Assembly: GCA_964036195.1 (NCBI GenBank)
Contig: OZ038458.1
Coordinates: 8,135,832-8,199,831 of the forward strand
Direction: 5' to 3'
Source: Sphaerolaimus hirsutus
Taxonomy: Eukaryota; Nematoda; Chromadorea; Monhysterida; Sphaerolaimidae
DNA: 64,000 nucleotides
The stretch's first letter is position 1, and every line of letters begins with the position of its first letter. The translations under genes and the position numbers were made by a program. Below the pieces are notes generated by a model, which did not search any database, was not told where the DNA came from, and was given only the letters and a program-made list of their open reading frames with translations. Positions 1 through 64,000 of this stretch are shown in pieces.

Positions 1-468
1 CGCCCTGATACCCGATGGAATCGATCCTGGGGTGATGCGATATTTAACTGGCTTGTACTTACCTATATATTTATGTGTCTACAATCTGACCGGATTTTTC
101 ATATGATTAGTGGATCATCACAAAAGTAAAAATATCTATTAATGAAATTCTGATGAATGGAGAAAAAATTGAATCCATTTATACCATTTAAATAACCACA
201 TAAAAATTACGAGGGGCATAACCCCAAGGGACTTACTTGAGAATAAATATATTGTACGTTTATTTCTGGACCCAGGGAGGGGACCCACTCCTGGAACTTA
301 TAACTCATAACGCACACCACAAACTTCCGCTATTCACTTTCCTCTCTGATATATAGCTTGCCACCAGAAATTAGACAAGGCATCATTTCGAAATTTCCGC
401 TGGCTATAGAAGCTGGTGCACTCAGTGTCAGTAGTATGTTTCGCACAGGCAACCCTAACATTACTCAC

Positions 469-1412
469 CCACATTACACTCGGACATTTCCAATCTCGTA
501 ACTCTGTCCACGATAGGCGCCAAGAGTTCCTCATCAAACGTAAAATTATCTGCGTTGCAGCCGGCTATTCTCAAGTCCAACTCGTTGCCCAGCGGCATGC
601 TAGCGAGCGTGTCCGAGTCCAGCCTGAGGCCGTCGTCGGTGACAAAGTCGATGTGATTGAGACTGATCATTCGGATGAGAAGGCGTGACTGGTTGACCGC
701 CTGTGTGGGTGAATTGATGACATTGTATTGTTGATCTGAAAAATTGACAGTCAACAACATTTTAGAAGCGATGGCAAAGCGCCAGAAAAACTGCACAATG
801 GCGCCATCTGTAAAAGAACGACGGGCGCCATGACGCGCACTCAAATGGCGCAATCCATCGCTACATATGAAACTGAATTTTTGAATATTTCTGAACCATA
901 GTTGTCAAAAATTAAATAAGAGAAGGAATGCACTTTTTGTATAATGAGATGGAATGGAGGGCGCCATGGAGTCACTGACGCTGAATGAAATTTTCTCGCC
1001 GGGACATTAGCTAGCGCTTGCCGCCACTGTATTTGGAACTTCGCCAAACATCGTAGCGACGCGCTCGGCGCCATTTTTTGGCACATTTCCACAGCTTCTA
1101 TGCAAAACGCACCCTAATAGCGGCCCTCATATGATCAGTAGTGGCGCCGAACAAACAAGCCACGTTCACGTCGCCCGTCAAACCTCCATCGGCTGCCAAT
1201 AATCTGTCGCAGAAACACAATGGAATCGTGGTAAAATCGGTTTCAGCATCCAATTCGGAATAATCCTGGTTTGATAATTGGTCGTGGTATTCCGGCTCCG
1301 GCTGGGTCAAACTCGGACATCCCGGGATCGCGTTTGTGGATAAAATGTTGAATGTGATTAGGAGAAGTGCAGTTTGGAGTAGAGAATGTGATATTGATTT
1401 TGGTGGCGGCAT
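469..1412 (-). CDS. Secreted protein, 5' exons (possible leucine-rich repeat protein), partial
   Basis: Two exons are seen. Exon 1 (1412 down to 1113) starts with Met and a hydrophobic signal-peptide-like stretch (residues about 9-28), followed by a Cys-containing extracellular region. A good donor (GTGCGT) follows codon 100 in phase 0. Exon 2 (700 to 469) begins after a CACACAG acceptor, is open in phase 0 for 77 codons plus one base, and ends at a strong GTGAGT donor. Its Leu/Ile-rich segments with a Cys-Asn ending (RLEMSECNVG) look like one or two leucine-rich-repeat units, so a secreted LRR protein is an inference, not a firm family match. The gene continues off the left edge; no exon 3 was recognised in bases 1-468. 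It could also be an unrelated secreted Cys-rich protein. Confidence 0.5.
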
Positions 1413-2664
1413 TTTTTCCGCACTGTGTGGCTGTGAAGAATATAGGTTTTTATATTTTTGTGACGTTTTCCCGATTGACTGAAAATACGGTTTCGGAGGT
1501 GATATTTACTTGCACTGTGCATAAATATTTGTTAAAATATGCATTAACTGTGCGTTGTGTAATGTATAGCGCGTAGTGATGTAATGATGATGCGCTGTCT
1601 CAAACATCCGGTGGCGTGACGTAATAAGTTTTTTAATTGTGAGTTTTTACACAACCCCTCAATTTTACAAAACATTGCGTGTCAGCACTCAGCACAATCT
1701 GTGAGGTCTACGCGAACTCCTACGACAAACACAGTCGACATGCACTCAAGTCAAGGTTTGTGGTTGAAAATGGAACATAGGTAAATATTAACTACCCGTA
1801 AATGGATCTAAACCGATGTCATAACAGTTTTATAAAATACACACTGATTCCAGAAAGCTCCTTGTCTTTCATATATGGTACATCAGAAAATACATGTAAA
1901 ATAGCCAAAAATTATTGGGAAAAGGTATCTACCTGCCTTATATGTATAATTTATTTGCATGAAATTCGAATAAATAGTGGATTTTTTTGCATTCCGGGCA
2001 TTTTATTGAAACCAAGATCAACCGTGTTCATAGACCGCAATCCTCCACATTGTATTGAATTTGCTTTGTTTGCGTATAAATGACTGCTTTCTTCCACTTT
2101 TACACATTATTTATCAGCTGATTTTCAGGTAGTCCCAAATCCCAATTCAGTAGTTGTTTGCGGTTTGACACACTGATGAAAAATATGGCATTTTAGTTAT
2201 AGATATACTCGACGGACCGCACGCTATGCATTTTTCTGAAGGAAAAGCTCCATCATGATGTCATCGTTAATAAAAATTAAAATAATTCCAGCAAAAAAAG
2301 AAAAAAACATGACGGGAAAAACATTCCTTATTAGTACTTGACTCCGCCTTTTTCTTTAAAAAAATAATTTTTTGTTTGTGAAAGTGCATACATAAGCATC
2401 CAGCTCGCACGTTATCGACCAAGACATAAATAATTTTGGGCGCATACTTTGCAGACCGCCGAGTATACGAAATATTTATGTTTACGTGATACTGTGCATG
2501 CATAGTCATTTATGTCTGTACATGCCAACAATAACCAAAATGATGGCAAAATTCATTGGTGTCGGAATGTAAATGTTTACACCCCCTTGATAAATACCCA
2601 TTGATATATACGTTTTGCACAAATATGGCATACAAATATGGTAAACCTCAGCTTAAACACGGTA
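1413..2664. other. AT-rich intergenic sequence
   Basis: This is upstream of the minus-strand secreted-protein gene, so its promoter probably lies here, but I see no convincing TATA or initiator. There is no coding exon and no clear transposon end. The ORF at 1802-2083 lacks features of a real exon. Confidence 0.3.
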
Positions 2665-2749
2665 CCGTATTTCTACTAATAGAACGGCATACCTCCAATA
2701 GAAGGCAACTCCAATAGAACGGCAGGCAGAAATTATTTTGGCTGAGTAC

Positions 2750-3952
2750 CAGAGTTGTTTAAACTACTGAACTTTATTAAAAATAAACGTAAACGTAAAC
2801 ATTTTTCTACTCCCACATGAGTACAGAAGATATAAAGTATTTTATTTTTACTTTTACACTGCGTAAACGGTGAGTAAAATGGATTTATCCAGAGAAAACG
2901 TTAAAATGAGTATTTTTTCCAGGAAAAACGTAAAAACAGGTATTTTTTCTCACAGAAAACGTAAAAGTGAGTATTTTTCTCACAAAAATAACGTAAAAAT
3001 TGGTTCTTTTGCACTTTTTACTCTGAAATGCATCAAAGATATGTTTTTGATCATCAAATAAGTTCTTTTCTCCAGATAAGTATTTCTTAGGAAAATGTCC
3101 TTCCTATGTTTGTCACTTGCTGTCTGGCAAAATGACATTTTTTGTCCCCTTAAAATACGTTTTCTGTACTCGCGTACTTTCAAAAAGTATGTGAGTACCG
3201 GTATTTTTGGGAGGCATATTGATTTACGCAGTACGCGATTGAGGGGAATGTATTTTACGCAGTACGTATTTATCGAGTAAACATAATTGAGGCCTCTACT
3301 TCTAAAAGGCGACAAGTCCACAAAATGTGATTTTGAGTAAATCGCATTTTAAGTTTCAGACCCAATTCCAGGCCCGTGGTGCGTGTCCAATTTGGCTCTC
3401 TCATGCTTTCCATTAAGTTCCATATGTTGACAATAAAGTGTCAAATTTTCAGCCCTTGCTCTCAACCTTTATGTGAAAAATGTGGTGTCCATAAATTTCC
3501 ATTCTGTCAGAGCAAAACTGTTTTTTTGGGAGGGAAATGGACTTGTCGCCTTCTTGCACTTGAGAACATTTTTGTTCCCGGCGACGACGAAGCTGCCTTA
3601 TGGGCAATTTATGGACTTGTCGACTTTTAGAAGTAGCTGTCCATGACGGACATATCACATTTCTTGCTATTTTTTCCCATAAAAAAGGACGAAGAGGATG
3701 GACTTGTCGACTTCTTGCTCTAAACTCAGTGGACTTGTCGACTTCTTGCCCGAAATTTTTGCATTTTTCCCCAAAAATGTCAAATTTGGCACTTTGCCAT
3801 ATGGGCATGTGAGGTCAAAAAATTTATGGAAAATGATAAAAAATGTGCGTAAGTAGCCCCAGATGACGTTTCCGGGCCTAGCTCGAAATTTTCATATTTT
3901 GGACTTGTCGACTTTTAGAAGTAGACGCCTCAATTATGTTTTAACAACTATG
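2750..3952. mobile_element. hAT-type MITE of the CAGAGTTG family, middle element of the nest
   Basis: An exact 8-bp target duplication CTGAGTAC lies at 2742-2749 and 3953-3960. The ends are CAGAGTTGTTTAAA and TTTTAACAACTATG. The arms contain repeated ACGTAAAA/TTTTTCTCAC words. It shares its end family with the elements at 44824 and 52875. It is interrupted by the TA element at 3286-3934. Confidence 0.75.
3286..3934. mobile_element. TA-flanked MITE with GGACTTGTCGACTT arms, innermost element of the nest
   Basis: A near-perfect terminal inverted repeat of about 35 bp (ATTGAGGCCTCTACTTCTAA and its complement) is flanked by TA. The word GGACTTGTCGACTTCTTGC recurs several times inside. A sister copy with the same length and order lies at 62431-63072. 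Confidence 0.75.
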
Positions 3953-4183
3953 CTGAGTACTTAAAATCAAAAATCTACAAAATAGATTGCGGCAGCATTC
4001 AAATCATTATTACCTAGATATAATTGGTCTTATTGTATTAAATTTTGTTCAAATTGAAAATGTGTGAAATATTGGTGAAAAATTAGAACGGCAGCCTCCA
4101 ACAGAAGGGCACCTACAATACGACGGCAGGTAAAAAATTTGACAAAAAAATAGAACGGCGCTCTTCTATTACCAGAAATACGG

Positions 4184-6332
4184 TATCCACGTTTTTTACA
4201 ACACTGGCGGGCGAGTTCATGGCGTTGGGTGGCGCGTGCAATCGTCTGACGAAAACTCCAAAACTCCTCACTCCACTGTTACATGTCAGTGTTATGACAA
4301 CTAAGATGGTTTGACAAGCCGACGTATAGCTGTGATGCAAACTGCCGACCAAACATATTTTACCTAAGTATTTACATCATTTTTTCATAATTCTGTGTAG
4401 ACATTACACTTATCCCAAAGGGGGGTATATAGAGGATAGAAAAAAAGTTCATAAACACTGCATAAAATGGGTTTTTGAGACGAAAATGACTAAAGACAAG
4501 TTCATGCGATTACCGTGACAAAACACTGCAAATATTTACGTCTACAAAGGTAACTAACTTATTGCACAAACAAAAAATTATTTGTGAAATTGATTCCTGC
4601 CTCTTTATTGGTGTATAATATCACGAAAATTCATTATCATTTATGTGATAAATGAATAAGATAGATACTTAAACAATAGGCGAAAAAACAGGAAAAGTAA
4701 AATATTGCTGGCGCTCCGTCTGTTCCAAAATGTCTATGTCTAAGTATTTTAATAAGTTCTTTTTAACCAGTAATTAAATCGTCAATGAAATTTTCAAAAT
4801 CTTTAAATCGTGAACAATCTTAAATCAGCTACCGTTATTACACGATGAAAACATTGTCTAGAAACGCCTTACAAAGCGTAATTGATGCTTGGGATTTTGC
4901 CAACATTGCATAATGATCGCAGTAGAAATCGGGCACGTATTTTGCGCACTTTCACACTACCTATCTCAAAGGTTACATGAAGGTAATAATGGCAGCAAAA
5001 AAATTGTGGATGGCAATGACGCGCTGGAATAGTGTCAGACTACTCAATTCGACAAAAAATAACGCAAAATAAGATTCGAAATATATCGAAAACGACTGCA
5101 TCAGAAAATCCTATCATCCTTATAGGTAGATAAAATACATTTGAAATGCAAATAATCACACGGACGAACAGTTTCTCAAAGAATGAACATCGAGGGAATG
5201 GCCTAATTTACACTAATCTAAGTGTGCCTTGTGTGAAAGATAGGACATCATATGAAGGGGATATTTATTTGGCATGAACATCATACATTTTTGGATAGAT
5301 AAAAATGACACAATCAAGATAACACCTGTGCAAGGTGTACCTATTTATGGTAAAATCGATTCCTTCATCGAACTACACACAAAAAATGTCGGTGTCCTAC
5401 ATTTATATCATGAAATATATATTTATCTAGAATTTATTGATATCGATAAAGTAGCGTAACACACACAACACTTACCTACCTAATTAAGAGCGATACCTAG
5501 GTATTTAGGTAAAAGCAAGTGATCAGTGTGCGTTAAGAAGATCGAAAATTTTTACGTAAATGTGTTCACACATTCCGCAGAATTTTTAAGCGACCAATTA
5601 TACAACAGTGTATTGTGGGAATTGAATGCGAGTAAGCCAATTTACACATTGGTATTTGTCTACAAAAATACAGCAACAAGTTAGGTATGTAATTTGACTT
5701 CAGTCATCACACAATAAATATTCCACCCATCGATATTTACAGAAGTCAATTGTATTTTTACACACGCGGAGAGTTTCAGGTTCCCACCTAAGATGGACTA
5801 ACTCAAATTTCCCGTGAAATCAAGTGACTTTTGTGAATAAAAAATCGACAGCGACTGACGTACAGTGCAATTATTTTTATTGGCGCTATTATTAGAACTT
5901 TGGGCTGAAGGGAAAGACTTTTTTTGACAAAAGTTCATATTTTACTCTAACGACTAGTACATACTAGTACATTCCATCCAACAAAATCTCACGAAAATTT
6001 GCTCAAAAAATTATCCAAACCTCAACTGTACGTTGGAATGAAAACTGTCAACATGGAAATAACACGCCGAACGAAAGTGTGCCAGCCAAACGAAAGGTGT
6101 GCAAAATCGAGGGAAACGTGAGGTCGTTGTAATCCAACGGTTCACTGAGCACACGTGGGGAGAGGATTGGAAATCATGAATTTGTTAGAAAATCGCTCCA
6201 GGCGCTACTATGAAAGCAGGATTTTTTAAACATATAAATGCGTTTACACATGCACATTTGCATAGACATATATGTGTACAATACATACACACACATATTT
6301 ACATTCACCTGTCTTACCTATAGCATAGTATA
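4184..6332. other. AT-rich intergenic sequence without recognised genes
   Basis: No exon with matching splice sites and no transposon ends with target duplications were found. The only ORF of note (5274-5459) is short and low in complexity. Confidence 0.3.
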
Positions 6333-6658
6333 CCATATTTGCTCGAATAATTCCGCTGGGGAATAATTTTTCGTCAGACGTTTTTGATTGGGGAACTATT
6401 CGAGGGTTGAACTGTCCAAGGGTAGGAAATATTTTTGTCAAAGATTTCTAGAAAGTTTATATCAAATCATTCAACATGCTTCATTAACACAATAAAATGG
6501 CACTTTTTCAAATTGGTTACGTATATCATATTGATCATACGCCTTAAGGGGGGGGGGGATTATTCAAAGAGGAGGAATTATTTCACCTTACTCATCTTAC
6601 AGTGGGAAATCATTCAAGAATGGGCTTCTTCAAGAGGGGATTATTCAAGCAAATACGG
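6333..6658. mobile_element. TA-flanked MITE, CCGTATTTGCTTGAATAA family
   Basis: The left end is CCATATTTGCTCGAATAATT after TA. The right end is ATTCAAGCAAATACGG followed by TG, a decayed TA. GGGG-rich arms with repeated ATTATTCAAG words match the copy at 61634-61964. Confidence 0.65.
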
Positions 6659-7072
6659 TGGTTTATGCATAAATAAATAAATACATGTAGGTATTTTTCG
6701 TAACTTCTAGCGGCACATCTTTTGCTGCCAAAATTTTCCATGCAAACCAATTGAAGAACTTTTATTAGATACACTGCACAATCTTCGACTTTCAATTGAA
6801 TTCATAATTCTGTGACGGCGTGGCCTTGAATCAGACAAGGTGAAATGAATGACTGAATCAATTAGATTTATTTTTTGACATCTTACTATTATACCGTATT
6901 CCTTCTGAATGGGGTGGGGATGGGACACTTTTCTAACAAATTTATTTATTTTTTATTACCATGAAAGAGATCAGGCTGCAGGAAATTGGCAAAACATGAA
7001 AATTACTGTGAAAATGATCAAAGGTGTGTCAAAATCGATCAAAACGAGAATGGCAACTCCAGAAGCTATGAA

Positions 7073-8008
7073 TAGTGATGTTAAAGGCACCGGGAAAAAT
7101 GGCACCGCACCGCACCGGCACCTTTGCCAACGGATGAAAAGGGCACCTGGCACCCTGGGGCACCGGCCAGAAAATGGCACCGCACCGCACCGGCACCGGT
7201 GCCTTTTGGAAAAAATGGCACCGGCACCGAAGGGCACCGGCGGGTTGCCGGTGCTAGCACCGAAAGGCACCGCACCGGGCTGGAATTTCTGAAGTAAATA
7301 TCGGGCAGTTTCTCAATGGTCTCACGTTTGGAAGTGCATATTTCCATGAATTTTCAACCGATTTTGATGGTTGAGCAATTAAAATGATCAGAATGATGTG
7401 GCAATCGCTTTTATGAAGCAATTACAACGATTACAAATGAAAGATAAAATATTTAATTCATTACAATGTCCATAGCCACTATTGTCTACTGATCGGAGTC
7501 GTTGCTGTACAGAGAATGGAACTATCTCTGTCATAAACTGACAACAAATTTTGAACAAAAAAGTAAGATAAATAAAAAATATAAAAATGATTTCAAATTC
7601 AACAAAATTTTAGATTCGCTCATCAGATCACGTATTGGGTATAATGGATTTCACAGTAGGTATATTTATTTGATGGGAGGTTTACAAAATAGGCAAAAAC
7701 GGTTGGGTAAATATATCGCTGTTTTTTGAAATATGAATATGCACATACTATGGACAAAATTGCACAGCACATGAAGCCTTCCCCGGTGCCTTTCCCGGTG
7801 CCTTTTACTTTGCCCTGGTGCTAGCACCTTTGGCACCGGCAAAAAAATGGCACCGCACCGCACCGGCACCGGTGCTATTCTGAAAAAAATGGCACCGGCA
7901 CCGGCATGGCACCCCTGAAGATTGCAATGGCACCGCACCAGCACCGGTGCTGGTGCCCTTCGGTGCCCAGCACCGGGGCACCGGTGCCCCGGTGCCTTTA
8001 CATCACTA
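7073..8008. mobile_element. hAT-type MITE, TAGTGATG family with GGCACC arms
   Basis: An exact 8-bp target duplication GCTATGAA lies at 7065-7072 and 8009-8016. Termini are TAGTGATG and CATCACTA. Both arms are arrays of GGCACCGCACCGCACC and its complement GGTGCC, and the interior of about 500 bp is AT-rich. A sister copy lies at 60739-61567. ORFs read through the arms are artefacts of the array. Confidence 0.85.
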
Positions 8009-9218
8009 GCTATGAAGCCGTAAAAAAACTTATGGAAACCGATATGGTGGTACCTAAATATAAGGGTAACTAAAAGGGTATCTCAAACCGCACGGTATAC
8101 ATTCTTTTCTGAACGAAACACTCCATCATGACGTCATCGTTAATGAGATGAAAATTGTTACAAAAAATCTTTTCTTTTTTTAAATGTACTTTTCTCTTTT
8201 GTGAAAGTGTCTGCATAAGTCCTGTCCGCAGAGTATATCATTCTATTTATAGCAATATGGTACACAAAACACGGGAATGTTGTTCGATTTTGTTTACACT
8301 GAATGAGGTGTTTTTCACAGTAAATGTATGAAGGAAAAAGCAAAGGTAGTCTGCGATTCTTAAAGAAGTCCGTGCAGCAAAGTTGAACGGAATTCATTCA
8401 TCTGGGTAGGTGTGTTCCCAACTCGTCATAATCCGCATTGTCAGGTTCTGAGTTGTCAAGCGCCAAATGTGTATAATGTCAAGCGCTTTAGCCTATGGTC
8501 AGCAAACGTTGAAACAGCGCACGATGCCGCAATGCTCATAATGATACACCTACCTAGATAATAATATGCATTTTTAGTTGAATACTGTTTAATACCTAAG
8601 AGCCTATTTTTGCCTGAAATGCAGAATCTAATTATCCTGATTGATAGCTCTCCCATGATTTGTTCCGCGCGCGAAATTACACAGTTTGTAATCCTTTTAG
8701 AAAAATTAAAAAAAACATGAACACAGCACCGTGCCTCAAGAAAAAATTATCTTCAATCGACAAACACTGAATATGAGAAAGTTTGCACTATCAAATTTAT
8801 CAATCACACTAACTATTTACTATGCATTTAGCAGCATTTTTCAATGGTGGAAAATTCTCAAAAAAAATGCCAGAAATTCCTACCAAGGTTAATTGTAATT
8901 CTATTCTTCAAAAAATAGTAGCACTGCGCTGGTTCATGCAAAAAACAATCGCCATTTCCTTCCAACACAGTCAAACAGATTTTTTTTCTCAAATAAAAAC
9001 GAATTACCACCATCCAATTTTCCAACCAGAACAAAAAAGCGATTATTTGCCAATGATCGAACGCTGCGTACTGTGTTAACAATGATGTGTATCACAACGT
9101 GAGCATGGACGCGGGGAGGAATGCATGTGCTCACTTTTGTATATTTTCTTCAGAAGTCTCGTGTGATCATGGTATTCATGGTGCTCAGGCCCCCATAAAT
9201 TGTATATTGTTATGTCAT
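8009..9218. other. Intergenic sequence, nothing recognised
   Basis: AT-rich DNA with no supported exon. The short ORFs on both strands at 8456-9134 have no splice-site or family support. Confidence 0.3.
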
Positions 9219-9336
9219 TAGGGTGTCAAAAAAAATTTTGATGGAAAACGAAAACGGAAAAAAAATTCAGCGGCCGGAAAACGGAAAAAAATTGCCTATG
9301 GAAAACGGAAACAGAAAACGAAAATTTGACACCCTA
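9219..9336. mobile_element. Short hAT-like MITE, TAGGGTGTCAA family
   Basis: A 118-bp element with termini TAGGGTGTCAAA and TTTGACACCCTA. It is filled with GGAAAACGGAAA words. The flanks TATGTCAT and TATGCCGT agree at 6 of 8 bases, as expected for an old 8-bp duplication. It is a miniature of the 899-bp element at 43707-44605. Confidence 0.65.
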
Positions 9337-10581
9337 TATGCCGTAGTTTATTAGTGGTTATAGTCTTGTGGTGCCCAAGCTATTGTTGGCAGTTACACTG
9401 ACAGTTGACACCATCCCAAAACTGGTAGGTATCGTGATCAACAGAAAAGCATCAACACTGTTTCAAGTGTATAGTTGCACTTCCGGACAGACTTGCACAG
9501 ACCACAGAGGCCAGACATGTTTATGAATGTGCAAAATAAATCTGTAAATAAAAAACACAAATTTCCCATGACCATAAACAGTGTTCAACTACCTTTTTTG
9601 ATGAAAATTGAATGTTTACCTTCTGTGGTGAAAATTCATTTTCATCAAATTATTTCATTATGGACACATGATCACATTTTTTGTTTGTTATCTGTAATCA
9701 TCAAATCAGTGGTGTTGTTAATGAGGCCAGTCAAGGTGTTGATTTCTTTCAGTTGAGTTGTGACCTAGGTTAATTAGTGTATGCAGTGCCAATGGTACAG
9801 AGGTGTGCATGTCTGATTCATTATTAGTGTGGGTGGCGTAGTGGTGTAAAAGAGCCATGGTGCTGGTGCCTGATGCGGTGCTAGCACCAAAGCAAAAAGC
9901 ACCATGACTAGTGATGGAAAAACCACAAAATAAACAGAAGGGAACACCGATAAAGCTGATTAAATGAGTTTTAAACCACTAGCCATTCAAACACAGATGA
10001 TGGGGGCGCGAGCGCATAGAATAGATTCCGCGCGGTGAACGTGTCAGTGTGTTTACAAAACTGCAGTGTCTTGGGAATAGAAATATATGCTGGTCGCTTG
10101 GCGCGTTCACTAAATTTCACTTTTCATTCATTTGACTGTGCAACGGAATGCAAACAGGGCAATTTTATGTAGTAAAATATGTATATTTTTATCACGCCGA
10201 ACAGTATAGATTTGTATGAATAGTCTGTCTTGAGACTGTGAAAGATGTCGATACATTTGTATCAATCGATGGTTACATAGGTTTTTCTCTCATGAAAACA
10301 ACATAATAAAAAGTGCGAGCAATGTGCAAAAATTGGCGTTATAAACAATTGAAGTGTAAACAAACGTCACAGAAATTGCCCCACGAAAACAACTAGAATC
10401 ACTTTTGGCAGCGTTCCAAGTCCAGTGACGATTGATTTCTTCTCAGCTCCATTGCACAAATTCCCTTGACAAATATAGCATCGACTTTTCCTGCCAGCCA
10501 TAAGGCATAAAGTTTTGTGGCGTGAACAGTCGCCGCCGCATCCCCGTTCGATGACTATTCCTGTGAGCGTGGAAACAGTTA
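9337..10581. other. Intergenic sequence with a fragment of the TAGTGATG element
   Basis: A short stretch at about 9858-9917 carries GGTGCT/AGCACC words and the TAGTGATGG end, so it is a fragment of the family at 7073. Otherwise no gene is recognised. Confidence 0.35.
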
Positions 10582-11306
10582 CCGTATTTCCTCGAAATAC
10601 CCCCCCTCGAATTCACACCCCCTCGAAATACCCCCAGTTATTTTTGAGCTGAGGAAAAAATAAACCCCCTCGAAATACCCCCATCTGGAACGTTGTACCG
10701 TATTACCACGAAATACCCCCATGGGGGTTTATTATTTCGCCAGCAAAATTTGAGGGGGGTTATGATTTCGTCGGAAATTTTCGAAAGGATCGTAGTAAAT
10801 AGTAGGGATTTGCGTACCAGAAACAGCTAATCTATGTGTAGCGGCAATGCAAACTAGCAGTAATAAAAACATAATGTACATTGCATACATGATGTAGGTA
10901 CATCATTTCGGAGGGGGGTATTTCGAGGGGGGGTATTATTTTCCCAGCCCATTTTTAAGGGGGTTAATTCGACGGGGGGGCTAATTCAAGGGGGGATAAT
11001 TCGAGGTAATACGGTAAATACGTCACGTATTCAATGTAAATACATGGTGTTTTTATCGATGTTGGTTTGCATCGCAGGTAAACATATACCTATGCTAAGT
11101 TGTGTATTGATGTACGTTATTATGTCCCGATATACCTATCCTATTTGGACACGTTTATAACCGTTTTTGGGTATCTAAAGCCGTATTCTACACTATGAAT
11201 TTCACGAAATTTTCTGACGAAATAATAACACCCCCCTCGAAATACCCTCCTCAAAATTTCCACTCTGAAAAAATAAACCCCCTGGGGGTATTTCGAGGAA
11301 ATACGG
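10582..11306. mobile_element. TA-flanked MITE, CCGTATTTCCTCGAAATACC family, outer copy
   Basis: The termini CCGTATTTCCTCGAAATACC and GGTATTTCGAGGAAATACGG sit between TA dinucleotides. Arms are repeated CCCCCTCGAAATA words. A second member of the same superfamily is nested at 10698-11014. Confidence 0.75.
10698..11014. mobile_element. TA-flanked MITE nested in a relative
   Basis: The termini CCGTATTACCACGAAATACC and TTCGAGGTAATACGG are flanked by TA. It shares the ACC/GGT variant (TACC, not TTCC) with the copy at 46355-46779, so it is a distinct subfamily inserted in the outer copy. Confidence 0.7.
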
Positions 11307-11317
11307 TACATACTATA

Positions 11318-11419
11318 CTGTATTTCTTCTAATAGAAGGACGCCCTTATATTTTTTTCATCAAATTTTTACGTGCCCTTCTATTGGAAGCCGGCCTTCCA
11401 AATATTAGAAGAAATTACG
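11318..11419. mobile_element. Short TA-flanked MITE, TTCTTCTAATAGAA family
   Basis: An inverted-repeat unit of about 100 bp with CTGTATTTCTTCTAATAGAA at one end and ATATTAGAAGAAATTACG at the other. It lies immediately beside the preceding element. Confidence 0.5.
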
Positions 11420-11575
11420 TTATTGTAGTAGTTTTTTGAACTTACTACAAAATCAGTTCAATCAACTCCTACACTATGTAAATAAATATTTACAATAGAT
11501 GTTGTCGAGAAATGGGTTCGCTTTCGATGAAATTCAGGGAAGAAGGAAATTGAATGAAAATAATTCGGTTTTTAC

Positions 11576-12529
11576 CGGCGTATCCACCGCAAACGTGTTT
11601 CAAGCATAAGTCCATCTTTGCGTCACACTTGTCGATGGTGTCATAAGTCTTTTTCGCTGTCCAGCACATGCTCACATTTTTCGGCATTCCACGTGCTCTC
11701 GCAATTCTGTACTTGGGCTGTTTGGAAAGTATTTTTCATTGTGGCGCCAACATATGAGGCGCCGCTGCTTTTTTCCTGTGGCGCACTTGGCGCTCGACAC
11801 CCTACATTCAGTAGCGCCATGGCATTTACTTTTTAAGAGACAATATCGCTCAACCTGATTGTTATCACTGATGAGATAACAGCCACAATCAACACACTAT
11901 AAAACCTACCTATAAATTTTTAAAGACAGAATTGGGTCATTTTTAGTTTTTTTATTAATAATCAACCATTTTTATGATAACGGTATTATAGCATCAGTAT
12001 TTTACCTAATTTTTTGAACATTATCTCCCTTAATGCACATGTATCTTTAGGTATTTTACGTGATGTAAATGTGTTTAAAACTTATGCACACATCACTTTA
12101 TTTTTTAACACTTATAAAACCAAATTGAGTTGAGCTGTGCAATATTTTACAAACAGCCTGTACCTTTCTATATCCTCTGCAAATCAAAAGTAATAATTTT
12201 CTCACACAGCTGGAACTTGCAATAACTCAAAAAACTTGAAAGCTTGAAAAAGAAAGAGAAAAAAAGACAAACACACCAATGTGAGTTCCATCTGGCACCA
12301 GGAATCCACTTGGCACGATTAATTGCCGCTGTTTTTGTCTTGTCATGCTAATTAGAATGAAAATAAGAAACAAAACTAATGCAATTGATATCGCAGGGAA
12401 GATGTGTCTGGTTGAAATGCATACATTTTCACCTTCCCCGTTATAAATATCCGGTCTATCTTGTTTCAATCGAATTGTGCTATCTAATCTCGGTCTAGTT
12501 CTTGGAATTTTGCCATCGCTTTGAAGCAT
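11576..12529 (-). CDS. Single-pass membrane protein, 5' exons, partial
   Basis: Exon 1 (12529 to 12277, 84 codons plus one base) encodes a polar N-terminus, one strongly hydrophobic segment (about residues 45-61, IFPAISIALVLFLIFILI) and the start of a luminal or extracellular part, then a GTGTGT donor in phase 1. Exon 2 (11656 to 11576) follows a GGACAG acceptor in the matching phase and encodes 26 codons with four Cys (KCDAKMDLCLKHVCGGYA), ending at a GTAAAA donor in phase 1. The matching phases and the Cys-rich second exon are the reasons for calling a real gene. The topology suggests a type II membrane protein with a disulfide-bonded ectodomain. I do not recognise the family, and downstream exons were not found between 1413 and 11575. 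Confidence 0.45.
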
Positions 12530-12776
12530 ATTTTAGCTTGCACTGGAATAACTTTTGAATCGCTTTAGTTAAATGAAAAGTCTGAAGTTTGAGTTTCGTC
12601 AACGATCCGATGAGTTAATTACCTACCTATATTGAATTATATCGTGGTCACGCGCAGAACTCAATTTGCAAAATCATAACTTTTCGCAGCAAAATTTTTT
12701 ATCCTAGATAAGGTTTTGATTGAATGCCTTCACTCGCGTTAATACTGCAAGCGTAAAAATGTGCGTTGCACAAGAC

Positions 12777-13967
12777 CAGGGTTGGCAAAATCTCAGAAAA
12801 ATATAAAAATAAAATTAAAACAAAATGGAACATTGAAGAATAAAATAAAATAAAATAAAATGGAAAATTAATAAAATAAAAATACAATTTTACTAAAATT
12901 CGAATTTTTGTACAGTTTTAGTAAAATTTAACAAAAACTCGAGTGTCTGTAAAACCCTATAAAAAGTTTTCTATCCTGTTGCTTAAGATTTTAACTGCCA
13001 ATTTGCATAACTGGTGCCTTGTTGTTGCTTTCATTGTATTGATTGAAAAATATTTTTGCTCAAAATTGCAAATTTTCACATCTTTTAATACATTATCACC
13101 TAAAAATCACTAATTTGTGATTTTTTCCTATTTTCTTTGTTCCATACTTGAAAAAGCCTATACACTGAACCCTGCAAGCCCCCCCCCCACCCCCAAAAGT
13201 AACAAATTTTAAGCTATCTTCCATCGGGAGGAGCAATTAGCTACATATATATATCCGGCCCCTGTGAGGGTCACAAGTCTACCGTATTTCCTCGAAATAC
13301 CCCCCGGGGGTGATTGTTTCAGCGTGAGAGTTTTGAGGGAGGTTAAACGAGGGGAGGGTATTTCGAGGGGGGCTAATTATTTCGCCAGAACTTTTTTGAA
13401 ATTCCAGTACTAAATTGTCATCTGTAACATACGCAGACGTAGAAAAATGCAACAATAACCGCTATATATTGACTATTGACTAGAGTCTATTGACTTATAT
13501 AAGTGTGTAACACTGATCTAACATAACAATTCATAGTTTTTAACGTGTGTTTTGCATTGGCCGAATCACAAACCACAGTTTTGTCATGTACGTTAACTGT
13601 ACACTCAATTTTGGGGGGGGGTATTTCGAGGGGGTGGGTAATTATTTCATAGTGTCCATTTTGAGGGGGGGTATTTCGAGGGGGTATTTCAAGGAAATAC
13701 GGTACATTAAATTTTTTTGTATTCATCTGCATGCTTCTAGCGTGCACATTGTTTTATGGCCTTGCATCCAAGATTCAGATTTTTTGTAAAATTTTTGTAA
13801 AATTTTTGTAAAATGGTTTCATTTTATTGTAGTAATGAAATTTCAGAATAAAATAAAATAAAATAAAATAAAATAAAATGAAATATGAATAAAATAAGAA
13901 TAAAATACAACTTTAATAAAAATAAAATACAATTTTAGTAAAAAGAATTTTACTAAAAACAACCATG
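12777..13967. mobile_element. hAT-type MITE, CAGGGTTGGC family with AAATAAAAT arms
   Basis: An exact 8-bp target duplication CACAAGAC lies at 12769-12776 and 13968-13975. The left end is CAGGGTTGGCAAAATCTC and the right end CTAAAAACAACCATG. Arms are AAATAAAAT arrays. A TA-flanked element is nested at 13282-13702. A truncated relative starts at 16315. Confidence 0.75.
13282..13702. mobile_element. TA-flanked MITE, CCGTATTTCCTCGAAATACC family
   Basis: The termini CCGTATTTCCTCGAAATACC and TTTCAAGGAAATACGG sit between TA dinucleotides, with arms of GGGGGTATTTCGAGG words. It is inserted in the hAT-type element at 12777-13967. Confidence 0.75.
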
Positions 13968-14029
13968 CACAAGACGTTTTGCATATGCAAATCAAACCAA
14001 ACCTTGTCAATGCAAATGGTTATCATTTA

Positions 14030-14438
14030 CCGTATTTCTTCTAATAAAAGGGCGGATCTCCAGTGGAAAGCCGTCTCCAAAAAAAGTATACCTTTTTGAT
14101 ATTATTGGGGCAGTGAATATTATAGAAGGGCGGTCTCCAGTATAAGGGTTGAAACTGTTGTAATTGTGCCAATAGCATAACAAATACAAAATGTCAGCGA
14201 CAAGCGTATACTGTTATTTAGTGGCTTTGGTTCATTGATTTGGTGCTATTTTAAGATCGAATGTTGAATGCACTCACGTAACACCTTGAAAAGCCTTGGC
14301 GCAACTCTAAAAAATTGCCAGAAAAATCGCGAAAAAATAGAAGGGCGGCTTCCAATAGAACGGCGTCTTCAATAGAAGGGCGGCTGACGAAGTTGACGAA
14401 AAAATTAGAAGAGCGTCCTTCTATTAGAAGAAATACGA
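14030..14438. mobile_element. TA-flanked MITE, TTCTTCTAATAGAA family
   Basis: The left end is CCGTATTTCTTCTAATAAAA after TA and the right end TTCTATTAGAAGAAATACGA before TA. GGGCGGCTTCCAATAGAA words form the arms. Confidence 0.65.
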
Positions 14439-14689
14439 TATATCTTCAACTGTATTATATGCAATGTGTTTTCGACAGGAGTGAGCTCGAAATAAAACTC
14501 AGCTGATACCGTGCATCTGTAAATGACATATAATATCCGCAGCTCACTGAACCATTTCCGTTATGCTCCAATGTATCAGAGAAATAAGCTACTTTATTCA
14601 TTAAGAGGGGAGAATTAATTTAATTAAGCCATTTTACATGTGCCTCCAATTGAAGGTTTTGGACTACTATTACAATTCAGGGTAGGGAC

Positions 14690-14850
14690 CCATTTCGGCC
14701 GCGCCATCTCGGCCGTGGACATTTCGTCCGCGCCGTTTCGGCCGGAGGACACTTCGGACGTGGCCGTCTTGGCCGTGGACACTTCGGCCGTGAGCCATCT
14801 AGGCCGCGAGGACATTTCGGCCGCAAGGTATAGATTACATGCGGCGCGTT
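14690..14850. repeat. CGGCCGTGGACATTTCGGCC imperfect tandem repeat, forward copy
   Basis: GC-rich tandem words (CGGCCGTGGACA, TTCGGCCG) end in the single-copy stretch AAGGTATAGATTACATGCGG. The reverse-complement copy of the same block lies at 16726-16854 plus 29344-29385, split by the BEL element. Confidence 0.7.
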
Positions 14851-15656
14851 GGTAATACGCTAAGCGCACTTAATACACTTGATGGAGTGGGAACAGATGG
14901 CCCAGTCAGGAACAACAGAAATCATGTAAGGTGTGGGTCAGTTTAATACACACATTGTTCTTGTTGTTGTTGTTTTTTGTAAATAGTGTAATTGACTGCC
15001 GGGTTGCAATCAATTGAAGAAGTTGCTTGGTGGGGGGTTTTGAAGACGCGGGAATGAGTTGTTTAAAATATGGTGGCAAGAAACGCAAGTGCCAATGAAA
15101 ATGCCAAGTCCAATTCTATTTTAAGCACGCTTTATTAGGCGATTTAGCTTTAATAATTGATAGAAAATTGGGGGCACAAATACAAACACATTCCATAATC
15201 TTAGCACGAATATTTTGAGTCCAAAACGTGGAAAATATTCAACAAAAAAACGCAAAAATCAATGACTGCCAGCCGATTCAAAATATCGGCTGGACATGCA
15301 TAAGATATGGGGGGTACCTACACAAAATGGCACAAAAGAACGGCGCCAAACTGTCTACTAGGCAGCGCCGAGTACATAACACATACGTGCATACTTAAGC
15401 AACACAAAAAGGAACACCTCAAAACCGCCGCAACGCAACCGTTCCGCAGCATGCGAGTACATAATGCATAAATGAATACATAAGTGCATAGAAACAATAG
15501 GACGGTGCGTGAGGGGGAATCTACTTGTGGGCGTACACTTACAAGTTGCATTCAAAATCCTACCATAAGAAAATGAATCTAAATATAGGAAAACAAATGC
15601 CTAAAATGTGATGGCATAACAATAGGAGAACAGATGCCACAGTTAGAAAGACATGA

Positions 15657-16067
15657 ATGCATAGTTGTCAAAACATATTTACGTTTAAACTCTGCAAATG
15701 TGAAACGAGTCAGCTATCCTTCTTTTATGTACGAGTAAGATATGTCTCAAATTCAAATTCAAATGGCGGATCCCATTCAATTCATAGTTTATTTAAACCG
15801 ATTGAACTTTCAAATGTTAAAAATAGATGGATTAAGCATGGATATCAATATACAGAGTCTGAAAGCCAGATATATTGCTCAAACAGTGCTGACAAATTCC
15901 TGTGGAAAAGTAAGATTGTGATAGATATCCAGTATGTGAAACTTGGCACGTGTCAGGTTATGTATTATACAAACAAGGTGAAAGATGCAGGATTTATGCT
16001 TGCGTCACTCATCAAGGCTGCGGACTGCAATCAAGTGACTGGAAATGATTGCAAATGTATCAACTAG
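15657..16067 (+). CDS. Hypothetical ORF, possibly a terminal exon
   Basis: A 136-codon ORF. Its second half has a composition unlike the surrounding low-complexity DNA and ends in a Cys-bearing segment (KAADCNQVTGNDCKCIN), which resembles a secreted protein terminus. I recognise no family, and no clear acceptor or partner exon was found. It may be chance or a transposon remnant. Confidence 0.22.
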   Translation: MHSCQNIFTFKLCKCETSQLSFFYVRVRYVSNSNSNGGSHSIHSLFKPIELSNVKNRWIKHGYQYTESESQIYCSNSADKFLWKSKIVIDIQYVKLGTCQVMYYTNKVKDAGFMLASLIKAADCNQVTGNDCKCIN

Positions 16068-16314
16068 TCTGTGGGCTACCATTTGTGAATATTTCTGGTT
16101 GATTTTTTTCATTCCGCAGCCATAATCAGTGACGAGAACATAAAAACTGCGCATATTTGTCTGTAATGCAAGGCAACTTGGACATTGGCCAAATTCACAT
16201 GTGACCCTATCGTTAGTTTATACCACACTTGTACAAAAATACCTTAGACCGATGACTTCCATAAAGTCCGCCGAGTTTACTCAATATATATACTTGAGTA
16301 CTGAGCAGGGTTGG

Positions 16315-16490
16315 CAAGATCTCAGAAAAAATATATAAATAAAATATAAATAAAATGAAAAATTTCAAAATAAAATGGAAAATTTCAAAATAAACGTAAA
16401 AATTGTATAAAAATTTGAATTTTTGTGTATTTTTTTAAAAATTGTATAAAAATTCATATATTTTTTGTGCAAATTTTATCCTGTTGCTGG
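16315..16490. mobile_element. Truncated hAT-type MITE (CAGGGTTGGC family)
   Basis: It begins CAGGGTTGGCAAGATCTCAG like the element at 12777 and continues into AAATAAAATATA and AAAATTTGTATAAAAATT words. No right end or target duplication is found. Confidence 0.45.
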
Positions 16491-16725
16491 AGTTTCTACC
16501 TGTTTATTCACAAAATGCACCCATGACACTCCAGTATTCCTACTGAAAATGTGAATTATTGTTATCAATAATTGTAACATTTGAATAGTGTTTGAACTTT
16601 GAAGTAGTGAACCAATCCCAGTAGTAATTTCATAATATAATTTCATAATAATAATAGTATTATCCCAGTAGTGGCATAATATTTCATATTTGGGCGTCTG
16701 TTCATATTAAATTGATGCCACGCGT

Positions 16726-16854
16726 GAAAGATCTGTTTCCGCATGTAATCTATACCTTGCGGCCGAAATGTCCTCGCGGCCAAGATGGCTCACGGCCGAA
16801 CTGTCCACGGCCAAGACGGCCACGTCCGAAGTGTCCTCCGGCCGAAACAGCGCG
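16726..16854. repeat. CGGCC repeat, reverse copy, left part (BEL target)
   Basis: The reverse complement of the 14690-14850 block, running from the CCGCATGTAATCTATACCTT end. It is interrupted at GCGCG by the BEL element and resumes at 29344. Confidence 0.7.
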
Positions 16855-18114
16855 TGTGCTGACCGTGGCAAAATGGATGGATAAAGAAATACAGAGAATT
16901 GATAATTAGGCTCATATTTGCACATTTACTTATTTGCACTATTTTACAATTTTATGCACTATATTAATTTACCACGCAAATTGTATTTTCTGCACTATAT
17001 TATTTACCCATGGAGAATATTCGATTAGGAAAGTGTTCTATAAGTTATTGATAGGTTTATGTGGAATGTTTAGGTTAAAAGGTCAAATAAGTTATTATTA
17101 GGTGTATTAACATGTAATTAGGCTCATTCAACTCGCCGTAATTTTTTGATCATTATTATATATACATTTACATGGTTTACTTGTAAGTTGATAAAATTAA
17201 ATCTTGTGAATATTTATGTGCTGCGTAATTATCTAGGCCAGCGTCCTAACAGAGAAATGGTGCCCTGTGTGTAACTAGCATTTACTGTATGAATTTACGA
17301 AGCCCTTCGCGTAGGCATAATTATAATACCCTGCTCAAGCTGAATATATTATAGACCCTGCTCAATTACAATACCTATTTACCTCGAATAAGTCCCAATT
17401 TTGTTAGATTATTCAACATACGTTTCCAGGAAGTGATTATTATTATTATGTTGAATATACCTTATTCTATTTACGTCATTAGGAACATTTACACCACTAT
17501 TTACAATTTCCAAACCCTATTATATTAGTTCCAATGTGCGTCAATGTTTTCTGACAAATTGAACCAAATTAGTAAATCGGCCGAGTTTGCCGACTTCGCG
17601 CCTCGTAAGATTAATAGTTTTCTATTAACCCAATTTGTACTTGGTATTTCTTTACCATAAGTATTTGAATGTATGCCCGCGCAGTATGAGGCAACTGTTT
17701 CGGCTAGATATGTTTATTTGTTGCATTTGTGACTTATTTGTGTATTTGTATTAGGAAATTACTGTAGCTGTTTTTTCTATACATGATTTCCGTGTCTTAG
17801 CTACTTTGGAAGTTTTTACTTCAGTCTGCGGACCCCAAGCTTCTGAACGAAAATAAGCTAGCGATAGAAACTTCGACTAGGAAGCTCGCTAGGCTTTGCG
17901 CTTTTATATTTGGCTGTGTCTGATCAAATAAAGTACCTGAAACGATTTCGAACCCCTTTCAACACGCAACCACGAAATAAACTCAACTTGGCTGTCGACA
18001 AGTGGACGTCCGGCTACAACGGGAAATCAACCACTCTAAAGGCCGTTTCTCACTACGGTCTTGGAGTTGCCGGATTCGGTGGTAGAAGACGCTGACTTCG
18101 GTGGCTTCATCACA
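16855..18114 (+). repeat. BEL 5' LTR
   Basis: Starts TGTGCTGACCGTGG and ends GGCTTCATCACA. It aligns without gaps to the 3' LTR at 28084-29343 (constant offset 11229). A TATA-like TTTTATATT lies at 17902-17910 and AATAAA at 17927-17932, so transcription start and polyadenylation signals are probably in the last 200 bases. Confidence 0.93.
17902..17932 (+). promoter_or_regulatory. Putative LTR TATA box and polyadenylation signal
   Basis: TTTTATATT (17902-17910) is followed 17 bases later by AATAAA (17927-17932). The same pair recurs in the 3' LTR at 29131-29161. Very close spacing of the two signals implies a short R region; this is inferred from motifs only. Confidence 0.4.
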
Positions 18115-18131
18115 TGGCGCAGCGAGCAGGG
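18115..18131 (+). other. Primer-binding site, tRNA-Ser
   Basis: TGGCGCAGCGAGCAGGG directly abuts the LTR with no spacer. Its reverse complement, CCCTGCTCGCTGCGCCA, fits the 3' end of animal tRNA-Ser (UGA/CGA type) including CCA; the tRNA match is from memory. Confidence 0.75.
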
Positions 18132-19344
18132 TGATGGCATGACATTGTGCTATCACCAAGCCGGAACGAACATTGTGCGGCAGTTGGCAGAACTTCAAAA
18201 GTCCTGCTGAACATCAATTTGGCCTTGGCTGAGCGTTGGCTGTTGATTTGCAGACAGCATTGTGCCAAAGTCACGGTACTCCTGTCTACATCCTGGGAGC
18301 GGTTCTACGCTCACGCGCGGAGGACACTGGAGTTCTGACAGACCTGTCAGGATTTCAGGCAGCTTTCACCAGTGTTCTGGCAAGGTGCTAGACGCTGGGC
18401 GGCACCGGCATTTGACAAGGAGTCATTGTCGGACGGTGGTCAAACTTTTGCTGGACGCTCCTGGACATCCGGACGCCAGTGACCGCTCGCACGTCCTTCC
18501 TATGCCAAGGGAGGGTGACCTGACGGAGACAGGATCGCCACAGAGCCACGCTAGTCAAAGGGCTGTTTTTTGGGCATTCGCGGAGGTCCCTCGCTCCACT
18601 GGGTAAGAGTGGACTCATACCTCGGAAGTGCAAAAGTAGGGGTATCAGTGTACAAAGGGCTGTAGCTGACAGAGGGCTGTAGCTGACAGAGAGTGGATTT
18701 GAAAACCAAGTATTAGGATACTTGGTAGCGTGTAGGAGCTTTGCGGAGCTCCCATCAAATATACACGCTGTGCCTGCTCGGTACCATCAGATCAGACAGC
18801 ACAGAAGTGCCAGAATACTGCATTGCACAGGCGCAATTGCAGAGCAGTGTACAGAAACACTGCCCAGAATTAGAAAGTGCACCAGAGTGCACAGAAACGT
18901 GTCACGGGCGACACGGCAAGCGCAGCACTGCGCACAGCGGCACAGGAGCCGCTCAGGAAAGCAAGTGGCCGGCGTGGTCACAAGGCACACAGGCGTGCCA
19001 GAAAGAGCGCCAGAGCGCTCAGAAAGAGTGTGTACGGACCCTCTTTGGGCGCACACTGCTGGGCAAAGAACTTGTTTATTGTCCAGGTAGATTTGACCGG
19101 TGTGTTGAAGTCAACGCGTGTAAACAATCACGTCAGGGGCTTTAGGAACACACCTGGTGCCAGTGCAGTAAAGGTCAACGCGTGAGAACACGTCAGGGGC
19201 CTGTAGGACTGCATTGGTATTGTGCGTGGCACAACAAATCTGTGGTGCACAGAGCACTGCACAGAAAGACGCAGAGAAGCGTCCCAAGCGTCACAGGCGA
19301 CGCACTATAAAGAGAAACAGTGAAGGAAAAATTCGTCAGCAAAA
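18132..19344 (+). other. BEL untranslated leader
   Basis: 1.2 kb between the primer-binding site and the gag start. It contains a tandem duplication GGGCTGTAGCTGACAGA (about 18658-18690) and a repeated block GTCAACGCGTG...CACGTCAGGGGC (about 19110-19137 and 19173-19200). Overlapping short ORFs show no protein family. Packaging signals would be expected here but cannot be located by eye. Confidence 0.5.
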
Positions 19345-20037
19345 ATGGTTTCGCCAACGGGTCACATCAGAAAGACCCTGGGGCCAGCAAAGCACAGGGT
19401 GGACAGCAGATTGGCAAGAGAATTTGCCAAATATGACCCGGAACTATTTGCGGAAGCATCAAAGGATGATAAGAGAACAGAAATGAGAAGAGTAATTGCA
19501 TCTATCAAACAGGAGGGTGCAAAATTAGAAAGTGCAATGATTGCAGTGAGAACTCAATTTGACGCATGGAGGGATGTCGTCAAAGACATTGACGAACCCG
19601 ATCAGATGGAACAAGAACAGAAGATGTACCAAGATGCATATGATGAGTATGCAAACATGTCAGATTTGGTGACACAGAAAGTGGCAGCCATGAATGTGTA
19701 CATCGAAGAGTTGCAAGATATGATCCAGCAACTGAGCGGAAGTACTATGTATGAAGTCAACACGGCATTCATACAGCAGATGGCTGCACAGATGGCTCTG
19801 ACAGCTCAGGGAGCTGCTCCGGGAGCCAGTTCAACCAATGCAACCACAGCAAAGAGCGTCAAATTGCAGAAACTGGAAGTTGAACAATTTACTGGGGAAA
19901 TTGTCAAATTTCGATCATGGTGGCAAATGTTCGAATCCCACATTCACAATCGGACAGATTTGGAGGACATTTCCAAGTTCTCATACTTGAGGAGCTTGCT
20001 GAAAGGCTCAGCATTTGGCATGATCAGTGGAGTGTGA
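19345..20037 (+). CDS. BEL gag, N-terminal part
   Basis: The ORF starts at an ATG in good context (AAAATGG) and encodes about 230 residues. There is an alpha-helical, charged N-terminal region, then a segment with the Trp-Trp/Phe/Tyr pattern typical of BEL-family Gag (DUF1759-like; FRSWWQMFESHIHN at about residues 191-204, ending with LLKGSAFGMISG). The frame ends at a TGA at 20035-20037, in the middle of the conserved domain. The continuation of that domain is found at once in the -1 frame, from about 20031. The break lies inside the domain and not at a protein boundary, so a one-base deletion in this copy, or an assembly error, is more likely than a natural stop. Confidence 0.75.
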   Translation: MVSPTGHIRKTLGPAKHRVDSRLAREFAKYDPELFAEASKDDKRTEMRRVIASIKQEGAKLESAMIAVRTQFDAWRDVVKDIDEPDQMEQEQKMYQDAYDEYANMSDLVTQKVAAMNVYIEELQDMIQQLSGSTMYEVNTAFIQQMAAQMALTAQGAAPGASSTNATTAKSVKLQKLEVEQFTGEIVKFRSWWQMFESHIHNRTDLEDISKFSYLRSLLKGSAFGMISGV

Positions 20038-21110
20038 CCGCAGAAAATTATGCACCCGCAATTGCAATGCTCAAGAAGAGATATGACCAGCCAGTTGTGG
20101 TTAGAAACACGCTGATGAGTAATATCATGAAGTTGCGACAGGCCAGGAATACCTGTCAGGATATGAGAATTTTGTTTGATGCAATTGAAAGGCTGCTCCA
20201 GCAGTTGGAGTCACTGGGTGAATCAGTGGAACATCCAATGCTGTTGAGCCAGCTGCAACAGAAAGTGCCACCCGAGGTTCTCAGAGAAATCCAGAAGGAA
20301 CAGGGAACTGAGGAAGCCTTGACGGTGGAAATATTCAGAAAGCTGTTTGGCAAGCAGCTAGCGCTCAGTGAGGCTGTACAGCATGCACAGCAAACTGAGG
20401 CACCAGTTCAGCAATCGCGCCAGGGATTCGGAAATAATCCACGCGCACAGCAATTCAATAATCGGTTCCATGGCAATGGGAATCGATTCAGAGGGCCAGA
20501 GAACCCAAGGACCAGCACAGGGAGCATGTCAGTGATCCAGAATGGTCAGAGTGCACCACAGGCTGGATTCATGAATCCTGGGAGGCCGTGTGTGTTCTGC
20601 AATGACACACAGCAATTACACTTTAATGATAAGTGTCCAAAGTTCAAAACTGCCAGAGAAAGGAGAGTGATTTTGTCAAAGGCAGAGCGATGCCTGAGAT
20701 GCCTACAGAAAGGGCATTACATGAATCAATGTCAATTTACAAGAAGTTGCTTCTATTGCAAGTCCAATAGGCACCACACTGCGGTGTGCCCAGAGAAATT
20801 TGGTGACAATGGCAGTGGAAACGCTGGACGGCAAACTCCAGCATTTAGAGCAAATGGTCAACAGAATGGCCAGCAATCAGCAAACAATGGCAGAAAGTCT
20901 GTGCCGACGGCCGGTCGACCAGCACAGAGCCAACAGAAAGGCCACAGTGAATTGTGTCACTGTGGAAGAAGCTGGACCAGAAGTGGTAGAGACAGAAACC
21001 ATATCCAGCACAGTGGTTACAGAACCAAATACAAAGCAACAAAATACGTCAGTGAACCTGTCAGTAAACAGGAATATGTCAATGTTGATGACAGCCAGAA
21101 CCGTGATTGA
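20031..21110 (+). CDS. BEL gag, C-terminal part with three CCHC zinc knuckles
   Basis: Continues the DUF1759-like domain (SVTAENYAPAIAMLKKRY) in the frame -1 to the N-terminal ORF. There follow a helical region and a Gln/Asn-rich linker. Three Cys-His knuckles lie at about 20586-20807: one CX2CX6HX4C and two CX2CX4HX4C, which bind nucleic acid in Gag. After about 20935 this frame loses protein-like character and the upstream part of the pol frame gains it. A second, opposite frame change therefore appears near 20937-20942, and the two changes together return to the first gag frame. No classical slippery heptamer is seen at either point. Confidence 0.75.
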   Translation, partial: SVTAENYAPAIAMLKKRYDQPVVVRNTLMSNIMKLRQARNTCQDMRILFDAIERLLQQLESLGESVEHPMLLSQLQQKVPPEVLREIQKEQGTEEALTVEIFRKLFGKQLALSEAVQHAQQTEAPVQQSRQGFGNNPRAQQFNNRFHGNGNRFRGPENPRTSTGSMSVIQNGQSAPQAGFMNPGRPCVFCNDTQQLHFNDKCPKFKTARERRVILSKAERCLRCLQKGHYMNQCQFTRSCFYCKSNRHHTAVCPEKFGDNGSGNAGRQTPAFRANGQQNGQQSANNGRKSVPTAGRPAQSQQKGHSELCHCGRSWTRSGRDRNHIQHSGYRTKYKATKYVSEPVSKQEYVNVDDSQNRD

Positions 21111-24100
21111 GGCTTCAGAAATGGATACAGAGATGGAGCCTGAACAGCCACCACTACAGATTCAAGCGTTCCTGGACACAGGATCCCAGGGAACGTACAT
21201 GTCAGAGAAAGTGGCCAAGAAACTCAATTTGAAAAGTACAGGTGAACACCACATCCAGGTGTACACATTCGGAAATGAAAAGCCGCACTATAAAGTAGTA
21301 CAGCAAGTGGAATTCAGAATGCGGCTCAGAAATGGCCAGAAAGTTGATATGGTGGCTGATGTAGTCCCGACGTTGACCACAGAACAAGTCAAAGTGCCTG
21401 TGTCAGAACAGGACGAAAAGTACCTGCAGAAGTACTTCCCGGATGAGAGTTACTTTGCAGACAGAATTCCCAAGGAAAAAGGGACAGAGTGCAAATTCAA
21501 GCCAGACATTATAGTGGGCTTGAATTATTTCTGGGACTTGATGTCCAGAAACACCAGCACTACCAGACTTCCGTCAGGATTGTATGTCATTCCATCAGAA
21601 TTGGGATTGCTGATGGGAGGTGGGCAGTTGACAAGCAACAGAAATCAATGGACCACGGATGGCGCATATCCAGTGGTGGTTAACACAATTGTGCATCAAA
21701 TTCAGAGAGAAAAATGGTACGAGGAAGCACCGTTGTCAATTGCTCCTGTACCAAATGTCAAAGACATGGACAGACTGGATACCATTGGCATAATGGACCA
21801 GCCAGACCTCGTCGAGGACTATGCGGCCATCAAGCAATTCAATGAGAGTGTACAGAGAAACCCAGATGGACGGTACTCTGTAAAGTTCATGTACAAACCA
21901 AATTTGCATGAACTCCCAGATAACAAAGCAATGGCGTTCAAGAGGTTCAGGTACCTCACCAACAGGCTCAAGAGAGACCCAGAATTACTGGAGAAAATTC
22001 AGGCAATCATGAAAGCACAAGAGGAGCAAGGAGTGATTGAGAAAGTCCAAGAGGATATTATGGATGGCAGAAAATTCCATATTTTGCCTCATCAACCAGT
22101 GATAACGCCAGAGAAAACTACCACAAAGGTCAGAGAGGTATATGATGCCTCAGCAAAACCGCCAGGCATGCCAAGCTTGAATGAGTGCATGTACCGCGGT
22201 CCAGTGATACTACCACAGCTGGTAGGGATGCTGATGCGATTCCGGTTGCATGGAATCGCCCTGGTCGCAGACATAGAGAAAGCGTTTCTGCAGATTAGTC
22301 TGCAGGACAGTGACAGAGATGTGACAAGATTTCTGTGGTACAAGGATCCCACGAAACCATCCATGGAGGACAACATTCAGATTTACAGATTTGCCAGAGT
22401 GCCATTTGGTATAATCTGCAGCCCAGCGCTGCTGGCGCTGACAGTCAGATACCACCTGAATCAAGCTGGCACAGAAAATGCAAAATTGATCGATGAAAAT
22501 CTGTATGTGGATAATTTGATCCTCAGTGTGGACACAGAGCAGAAAGCAATCGAATTGTACCAGGAATCCAAAGTGCTGTTCACAGAGGCACAGATGAATC
22601 TGAGAGAATGGAACAGCAACAGTAAGAGCTTTACTTGGCAATTGGCAGAGTCGGATGTGGCCAAGGAAAATGTCACAACAGTCCTAGGAATGAAATGGGA
22701 CATAGAAAGCGACCAGATGTGGCTGAAAACACCAAAGACAGTTCAGCAATCACAATTATCAGAAACTGACCAGAAAATCAAACTTCCCACGAAAAGGACA
22801 GTTGCAAAGGTGACTGCGGGATGTTTTGATCCAATGGGACTCGTCAGTCCTGTCCTACTGCCAGCAAAGAGATTTTTGCAGATGTTATGGCATTCAGGAC
22901 CAAGTGCCAAAGAATGGGATACTCCCCTGTCTGAGGAACAGACAGCAATTTGGCAGCAATTAGAGACAGAATTGCTCAAGGTTGGACAGATCAAGTTCAA
23001 CAGAAAACTGAATTATCAGAGTAGTGCAGATGCACAACTGCACATTTTCGTTGATGCCTCAGCAATGGCATACAGCGCAGCGGCATACATATGTCAGAAA
23101 ACGGAAAATGACAGCGGCATATCAAGCCTGCTGTACTCCAGATTGAGACTAGCTCCAAAGAAACCAGAAGTGACAATTCCACGGCTGGAATTGTTAGCAA
23201 TGTTGATCGGCAGCAGAATGTCAAAGTTTATTCACAAAGAGCTCAAGGACGTCAAATTCAGTCAAACAGTTGTATGGTCAGATTCAACCTGTTGTCTGAA
23301 GTGGCTAACAACAGCGAAGCCACTGGCATGTTTTGTCAAGAACAGATTGGATGAAATCAGGAAAATTCAGAGTGAGACAGAAAACATGCACATCAGACAC
23401 ATCGCAGGACTGGAGAACCCAGCTGACATGGCCACAAGAGGCATGAATATGTCAGAGTTGGAAGGCAGTAACCTGTGGTGGAAGGGGCCAGAATGGCTAA
23501 TGACTGGAGAATGGCCAGAGCCGAAAGTGGAGCCAGTTACACCAGAAGTAATGGCAGAAATCAAGAAAGAGGAGCTCAAGTTCCCAAAAGCCAGTCCAAT
23601 TTACTTGGGCGCCACACAGCAAGTGGTCAGTGACCCAGATGCCAGCAATGTGCAAGCTGATGAAAGCAAGCAAAGCAACCCATTGGGAATTGAGATTCAG
23701 AGATTCTCATCACTGACAAAATTACTGGATGCAACAGTATACGTGATGAGATTTGTGCGACAAATGCACAAAAAGCGCAGCAGAAATGACAGTCAGAATG
23801 GATTGTCAGAAATCATGAAAAGTATCTGTGGTACAATAAAACCACAGGGAATTATCAGTATTGAAGAAAGAGAGATTGCGTTGAAATATTGGATCAACGT
23901 GACGCAACAAAATCATTACAAAAGAGTGGCAGAGATTCTGGCAACAGGCCACAACAGAGGCAGCCAGAATAACAAGAAAACAGCTGCAGACCAGCAGTTG
24001 ATTAGATGGCTCAATGTGCAAATGCATCAGGATGGAATCCTGAAGTGCCACGGCAGAATGGAGCATACAGACCCACAGGAGGTCACAGTGCCACTCATAC

Positions 24101-27100
24101 TGTTGCCAGCAACGGCTACAGTGACTCAGCTGATCGTCAGAGACCAGCATGAGAAATTGATGCACGCAGGAGTGCAGCACACATTGGCAGCAATCAGACA
24201 AAAGTACTGGATTACACAGGGCAGACGGGTGATCTACAATGTGACCAGAACCTGCCCAACCTGTAAGAAATTGGGAGCGAAGCCGTACCAGCTTCCACCA
24301 ATGCCAGATTTACCAGAAACCAGAGTTCAGAGAGCCAGACCGTTCCAGTACACGGGCTTGGATTATTTGGGACCAGTTTGGTACAAAATGGACAAAGATC
24401 ACGAGAAAATGTGGATCTGTTTGTTCACATGTATGGTGACACGTGCAGTTCACCTGGAAAGTGTGCTGGACATGACAGCACAGGAATTCCTGAACGCAGT
24501 CAGGAGATTCATCGCCAGGCGTGGAAAGCCTGAGGCAGTGATTTCAGACAATGCTACGCAATTCAAATTGACAGAGAAAGTGCTCAGCACAAGCACTGAC
24601 AAGGCCATCAATACTGGAAAGGAATGGTCAGAAATGGTCAAAAGTGGAGCAGTACAGACTTACTGCTCACAGCAACAAATCCAGTGGAACATGACTACTC
24701 CTATGGCACCATGGCAAGGAGGAGTCTATGAGAGAATGGTGGGCATCACCAAGAAACATTTCAAGGCAGCTGTGGGGCACAGAATGTTGACCCTGCAAGA
24801 ATTGTTGACACTTCTGCCAGAAGTCGAGGCAGTGATCAACAGCAGGCCAATCTCTTACATCTATGGTGATGTAAAGAGCCTCAGAGTGCTGACGCCAAAA
24901 GACTTCCTGACAGGGGAAGGTCAGATTGGAGCACCACAGTTTGAAGCAGACAAAGATGGAGAATTTGTGCCCAGAATGGATAACGCAGCGAAACTGCAGA
25001 AATATTGGGAGACAACCCAGCAAACTTTGGATAAGTTCTGGGACTTGTGGCATCAAGAGTATATCCCAAGCTTGAGGGAAAGAACTCAGGTGACGCACAA
25101 ACATGGCAGATTGACAGCAACTCAAGAACCCAAAGTGAATGAAGTTGTGCTGATTTATGAAGAAAACATGCCCAGAGGTGCATGGAGGATGGGTCGCATC
25201 GAGCAGTTAGAGCCCAGCAAAGATGGACAGATTCGCTCAGCAAAAGTCAGAACTGCCAACAGAAATGTGGTCAGCAGACCACTCAATCAATTGTATCCGC
25301 TGGAAATCAATTCAAAGACAATGGATATCCCAGAGACAGCAGTAACAGTCAAAGTGGATTTACTGGACCCAGCAATCGTCCAGAAACATGTCAGAAATCA
25401 GAGCTCGAACAGAGACTCTGTACCAAACCCTGCTCAGAGGAACTCAGCATCAGATAGAGTCCTGAGGAGTGCAACAGGGAAAGCCACAGCAACCACCAAC
25501 AGTCTGGTGATTGGAATGCTGTGCATGGTATTGATGCTGACAGGCATGTCAGAGTCAGCAACGCTGAGAAAAGCTGGCAAAACTTACAGCAAAGTATTTT
25601 CTAGAACATATGTTCTAGAAACCTCGACAGTAAGGCCACCATCATTGGCAGCGCATCATGGATTGCCGCCTTTGCCTTCAGAATGGCCACCAAAATCTGT
25701 CAGAGAAATGCAGACTTATGAGAGATTCAAAGACGCAATCAAGGATCATCCTGTGGAACAGGTGATCAGTTCACAAAGCCAGAAGTACCAAATTTGTACC
25801 AGTGGGAGGCATGGACATGCGCTTACAGTTCCTGAAGAAGTGCAGTGCCATATCCCACCAAGGAATTTTGTCAAGGCAATGAAAGTTACACTTTACGCAC
25901 AGAGACAGATTCCACAGAAAGAGAAAGCATACAGATGCTACATCAGAATCAAAGAGATCATCACACACACCAGTTTCTGGGGAGCGAAAGGCATTACAGG
26001 CAATTTTGAGAAATACCAGCAAGTTGGCGTGGTAGCCTGTAACTATGCAAGAATTCACAAGATGTTCAGAAGAACACCTTTGGTGGAAATGGAGCCCAGA
26101 GTGTGGACGACCAATCAAACATTGAATGTGGAATATTCATGGTGTTGCCATGACAAAGAGAATGTCGTCAGTAACTTCTACATGGAAGAAGGAACCGTGG
26201 CTTCACTCGATGGAAAGACTGTAATCAGCGACTTGCAAGATTTCAGTCAGTGCAGAGCCATGATGGGACATTGCAGAGACCACAATTATGGAATTACAGT
26301 GTGGGATACAGAGAACTTCAAGCATCAATGTGCATATGAAAGAATTGGCAGATTCAAATCGGAGATATCTGGCCAGACAATTATTGTGTCAAAATTGCAA
26401 GCAGCATACTCCCACAGCAATAAGACAAAGAGACCAATTGGCTCAGAATGTGTTCCGAGAGACACATACTACACCGATCAAGGAGGTGTATTCATCCAGT
26501 TTGACAGAAGAGAAGATGTGCCTGTGGAATGGGCAATGCCAGGAAAGATAGTGGAGGCGAGAGAGTCGACAATCAGTGGAACATTGTATGCCAGATTGGA
26601 CGACAGAAACTCCAAGTTTCAGTTCCTGCAACATGTAGTCAGAGAGATGACTCAGGCACAATTTGCGATTGTATGGCATCAGTTATGTCAACTTCGCAAG
26701 AACCAGCTGGACATGTTGACTCAGCTTTTCCGCATCGATCCAACACTGGGGATTCGAGCCATGCTGGGAAGACAGGATGTTCATGCAGAATGGGCTGGAG
26801 AAGCAATTATGTTTTGGGAATGCAAGGAAATGCAGCCATACATAATTTATCAGACAGGAAAAGTGGGAGAGACATGTTACAAGTACACACCAATGAGATT
26901 GGACAAAGACGGGCCCTTGTGGTTCAAGAGCCCAGGCAGCAGAGACTTGGTGGAGAAATCACCAGAAGAGGATTGCAGCCACACCACACCGCACCTGTAC
27001 AGAAATGAACATGGACAGTGGAAGTCCGCACATGGAATGGTACATGTCACAGAGACTCCGATCGAAATGACATGGAAAGGACAATGGCAGGCCTTCACGT

Positions 27101-28041
27101 TTGATGCGCCTCACCTGTTCACCAACATTGTCAACAGAGCGACCAATTTCATGGATGTCAGAGGCCAGATTCAGAGATTACAGAACTTAGAGCATGTGCA
27201 GAACCAGTTGATCGATTACACAGCAGATATGTCATTGGATCCCAAAGTGATCAGAAATTCAATAGAAGGCATTGGAGCTGGAATTGGACAGACAGCAGCA
27301 GGAATCGGCAAGGCATATGGCCATTATATATCTGGAGTATCAAAAGGGTACACTAACTTTATGGGAGGAATGCTGAAAGGACCCTTTCAAGTAATCATCA
27401 ACACGATCGCAATGCTGTTGGGAATCACAATCCTGATAGCTGGAATCGTAGCTGCAGGATACCTGTGGTACAATTGGAGAATTGCCACAGGGAAGCCAGT
27501 GATTCCACCATGCGTATACACATGCATATGGAAATGCATAGTGTGCCCGTTCAAATGCATATGGCTATGCTTCAGAGCCATCAGATATACTATCAAGAAA
27601 TCAACTCAGAAAGAGACCAATTATCCACAAAGGAAAGTACGCAAGACAGAGTTGAGACCAGCAATCAAGAGGAGAGCCAGATCCAACTCAACACAGTCTG
27701 TCAGATTTGCCAGGAGAGCAGAAACAGAGGACAGAATGGCAAAGTCACTATCAGCATACGTTCAGCCAGATGAAAGTTCAGCTGATGAAGGTCAAGTCAG
27801 AGCCAGGAACAGAGACAGTGTTCATATGCCCGATATCCGCAAATTCACCTCACGCGAACGCGCAGGAAGCGACACGGGCAACTACCTGCTTCATCATCAG
27901 GCTAGGTCAGCGTTGGCATCACCAGCAACCGGACCTGCAACTTCACGCACGCCCACGACTTCGCGCACGACCACGTTCACCACCGAGGCGACTGTGGAAA
28001 CGCCACTCATCACTTTGGCGCCTACCACCACCAGCATGTGA
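20800..28041 (+). CDS. BEL Pol polyprotein fused in frame to an envelope-like domain
   Basis: 2413 codons. Aspartic protease: DTGS at residues 126-129. Reverse transcriptase about 400-620: motif A Asp491, and YVDN at 569-572 where YVDD is usual. RNase H about 745-880: Asp752, Glu797, Asp828, Asp876. Integrase: His/Cys zinc region (His1117, His1122 or His1127, Cys1152, Cys1155), catalytic Asp1188, Asp1250, Glu1311; then the DUF5641-type tail to about 1510. With no stop the frame runs into a domain with a hydrophobic segment at about 1568-1587, a Cys-rich region of about 600 residues, a transmembrane segment near 2198-2224, a Cys-rich juxtamembrane stretch and a basic, Ser-rich tail. That topology is of a class I membrane glycoprotein or viral-type envelope. 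Its Cys spacing reminds me of class III fusion glycoproteins captured by some BEL elements, which is only a guess. Confidence 0.9.
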   Translation: MVTMAVETLDGKLQHLEQMVNRMASNQQTMAESLCRRPVDQHRANRKATVNCVTVEEAGPEVVETETISSTVVTEPNTKQQNTSVNLSVNRNMSMLMTARTVIEASEMDTEMEPEQPPLQIQAFLDTGSQGTYMSEKVAKKLNLKSTGEHHIQVYTFGNEKPHYKVVQQVEFRMRLRNGQKVDMVADVVPTLTTEQVKVPVSEQDEKYLQKYFPDESYFADRIPKEKGTECKFKPDIIVGLNYFWDLMSRNTSTTRLPSGLYVIPSELGLLMGGGQLTSNRNQWTTDGAYPVVVNTIVHQIQREKWYEEAPLSIAPVPNVKDMDRLDTIGIMDQPDLVEDYAAIKQFNESVQRNPDGRYSVKFMYKPNLHELPDNKAMAFKRFRYLTNRLKRDPELLEKIQAIMKAQEEQGVIEKVQEDIMDGRKFHILPHQPVITPEKTTTKVREVYDASAKPPGMPSLNECMYRGPVILPQLVGMLMRFRLHGIALVADIEKAFLQISLQDSDRDVTRFLWYKDPTKPSMEDNIQIYRFARVPFGIICSPALLALTVRYHLNQAGTENAKLIDENLYVDNLILSVDTEQKAIELYQESKVLFTEAQMNLREWNSNSKSFTWQLAESDVAKENVTTVLGMKWDIESDQMWLKTPKTVQQSQLSETDQKIKLPTKRTVAKVTAGCFDPMGLVSPVLLPAKRFLQMLWHSGPSAKEWDTPLSEEQTAIWQQLETELLKVGQIKFNRKLNYQSSADAQLHIFVDASAMAYSAAAYICQKTENDSGISSLLYSRLRLAPKKPEVTIPRLELLAMLIGSRMSKFIHKELKDVKFSQTVVWSDSTCCLKWLTTAKPLACFVKNRLDEIRKIQSETENMHIRHIAGLENPADMATRGMNMSELEGSNLWWKGPEWLMTGEWPEPKVEPVTPEVMAEIKKEELKFPKASPIYLGATQQVVSDPDASNVQADESKQSNPLGIEIQRFSSLTKLLDATVYVMRFVRQMHKKRSRNDSQNGLSEIMKSICGTIKPQGIISIEEREIALKYWINVTQQNHYKRVAEILATGHNRGSQNNKKTAADQQLIRWLNVQMHQDGILKCHGRMEHTDPQEVTVPLILLPATATVTQLIVRDQHEKLMHAGVQHTLAAIRQKYWITQGRRVIYNVTRTCPTCKKLGAKPYQLPPMPDLPETRVQRARPFQYTGLDYLGPVWYKMDKDHEKMWICLFTCMVTRAVHLESVLDMTAQEFLNAVRRFIARRGKPEAVISDNATQFKLTEKVLSTSTDKAINTGKEWSEMVKSGAVQTYCSQQQIQWNMTTPMAPWQGGVYERMVGITKKHFKAAVGHRMLTLQELLTLLPEVEAVINSRPISYIYGDVKSLRVLTPKDFLTGEGQIGAPQFEADKDGEFVPRMDNAAKLQKYWETTQQTLDKFWDLWHQEYIPSLRERTQVTHKHGRLTATQEPKVNEVVLIYEENMPRGAWRMGRIEQLEPSKDGQIRSAKVRTANRNVVSRPLNQLYPLEINSKTMDIPETAVTVKVDLLDPAIVQKHVRNQSSNRDSVPNPAQRNSASDRVLRSATGKATATTNSLVIGMLCMVLMLTGMSESATLRKAGKTYSKVFSRTYVLETSTVRPPSLAAHHGLPPLPSEWPPKSVREMQTYERFKDAIKDHPVEQVISSQSQKYQICTSGRHGHALTVPEEVQCHIPPRNFVKAMKVTLYAQRQIPQKEKAYRCYIRIKEIITHTSFWGAKGITGNFEKYQQVGVVACNYARIHKMFRRTPLVEMEPRVWTTNQTLNVEYSWCCHDKENVVSNFYMEEGTVASLDGKTVISDLQDFSQCRAMMGHCRDHNYGITVWDTENFKHQCAYERIGRFKSEISGQTIIVSKLQAAYSHSNKTKRPIGSECVPRDTYYTDQGGVFIQFDRREDVPVEWAMPGKIVEARESTISGTLYARLDDRNSKFQFLQHVVREMTQAQFAIVWHQLCQLRKNQLDMLTQLFRIDPTLGIRAMLGRQDVHAEWAGEAIMFWECKEMQPYIIYQTGKVGETCYKYTPMRLDKDGPLWFKSPGSRDLVEKSPEEDCSHTTPHLYRNEHGQWKSAHGMVHVTETPIEMTWKGQWQAFTFDAPHLFTNIVNRATNFMDVRGQIQRLQNLEHVQNQLIDYTADMSLDPKVIRNSIEGIGAGIGQTAAGIGKAYGHYISGVSKGYTNFMGGMLKGPFQVIINTIAMLLGITILIAGIVAAGYLWYNWRIATGKPVIPPCVYTCIWKCIVCPFKCIWLCFRAIRYTIKKSTQKETNYPQRKVRKTELRPAIKRRARSNSTQSVRFARRAETEDRMAKSLSAYVQPDESSADEGQVRARNRDSVHMPDIRKFTSRERAGSDTGNYLLHHQARSALASPATGPATSRTPTTSRTTTFTTEATVETPLITLAPTTTSM

Positions 28042-28083
28042 CGTTGCTGCAACAACGGGGTGCAGCAACTCTTCCGCCCGGAG
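28042..28083 (+). other. Short spacer before the 3' LTR, no clear polypurine tract
   Basis: Only 42 bases separate the ORF stop from the 3' LTR. They contain the palindrome-like GTTGCTGCAACAAC and end CCCGGAG. The usual long purine run is absent; the best candidate is CGGAG. Confidence 0.5.
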
Positions 28084-29343
28084 TGTGCTGACCGTGGCAA
28101 AATGGATGGATAAAGAAATACAGAGAATTGATAATTAGGCTCATATTTGCACATTTACTTATTTGCACTATTTTACAATTTTATGCACTATATTAATTTA
28201 CCACGCAAATTGTATTTTCTGCACTATATTATTTACCCATGGAGAATATTCGATTAGGAAAGTGTTCTATAAGTTATTGATAGGTTTATGTGGAATGTTT
28301 AGGTTAAAAGGTCAAATAAGTTATTATTAGGTGTATTAACATGTAATTAGGCTCATTCGACTCGCCGTAATTTTTTGATCATTATTATATATACATTTAC
28401 ATGGTTTACTTGTAAGTTGATAAAATTAAATCTTGTGAATATTTATGTGCTGCGTAATTATCTAGGCCAGCGTCCTAACAGAGAAATGGTGCCCTGTGTG
28501 TAACTAGCATTTACTGTATGAATTTACGAAGCCCTTCGCGTAGGCATAATTATAATACCCTGCTCAAGCTGAATATATTATAGACCCTGCTCAATTACAA
28601 TACCTATTTACCTCGAATAAGTCCCAATTTTGTTAGATTATTCAACATACGTTTCCAGGAAGTGATTATTATTATTATGTTGAATATACCTTATTCTATT
28701 TACGTCATTAGGAACATTTACACCACTATTTACAATTTCCAAACCCTATTATATTAGTTCCAATGTGCGTCAATGTTTTCTGACAAATTGAACCAAATTA
28801 GTAAATCGGCCGAGTTTGCCGACTTCGCGCCTCGTAAGATTAATAGTTTTCTATTAACCCAATTTGTACTTGGTATTTCTTTACCATATGTATTTGAATG
28901 TATGCCCGCGCAGTATGAGGCAACTGTTTCGGCTAGATATGTTTATTTGTTGCATTTGTGACTTATTTGTGTATTTGTATTAGGAAATTACTGTAGCTGT
29001 TTTTTCTATACATGATTTCCGTGTCTTAGCTACTTTGGAAGTTTTTACTTCAGTCTGCGGACCCCAAGCTTCTGAACGAAAATAAGCTAGCGATAGAAAC
29101 TTCGACTAGGAAGCTCGCTAGGCTTTGCGCTTTTATATTTGGCTGTGTCTGATCAAATAAAGTACCTGAAACGATTTCAAACCCCTTTCAACACGCAACC
29201 ACGAAATAAACTCAACTTGGCTGTCGACAAGTGGACGTTCGGCTACAACGGGAAATCAACCACTCTAAAGGCCGTTTCTCACTACGGTCTTGGAGTTGCC
29301 GGATTCGGTGGTAGAAGACGCTGACTTCAGTGGCTTCATCACA
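28084..29343 (+). repeat. BEL 3' LTR
   Basis: Same length as the 5' LTR. By-eye differences are at 28349 (G for A), 28888 (T for A), 29179 (A for G), 29238 (T for C) and 29329 (A for G). It is followed by the GCGCG target duplication. Confidence 0.93.
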
Positions 29344-29348
29344 GCGCG

Positions 29349-30003
29349 GCAGAAATGTCCACGGCCGAGATGGCGCGGTTGAAACGGGTGTCAACCACAA
29401 TTGGTTCGGATAGTTCGAAAGAAGGCGTCGAGCTAATTTAACTATGTAAGGGGGGATTATAGGTAGTCAAGGCAGAAAATTTTAAGCATGGTTCTACAAA
29501 TCGACGTTATAAAACACGCTATAAAAATACCTAAATGTATACACATGTACGTATTTGCATATTGGACGGGAACACTCCATTCTAAAAATGTGCAAAAAAT
29601 GAATGCAGTTCCATGCGATTAATCAGACCGGCCAGTCCCACAATTGGCAAAGTGTAAAGAGTAAAACTTTACTCTTTACTTTTAAATTTACTCTTTGCTT
29701 TACTCTTTACTTTCCATCTAGGTAGGTAGGTATCATTTTACTTTACCTTTAACTTTACTCTTAAATTAACTCTTAACTTTACTCTTTACTTTAAAATACC
29801 ACTTTGCCACCGGCACCAGACATTCCTCTTTTTTGCCTTCACTGTGTTTCAAGGATGTCCAGTACGTACTTTACTCCCCATCAATGGGGCTATTCAAGGG
29901 GGAATTATTTTTCCCCACTCGTCTGTCTGACAGGGAGAACTATTCAAGAGATAGAACTCAGCAAGCAAATACTGTATTTCCTCGAAACCCGTATCCTCAT
30001 GTA
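29349..30003. other. Repeat-derived intergenic sequence
   Basis: The rest of the CGGCC repeat runs to about 29385. A TTTACTCTTTAC word array follows at about 29650-29800. Remnants of the ATTATTCAAG MITE family lie at about 29870-29985. No gene is seen. Confidence 0.45.
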
Positions 30004-30448
30004 CCCTATTTCTTCTAATAGAAGAGCGCTTCTAATAGAAGAGTTCTATTTTTTTCGTCAACTTTTTTACCTGCCGTTCTATTAGAGATGCCGATCTACT
30101 GGAGGGCGCCGATCTATTTTTTTCACCAATTTTTCACACATTTTTCATTTGAACATTATGTTATGTATGAGAGATGAACAACGTTTGAATATCTGAAGTT
30201 GAACTTCGAACAAAATCAAATATAAAAACAACCCTGAATCATACTTCTAAACACCACCTTTTTCTAACATTTTTTGTTTTGGCACTCTGCCGACGTAATT
30301 TCTACCTGCTGTTGTATTTATTGGAGGTGCCGTTCTATTGGAGGCTGCCGCTCTATTGTTTTCATGAGTGAAAAACGTGCTAAAACCTACCGCTCTATTG
30401 GAGGTACCGTTCTATTGGAGGTATGCCGTTCTATTACAAGAAATACGG
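30004..30448. mobile_element. TA-flanked MITE, TTCTTCTAATAGAA family
   Basis: The left end is CCTATTTCTTCTAATAGAAG after TA and the right end TATTACAAGAAATACGG before TA. Arms of TTCTATTGGAGG words are present on both sides of an AT-rich centre. Confidence 0.65.
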
Positions 30449-30991
30449 TACTCACAGGGGGTTTATTTTGTCAGAGTGTTAATTTGGAGCGTGATTCGAG
30501 GGAGTATTTCGAGAGGGTTCTCGGTTTATTTAACTTAACGTTTAAAGGTGAATTTTTTATTGAAATGTTCATTGACCGTTTTACAGATTGACCTTGTAAA
30601 CATGCGAACTGTAACGCGTAGACTTTTTCATGCGAAAGAACATGTAACCGTAAGAAGAAATGTTCAGAAGAAATGCACGGTTGTTGTTTGAATGTAAAGG
30701 TAATGCAGCGCGGTATTCGAAAACCTTTTGGTAACTCTTGTAAAGGTACCAAACTTTCACTATTTTATCCCGTCAAATTGAATGCGATCGCTTCGCGTCG
30801 TATGAAGAGACCGAGCCGCACTGACAAAAAAATCACAGTATTCTTATACTCGTTTTTCAAACTTTATTTCTTCCAAAATATCGCCACAAAAACTGAAACA
30901 ATCCCATCTCAACGTTCTTTTCCCACACTATATGGTACGAGTGTTTCATCGCAGGCAAAAATAAAAAAATAAAAAACCGCGAAATTTGATC

Positions 30992-33900
30992 ATGGATCGC
31001 GATGGATCTGATTTCGACGGTGAGAATCGGTCGCCTGGATTCAGCAAAGATGACGAGGCGATTGAAGTGAAAGAAAAAGTGCCGAAAAAGCGACGCATTG
31101 TAGCGCCCGATGTGAAGAAGAAATCTAACGTTTTGAATGAAGCCAAGTTAGCTCACAGATACAGTAAGCATACTCAACGTCTTTATGTAAATTCGGTAAC
31201 CTTTATTGCTTGATAATTTTTTTTGATTAGGTGCTTTTTGGTGTGGATTTTTTTCCGGTACGGTTATTCGCTTGCGCCAATACAAACTTGTCAGGTGACA
31301 TGTTTCAGACAGTCTTTTTCAGAGAAACTGGTGTAAAGTTCTCAGTCAAATGATTGAATGAAATTCATTATTGAATGATTCAAATGCATTTATGAAAGAA
31401 TTCCAACGCACCAATGTATATTTGAAAGTTGTGACTTAAATGTAAATATTTCAATGTTGTACCTTAAATGTAAATACCTGCACACCTGTTTTCAACAGAA
31501 ATTTCGAAAACTCATAATTCAGCCGTCAACGCATTTGAGTTTTCTTGGATGTTTCATTTTTAATCTCTGTCAACTGTAGTTGACGGAAACCTTATTGTAG
31601 AATACTGAAATGCGTTCAGTGCTGATTTATGAGTTTTCTAAATTTCGGTTGAAAACTTGCATGTGTTTGGACACAATGCATATCTGAAATCTGTCACTTT
31701 AACCGGCCAATACAACTCGCATTGTTGCCGGTCCGATTGAAATAAAACTTAAAAGCGGAGACGTCCAAATTATTTCAGGCTCACGTTACCCGAGGGTTTG
31801 CCAGCATTACCGAAATTATTCGCCAAATGGAAGCCAAATCAAAAAGCAGACGAGGTTCGTGCACGGCTTATCATTTGAATGTTGAGCATTTCGTCGTTAA
31901 ACGCCTTTTCATCCATTTTTGGGATTTTTTGTCAATTCAACATTAATATCACAGCTTGAACGCAGTTTTCGAACGTGCGCGATTGCATGCAGCTGCTGGA
32001 GCAGTGGGCCCACCGGCTGTACCCCAGGGCGAGATTCGATGACTTTCTCGCACAGTGTGAACATCTGGGCCAGCGGAGACCTGTAAAGGTGCGGTTTTTC
32101 TGTCTTGTATCATGTTGGGAAATTGGCGTAAAATGGCGCCAGCGCCCTGGCGCCAACTAATGGCGCCAGCGCCCTGGCGCCATTCCGTCCCTTTATAGGT
32201 CAAAATTTAGGGGGGGGGGTGAGCCCCCCCCGTTCGCCGGGTTCCGTAAACAAGCAGCCCCCCCCCGCTCAAAAATCCTGGATACGTCCCTGGATCGATT
32301 CTAAGATAAATAAATAGCGTTTAGAGCCACACCACAAATTCATAGTGGAAATTCATAGCCTAGTTAAAACGGTAAGAAAAGAAGTGCATTCTGTAAAGTG
32401 AAATCAAGCATCCTCTCGCAGACGTGCATGACCAAGTTGCGGTTGGGCATGCCGCTCACTGACGACGACTTTGCGCCGCGCGCCACAACCGAAGGTCAAA
32501 CTGAAGCCGAACAGCTTTTTGGTCGGTTTGAACTCGTGTTATGGATACGAATGGCGCCATTCTTGGGCGCCACGGTGCTGGCGCCATTCGTAGGCGCCTT
32601 ACCATGGCGCCATTGGCGCAGGCGCCAGCGCCAGAAACCGCTGTATATGTATGTAAATACACTTTCATATACAGCGGCGGGCACACAATTTTATGGATTG
32701 ATGTTACCGGGGACCGATTCGCTGATAATTNNNNNNNNNNNNNNNNNNNNNNNNNNNNNNNNNNNNNNNNNNNNNNNNNNNNNNNNNNNNNNNNNNNNNN
32801 NNNNNNNNNNNNNNNNNNNNNNNNNNNNNNNNNNNNNNNNNNNNNNNNNNNNNNNNNNNNNNNNNNNNNNNNNNNNNNNNNNNNNNNNNNNNNNNNNNNN
32901 NNNNNNNNNNNNNNNNNNNNNNNNNNNNNNACCGATTCGCTGATAATTAGGTGTTGGAGGGGAGGAACGCGCGTTAGCGCTCGAAATTTTTGCACCTATC
33001 ATGAAATATGTATAGGAAAAGTTGCATTTTCCGGGATTTTTTAGGTCTCACCCGGGCAGCGGGGGGGGGGGGGGCTGCTGCCAGTGGCGTAGCCAGGATT
33101 TTTGAGCGGGGGGGCGCCCCCCCCCTCTAAAATTTGGCCCTATGATAGCGGAATGGAGTTATGGCGCTGGCGCCATTCGTAGGCGCCGCGCCATGGCGTG
33201 ATTGGCGTCGGCGTTGTCGCCAATGGGTACAATATAAGAAAAAATTTATACCTAGATGTCTGAAAATTTGTACCGCATTTAGTAATTTGAAGCGGTATTT
33301 ATACTAACGCGACGTGCATAACAACAACAGAGATTGCGAGGAAAGAAATGCGCGCTTGCGCGCAAAATTTTTGAAAACAACCTACAAATCGGTATAGAAA
33401 AGTGGCTTTCTCGGCAATTTTTATGTCCGGCGCGGGAAGGGGGGGGGGCGGCCGCCCCCCCCGCCCCCCCCCCCTGGCTACGCCACTGGCTGCTGCCGTA
33501 GAGATTTGTCGTCAAAGATTTGGTGGGCTTCACTACCAGAATTCTGAAAATATTGATAATGGCCCCAAACACACTAATTGACATCGACACCAAATGTCAA
33601 CTGGTTCCGTACCGTATTCAAAGATTGCATCTGAACGTCATTCAGGGGTCTCCAAGATTTTGGCCCTCGCGGGGGCTGGAATGATAGCAAATCGCTCCTC
33701 CCGAGGGATAGATAGGTGAAAAAATTTTCTGGGGGGGGGGGCTCGAGGGGGCAAAATAAATAGGCTTTTTCAGTGCATAGAAGGCCGAAAGGGGAAAAAA
33801 ATCGCTAGTAATTGGTTAAAAGTGGCTAAAAGTAGGTTTAAAATGGCTAAAAACAGGCATATAACCATGCATATATTTAGCTGGAGAGGACGATTTTGAA

Positions 33901-34926
33901 GGTGAAAAACTAAAAAAGGTGCGAAAAGTAGTGATTTTGAGCGAAAATTGGGGGAAAATTTCTCAAAAACCACTCCAGATATATAGATAGCTGAGCGATT
34001 TGGGGGGGGGGGGGTCTTTGGGGGTAGTAGCCAAAAATTTTGCCTCGGGATAGATAGATAGCTAAGCGGCCTCCGGGATAGATAGATAGCTGGCCGATTT
34101 TTGTGGGGGGGCAGTCCCCCCCCCAGCCCCCCCCCCCTAGGAGACCCCTGACGTCATTCGTCCACTCGTTAGCAAGCATTGAATCTGGATCGGCACCAGT
34201 TGACATTTGGTGTCGATTTGTTACAAAAGAAAACATTTCCAGATGCCACCCAAGCCGATGATGATGATTTGCTGCTCGAAGCTGTCAGCTCGGTCGCGGC
34301 GTCAACTCAAAATGAAAAGTCGAAATCTACTGATGTCGATTTAACTGAAGAGCAACGGAAACGAATGGAGCAAAGTCGATTGAAAGCTATCGAATTGAGA
34401 AAACGGAAGATGGAGAGCGAAAACCAAAGTGGTTAGTGCTGTGTGTTTGTCGCAAAGTTGGCATTTTTAAATTGGCGCTTTTAAATTAGAAACGCGACAG
34501 GTAGCCTGAAGTTGAGTACAATCTGTCGATTATAGATGTACCGTACATCCTCTATTAGCCCCCCCCCCCATTTGCCGGGCTCCATAAACAAGCAGCCCCC
34601 CCCCTGGATACGTCTCTGCGCCCTCCTGAATATTTATAAAAATGATGAAAAAAAGTAATTCCCCGCGGGAACTAACGAAAATAAATAAATATACGGTAAA
34701 TAAGTATCAAATCTATCACGTATATTTCATTTCACCGTATGCAGTCACGCAAGACTCAACTGGACCCGGGATTGGAGACGCTTCTCCAAATCGAAGCGAA
34801 AATCCCGATTCGAGCACGTGCCCTGTGCCCGACGACCCGGCACCCGATGACTTCCCCGACAATTCTGGGGGAGTTTTTCTGGATGAGATGCGTGCGGTCG
34901 ACGATTTATTGTATGGGGATGATTAA
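30992..34926 (+). CDS. TIPIN: TIPIN / Swi3 / Csm3 family replication fork protection protein
   Basis: Partner of Timeless in the nuclear fork protection complex. Exons: 30992 to about 31163 (acidic N-terminus then PKKRR); 31779-31854; 31966-32088; 32422-32494; 34243-34431; 34745-34926 (TAA). Exons 3-6 join in consistent phase (0, 0, 1, 1). The Swi3 domain is recognised by LPEGLPALPKLFAKWKP, then EQWAHRLYPRARFDDF and CMTKLRLGMPL. The C-terminal EEQRKRMEQSRLKAIELRKR helix is typical of TIPIN. The last exon is acidic and ends DDLLYGDD. The exon 1 to 2 junction is one base out of phase with the best donor (31164), so a small exon or another donor is missing. Intron 4 is full of MITEs and holds an assembly gap. 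An upstream Met at 34179 belongs to a MITE, not to the gene. Confidence 0.82.
31490..31656. repeat. Small inverted-repeat element in TIPIN intron 1
   Basis: TTTTCAACAGAAATTTCGAA at the left is matched by TAAATTTCGGTTGAAAA at the right, with AACTCATAA and TTATGAGTT further in. A related half-copy (AATGCGTTCAATGCTGATTTAT) lies at about 37930-38070. Confidence 0.5.
32131..32296. mobile_element. Truncated CAGGGACGTA-family hAT element with GGCGCC words
   Basis: Starts in ATGGCGCCAGCGCCCTGGCG words and continues through a CCCCCC/GGGGGG inverted pair to the end AAATCCTGGATACGTCCCTG at 32296. No left terminus or target duplication is found. Confidence 0.5.
32550..33040. mobile_element. GGCGCC-rich element remnant around the assembly gap
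   Basis: GGCGCCATTCGTAGGCGCC-type words at 32550-32632 are followed by CATATACAGCG and, after the gap, by a GCGCGTTAGCGC palindrome. The same order is seen in the intact element 40033-40478, so this is an incomplete copy of that family in TIPIN intron 4. Confidence 0.5.
32731..32930. other. Assembly gap of 200 N
   Basis: A run of exactly 200 N. The 18 bases before it (32713-32730) are identical to the 18 bases after it (32931-32948). Confidence 0.99.
33082..33488. mobile_element. hAT-type MITE, CAGTGGCGTAGCC family
   Basis: An exact 8-bp target duplication GCTGCTGC lies at 33074-33081 and 33489-33496. Termini are CAGTGGCGTAGCCAGG and CCTGGCTACGCCACTG. It holds G/C homopolymer arms, GGCGCC words and a GCGCGCTTGCGCGC palindrome at 33350. 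Confidence 0.85.
33561..34226. mobile_element. MITE of the GTTGACATCGACACC family, split by a hAT element
   Basis: The left arm has TTGACATCGACACCAAATG and the right arm CAGTTGACATTTGGTGTCGA, its complement. The undivided copy at 48971-49131 shows the original order. The right end abuts the acceptor of TIPIN exon 5. Confidence 0.65.
33643..34150. mobile_element. hAT-type MITE, CAGGGGTCTCC family
   Basis: An exact 8-bp target duplication ACGTCATT lies at 33635-33642 and 34151-34158. Termini are CAGGGGTCTCC and GGAGACCCCTG. Arms contain GATAGATAGCTG words and G runs. Remnants of this family are at 36698, 43270, 44610 and 57594. Confidence 0.85.
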
Positions 34927-35434
34927 TTTGTTGGGTTTTTACTGTGTGCTTTACGGGTGTGGTGTGTTTGAATTTTTTTGGCGGTTTGCTCCAATTCGTG
35001 GATAATATTCTTCGCTATATCAGTGCGGTTGGATGGTGCATTTTTTCTCTCGATATTTTCACATTTTTAAACGTTTTCAAGTATTGATAGCAGAAATATA
35101 TATCCTGCTTGTGGTTGCGAAAGTAAAAAAAATCGTAGCAATTGATATCGTCGTATGTCACCCTGATTTTTGCACCGTTCACCATGATAAAGAGGAAACT
35201 TTGCTTTTTCGAAATTACATAAACAGTTGTGTTCTTTTTGAACACTCGTACAAGTGTTAAATTCTGGCGGGTGTTTGACTTAATTTCAAATTTTACAAGT
35301 AAGCTTCATATCTTGTTTTTGTGAGCGAATAGAAACGTCTGAGCGTATAGCATTGCCGAAACCTAAGGAATTCGTCATTGACATTGTCGCAGTATAACAC
35401 TCGCCGACAACATAGATATGAGCTGTCTAGTAAC
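34927..35434. other. 3' flank of TIPIN
   Basis: AT-rich DNA probably holding the TIPIN 3' UTR. No canonical AATAAA was noted soon after the stop, and no other gene or element is recognised. Confidence 0.3.
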
Positions 35435-36118
35435 TAGGGATGGAAAAAAGCGCTTTTTTTAACGGCCCCGCTTTTTTTTATTAAAAAAGCGCTTTTTAAA
35501 AAAAAAACGCGCTTTTTTCGCTTTTTTTTCAAAAAATGTCGGGACGTTCACTAAAAAGCTCCCAAATATGGTTCTGCATCAATATATACAGGTATATCAG
35601 ACAAGTGGCAGTACTTGTGATGATATATAGCCATAGAATGGCTGTGTAGCCATAGGATAGCATTATAAGTGGCGATTTCTGACAATAAAAAAAAACTTTT
35701 AATTTTGACTCATTATGTATATCGCCCTTTGTGAATGTTTCGCGACTTAAAGTGAAGTGAGGCATGAAATAGTGCTTATAAATATGGCTTTAAGAGAAGG
35801 CTAATACATTGAGAGTAATGTTTTACACTGTAGAAGTATGTGGTAGGACATTGGCTGGAAATTCTATGCTACACTAACATATCACTACTTATTATTACAT
35901 GATAGCATACAGGAATAGAAGCAATTGAACTAAAAATGCCACAAAACCGATGAAAACAACCACCAGTGCTAATGTGCATGTGAAATCGCGCGCTTGCGCG
36001 CGAAAAATTGGAAAATACCTAGTGCATAAGTACTGAAATTTTTTGCCAGCGCTCTTTTTTAAAAAAAAGCGCTGGGACCCTTGCGCTTTTTTTTAAAAAA
36101 AAGCGCTGGCCATCCCTA
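35435..36118. mobile_element. hAT-type MITE, TAGGGATGGC family with AAAAAAGCGCTTTTTT arms
   Basis: An exact 8-bp target duplication CTAGTAAC lies at 35427-35434 and 36119-36126. The interior (about 35570-36010) matches those of the elements at 41678, 42566, 47022, 51372 and 55551, but the arms use a different word. It carries the GCGCGCTTGCGCGC palindrome at 35988. Confidence 0.85.
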
Positions 36119-36126
36119 CTAGTAAC

Positions 36127-36697
36127 ACAGTTAAATTGTTTTTTTTCTTCTTCATAAATTGGTTGTCTATAGTCAATGCGCATTTGATGGCTATACTCGG
36201 CGGACCGCAAAGTATGTGCAGAATCCTACCATAATTGAATGAATAAAATCTGGTGATTAATTTCGTAATCAATTATTCAATAGTAAAAACGAAATATTAT
36301 GATGAAAAATATGTATATTATTCAGATTCGTTTCCATACTAATGTCTGCCGAGTATATCCAAAATGATTTATGCACTGAACGGCTATCCGGTGTGCTGGG
36401 TGTTTTGTTGCAATTTCACATTATTAAAATTATAATGCGGCGGAGTTCAGAGCACCGTTAGTGACAAATTGACGACAGTAATGACGCACCGCACACTAAA
36501 AAGTGGCAATGTGAATTAAGACGTGACTAAAAAAGATCCTACCTCAAATCGTCCGAACTGACCCAAATTTCAATATTTTTTCTGTCTTGTCCCAACCAAA
36601 AGTGTTCGAACCGACTTTTATAGTTACGACCTATGGTAACTATCGACATTTGAATTCACATTGTCCAATTTGAATGTGCGGTGCGGCATTCTGTCCA
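36127..36697. other. Intergenic sequence, nothing recognised
   Basis: No exon or transposon terminus was seen. Confidence 0.3.
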
Positions 36698-37027
36698 TAG
36701 AAGGGGTCTTGTAAATTTGGTCGGACCTGCGGGTGTTGATAGATCGTAAATCGCTGCTCCGGAGGTATAGGTCGACAAATCGCTCAAAGTTTTTTTTTAA
36801 TGGGGGATTCAATATGTAGGCTTTTTCAAGGCCTATAAGGCAGCGAATGGTGCGTAAGTTAGCGATTTTGAGCGAAAATTCGGGCTAAAACACTCAGCCC
36901 AGCCATCAATTATGTGCAGCAAGTTTTATTTAAAGTGGGGTTCAGGATGTAGTGGTCATTTATTTATAGCTGGAGCGAAGGTTTGGGGGGGGGGTTAACC
37001 CAACCCCCCTCCCCTATTAAACCCCTG
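36698..37027. mobile_element. Degraded CAGGGGTCTCC-family hAT element
   Basis: Begins AAGGGGTCTTGTAAATT and ends CTATTAAACCCCTG, with GCGATTTTGAGCGAAAATT in common with 33643-34150. No clean target duplication is seen. Confidence 0.5.
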
Positions 37028-37294
37028 GTTGATTCTATAACAGGGGTTGAGTTATTCTATGAATACAAGTAATAACTAGTGCCTCTCCCCATCCTACGTT
37101 AGCAATCCGTTTTAGTATGTACCCACGCACACGTTTTACTATTTACACCTTTATTTCCAAAACTGATGAATCTGTTGTAAGACACATTTGGGTTTACCGG
37201 AATGAGGTGTTCGTCAACAACTGTTGATAAAGGTTTTTAAGACAGATTTTTAAGCTTTGCAAATGTCGGTTGTAAACTACACAGTGTGTAGGGC

Positions 37295-37445
37295 TATGGT
37301 TCAAACGGGATCTCGATCCCGATCCCGGATCCCGTGAAATTCCGGGATTTAGCAATCCCGATCCCGAAACCCCGATCCCGTTCCCGAAATCTCAAAAAGT
37401 GAATCCCGATCCCGATCCCGAAAAGTCTATCCCGTTTGAACCCTA
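37295..37445. mobile_element. Short hAT-type MITE, TAGGGTTCAAAC family with GATCCC arms
   Basis: An exact 8-bp target duplication TGTAGGGC lies at 37287-37294 and 37446-37453. Termini are TATGGTTCAAACGGGAT and ATCCCGTTTGAACCCTA. It consists almost wholly of GATCCC words. Longer relatives lie at 54062 and 59078. Confidence 0.85.
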
Positions 37446-37575
37446 TGTAGGGCCAGTATATAGTTTTTGATGCTACTGCTCTGCTGCTTTTTTCTATTGC
37501 AGCATTTTGAATGAACGTCTATTTTGCCAGAGAATGTATCGATTCACGGTTCCTCTGCCCCGCTAATTGATACAT

Positions 37576-37735
37576 TCTCCAATATCACATCCATTTGAGT
37601 ATAACCCTCTCCAATATCACATCCATTTGAGTATAACCCTCTCCAATATCACATCCATTTGAGTATAACCCTCTCCAATATCACATCCATTTGAGTATAA
37701 CCCTCTCCAATATCACATCCATTTGAGTATAACCC
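37576..37735. repeat. Minisatellite, five identical 32-bp units
   Basis: The unit begins TCTCCAATATCACATCCATT and repeats at 37576, 37608, 37640, 37672 and 37704 with no visible difference. Perfect copies imply recent expansion or an active array. Confidence 0.9.
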
Positions 37736-38338
37736 TGAGTTTGTAAAAACTTTTATTCATCCTCATTTTATTGTTTTTTTTTGGTTCGCTTTCAATGAAT
37801 TGCACACTTTGATAGCACATTTTGATATTTCGTTTTTCCATTTATGTCTCGGTGGCGATACGCGCGTTTCCACGGTGCATGTATTTGCACCGTGTCGCTG
37901 TATGGCTCCATTGGCTCTACCGCACATAGTTTTTAACCGAAATTTTGAATACTCGCGAATGAGCTTTGAACGCATCGGAGATACGGAATTAGGCGTCTGT
38001 CAAATGCAGTGGGTGGGGATTAAAAACTCGTTCCTGTGAACTCAAATGCGTTCAATGCTGATTTATTCGAAAGGTAAAGTACAATTCTTCGCAATACTTT
38101 CAGGTATTCGATTCTATATTCCCACCAAATTTTTGATAGCACTTCGTATTACTCACGCAGCGTAATGCGGATATCAATTTAATCAATCCATTGAGTGTGT
38201 CCGGCTACAGGGCTGAGCAGCGGGCGATTTTTTTGCTCGCGTAAAATCGTGCCCGCGGCAGAGGTGCCCAACTCTGTGGCTGTGACACATTCTACATTTC
38301 AATTTTCGCAACTCCTTGTATTTTATTTTAATCTCCCG

Positions 38339-39851
38339 ATGGCTGACACATCGTTGGTGGACTTGGTGTCTGTGTGCATTCATTCGTTGCTGTATGACAG
38401 TGGAGTTTACTGCGCGGAGGCATTTGCACCAACTTTGGTTGCTGCCGGATGTGTGTTGCAGGTTTGTGGTGCGTGTTGGGTATTTTGGTTTGTGACTTCG
38501 TTCCTCTGAGTGTCTCGGATTGCGGTGTGGCGTTTTTCGTATTAATGCCCCTTGCCGGTGTCGTTGAGCATAAGCAGTCCGAATGCACAAGCCGTGCTTT
38601 TCAGCTAAGTTTGGCGACTAATAAAAATTATTTTTTCACATCCGTTTGACGTTTATCGCATACTCCATAACCCCCCCCCCGTGCAGCGATGCAAAAACCC
38701 CTCGGTGTGTTCGTACATCGACCAGTGTGTTCAAGCCGCGGTCGGCCACTCTCGCGCCGAAAATTCCCCACCCGTGTGCATCCGGCTGCGTTTCGGCAGT
38801 GCGGCGGCTACGCTCCGCTGTTTTGTGCTGGTTGAGGGTGCGGTGGTCAGATCGGTGCACAGGAAGTGGCTGCTGTTTACAGAGAGCTGGCGCGCAGCCC
38901 CACGCCTTTGGGTTGGTTTTACTGGGCTTTGGGAGTGGCAAATTGTGTAAGCGACTTATTATTGCATGCGAAGTGGCACTCCTAGACCCTGTGATATCGG
39001 AGCTAAGTGTCCTGTAAAGTGACAATTTTTTATTTTCACTGGACGTTTGTGATTTTTTATGAGTCTTTTACCATTGCTTACAGGGTCTGAGCGTCAAGGA
39101 CGTAGCCAGGGGGAGGCGGGGGGGCGGCCGCCCCCCCCTTCCCGGGTTGGATAAAAAATATGCCAGAAATGGCACTTTTGTAAAACGATTTTGATGGTAG
39201 TTCAGAAAACTTTTGCGCGCAAGCGCGCATTTCGTCGCCCTACACTATGGTTCATTGCTACCTTTGGAACTGATACTGATAGTTTGGAACAAAAAAGCAC
39301 TCAAAATCTGTAAAAGCCAATGTAAATGTAAAATACATACATGTACAGCGGTATTTGGCACCATTGCCAGCGCCATGGCGCGGCGCCTAGGCGCCATTCC
39401 TTTACCACGGATCAAATTTTAGGGGGCGGCCCCGTTCGCCGGGCTCCGTATACAATCCGCCCCCCCCCCGCTCAAAAATCCTGGCTACGTCCCTGCTGAG
39501 CGTGGCACTTAAATTCGTCCTTGCATGGAAGATTTTCACTGCACCGCTACGATCAAAATTGGTTTCACGCACGCCGATAGACATTTCCTCTCTCAAATAA
39601 CCCCCCACCCTACAGGGGCCATAAAACCCGACGTCTGGGACATTTCCATCCGGCCGTGCGACACTTTTGTCGTGCGACACGCGCTGCTGCGTCAATCTAC
39701 TCAATTCAGATTTCAATCCGCTGAGAATAGCCCTCATTTTGACCAGGACAGCGGAAGTGAAAGAGCCAAGGAGCTATTGCCTGTGGCGTCGGCAAGATTT
39801 GGTGCCAACTGTGGTGTGGATATTTTGGTGGAGTTGCAGGGGCGCCCCTGA
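38339..39851 (+). CDS. MAD2L2/REV7-like HORMA protein, probably disrupted
   Basis: REV7 is the HORMA-domain subunit of polymerase zeta and of shieldin. Exon 1 (38339-38461, 41 codons, phase 0) encodes LVSVCIHSLLYDSGVY, matching the REV7 start. Exon 2 (38687 to about 38947) continues with NPSVCSYIDQCVQA and IRLRFGS...RCFVLVEG, the expected middle of the HORMA fold. Exon 3 starts at 39084 but is interrupted after 11 bases by a hAT element (39095-39495). Its later part (HCTATIKI, about 39537-39560) and exon 4 (39616-39851, ending VDILVELQGRP and a stop) resemble the REV7 C-terminal half. The reading frame across exon 3 does not hold: one frame has TAA at 39510, the other does not fit exon 4. The gene is either damaged by the insertion or read from another allele. 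Recognition is by pattern only. Confidence 0.55.
39095..39495. mobile_element. hAT-type MITE inserted in the REV7-like exon 3
   Basis: An exact 8-bp target duplication CTGAGCGT lies at 39087-39094 and 39496-39503. Termini are CAAGGACGTAGCCAGG and CCTGGCTACGTCCCTG. It has G/C homopolymer arms, a GCGCGCAAGCGCGC palindrome at 39215 and GGCGCC words. Confidence 0.85.
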
Positions 39852-40032
39852 AGTTTGTCGTTTGTGTTGGTTAGACAAGTGGTGTCTGTAAATCACTTGT
39901 CGATGCGGCGTTGTCGCTTTATTTGTGTTGATTTTCTTGTTGAACCAACTTTATCTCTAATCGCGTCTATTCAAAACTGTTTTTCCTTGAAGTTTTTTGG
40001 AATATATGAATTTGAGAAAAATCTGTTAATTC

Positions 40033-40478
40033 CAGGGACGTAGGCAGGATTTTTGAGCGGGGGGGGGGCGGATTGTATACGGAGACCGGCGAACGGGGGG
40101 GCGGCGCCAGTAAGGGAATGGAGCCATGGCGCTGGCGCCAGTCGTAGGAATGACGCCATGGCGCTGGCGCCATTCGTAGGCGTGACGCCATGGCGCCACT
40201 GGCGTTGGCATTGACGCCAAAACAACTGTATATGTCTGTATCTTACAGGCATATACAGCGACACGGATAGGAATTCAGGGTTTTTTACTGGTTTTGGGGC
40301 GCGAATACTGGTCAACCGAAAATATATGTCGTGTGACGGTAAAATGCGCTCGCGCGCAAATTTTTTTCAAACTGCGACAAAATTGTCTTCTGGAAGTGCC
40401 ATTTCAGGCACATTTTTTGGTCCGGCCCGGGAAGGGGGGGGGGCGGCCGCCCCCCCGCCCCCCCTGGCTACGTCCTTG
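40033..40478. mobile_element. hAT-type MITE, CAGGGACGTAGCC family
   Basis: An exact 8-bp target duplication GTTAATTC lies at 40025-40032 and 40479-40486. Termini are CAGGGACGTAGGCAGG and CCTGGCTACGTCCTTG. It holds GGCGCC words, the CATATACAGCG segment and G/C homopolymers. Confidence 0.85.
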
Positions 40479-40700
40479 GTTAATTCATACAATGCTAAAT
40501 ACAACTCGGAAAATTCGTACAATTCGTAAATACAACTTTTAATATTGGTTCTAAACAAGTCTAGAAACCCTTATTCGCAAGGTCGCATTTCTACTCGCCG
40601 CGCTGTTAGAAACTCCAACCGTAGCAACGCCTAGATAACAAACGCAATGTTCTCTGCGTGCGTGTGCAGTTGCGACATAACTGGTAATGTGATTAGTGCA

Positions 40701-41025
40701 TAGCGTTCCAAAAATATCGCAAGAGATTTATCACAAAGTATTCATTTATAGTTTCTCCTGGTTTTTCCAGAAATTTCATTTCGTTTCAATTATGTGAAGA
40801 AAGATATAAATAATTTTTTATGATTTTTTATAATAAATGGGATATTTTTATTCTCTCCTGGTTTATCCAGAAATTTCAATTCGTTTTCATTATGTGAAGA
40901 AAGGATAAAAAATATCTCATTTATTATCATTTTTCTTCACGTTTTTCGCTGTGATTTAAGTATATTTTTTTTAATTGATTTTCTGAGATTATATTTTCCA
41001 AAAATCAACCATTTTTGGAACGCTA
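40701..41025. repeat. Inverted-repeat element with an internal duplication
   Basis: TAGCGTTCCAAAAAT at the left is mirrored by ATTTTTGGAACGCTA at the right. Inside, a segment of about 55 bp starting TCTCCTGGTTT and containing CCAGAAATTTCA is present twice (about 40755 and 40855). No target duplication is evident. Confidence 0.5.
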
Positions 41026-41175
41026 ATGTCCCGTGTTTGCACTCTGAGTCACACCCGTAGTTTATACGTTTTCCTTGTGTGAGTGCTCTCTCTGTGTGGG
41101 AATACGTTGCCGCGGTGGCATTTCTGTAGGTAAAAGTTTTCTTCAAATTTTCCTTCAAAATTTCACCCGTTTCAG

Positions 41176-44100
41176 ATGGCGCCGGTCACCTCACCCCCTC
41201 TAAACGCGAAAGTGGAAAATTCAATTTTGAAGTCTCACTATGCAACTCTAGACATTAGAGCGCCCAAAAATACGCTTTTGCATGCTACTAAGCCTAAAAT
41301 TCACGGCAAAAGGTCTGCAGTAATTGAGGACCGTGAAAGAGCAGCCTGTAAACAACTGAAGCGGTTGACTGTATCTGATCGACTGTTAGATGTTGGCACG
41401 TCGCCAAATTTTGGAACGAGGAACTCCATTTTGGACGATGGCGTGAAATGTCAAGTTAATTGTGGCTTGGTCAGTAACGTGAAGGTATGTCGTGTTACGG
41501 ATGGGGATTGCTTACCTGGCTGTGCTTTTAAAGCTCAATCCAAGCACTTTTAGTGAAACGTACCCGCTTATCTGAATGTGCGTTCAAGGAACAGTAGCAC
41601 GGTGCCTCCGCCAACTAGTTCACATTTTCATTTATGAATTGCTGTTTGCAACTCGTTTAATTTAACAACTCCATGAGTAGGGTTGGCAGTTGATTTTTTT
41701 AAAACATCTGATTTTTTTTTCATCTGATTTTTAAAAAAATCAAAGGTTGGAAACTGATTTTAATTTAAAAAAATCAAAAGGCAAAATTTCTGGTAGACTT
41801 GCACTAGGTATTTTGCATTTTTTGCACACAAGCACGCAATTTCTTGTACATATTACCATTTGTGGTGTTTTCATAGGTTTTGGGGCATTTTTAGTGTAAA
41901 ATCTTCCATTTATTCATGTTACCATGTAATAATAAGCCATGATATGCTAGTGTAATATATAATATCAAACCAATGTGTGCCCACATACTTCTACAGTGTG
42001 TAACATCACTGTCAATGTATTAGCCTTCTCTTACAACCTTATTTAAGCACTATTCCATGCTGACCTTCACTTGAAGTCACGACTGTTCGACAAAAGGCAA
42101 TATACGTGATAAGTCGATGTAAAATGGATATTTTTGAAAGAAATCACTGCTTATGCTATTCCATGACTCCACAGTCATAATTTGACCACAATAGACATAA
42201 CAATACATTGTCTGACAGTAAACATACATATTTTTTTCTCTATACCCCGTTTTGGGCAATTTAAAAAAATCTGATTTAAATTTAAAAAAATCTGATTTAA
42301 ATTAAAAAAAATCAATTTAAAAAAATTGATTTTTGTATTGTCTGACACTTAACATACATAATTTTTTCTCTATACCCCCGTTTTGGGCGATTTAAAAAAA
42401 ATCTGATTTAAATTTAAAAAAATCAATTTAAAAAAAATTGATTTTTTACAAAAAAAATCAAGGCGTTTGAAAAAATTGATTTTTTTCCAACCCTATCCAT
42501 GAGTCTATTTGGATGGGCACTGCACTATTCCGCAAGTAAACCCATCCCGCATGTTGACTAGGAACTAGGGATGGCCAAGGTATTTTTCAAAGGTTTTTTT
42601 AAAATAAAAAACGTTTTATTTAAAAAAAACCCAACCATCGAAACCGTTTCGAAATTTTTAGTACTAAGCACTAGGTATTTTGCAATTTTTTGGCACGCAA
42701 GCGCGCAATTTCACATACCCATAACCTTTGGTGGTTGTTTTCATTGGTTTTGAATCATTATTAGTGTGAAAGCTTCCATTTGTTCATGCTATTGTGTCAT
42801 AATAAGCTGTGATATGTTAGCGTAGTGTATTCAAAGTGCCCCCATATACTTGTACAGTGTGAAAAATAACTGCTAATAGATTAGCTTTCTATTGTAACTT
42901 AATTTAAACACTATTCAATAGCCTACTTCACTTGAAGTCACAAATGTTCAACATAAGCCGATTTACATGATGAGTCCACATAAAACGGATATTTTTGACA
43001 GAAATCACTACTTATAATGATATCCCATGGCTCCACAGCCATTCTATGGCTATATATAACATCACAAAGTACTGTAACCTGTCTGGTTTACCTGTATATG
43101 TTGCCTCACGACCATATCTGGGAGCTTTTGAAAAAAAAACTGTTTTATTTTCAAACAAAACCATGTTTTTGAAAAAAACCCCGGGTTTTATTCAAAAAAC
43201 AACAACCTTGCGTTGAAAAAAACCTTTTTTGGCCATCCCTATGCAGGAACACATTTAATTATACTCGGCATGCTGAAAATAGGCAATAAAACACATGTCT
43301 TAATGATTTTGAAGGTAAAAATCTATAAGAAGTATGGAAACTAGCCATTTTGGGTGAAAATTAGGATAAAACTGCACAAAAGTGCTCCAGATAGCTAAAT
43401 AGCTAGGCAATTCGCTGGGGGGATGTTCAGGGGAAAGTTGCCAAAAAATTGTCCTAGGGATATAGATAGATAGCTGGGTGGTTTGGGGTGGGGTCAACCA
43501 CCCTACTCTCTTATCCCTGCAGGTATACTGGGTGCAAGCCTATTCCGCATGTAAACTCATCCCGCATGTAGACCCATTCTACCCGCAGGTGTAAGAAAGG
43601 GGCGCGGGTGACCCCACCCCAAACTGGTCAGCTATCTATCTATCCCTGGCACAAATTTTTTTGGCAACTTTCCCCTGAACACCCCCCCCCCCCCGCGAAT
43701 CGCCTATAGGGTGTCAAGTTTCCGTTTCCGCTTTTCGGCAGGAAAATTTTTTACCTTTCCGTTTTCCGGCAGCTGAAATTTTTTTACCTTTCCGTTTTCT
43801 ATTTTCCGGCAGCCAAATTTTTTTTACCTTTGTTTTCCAGCAGCTGAAAATATTTTACCTTTCCGTTTTTCCGGCCCATTTGTCTGTTTTCCGGCTGAAA
43901 AATGTTTACCTTCCTGTTTCCGTTTTTTTCCAGGCTATTTTTCTATTTTCTGGCTTGATTTTCAGTTTTCTGGCTTGATTTTCAGTTTTCTGGCATTTTT
44001 CCATTATTTTTCTAATCTGTATTTATCTTTTTTCATTTTTAAATCTTTTTCTTTTATGTGAAACTGCAAGCCAAACACATAAATAATTTAGGACACATAC

Positions 44101-47100
44101 TTTGCAGTCCGATGACTGTACTTTTTTACTGTTCAGTTACATCAAAGTTCACTTTTGCTAAATTCTTATTGTTGTTGCAGTGTACTTTTGCTACCTTTTG
44201 ATGATTTTTTGTTGGTTCAGTTAAGATTGAACTACAAGTGAAGTTACTGGCATGATCCATAGTTGCGGAATGTACAGCTACCACAATCAAAGCCAAACAG
44301 GCAAACCTGCATGCAGGTCTTTCTTCAAAATAATTTTTCATTTCCATGCAAATTTCGCTCTTTTTTCCATTACTGTGAAAATTTCGCTTTATTTGTTCCG
44401 TTTCCGTTAAAATCTCGCTTTCCGTTTTCCGGCATTTCATTTTTCCGTTTTCCGGCCGATAATTTTTTTCCGTTGTCCACTGAGTGAAAAATTTTACCTT
44501 TCCGTTTTCAGGCAGGAATTTTTTTACCTTTCCGTTTTCCATAAAGTGAAAAAAATTTTACCTTTCCGTTTTTCCGTTTTCCGTAGAACTTTTTTTTACA
44601 GCCTAATCGCCTAGCCATCTGGCTATCTGGAGCACTTTTGAGCAATTTTTACCCAAAATCGCTAATTTTCACACTTCTTATAGATTTTCACCTTCCAAAC
44701 TATTAAGTCATGTGTTTTATTGCCTCTTTTTTGCATGCCAATTAAAATTAAATGTGTTCCGGGTCAACATGCGGGATGGGTTTACATGCGGAATGGTGCA
44801 GTGCCGGTATAATATGTATATGGCAGAGTTGCGAAAGCGTATTTACGCTTACCCGAAATACCCGGGTAAATGGGTATTTATACTTACGCTTACGCTTACG
44901 CTTTCATAAAATACCCGTACGCTTTTTTACGCTTTCCCGGCCAAAATACCCGGGTACTAAAAGCGTAAAAAAGCTTTTCACACGGTTCAGTTTTACACTT
45001 TTGAAAAAGCATAAAACCACAAAAAAGAGTGAACGAAACTGTGCGTACCAAAAAATTACTGCGTGCCTGCAGTGCTGGAAATCGTGGCACATTTACAAGT
45101 TGTGTCGCAGTATGAATGTCTTGCTAATACTGTGTCGTCGAGCAAAATCGTGGCTTCAGATAAGAAATTTTGGGCTGAAATGGATTCCAACGACAATGTT
45201 GTCGCCGTAGACAGCACTAACTCTAAGTTGGAAGATATCAAGGTGACTGACCGTGTTTCTTCTAATAGAATGGCAGCCTCTAATAGAACGGCACCTCCCA
45301 TATAACGGCAGGCAAAAAAAGTTGACGAAAAAAATTAAACGGTGCTCTCCTATTATAAGAAATACGGTAAGTGTCGCTGCCGATGAATTGCCAAACAACA
45401 TATGAGGGCAGACTACTAAGTGAACATCCGAAAAATGTCGCTGAGAGCTTGATTTGGAATGAATTCACTGAGAAAACGTCTCTTAAAAAAATTTTACGCT
45501 TACGCTTTTATTTACGCTTTCCCAGGTATTTTAAAAATACCTTACGCTTTAAGTATCCATACTGAAAATTTGGAAAGTGTATTTACGCTTACGCTTACGC
45601 TTTCCAAAAATACCGGTATTTTAACAACTCTGGTATATGGGTCTATATGCGGGATGGGTTTACATGCGGAATAGGCTTGACGACACATTTGGATGTCTAA
45701 TGCAGTACATTGTAAACACACACACAATAAACACTAACCCCTCACACCCCTCACACAGACAACCGCGCGTGTGCAGAACACCTTATTGTCTACCTCTCTA
45801 GAAGAAAAGGCATCGCCATTTGCCACTACCAATACTTTTCTGGGTGGCAGCTCTCTCCAGAAAAATGCTTCACCAATTTTACACCGCGCGTCACTTTTAG
45901 ATGGAAAAAGTGCAAAACCTGAACAGAAGAAAGAAATTCAGAATTTTGAGTTCGATCTGCCCGAATGCGGTGCCGATGAAATAAACGTTGATGTGAAAGA
46001 ACTACAAAATCATCTGGATGGGTACACTGCTGATGACAGTACCTCTGTTGATTTGCATTCGGTGCAGTGCGTGTCAGAAAATGCTGAACTGGCAGAGGTT
46101 TTTCAGGCGAAGGTGCTTTTTTGTTTTTGTTTTGTCTTTTCATTTTTTCTCAGTCTTTGGTGCCACTGCTTATTGCCTGTATGTACGCTTTTTGCAGGGA
46201 TAGGATAGGGGGGGGGTTTACCCTTATCTATCTATCCGGTGGGCAAAATTTTGGGCTACTATCCCCTAACCCCCCCCCCCCCCCAAAAAAAAAAAAAAAA
46301 AATCGGCCAGCTATCTGAGACCCAATTGAGAAACTACCTCATTTTATACTCTACCGTATTACCTCGAAATACCCCCATGGGGGTTTATTATTTCGCCAGC
46401 AAAATTTGAGGGGGGGTTAATTCGAGGGGGGGGGGGTTTATTCGAGGGGGGGTTTTATTATTTCGTCAGAAATTTTCGGAAGGATCGTAGTAAATAGTAG
46501 GCATTTGCATACCCAAAATAGGTAATAAATGTGTCCAAACAGGATATATTTGGACATAAAAACGTAGATAGCTACACAAACTACTCTATGTGTAGCTGCA
46601 ATGCAAATTAACAGTAATATACATCATGTACATTGCGTACATGACGTATTTATTATGTACATGACGTACATCATTCCGAAGGGGGGGGGGTATTTCGAGG
46701 GGGGGGGGGTTATTACTTCCCCAGCCCATTTTGAGGGGGGGTTAATTCAAGGGGGGGGGGATAATTCGAGGTAATACGGTATATCGTTTGAACCCTAATT
46801 TATACCCCTACACAACTCAGACGGGTCTGGTACACTCGGTTTGTTCAGCTCTTGTGGACCCATCTGCATTCAAGCAAGACACGCAAACTGCAGTGAAAGA
46901 TTCTATTTGTGCGGCTGTGCAGAAGTTGGCTCGATGCCAGGAGGGTGAATACGTGCTAAAGGTGGGTGCAAGGTTTTTATGATCGTGGGTGGGTAAGTTG
47001 CCAGAAAAAGTGTGGTTTAAGTAGGGTTGGAAAAAAACGTTGTCAATGTTTTTTATAATAAAAAACTTTTTTTTTAAAGCTCCCAGATATGACCTTGTGT

Positions 47101-50100
47101 CAACATATATAGGTACCGTATATAAGACAGTGGCAATACTCTGTGATGTAATAAATGACCATACAATGGCTGTGGAGCCATGGGATAGCATTATAAGTGG
47201 TGATTTGTGTCAAAAATATCCATTTTTTGTTGACACGTTTGTATATCGCCTTATAGTCGAACGTTCGTGACTTCAGGTAAAGTTTGGCGTGGAATAGTGA
47301 TGAAACAAGGTTATAAAAGGAGGTTGTTACTTTGGGAGTGAAGTTACACACTGTGGAGGTACATCGGAAGCACATTACCTCAATATTATATACTACAGCA
47401 ACATATGATGGCTTATTTGTCCATGGTAGCACATAGAAATGGATGCTTTGATACTAAAAATGCCACAAAACCAATAAAAACAACCACCAATGTCAATTTG
47501 TGCGCGAAATTTTGCAAAATACCTAGTGCTCAGTACTAAAAATTTCGGCCGATGTTTTTTTATTAAAAAAAACATTTCGGACGTCATCTTTCTTTTATTA
47601 AAAAAAAACGTTTAAAAAAAAACGTTTAAAAAAACATCGGCCAACCCTTGGTATAAGTGATATATTTAGCTGGATGAGTTGCCTGAAATGGGTGGATAAG
47701 TTTAGGGTGGCAGACGGCCTTTCGGTACGGCCTTTCGATAAACCGTACGCTACGGTAAATTTTCTATTATGCGGTAAACGGTGCGGTACGGTAAATCTTC
47801 AATTTTGCGGTAAACGTTTTGGTACTGTAAATCTGAAAAGTGCGGTACACGCTACGGTACCGTAAATTCGGCGGAAACACTCAGCGCATCCAAGCTCCCA
47901 GTTCATCCATGCATCTTACAGTGCGGCGGATATTCAGAGATAATTGCGGCGCCAATCCGCCGTCAGCCCCCCCCCCCCACCACCGTCCCTCGGTCCATGT
48001 GTGCGGTGACACTATCAGCTGGCAGCTGGGATGCGCTGAGAGTTTAGATGCGGTGAGGCACACCGTGAGTAAATTCTGCCACCCTAGATAAGTTGTAAGA
48101 AATTACTTTGGTCTTGGAGTTTATTGCACCCGTGTTATCTTCTGGATGTTGTTAATGTAATGAGTGTTCCTTCGTCTTTTTTCTCTTTCACAAATGTTCC
48201 CATTTATTACGCAGACGGCTCTATATGCGCGCTGCGAACTAAACATGCGCACCCCAGCTAATTATTTAGTGGCTTTGGCAGCGAGCCAAGAAAAGTGCCG
48301 CTCACACTTGAAAAAGTATTTTGGCGCAATTATCAGGATCCCGTCAGATTTGATTGAAGTGGCAGATTTGTACGGAACTTTGGTTAGTGATAACGTAACT
48401 CTTTCGTGATAACATCATTTTCAGCTTGGCAAAATATCTAAGCTATCTGTTTTTAGGGAGCTAAGCGAAATGCGAAGGGGCGCTATCCACTGCCGACGGC
48501 ATTGCGGAAGGCAATTGTCGAGAAGTTTCCAGACTTCGATGAATACCAATTAGGTGAATAAAATTCGACATTTCTTTTCTAACTTCAATAATCAGTTCTA
48601 TTCTTATCTCTCTGAACTCAGCCAAGCACAACAAAGAAAAACGGCAACGGCGTGGCAGAAAACCCCAAGGTGTACAAAAAGGTGGTAATGCTCGAGGAAG
48701 ATTTGGTAAACAGAGACAAGTGGGAAGGGGACGGCCGGCGGGGGCAATTTTGGCAAATGGCCAGACAGTATCTGAAGATGTTCCGCATAAACCCGTCGGA
48801 TACAATTTGAAAAGGCTTATTCGTCAAGTGCACATCAGGAGCCCGGTGCACTTGGTGATGGCTATCGTGGGCAAGAAGTACGTGTTTGATTTGTACTGAT
48901 CACTGACGCCTTTTTTGTGCAAACTTTATTTTTTTTGTGATCTTTGTAGGTGCCAGCATCATTTCATTGGCCCCGCACACGCTAGTTGACATCGACACCA
49001 AATGTCAACTGGTTCCATTCCCAATTCAAAGCTTGCGTTTGAACGTCTTTCTTCGGTTCGTCAGCAAGCGTTCAATCGGGATCGGCACCAGTTGACATTT
49101 GGTGTCGATGTCAACTAGCGTGTGTGGGCCCAATATCACAACAGATTAGAAATTTTAACGTCCTAATTTCTATCCAATTCACCCTATCAGAAAATGTGGA
49201 AATATATAAATATTTGAAACTTTTTATTCTAATTTGTATTTTATCGTTACAGAGTACGCACTCTCTATCTTGAACATCATCCATCAAATCTCTAGTTTTA
49301 TCTATCGTTATTTTGTGGGTCAATATTCATTCTCGTTATTTTGTGGGTCAATATTCATTCTCGTTATTTTGTGGGTCAATATTCATTCAAAATGTACTAG
49401 ATTTTAATTGTATAAAGTATTCAATCCTCCAACCTCTTTCAAAATAGTCAAAAAAACACACACATTGAAACACCTTACCAGGTACCCCAGCGATGCCGTA
49501 TCGTTCTCCCGGACTGGCTTACCTGGCACCTGGTCTGAGCAGTTGGCTGGCAAAAGAATGAAGTTGCAAGTGCCCCACACCTGGGAAACTCAGTTGGCGC
49601 AGAAAGGTAACACCAAGGAGGTGTGGCAGGAGCTCATTGGTTGGTTCGGTTTTGCTCTGTTGTGATGGTTGCGGCAGCTTTGTAGATCGCGGTGTAAGAG
49701 CCTTCTGATATTTTGCAAGCCGGCACTGAATCCCGTAGAAAAAGCCCACACACTCTAGTTGACATCGTAAATTCGTATCAATTAAATCCGTGTCATATGT
49801 CAACTAAATAACACAAAAAATTTCATGGCAACGGAAACAATGAAAATGAAGTGTCATGTTGCAAAATTAACTATGCTCTATCAAATAGCAAAGTAAAAAT
49901 CACATAATTCACTAAAATTCAGTTGACATCCAGCGTGTGTAGCGCCATTGTGATGTCATGTGTTCAGCATTTGCATTACGCGCATGGTAGATATAAAAAT
50001 GTCGCAGATAGCAAGAAGTTGCCCTACATGGCAATGATTCGCAACCTGCGCAACATCATTAAATCAGGCGTATCTGCTCAGCACCATTCCTTTTTGCTCC

Positions 50101-53100
50101 GAAGAATCAAGGATGAGGTCAGTTTTCTGTCCTTTAAATTGTGCATTTTTCGATGTTTGATTATCACAGGTTTATTTATTTTTAAATGTATTTCATCTGC
50201 AGAAAGCCGTTATGAACAGCCGACTGTTTCCATTCCGCTTTTTCTCCGCTTTTGAGGTGCTGTACGAGCTGAAGGCGGCATTAGAAAAGCGTAAGTTGGA
50301 ATGATTTTGTTTTGCGAAAGGCACAATGCAAAATCTGCTGTAAAGTGCATGAATATCTATGCGTAAAACTATTTACTTCTCACCAAAAGCTGAAATGAAA
50401 TGGCACCTTTAAGCTTGATTAGAATACCTAATCTCTATTTATCTTATCTATCTAAAAATTATCTAATTTCTGAGACAGAACGTTCAGAATATAAAACGTA
50501 TTTAAAACAATAACAGCACTGGTGTAACGGATCACATAGCTGAAATACGTTTTGTCACACTTAACCCATTCGCATTCTTCAAATGCTGGCTCTTGAAGCC
50601 ATTGTCTCAGTGCCATCTGGTGGCGCAATTTGAGAATGTTAACTTTGAATTGATATTTTAATATGCATCATTGTCTGCAGAGCCACTTCGCATATCGCAG
50701 TGCTTATTTCATGTCGTCGCTTCGATCCCGCAAACCTGGTAGAACATCAAACGTTATCTATCAATCTTTCACAATCCCGTTTCAGCCGCGAAACCAACGC
50801 CTGCAGTCAGCGGACGGCGAAGCGGCGTCAAAAAGTCTGCGCCTAAAAAAAAGCCCGCGCCGCTGCGCTACGATGTGAATACTTTGGCGCGCTACAAACA
50901 GGCATTGGACAACGCGCTGGCCACCGCCACCAGGCACAACGTGCCCCCCATGTCCGGCCAGGTGTTGCTCCTGTGCGAATGCGGCGAGGAACAGAGTGCG
51001 CAAAGCGCGGAGAGGGGCAGAAGAAGCAAAATTAGTGTGGGTGGAGTTATTTTGCTGTAATATTTGATTTGCTATTGCTTTATTTTATGATATTTCCTTT
51101 TTTTTGTATTTGTGTATGGTGGTTGCAAAGTGACCAATTCTCATTATTATCCCATCATACAGTTGTTCTTATACTAAAACCATATGCCTTTTCCGCAGAG
51201 AACCGACCAAGCGCTGCTGCTTTCATTGATATGTGAAAGTTCGTGTGAGAATGTGCACTTTTGGCTCTGTGCCAGAGTCGGTCAGGCGGTAAGCAAATGC
51301 AATGTCGAGCCAGTGAATGCAAGTGAAAATGTGCTTGATCGAATGCACAGATTAAAGGACCAGGTAATGAATCGGGATGGCCGAAAAAGGTTTTTTTAAA
51401 CGTCAAGGGTTTTTTTTCAAAAAGGGGTTTTATTTTAAAATAAAACCGTTTTTTTCAAAAGCTCCCAGATATGGACATGAGTCAACATATACAGATAAAT
51501 CAGACAGGTGACAGTACTTTGTGATGTTATATATAGCAATATAATGACTAGAGTCATGGGATAGCATTATAAGTGGTGATTTCTGTCAAAAATATTCGTT
51601 TTATGTCGACTTATTAGACAGTGTAGCATTCCGCAAAAAAGCCCATTCCGCATTTTTGCCCATCCCGCAAATGTGCCCATCCCGCACACAGGTGATACAA
51701 CTTGCGGGATGGGCACATTTGCGGGATGGGTCACATAATTTGCTGGATGGGCACATGTGCGGAATGGTTTTTGATGCGGAATGGGCCCTTGCCGACTTAT
51801 TATGTATATCGGCTTTTGTCGAATGTTCATGACTTCAAGTGAAGTTGGCTATGGAATAGTGTTTAAATTAAGTTACAATAGAAGGCTAATTAATTAGCAG
51901 TGATTTTTCACACTGTACAAGTATATGGAGGCACATTGACTGGATATTATGTACCACACTAACACAATATCATGGCTTTTTATGACAGAAATAGCAGGAA
52001 CAAATGGAAGCTTTTACACTAAAAATGCCTCTAAGCCAATGAAAAACACCTCAAATGGTAAAGTGCAGGTGAAATTGCGCGCTAGCGCGCAAAAAAAATG
52101 CAAAATGCCTAGTGCTTAGTACTAAAATTTTTGGCCAAGTTTAAAAAAACTGTTTCGATGGTCGGGTTTTTAAAAATGAAACGTTTTTATTAAAAAAAAC
52201 CTTGGCCATCCCTAGTAATGAAAACTTATTTTTATATGCTTAAGCTTGTTTCATTATTGTGACTATAGCTCTACACACTAGTGACAACTGAAAATTCCAA
52301 AGTTAATAGATATGTTATTTACACATTTGAGTTAACCGGAATGAGGTGTCCAGCAACTACTGTTTACAGAGATCTAAAGTTAGTCAGTGGCGGTGCGCAC
52401 ACTAGACATGTGTTGAGACATGTGTGTCAACTGTACAGTGGCAGACCACTTTGCGTCTTCACGGTACGGTACGGCTTTGCGCTACACGGTGCGGTACGGT
52501 AAATTCTACCACCCTAGTCCACTGGTCTGTTTTTTAGGTTTAGGCTTCTAAGATTTAGGCTTCGCGTGTCGCAGGGTGATCTCCAAATGCACATGCGGCA
52601 CTGTTGAAAAACAAATAAGTGCATTTGAATATCGCTCTGGGCGCGTGAAGCCGAAATCTGAGTTGACACAGTTGACCTCACATATGTCAACTAGTCTGTG
52701 GGGGCCGCCATTATGGTCAACTCGAATGTGTTCAAAACAGATTGATCGGTTTCCCGAAATTTGGTTGTTACCTAGCGTGCGTAACCACAATCTTTTATCT
52801 GGATGTAAAATATTAAATGTGTATACTAAAAAATCTAACGTTCTTTGGCGCCTAAGAAACGTGCCAGTATACAACAGAGTTGCGAAAGTGTATTTACACT
52901 TACCCGAAATACCTGGGTAAATGGGTATTTATATTTACACTTACACTTACACTTTCATAAAATACCCATACACTTTTTTACACTTTTCTGGGCAAAATAC
53001 CCGGGTACAGAAAGTGTATTTTTTTCTTTCAGATGGCCCTTTTGCATACTTTTGAGAAAGCATAAAAAAGGGTCATGTACAAAAAATGCGTTGAATGTAG

Positions 53101-56100
53101 AAAATATGGCAAATGTACAAACTAGCCTTTGATCTACAACCTTTGATCAGTAATCATGGTATTCTACAGTTTCATCATACTTTTGTAAAAAGCACAAGAT
53201 CAATGGAAGTTCACCAACTGGACACAAAATCAACTGGCTTTTGCATTGACATTTGCTGCATGTCCATTCTTGCATTTAAACAGTGTGTATCGCATTGCTT
53301 AATCAGTAAAATATCAACACTGAATAACTGCCATTATTAGGGAACGTCATACTACTACAGTATTTGTTACAGTCTGAAATGTTTCATAAAAGGCTGTAAA
53401 ATGTGAAATAATGCATGAAAATGATAAAAAAATGATCTAAATGTGGGAACAGCGGTTTTTTCTAATGCTCAACAGTTATAGCTCTTTCTAAAAAAAATTT
53501 TTTACACTTACACTTTTTTTTACACTTTCCTAGGTATTTTTAAAATACCTTACACTTTTGGTATCCATACTCACAATTTGGAAAGTGTATTTACACTTAC
53601 ACTTACACTTTCCAAAAATACCGGTATTTTAACAACTCTGGTATACAACACCCCCGTGAAAATCCCAGTCCTTGTCGGAAGTAGACCCATTCATTTACTG
53701 CTCTTCACATTTTGTCTAACCAAAAGTTATTCGCTGTTTTCCATTCAGCTCGAGGAAATGCGGGATTCCCCAGATGGTTCTCCCGAAACTGTTTTTGGCA
53801 ATATTTTGGAAGACTTCATGGTGCATCATCGCCAGGTAATTTCCATAATCAAATGTATCTGTTGTTCATTCGGACTTGTTGACATATTTTTGACTGGGGC
53901 ATATTACACATCTCAATTCATTACACATCTTAACCCACTACCCAACTAATTCTCCCCATCACACATCTAAGGTTTTAAGAGATTAGCATGTTATTTGACA
54001 CGTCCACTCTACAGTGGGTAGCAAACGCAAAGACATGACTTTGTGTTCACTGTAGAGCGGGTAGGGTTCAAACGGGATCCCGATCCCGATCCCGGATCCC
54101 GTGAAATTCCGGGATTTACCAGTCCCGATCCCGATCCCGATCCCGAAACCCCAATCCCGATCCCGATCCCGAAATCTCAAAAATACCAATCCCGATCCGG
54201 AAAGTTTTCAAATCCCGATCCTGATCCCGAGAAACTCCCAAGTCCGGGATCCCGATCCCGGAAAAATTAGTGGAAATTATAAAAAGTGAAATAATGACGT
54301 TTTTGCATGCAAAAAAGTGGATGCAAACCCCCAGCGTCAATTTTATGCCACTTTTCTGGCATCCAACAGTGTTTTGAGACCTTTATGAACAACTGTGGAT
54401 GCCAGAAAAATGGCCAAAATCTCTATCCCTAGAACCCAATCCCGATCCCGGAAAAATGCATATCCCAATCCCGATCCCGTGACCCCAATCCCGGCCAATC
54501 CCGATCCCGATCCCGATCCCGAAATCTCAAAAAACAATCCCGATCCCGATCCCGAAACCCCAATCCCGCTCCCGATCCCGAAAAGTCAATCACGTTTGAA
54601 CCCTAAGAGCGGGTATGTCCACTAATATCACTATCATCCAACCAAATTTTGGCACGCTGACAATGGAAACAATACATGCTGCCAGTGCCGCTGAATAATA
54701 AGCTATGTTTGATCGAATGATAGACGTTTATCGACCAAACATGCAGATAATCGCTGTTTATCTGCAGACTGTCTAAATGTGTAATGGGTTTAGATGTGTA
54801 CCGGCACAGGGTCATGTATTTTCTACCTCCCAGCTCGATCACGTATTTTGTACCTCCCAGCTCGATCACGTGATTTGGATCACTGACAAATCTGACCATC
54901 GCACTGCTGTAGTTCTAGACACTTTTGCAGCCAGATACAGACACACTGTTAATGAAGATTTGCTTTTGGCCGCTGTTAATGTCTCTGGGTTTACTGGGTC
55001 CGTTAACTGGTTAAATTTTCGATTTTGGTGACTATGAATCTTGACATTTATTTCCGAATTAGGTTTGTTATTTTTTCAGTCCGATACCATTTTCAAAATC
55101 AAGTCGCAACCTGCACGTGAATGGCTTTAGCGACCAAATTCTGCGTTTTATCGTTGAGCGGCGCAGTGATTCTGCATTGATAAACAGGGTAGAAAATGTC
55201 GATCAGAAATTTGAACTGGTCGCAGCAGACAAGATGAATAATGTTATTTTGAAAGGGGTGGAGAGATTGGAGAAGAAAGAAATTGTGAAAAAGTTGGCCC
55301 AGGGTGTTTTGCCTAGTTCCGGTGCCATGGCGTGAGTGGGGAAACATTTTGAAAAATTCTGTACAATTTTCCTTTAGTAAGCTTATATTCCACTGACTTG
55401 ACACTGCATGTGCTGTTTCTTGTGTCTTTATATATCGGCATGCCTACGATAACTAAGGTGTACAACTCTTGAAGGAAATAAGGAATTTTTTTAGCTGATG
55501 TAAAAAATTGTTTAGTGGAGACATTTCCCCTGTTTTAAAATGGTTGCATCTAGGGATGGCCGAAAAAGGATTTTTTCAACGCAAGGTTAAAAAAAACCCC
55601 GATTTTTTTCAAAAACAGGTTTAAAAAAATAATAAAACCGTTTTTTTTCAAAAGCTCCCAGATACAGTCATGAGTCAACATATACAGGTAAATCAGACAG
55701 GTGACAGTACTTTGTGTTGTTGTATATAGCCATAGAATGGCTGTGGAGACATGGGGTATCATTAAAAGTAGTGATTTCTGTCAAAAATATCCGTTTTATG
55801 TCGACTTATCACGTATATTGGCTTTTGTCGAACATTCATAACTTCAAGTGAAGTAGGCTATTTAAATAGTGTTTAAATAAAGTTACAATAGAAGGCTAAT
55901 CTATTAGCAGTCATTTTTCACACTGTACAAGTAGGCACTTTGACTGGGTATTATACACTACACTAACATATCATGGCTTATTTTGACACAATAGCATAAA
56001 CAAATGGAAGCTTTCACACTAATAATGATTCAAAACCAATGAAAAATAACCACCAAAGGTTATGGGTATGTGAAATTGCGCGCTTGCGCACAAAAAAATC

Positions 56101-59100
56101 GCAAAATACCTAGTGCTTAGTACTAAATATTTCGGCCAAAAAAAACGGTTTCGATGGTTGGGTTTAAAAAAAAATAAAACGTTTTTTATTTTACAAAAAC
56201 CTTTGAAAAAAACCTTGGCCATCCCTATTTGCATCCATAAGTGATCGTTGGCGCGCTGCCAATGTTCACTGCGCACGCATATCCATATCAAACTGTTCAC
56301 TTATTCATAACCCTCCCATCACAGCTCCCAAACTCCGATCAACCTGCGTGTATTCATTTCGTCCACATTCACCGACATGCACTGGGAACGTCAAGTGCTA
56401 ACACATTGCATAGCGCCATTGATACAGCGCAGAGTTGCGAGTGCTGACACTTTTGGTGGTGGCGACATGAATGTGAATGTGTTTGTGCAGTTTGTTGATT
56501 TGAGGTGGGGCGTGCCGCAGGGATATAATGTGTGGGAGAGTAGGGCCGGGTTGGTGGCCATTTGATTTTTGACATTTTCTTCTTCTTAATTTTGTCAAAT
56601 TCTGAAATTCAACCCCCACTGTGTCATTTCGAAAAACATGTTTTTGGAAAATTTATTGCAGCACTCATTGCTATTATTCACCATTCTGACGTTTTTGCGC
56701 TGCACGTAAATTTCGTTTAGTTTTTTTTTGGCACACCGCTCAGCACCATGGGATGTATGACTTATTTATCTATTTTTGGACAAAACTTCAGACATGATTG
56801 GCAATTTGGGAAATAAGGTGTCAAAAAATCCCGAATCATGTATCCATAAATATTGTTACCGTATTTCCTCGAAATACCCCCCGGGGGGTGATTGTTTCAT
56901 AGTGGTCCCGAGAGGGGGGGGGTTATTATTTTGCCAGAAATTTTTTTAAATCCTAGTACAAAATCGTCGTTTGTGATGTTCACTGGGGTAGAAAAATGCA
57001 TCAATAACTGACATGGATAGACTCCTGTATAGGGTGGCAGAATTTACCGTACCGTACTGTACCGTACCGTACCGTACCGTACCGCATTTTTGGAAAAATT
57101 ACCGTACCGTACCGTTTACCGCATTTTTAGAAATTTACCGTACCGTACCGCGTACCGCATTTTCCAAAATTTACCGTACTGTACCGCGTACCGCACTCAT
57201 TTACCGCAGAAAATGCGGTAAATTTTACTCAGATTGACCTTAAAAATGCACCTTAAATTGACTTTAAAATGTGGTGTTCTGCAAATTTTTTTGCGCGCAA
57301 GCGCGCAAGTTTGACAACATTGTTTAGACTGATTTGAAGCTTTTCCATTTGCGTATGCAATATGGCTGTAACTCTTCATTTAAAATCAAGCCATGTGCTT
57401 CAAATCGCACTGTAGGTGTTTTACATCACCCTCAATGTTTTGAGCTTATTTGTTGTAGGTACATATGTTTGATGTAGGGTAGTATACAAAAGGTAATCAA
57501 AAGAAAAATGAATGTTTGAATGAAATGACAACATGAATTGAAATCTGTTGCTTTGAAATCTGTGGCAAATTGAAATCTTATGGCTACACAGCAGGGGTCT
57601 CCAATGGGGGGTTGAAGTGTGTCCCCAAATTGAATTCATGGCTTATTGCCATATGCACTTATATACTTTTTTTTACCATTTTCACCCACTTTTAGCAATT
57701 ATTCACCCACTTTTAGCAATTTTTCTCCATTTCTTCCTTCTGAACCTTGAAAAGGCCTATATATTGAACCACTGCATTGTGGTTAATGTAATTCTATGTT
57801 ATCGCACTGTTATTGTGTTCTAAAGTCCATTAACACATTGCATAATTCAATTTAGTGTCAATTCATGAAGCAAAAGTTGTCTGTAGTCCGGCATTGGTAC
57901 ATTTCTGACAAGCGAAAATTTACCGTACCGTACCGTACCGCGAACCGCACTTTTCAAATTTACCGTACCGTACCGTTTACTGCAAAATTGAAGATTGACC
58001 GTACCGTACCGTTTACCGCAAAAGAGAAAATTTACCGTACCGTACGGTTTACCGCAAGGCCGTACCGTCTGCCACCCTACTCCTGTAGACTAATAGTAGT
58101 ATGTAGATGGTAAATATAAACACTGTTCAAACGTGATTACGACATTGTTTTAACGTGTGTTCTGCACTACGCAGAACACAAACTGCAGTATTTGTCATGT
58201 ACGTTCTCTTTACACTCAATCTGGGGGGGGTATTTCGAGGGGGGGGGGTGATTGTTTCATAGTTGTCTCGAGAGGGGGGGGGGGGTCAAACGGGGGGGGG
58301 GCGGGTTTTTCGAAGAAATATTGTATTTGTATCTTTCTTTTGAATGGCGGTGCCCATGCTTCTTGTTTTAATGGAAAATTGACAAATTGACCAGTGTCAT
58401 TGACACGTTGCAAAAAAACAACCATTCATTCCATCCATTCAATGCCATTTCAGTGCCGTGGAACAGTGCCTCTTGGAAGCGAACAAAGCTGACATTTTAG
58501 TTGCATTTCTGGGTGATCGGCACGGCTTTCAGCCATCATATCATGATTTGGTGGAAATTACTGAAAAGAACCGGGACACGATCAAATTGCAAATGCAAAA
58601 ATATGCCAGTCTTTTTGCAACGCCGCTGTCCCCATCTGTTACTGAGTTGGAAATTGCAACATTTTTGGAGAAATTCAAGAATTATTCTGGGCAAAATTCC
58701 GATGTTGCTCCAGATATATGTGTGTTCATGAAAAAGTGAGCTCTTAAAATTTGATCGGCTATTATTTCAGATTTCAATATCTTGCATTTTCAGACTGTCT
58801 TGTTTGAAGTGCCCTAGTAGGGAGGAATTTAGGGAACGAAATTGTGTTGAAATGATGAGAAATTCCATTGAAAGGGATGTACCTGGAGAAAAAATCCATT
58901 CGTTTGTTTAGTTGCAGATGTTTTCTTCGTTTTTCATATATTTACATTACTTATTCGAAATGCTTACTTTTTCTTATCACATTTTTTTGTAAAACTCCAA
59001 ATGATCGCAGATACAACTTTGATGAAAGTGAACAAATGACGTTGACAAAATTTGCTGATAAAATTTATGACCAGGTGTAGGGTTCAAACGGGATTGACTT

Positions 59101-62100
59101 TTCGGGATCGGGATCGGGATCGGGATTCACTTTTTGAGATTTCGGGATCGGGATCGGGATCGGGATTGGGGTTTCGGGATCGGGATCGGGATCGGGATTG
59201 GTTTTTTGAGATTTCGGGATCGGGATCGGGATCGGGATTGGCCGGGATTGGGGTCACGGGATCGGGATCGGGATTGGGATAGGCATTTTTCCGGGATCGG
59301 GATTGGGTTCTAGGGATAGAGATTTTGGCCATTTTTCTGGCATTCACAGTTGTTCATAAAGGTCTCAAAACACTGTTGGATGCCAGAAAAGTGCATAAAA
59401 TTGACGCTGGGGGTTTGCATCCACTTTTTTGCATGCAAAAACCTCATTATTTCACTTTTTATAATTTCCACTAATTTTTCCGGGATCGGGATCCCGGACT
59501 TGGGAGTTTCTCGGGATCGGGATCGGGATTTGAAAATTCTCGGGATCGGGATCGGGATCGGGATTGGTCTTTTTGAGATTTCGGGATCGGGATCGGGATC
59601 GGGATTGGGGTTTCGGGATCGGGATCGGGATCGGGACTGGTAAATCCCGGAATTTCACGGGATCCGGGATCGGGATCGGGATCCCGTTTGAACCCTAACC
59701 AGGTGAAGCAAAGTGTACAGAGGAAGCTGGATGACATGAAGTCAAAGTCAAAATTGGTTATTGTCTTACTTGTATTTATTTATTTTCTTACTTGGTTAAA
59801 AATGATTAGGATAACGAGTATAGAAAATTGGGAAAATCTCAATTTCGGAAGGCCTAGTGCATAAGTACAAAAATTTGGCTGGTGTTTAAAAAAAAAAAAA
59901 CTTTTTCGATGCCTGTTTTAAAAAAACCCCATAAAAAGACAGTTTAAAAACACCGGCCATCCCTACCCACACTTGTCATATATCAGTCTCAAATACTGGT
60001 AACTAAATATATACTGATCAAACTGGAAGGAATTTTAGAAGGTTTCATGCAAACTGCAAAACATTATCCCAGTTACACCCCGGTAATTCCTTGTCAACTC
60101 GATTTGAAACGATGTGCGCCCGCGGTTGGATGAAACTGGGCCAAAATGAGAAGCACTGCGACACCGGGCGATTGAAGAGAATTTCTGTCTCGGTTGCAAA
60201 TTCCCTTGCAAAACGGAAAAGTGTTTTGATTTGTGGCAGCGCCGGGGTGGGCAAAAGCGTGGCACTGGTTGGTTATTTATTTATTTTTGTTTATTTAGGT
60301 TTACGGGGATCACACACGATTTCAACCACTAATTTCACGGAAACAAAAGCGGTCGATACGTTGTCAATAGGGCCCACTTGGGTTTACACTTTCTTATCAT
60401 TGCTGGATGACTGGATGACAGATTGGAGAAATTCACATCCGACTGTTATTGGCCGCGGAAACGAGAAATCAACCGAATAAAAGCCTGGTTTGAGGAAAAA
60501 ATCGTGTCTACCTACGTGCAAAATATACGAAGAACCACCAATTCCTACAAACTTTTTTGTGATTGCCTGTTGTCAAAACCAACAATTTTAAAAGTACCAT
60601 TTTCGCTCCAAAATATCTAGTGTGCGTAGCGACATCGTGCATCAATACGGTTTTTTTGCACACCTGGCGCCACTCTCAGACCCTGTAAATTGTAAAATGT
60701 CATGCAAAGTGTCAAAGTCACGAAAAATTTCCCACAACTAGTGATGGAAAACGCACCGTTAAAAATGGCACCGCACCGGCACCGGTGCCATTCCTCAGAA
60801 AGGGCACCTGGCACCTTGGGCACTGGCAAAAAAATGGCACCGCACCGCACCGGCATGGGTGCCAATCCGAAAAAATAGCACCGGCACCCTGGGACACCGG
60901 CCGCTTGCCGGTGCTAGCTCCGAAATGCACCGCACCGGGCTGAAAGTTCTGAAGGATTTATCTGGTACTTTTTTAGAGGCCGCACCTTCGGAAGTGCATT
61001 TTTCCATGAATTCTCTATCGATTTTGATGTTTGAGCATTCAAAATGATCAGAACGATGTGGGGATCAGTTTACGAAGCATTGCGAATGATAGCTCAAATA
61101 TTTAATCTGCTCCAATACACATACCGGTCTACTGTCTGGGGTGGAAATTGTACAGGAAATGTTATTATGTTTTGTCATATACTGACAACAAATTATGAAC
61201 AAAATGGCAAAACAAACATAATATTTATGATTAAAGAAAACACAATCATGTATCCCCTCTTCAGAAGTGTATGGCACATTTCAAAGTAAATTTGACGAGA
61301 CTTTTTTTCTAAAAATGACTACAACCAGTTGAATCTAGAATATTGATCATATAAATATGAATAAGCACATGCTGTTGACGAAATTTTACACCCTATTACG
61401 ACTTGGCCGGTGCCTTTCCCAGTGCCTTTTAATTTGGGACTGGAGCTAGCACCTTTGGCACCGTCTGAAAAATGGCACCGCATTGCACCGGCACCGGTGC
61501 TATTCTGGAAAAATGGCACCAGCACCGGCAGGGCACCCCCGAATGCCCCGGTGCCTTTCTATCACTACCCACAACATGTCAAAATTCCAGCAAGGTAAAA
61601 GAAAATATGTCATCTTGCAGGGCATTCTAAATACCGTATTTGCTTGAATAATCCCCCTGGGGGATTATTATTTCGTCAGACTTTTTTGAGGGGGGACTAT
61701 TCAAGGGGGGGGATTATTCGAGGGGGGGAATTATTGTTTCGTCAAAACTTTCAAGCATGTTTCTATCAACACATTTAATGAAATATGCTTTATTAACACA
61801 AGAACGTGCCATTTTTGTTAATATTGGGCACAAACAATTGATCAAATCTTTTGAAGGGGGGTATTATTCGAGGGGGGGAATTATTATCTCCTCACTCGTC
61901 TTACACGGGGGGATTATTCGAGGGGGGAATTATTCAAGGGGGGGAACTATTCAAGCAAATACGGTACATTACATTTGACACTTTGCATGTCATTTGGCGT
62001 TTTACAGGGTCTCTGGCCTCTGATTGGCGATGAGAATATGATTACATGTTATAGTGGTGGCAACTTCAATTTCCAGTTCACAAATTGACTGTTTGCTTTC

Positions 62101-63311
62101 AGGCGGCTGCAGTGCGGCAATTAATGAACCCGTCGGGTAAAAATTTGGTCATACCTCTGATCAAAGACAGCAGCCAAAATGTGACGCTAACTGAAATGTT
62201 TGATTATGTTAAGGACAGACTCCAAAGTGCTTTAACTTCAATTGGATGTGAAAATAAGTGTGTTTCTATTTATTTTTCATGTATTTCACTTTATTTCACT
62301 TTTCGTCTTGAGAGATTAATGTTTTAAAAAGATAATAAAAATAAATATAAGATTTTTTGATATTTTCTAGTCTCCCGCTTTTGCCAGAGAGGTTTAATTA
62401 TATTTTATCTGCGTTTTTCAGAGTGATATAATTTAGGCGTCTACTTCTAGAAGTCGACAAGTCCACAAAATGCGATTTTGAGTAAATCGCATTTTAAGTT
62501 TCCGATCCAATTCCAGGTTCATCCTGCGTTTCCAATTTGGCTCTCTCGTGCCTACCATTAAGTTCCAAATGATGACAATAAAGTATCAAATTTTTAGCCC
62601 CTTCTCTCAACATATACGTGAAAAATGGGGTGTCCATAAAATTCCATTTGGACAGAGCTAAACTGTTTTGGGGAGGGAAATGGACTTGTCGACTTCTTGC
62701 ACTAACAAACATTTTTGTTCCTGGCCTGGATGATTCTCCCTTATGGGCAATTTATGGACTTGTCATAAGTAGCTGTCCATGACGGACATATCACATTTCT
62801 TGCTATTTTTTCCCATAATAAAGGGTGAAGACGATGGACTTGTCGACTTCTTGCTCTAAACTAAGTGGACTTGTTGACTTCTCGCTGAATTTTTTTTGCA
62901 TTTTTAACAAAAAAATGTCAAATTTGGCACTATGCCATATGGGCATGTGAGGTCAAAAAATTTATGGAAAATTATGAAAAATGTGCGGGAGTAACCCCAG
63001 ATGGCGTTTCCGGGCATAACGCAAAATTTTCATATTTTGGACATGTCGACTTTTAGAAGTAGACGCCTCAATTATATTTTCTTTTTGGGAGATTTTCTGA
63101 GATAAAATTTCTCAAATTTGTGGTTCATTACTCATGCTCAATGTATAAATGTCATGATCATGGAATTCATTTTCAACTTTTCAGCGATCAATCATTTGCA
63201 TGGTGTGTGAAAGCGGCAAACATCCTCGGTGCGAATGTGGTGATCGCGTGCGATGATTGGACAGATGCGAAAGTCTATTCGTTGGCTTCAGAGTGTCACT
63301 CGCTCAAATTG
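41176..63311 (+). CDS. TEP1: TEP1-like protein (TROVE, DUF4062, NACHT), 22 exons, 3' end outside the window
   Basis: TEP1 is a large RNP protein of telomerase and vault particles. Exons: 41176-41484, 45759-46112, 46821-46961, 48215-48382, 48457-48553, 48622-48877, 49482-49639, 50008-50117, 50203-50290, 50786-51036, 51199-51363, 53749-53835, 54861-54988, 55080-55331, 56325-56549, 58454-58735, 58794-58901, 59011-59074, 59703-59756, 60073-60267, 62103-62257, 63185-63311. Each has GT/AG borders and the phases agree throughout, giving 1258 codons. Domain order: unrecognised N-terminus (1-221), TROVE (about 222-560) with a vWA-like tail to about 730, DUF4062 (about 855-1090), NACHT P-loop (about 1154-1161). 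This order is that of TEP1; the WD40 part would lie to the right. The start follows a CCGTTTCAG acceptor, so there is probably a 5' UTR intron or an earlier exon. Introns are packed with MITEs. Less certain borders: 51036, 56549, 58901, 60073. Confidence 0.85.
41678..42495. mobile_element. hAT-type MITE, TAGGGTTGGC subfamily with AAAAAATCTGATTT arms
   Basis: An exact 8-bp target duplication TCCATGAG lies at 41670-41677 and 42496-42503. The interior matches the TAGGGATGGC elements, while the arms are ATCTGATTTAAATTT/AAATCAATTT words. It lies in TEP1 intron 1. Confidence 0.85.
42566..43241. mobile_element. hAT-type MITE, TAGGGATGGC family with AAAACCGTTTT arms
   Basis: Termini are TAGGGATGGCCAAGG and TTTGGCCATCCCTA. 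The target duplication is not clean (CTAGGAAC against TGCAGGAAC). The interior is shared with 51372 and 55551. Confidence 0.75.
43270..44735. mobile_element. Degraded CAGGGGTC-type elements flanking a nested insertion
   Basis: The segment 43300-43500 (GATAGATAGCTGGGTGG, AAGTTGCC) reappears inverted at 43600-43700 and 44606-44720. The right part is split by the 899-bp element at 43707. Pairs of CATCCCGCATGT words lie between them. Confidence 0.5.
43707..44605. mobile_element. hAT-type MITE, TAGGGTGTCAA family with CCGTTTTCCG arms
   Basis: An exact 8-bp target duplication ATCGCCTA lies at 43699-43706 and 44606-44613. It is built mostly of ACCTTTCCGTTTTCCGGCAG words on both sides of a unique centre of about 200 bp. 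The Lys/Glu-rich ORF on the minus strand is only the translation of this array. Confidence 0.8.
44824..45632. mobile_element. hAT-type MITE, CAGAGTTG family, TACGC version
   Basis: An exact 8-bp target duplication GTATATGG lies at 44816-44823 and 45633-45640. Arms are TTACGCTTACGCTT words. A TTCTTCTAATAGAA-family element is nested at about 45251-45367. Confidence 0.85.
45251..45367. mobile_element. TA-type MITE nested in the CAGAGTTG element
   Basis: CCGTGTTTCTTCTAATAGAA to TTATAAGAAATACGG, with CCTCTAATAGAACGGCA words. The right flank is TA, the left flank GA. Confidence 0.55.
46355..46779. mobile_element. TA-flanked MITE, CCGTATTACCTCGAAATACC subfamily
   Basis: The termini CCGTATTACCTCGAAATACC and TTCGAGGTAATACGG lie between TA dinucleotides, with GGGGGTATTTCGAGG arms. 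It lies in TEP1 intron 2. Confidence 0.75.
46821..51363 (+). CDS. TEP1: TEP1 exons 3-11: TROVE domain and vWA-like part
   Basis: The TROVE module forms an alpha-helical ring that binds RNA in Ro60 and TEP1. Exons 5-6 give ALRKAIVEKFPDFDEYQLAK and then a basic Arg/Gly-rich loop, LKRLIRQVHIRSPVHLVMAI and, across the 48877/49482 junction, a KKYPSDA motif. Exon 7 holds PHTWETQLAQKGN and WQELI. Exon 8 holds KKLPYMAMIRNLRNIIKSGV, the most typical TROVE signature. Exon 9 has FPFRFFSAFEVL. Exon 10 is basic (repeated Lys/Pro/Ala), then NVPPMSGQVLLLCECG, where the vWA strand 1 is expected; the metal-binding DxSxS is not evident, so metal binding is doubtful. A hAT element lies directly behind the exon 11 donor. 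Confidence 0.85.
47022..47649. mobile_element. hAT-type MITE, TAGGGTTGG subfamily with AAAAAACGTTT arms
   Basis: Flanks GGTTTAAG (47014-47021) and GGTATAAG (47650-47657) agree at 7 of 8. The interior is shared with the TAGGGATGGC elements in TEP1 introns. Confidence 0.75.
47703..48086. mobile_element. hAT-type MITE, TAGGGTGGCAG family with ACCGT/ACGGT arms
   Basis: An exact 8-bp target duplication GATAAGTT lies at 47695-47702 and 48087-48094. Termini are TAGGGTGGCAG and CTGCCACCCTA. The left arm has GGTACGGTAAAT words. Confidence 0.85.
48971..49131. mobile_element. MITE of the GTTGACATCGACACC family, undivided copy
   Basis: GGCCCCGCACACGCTAGTTG at the left is complementary to CAACTAGCGTGTGTGGGCC at the right. 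The 160-bp unit is almost all inverted repeat. Relatives lie at 33561 and, weaker, at 49742-49945 and 52680-52720. Confidence 0.7.
49306..49388. repeat. Three tandem 28-bp units in a TEP1 intron
   Basis: CGTTATTTTGTGGGTCAATA recurs at 49306, 49334 and 49362. Confidence 0.85.
51372..52214. mobile_element. hAT-type MITE, TAGGGATGGC family, behind the exon 11 donor
   Basis: An exact 8-bp target duplication GTAATGAA lies at 51364-51371 and 52215-52222. The first copy begins at the GT of the donor. Inside, an inverted block of GCATTCCGCA/CCCATCCCGC words (about 51620-51790) is flanked by CGACTTATTA direct repeats, so a further element is nested there. Confidence 0.85.
52440..52516. mobile_element. 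Fragment of the TAGGGTGGCAG family
   Basis: ACGGTACGGTACGGC words end at TAAATTCTACCACCCTA. No left terminus or target duplication is found. Confidence 0.45.
52875..53640. mobile_element. hAT-type MITE, CAGAGTTG family, TACAC version
   Basis: An exact 8-bp target duplication GTATACAA lies at 52867-52874 and 53641-53648. It has the same layout as 44824-45632, but TTACACTTACACTT words replace TTACGCTTACGCTT words throughout. Confidence 0.85.
54062..54605. mobile_element. hAT-type MITE, TAGGGTTCAAAC family with GATCCC arms
   Basis: An exact 8-bp target duplication AGAGCGGG lies at 54054-54061 and 54606-54613. The arms alternate GATCCC runs with GAAATCTCAAAAA. The centre (GCATGCAAAAAAGTGGATGC, ACAACTGTGGATGCC) matches 59078-59697 in inverse orientation. 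Confidence 0.88.
54834..54860 (+). promoter_or_regulatory. Tandemly duplicated 3' splice site of TEP1 exon 13
   Basis: The stretch TACCTCCCAGCTCGATCACG occurs twice, 27 bases apart, giving acceptors before 54834 and 54861. Use of the first would add nine in-frame codons. Confidence 0.7.
55551..56227. mobile_element. hAT-type MITE, TAGGGATGGC family with AAAACCGTTTT arms
   Basis: Flanks GTTGCATC (55543-55550) and TTTGCATC (56228-56235) agree at 7 of 8. Interior as in 51372 and 42566. Confidence 0.8.
56325..59756 (+). CDS. TEP1: TEP1 exons 15-19: DUF4062 domain
   Basis: Exon 15 has VFISSTFTDMHWERQVL and VDLRWGVPQ, and exon 16 VEQCLLEANKADILVAFLGD, the core of DUF4062, which precedes NACHT in TEP1 and related STAND proteins. 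Exons 17 and 18 carry the helical remainder. Exons 18 and 19 were one exon: they are separated only by a 620-bp hAT element plus its target duplication. Exon 15's last bases (56544-56549) are chosen because GG|GTTGGT keeps phase 2; AATGT|GTGGGA would also fit. Confidence 0.8.
56859..58324. mobile_element. TA-flanked MITE, CCGTATTTCCTCGAAATACC family, split by a hAT element
   Basis: The left end is CCGTATTTCCTCGAAATACC after TA. The right end TTTTTCGAAGAAATATTG before TA is decayed. The G-run arm resumes at 58210 after the nested element at 57030-58079. Confidence 0.65.
57030..58079. mobile_element. hAT-type MITE, TAGGGTGGCAG family with ACCGT arms
   Basis: An exact 8-bp target duplication CTCCTGTA lies at 57022-57029 and 58080-58087. 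Arms are TTTACCGTACCGTACCGC words, the interior is AT-rich, and it contains the GCGCGCAAGCGCGC palindrome at 57293 and a CAGGGGTCTCC fragment at 57594. Confidence 0.85.
59078..59697. mobile_element. hAT-type MITE that forms a TEP1 intron
   Basis: A 620-bp element with termini TAGGGTTCAAACGGGATT and ATCCCGTTTGAACCCTA, and an exact 8-bp target duplication ACCAGGTG at 59070-59077 and 59698-59705. Donor CAG|GT lies in the first duplicate and acceptor CCAG| in the second. Removing 59075-59702 leaves the coding sequence without gain or loss. Confidence 0.88.
59815..59965. mobile_element. Right-end fragment of a TAGGGATGGC-family element
   Basis: Contains CCTAGTGCATAAGTAC, then AAAAAAACTTTTT arm words and the end ACCGGCCATCCCTA. 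The left part is missing. Confidence 0.55.
60073..63311 (+). CDS. TEP1: TEP1 exons 20-22: start of the NACHT NTPase domain
   Basis: Exon 20 ends in SVLICGSAGVGKSVAL, a Walker A P-loop. Exon 21 follows in frame with KNLVIPLIKDSSQNVTLTEM and the helix FDYVKDRLQSAL. Exon 22 has a hydrophobic strand with two Asp (VVIACDDW), which may be the Walker B or sensor strand (inference). The domain is cut by the window edge. Confidence 0.75.
60302..60630. other. Intronic sequence between TEP1 exons 20 and 21
   Basis: GGGATCACACACGATT at the left and ATCTAGTGTGCGTAGCG at the right resemble decayed ends of the GTTGACATCGACACC MITE group. ORFs here do not fit the phase-0 join of exons 20 and 21. Confidence 0.35.
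60739..61567. mobile_element. hAT-type MITE, TAGTGATG family with GGCACC arms
   Basis: An exact 8-bp target duplication CCCACAAC lies at 60731-60738 and 61568-61575. Same structure as 7073-8008. Confidence 0.88.
61634..61964. mobile_element. TA-flanked MITE, CCGTATTTGCTTGAATAA family
   Basis: The termini CCGTATTTGCTTGAATAATC and TATTCAAGCAAATACGG lie between TA dinucleotides, with GGGGGGATTATTCGAGG arms. Confidence 0.78.
62431..63072. mobile_element. TA-flanked MITE with GGACTTGTCGACTT arms, second copy
   Basis: ATTTAGGCGTCTACTTCTAG at the left and TAGAAGTAGACGCCTCAAT at the right, between TA dinucleotides. It is colinear with 3286-3934 and lies between TEP1 exons 21 and 22. Confidence 0.78.
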
Positions 63312-63348
63312 GTTTGTTCCGTGCGACACTTACATTCCTTTTGCTTAA

Positions 63349-63768
63349 GCAGCGTTTACACGCTTTCGTGTGCCGACAAAAAAGTTTGGTGGAAAAGTTC
63401 CATAATTCTGGAATCAAGTTTCATATATGCAAGAAAAAACGGTGAATTGTGCTCACTAGTTATGTGTACACACATGCCAATTTGCAGATAATTTGAGCAT
63501 GTCGTTCAAGAATTATAGGCAATTGAATATGAATTTTAGTTGTCGGTTCGGTTTTCGTTTTGAAACCGAACCGACAACTGAAATTCATCTTCAAATTTAA
63601 ATAAGTTTTGAACGACAGGCTCAAATTATATGCAAATTGGCATGTGTGTAAACTTAACTAGTGAGTATACTTCACTGGCTTTTCCTGCAGATACGGAACT
63701 TTATTCCGGAATTATGGAACTTTCTCGCTTAACTTTTTTGTCGGCACACGAAACCGTGTAAACGACCC
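63349..63768. mobile_element. Fold-back MITE flanked by TTAA
   Basis: A 420-bp imperfect palindrome. The left half from GCAGCGTTTACACGCTTTCG is mirrored by the right half ending AAACCGTGTAAACGACCC, meeting near GTCGGTTCGGTTT at about 63545-63580. TTAA lies at 63345-63348 and 63769-63772, as for piggyBac-type insertion. Confidence 0.7.
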
Positions 63769-63784
63769 TTAAGGCATACACGTC

Positions 63785-63862
63785 AGTTTACTACGCCTTT
63801 GCAGTAAACTGCTGTATGTGCCAAGTAAACTGCTGTATGTGCCAAGTAAACTGCTGTATAGG
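63785..63862. repeat. About three tandem 21-bp units
   Basis: AGTAAACTGCTGTATGTGCC is repeated two and a half to three times beside the fold-back element. Confidence 0.75.
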
Positions 63863-63909
63863 CCCATTGTGTTCCGCTTTGGAGAAAAGGGTCGATTTAT
63901 GAGTATGGT

Positions 63910-64000
63910 TAGGGTGGCAGAATTTACCGTAACGTACCGTACCGTACCGCATTTTCGGAAAAATTACGGTACCGTACCGTTTACCACACTTAGAAATTTA
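63910..64000. mobile_element. Left end of a TAGGGTGGCAG-family element, cut by the window edge
   Basis: TAGGGTGGCAGAATTTACCG followed by ACCGTACCGT words, as at 57030. Confidence 0.7.

Follow-up and report, generated by a model that had tools for sequence, protein, structure and literature searches.

The maize transposon Ds duplicates 8 bp of host sequence. Ds elements that lie in exons and act as introns are named in the titles of Giroux 1994, Dennis 1988 and Wessler 1991, as given in the reference list of PMC3260210. According to passages of Gozashti 2022 (PMC9860276), Introners are recognised as groups of similar introns in which the similarity reaches both splice sites, carry the signatures of DNA transposition, mostly belong to families that leave mRNA length unchanged and, in Florenciella, take both splice sites from the insertion site. 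In an animal, an extract of PMC3296678 describes Doc1053 of Drosophila sechellia, a single retrotransposon insertion that formed an intron and added five amino acids.

The element described here lies in a coding exon of a telomerase protein component 1 (TEP1) gene, within a window of 64,000 nucleotides (the whole stretch of DNA analysed). Like Ds it is a hAT element in an exon, and it is predicted to act as an intron; Ds is spliced in maize, whereas here the host is an animal and we infer the splicing. DNA transposition signatures and the origin of both splice sites in the target are shared with Introners; those are, however, groups of similar introns, while TEP1 is one case from a family that lacks an AG|GT preference in 15,514 ends. 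The comparison with Introners made in an earlier, sequence-only reading of this DNA is sound for the mechanism and does not extend to membership. As with Doc1053, the case concerns a single transposon insertion in an animal gene, here predicted to form an intron, but in contrast to that retrotransposon, with its five additional amino acids, the TEP1 element would restore the frame exactly. The mechanism is already known from maize Ds and Introners, and TEP1 is a clean, fresh example. A hAT-made intron gain in an animal was not found among the titles and abstract openings listed from the literature searched, which mostly excludes subscription journals and constitutes no proof of absence.

The proposed course of events is as follows. 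A non-autonomous hAT element, from a family now or very recently mobile, entered a TEP1 coding exon at ACCAGGTG, and through the resulting 8-bp duplication it came to be flanked by two AG|GT proto-splice sites, one at either end. The donor would then lie in the first duplicate (CAG|GTGTAG) and the acceptor in the second (CCCTAACCAG|GTG), neither being derived from the element itself, and the spliceosome would most likely take out the element together with one duplicate (628 nt), leaving the frame unchanged. Pairing of the termini possibly helps by bringing both ends together, and the insertion would have survived owing to its splicing.

Structure and classification of the element

The element and its target duplicates comprise the following features.

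59078..59697, + strand: non-autonomous element of hAT type, 620 bp, ending in perfect terminal inverted repeats of 17 bp; interior rich in TCGGGA
59078..59094, + strand: left terminal inverted repeat TAGGGTTCAAACGGGAT
59681..59697, - strand: right terminal inverted repeat
59070..59077, + strand: first target duplicate ACCAGGTG, with the proposed donor CAG|GTGTAG at 59075
59698..59705, + strand: second target duplicate ACCAGGTG, with the proposed acceptor ACCAG| (the exon resumes at 59703)

The exact 8-bp duplicate and the CAG|GTG and ACCAG|GTG sites were found at the positions given for them in the sequence-only reading, and the first and last 17 bases of the element form perfect inverted repeats. 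Repeats of the TCGGGA type make up much of the interior. When the window was scanned for exact 8-bp duplicates around inverted termini, the element was one of 25 rows, some of them overlapping or of low complexity, compared to 0-2 rows per shuffle in ten shuffled controls; the structure exceeds chance.

The short inverted termini of hAT elements follow a consensus that starts T/CAGNG, and the termini of the 620-bp element, which start TAGGG, fit it. The hAT classification, already suggested by the sequence-only reading, is borne out by perfect 8-bp duplicates in 28 of the 30 copies read genome-wide and by a hAT dimerisation domain (PF05699, E 7.6e-12) in an element of about 1 kb (C2:29257186), which starts with the same 13-base terminus, TAGGGTTCAAACG. 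This element, the one examined among 28 hAT-domain matches in the genome, is bracketed by TCAGGTGC, the second copy of which is separated from the right terminus by 5 bp; it is only a remnant and differs in sequence from the 620-bp element once past the terminus. A transposase with such a domain is what mobilises hAT elements. The exact 30-base terminus pattern had no matches in viral and prokaryotic contigs, a set from which records of near-identical genomes may have been excluded.

Two relatives of the element are located in the same window.

37295..37445, - strand: short relative, 139 of 151 aligned bases identical (92%), with its own 8-bp duplicate TGTAGGGC
54062..54605, - strand: 544-bp relative, 532 of 543 aligned bases identical (98.0%, 78 gap columns), with its own 8-bp duplicate AGAGCGGG

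Both are real, as had been claimed. Two points need amending: the longer copy, described as lying in nearby non-coding DNA, is situated inside a TEP1 intron, with a TEP1 exon on either side, and the copy at 37295 has one terminal mismatch (TATGG).

The host gene

The exons of the host gene to which the text refers are these.

48203..55331, + strand: upstream TEP1 exons, with 10 of the 12 profile matches, colinear, at profile positions 217-789
56325..56549, + strand: TEP1 exon, start of the DUF4062 domain; alternative donors score within 1 bit of its own
58454..58735, + strand: TEP1 exon that covers the later part of DUF4062 and extends past it
59011..59074, + strand: TEP1 exon piece of 64 nt on the upstream side of the element, ending ...KFADKIYDQ, with an acceptor of 11.8 bits that was itself part of the training set
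59703..59756, + strand: TEP1 exon piece downstream of the element, VKQSVQRKLDDMKSKSKL, extending a conserved helix and followed by its own donor at 59757
60073..60267, + strand: TEP1 exon that follows in the model, containing a P-loop (GSAGVGKS) such as a NACHT-type domain should have; borders chosen by hand

When the neighbouring exons are read as spliced, they match Pfam DUF4062 and, at E 2e-10, a domain of solved structure that bears the name telomerase protein component 1. A protein search with a 283-residue model returned four proteins, all with DUF4062, while a query padded with X returned eight, including P0006 (TEP1-like, from a spider) and P0007, and a search from P0007 reached the TEP1 family (best 120 of 3757 listed). 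The profile built from 121 of 131 proteins (P0001-P0005 and P0008-P0012, ten in all, were left out) gave 12 colinear exon matches on the + strand, from 48164 to 58736. Four more good matches follow beyond the window at 71593, 72456, 75555 and 77234 (extended window coordinates; E 1.5e-5 or better), one of them out of order in a part of the profile expected to hold repeated propellers, and still further on there are weak matches. The solved-domain match and the colinear matches, inside the window and past it, uphold the identification of the host gene as TEP1, with the domains past DUF4062 named provisionally from profile position and the P-loop. In a tree with 15 homologues the gene is placed beside a spider, on long branches.

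Coding continuity across the insertion

Because of the 8-bp duplication, the DNA before insertion had ACCAGGTG once, uninterrupted. Without splicing, the TEP1 frame meets TAG directly after GTG. Joining 59074 to 59703 yields ...TLTKFADKIYDQ|VKQSVQRKLDD... in phase 0, as the sequence-only reading had proposed, and since the upstream exon piece is 64 nt long, skipping it would shift the frame. The joined peptide (KFADKIYDQ|VKQSVQRKLDD) follows without a gap a TEP1 helix of the form ~LxxFxxxVLxxLWNAIxxxFP, seen in the 13 homologues printed of the 121. The profile score of the joined model is 75.7 bits, and 72.5 bits when 59703-59756 is removed; this modest gain agrees with the in-phase donor at 59757, which, left out of training, ranks in the top 2.7% of 1943 GT sites. 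When the downstream piece was shuffled, 13 of 1000 versions attained 75.7 bits, as did 7 of 1000 random open 54-mers, the control maxima (79.7 and 91.5 bits) lying well above that of the joined model.

These data bear on the possibility that the element landed at an existing exon-intron border, where GACCAG|GTGAAG was already a native donor, and merely lengthened an old intron. The second copy, CAG|GTGAAG, indeed scores as the better donor (4.6 versus 2.9 bits for the first copy), and such hits happen: for another hAT-like element in the window, 51372-52214, the duplicate GTAATGAA coincides exactly with a plausible native donor, CAG|GTAATGAA. The family copy L052 (duplicate CTTCAGGT) may be a second instance; it shares one open frame with a chitin-binding domain that ends 40 residues before it, and its position may be either exonic or that of a native donor. 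However, the piece 59703-59756 carries the TEP1 helix on in frame, with the modest score gain noted, and ends in its own in-phase donor, so we regard an older border at this place as very unlikely. There is good support for a young hAT insertion that hit a proto-splice site in a TEP1 exon.

Proposed splice sites and predicted fold

Both proposed splice sites score inside the native range of TEP1, the donor being weak. The donor, at 2.9 bits, compares with 0.2-9.6 bits in 14 native TEP1 donors (leave-one-out), four of which are lower, and the acceptor, at 4.8 bits, with 0.5-11.3 bits in 14 native acceptors, again with four lower. Within 40000-63900 the donor falls at the 76th percentile of GT sites, about a quarter of which score at least as well; for the acceptor, ranked against AG sites, the figure is the 90th percentile. 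These scores are rough, as several of the 14 native intron borders were picked among close alternatives and in the native pair 51041/51199 donor and acceptor come from two different candidates. No clear pyrimidine tract was seen at the proposed acceptor; one native TEP1 acceptor reads cttaccag|GTA. Within the element, GT sites at 59201, 59640, 59413 and 59567 reach 4.5-6.4 bits, above the proposed donor.

The predicted fold brings the termini together, with all 17 of their base pairs formed. The GGU of the first duplicate pairs with the ACC of the second, and the ACC of the first with the GGU of the second, so that the GU of the proposed donor is itself paired.

Removal of DNA transposons from RNA by 'SOS splicing' has been reported. 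Such a process would recognise the hairpin rather than the splice sites, and the perfect 17-bp termini pairing in the predicted fold would suit it. It has, on the other hand, no need for AG|GT in the duplicate and would leave that coincidence unexplained; we know of no SOS splicing in this animal, and the term was not found among the literature matches listed. We give this route hardly any credence.

Age and mobility of the family

The whole assembly (348 Mb in 762 contigs) was searched directly. Two copies, C15:9609682 and C3:7703098, score the same 1119 bits as the 620-bp element itself, and besides these identical copies three round to 100% and ten to 99%. In the 30 copies read from 43 reported matches, fragments included, the perfect 8-bp duplicates (28 copies) are all different, and the remaining two agree in 5/8 and 2/8 bases. 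One copy, L004 on contig C133, has a sister locus at a distance of 18 kb that lacks the element and shows a single GCTCCAGA; over 1500 bp upstream the two agree at 99.87%. The empty sister reflects a duplication older than the insertion, or else a pair of haplotypes placed end to end; whichever is its origin, the element came recently and with the expected duplication. The two identical copies and this empty locus support recent mobility of the family, which the sequence-only reading had supposed to be mobile. An empty TEP1 allele was not found in the assembly, where the sequence beside the insertion (58800-59069) occurs once. The 13-base terminus occurs 15,514 times genome-wide (7752 + 7762; control 8), which suggests a family of some 7,700 copies, if both ends are intact.

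The youth of the insertion has a further consequence, namely that the intact downstream exons say nothing on whether the allele works. The element may be retained or mis-spliced, in which case TEP1 would end at DQV-stop before the NACHT domain, and the assembled individual would carry a recent loss-of-function insertion. This is a serious rival, although we think it unlikely. Identical copies elsewhere leave selection no time, the donor is weak with stronger GT sites inside the element, and at L004 an insertion sits in a coding-looking frame with no AG|GT in its duplicate. What speaks against a broken allele is that both splice sites are in the native range and that AG|GT has a chance of only about 1.4% per exonic 8-mer.

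Target preference and the origin of the proposed intron

In the TEP1 exons AG|GT is found in 35 of 2577 8-mers (1.36%), and its presence at an exonic insertion is therefore unexpected unless splicing filtered the insertions. Genome-wide, 148 of the 15,514 ends (0.95%) have AGGT within the 8 bases that precede the terminus, which is below its share among the window 8-mers (1.40% and 1.33% on the two strands; binomial P 5e-6). A specialised preference of the family for AG|GT, at 0.95% of ends against 1.3-1.4% of window 8-mers, was rejected.

The first 30 AG|GT loci fetched included 24 with a right end and a duplicate matching in at least 6/8 bases, and no clear exonic case was found among them by open frames and spot Pfam checks. 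In all, both ends were read at 54 loci, and of these TEP1 alone is clearly an exonic AG|GT case, L052 being a possible one, as judged by open frames, with Pfam run on 8 frames. The AG|GT ends read are those of the 30 loci fetched together with TEP1 and L006, the other 116 of the 148 lying outside this set. At L004 the insertion is in a 121-residue open frame that looks coding, a judgement made where Pfam found no family, and the duplicate GCTCCAGA lacks AG|GT on either strand. The claim that the family is able to seed introns is weakened as a family property: it is the target that supplies the sites, the family's targets are not enriched in AG|GT, and the loci read contain no clear exonic case other than TEP1. 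That a live hAT family of thousands of copies acts as an animal introner, with several of the 148 AG|GT ends exonic and spliced and the terminal hairpin making weak sites usable, seems to us quite unlikely.

The TEP1 case was picked because of its AG|GT coincidence, a circumstance that counts against the splicing reading.

Precise splicing of the element as a new TEP1 intron is the likeliest reading, which we predict with reasonable though far from full confidence, because an AG|GT target would be a 1.4% accident unless survival depended on splicing. That the spliceosome uses the two sites, and that the insertion has survived for this reason, are both part of the prediction. The best reading of the TEP1 case is a chance hit on a proto-splice site that survived through spliceability, and not a specialised introner.

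Implications

Most introns are too old to reveal how they arose. The TEP1 insertion is recent, as indicated by two identical sister copies and the empty counterpart of another copy, so that the birth of an intron is directly testable, and it is mainly this age, which makes intron origin testable, that gives the case its value. The population may include animals with and without the insertion. Insertions of the family in coding frames that lack AG|GT provide a matched control, and whether the target sequence decides between an intron and a mutation is measurable within one genome.

Other copies and ends of the 620-bp element's family

Elsewhere in the assembly, a copy of the family at C3:10553151 (locus L052) carries the duplicate CTTCAGGT/CTTCAGGG and lies within an open frame, past a chitin-binding domain. 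This copy is possibly a second case in which the duplicate holds AG|GT, placed in an exon or at a native donor. The family's terminus also bounds an element of about 1 kb at C2:29257186 (L051, L070), which holds the end of a hAT transposase and whose second duplicate lies 5 bp past the right terminus. On contig C133, one locus occurs with and without the element (L004 and L066, respectively), 18 kb apart and with 99.87% identity across 1500 bp; either the empty site is a natural one, or the assembly joined two haplotypes. Within the window, an exact terminus TAGGGTTCAAAC stands alone (46786-46797, - strand) and adjoins a G-rich satellite, and two scans of the window found no partner end for it.

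Other mobile elements in the window

The window scan revealed nine more hAT-like elements, which belong to other families; their ends include TAGGG, CAGGG, CAGTG and TAGTG.

Other hAT-like elements, each with 8-bp duplicates
7073-8008
33082-33488
33643-34150
35435-36118
39095-39495
41678-42495
47703-48086
51372-52214 (51364-52222 with duplicates), TCGGG/TAGGG ends, in a TEP1 intron
57030-58079, in a TEP1 intron

The duplicate GTAATGAA of the element at 51372-52214 starts exactly at CAG|GTAATG, plausibly a native donor of TEP1.

A retrotransposon with a long frame is also present:
19324-28041, Bel/Pao retrotransposon, Pfam match at the end of the frame

An env-like frame resembling that of this element is found at another locus (L001). 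Because the end of the long frame matches Pfam Monjiviricetes_fusion (viral fusion glycoprotein), the sequence suggests that this retrotransposon has acquired an envelope gene.
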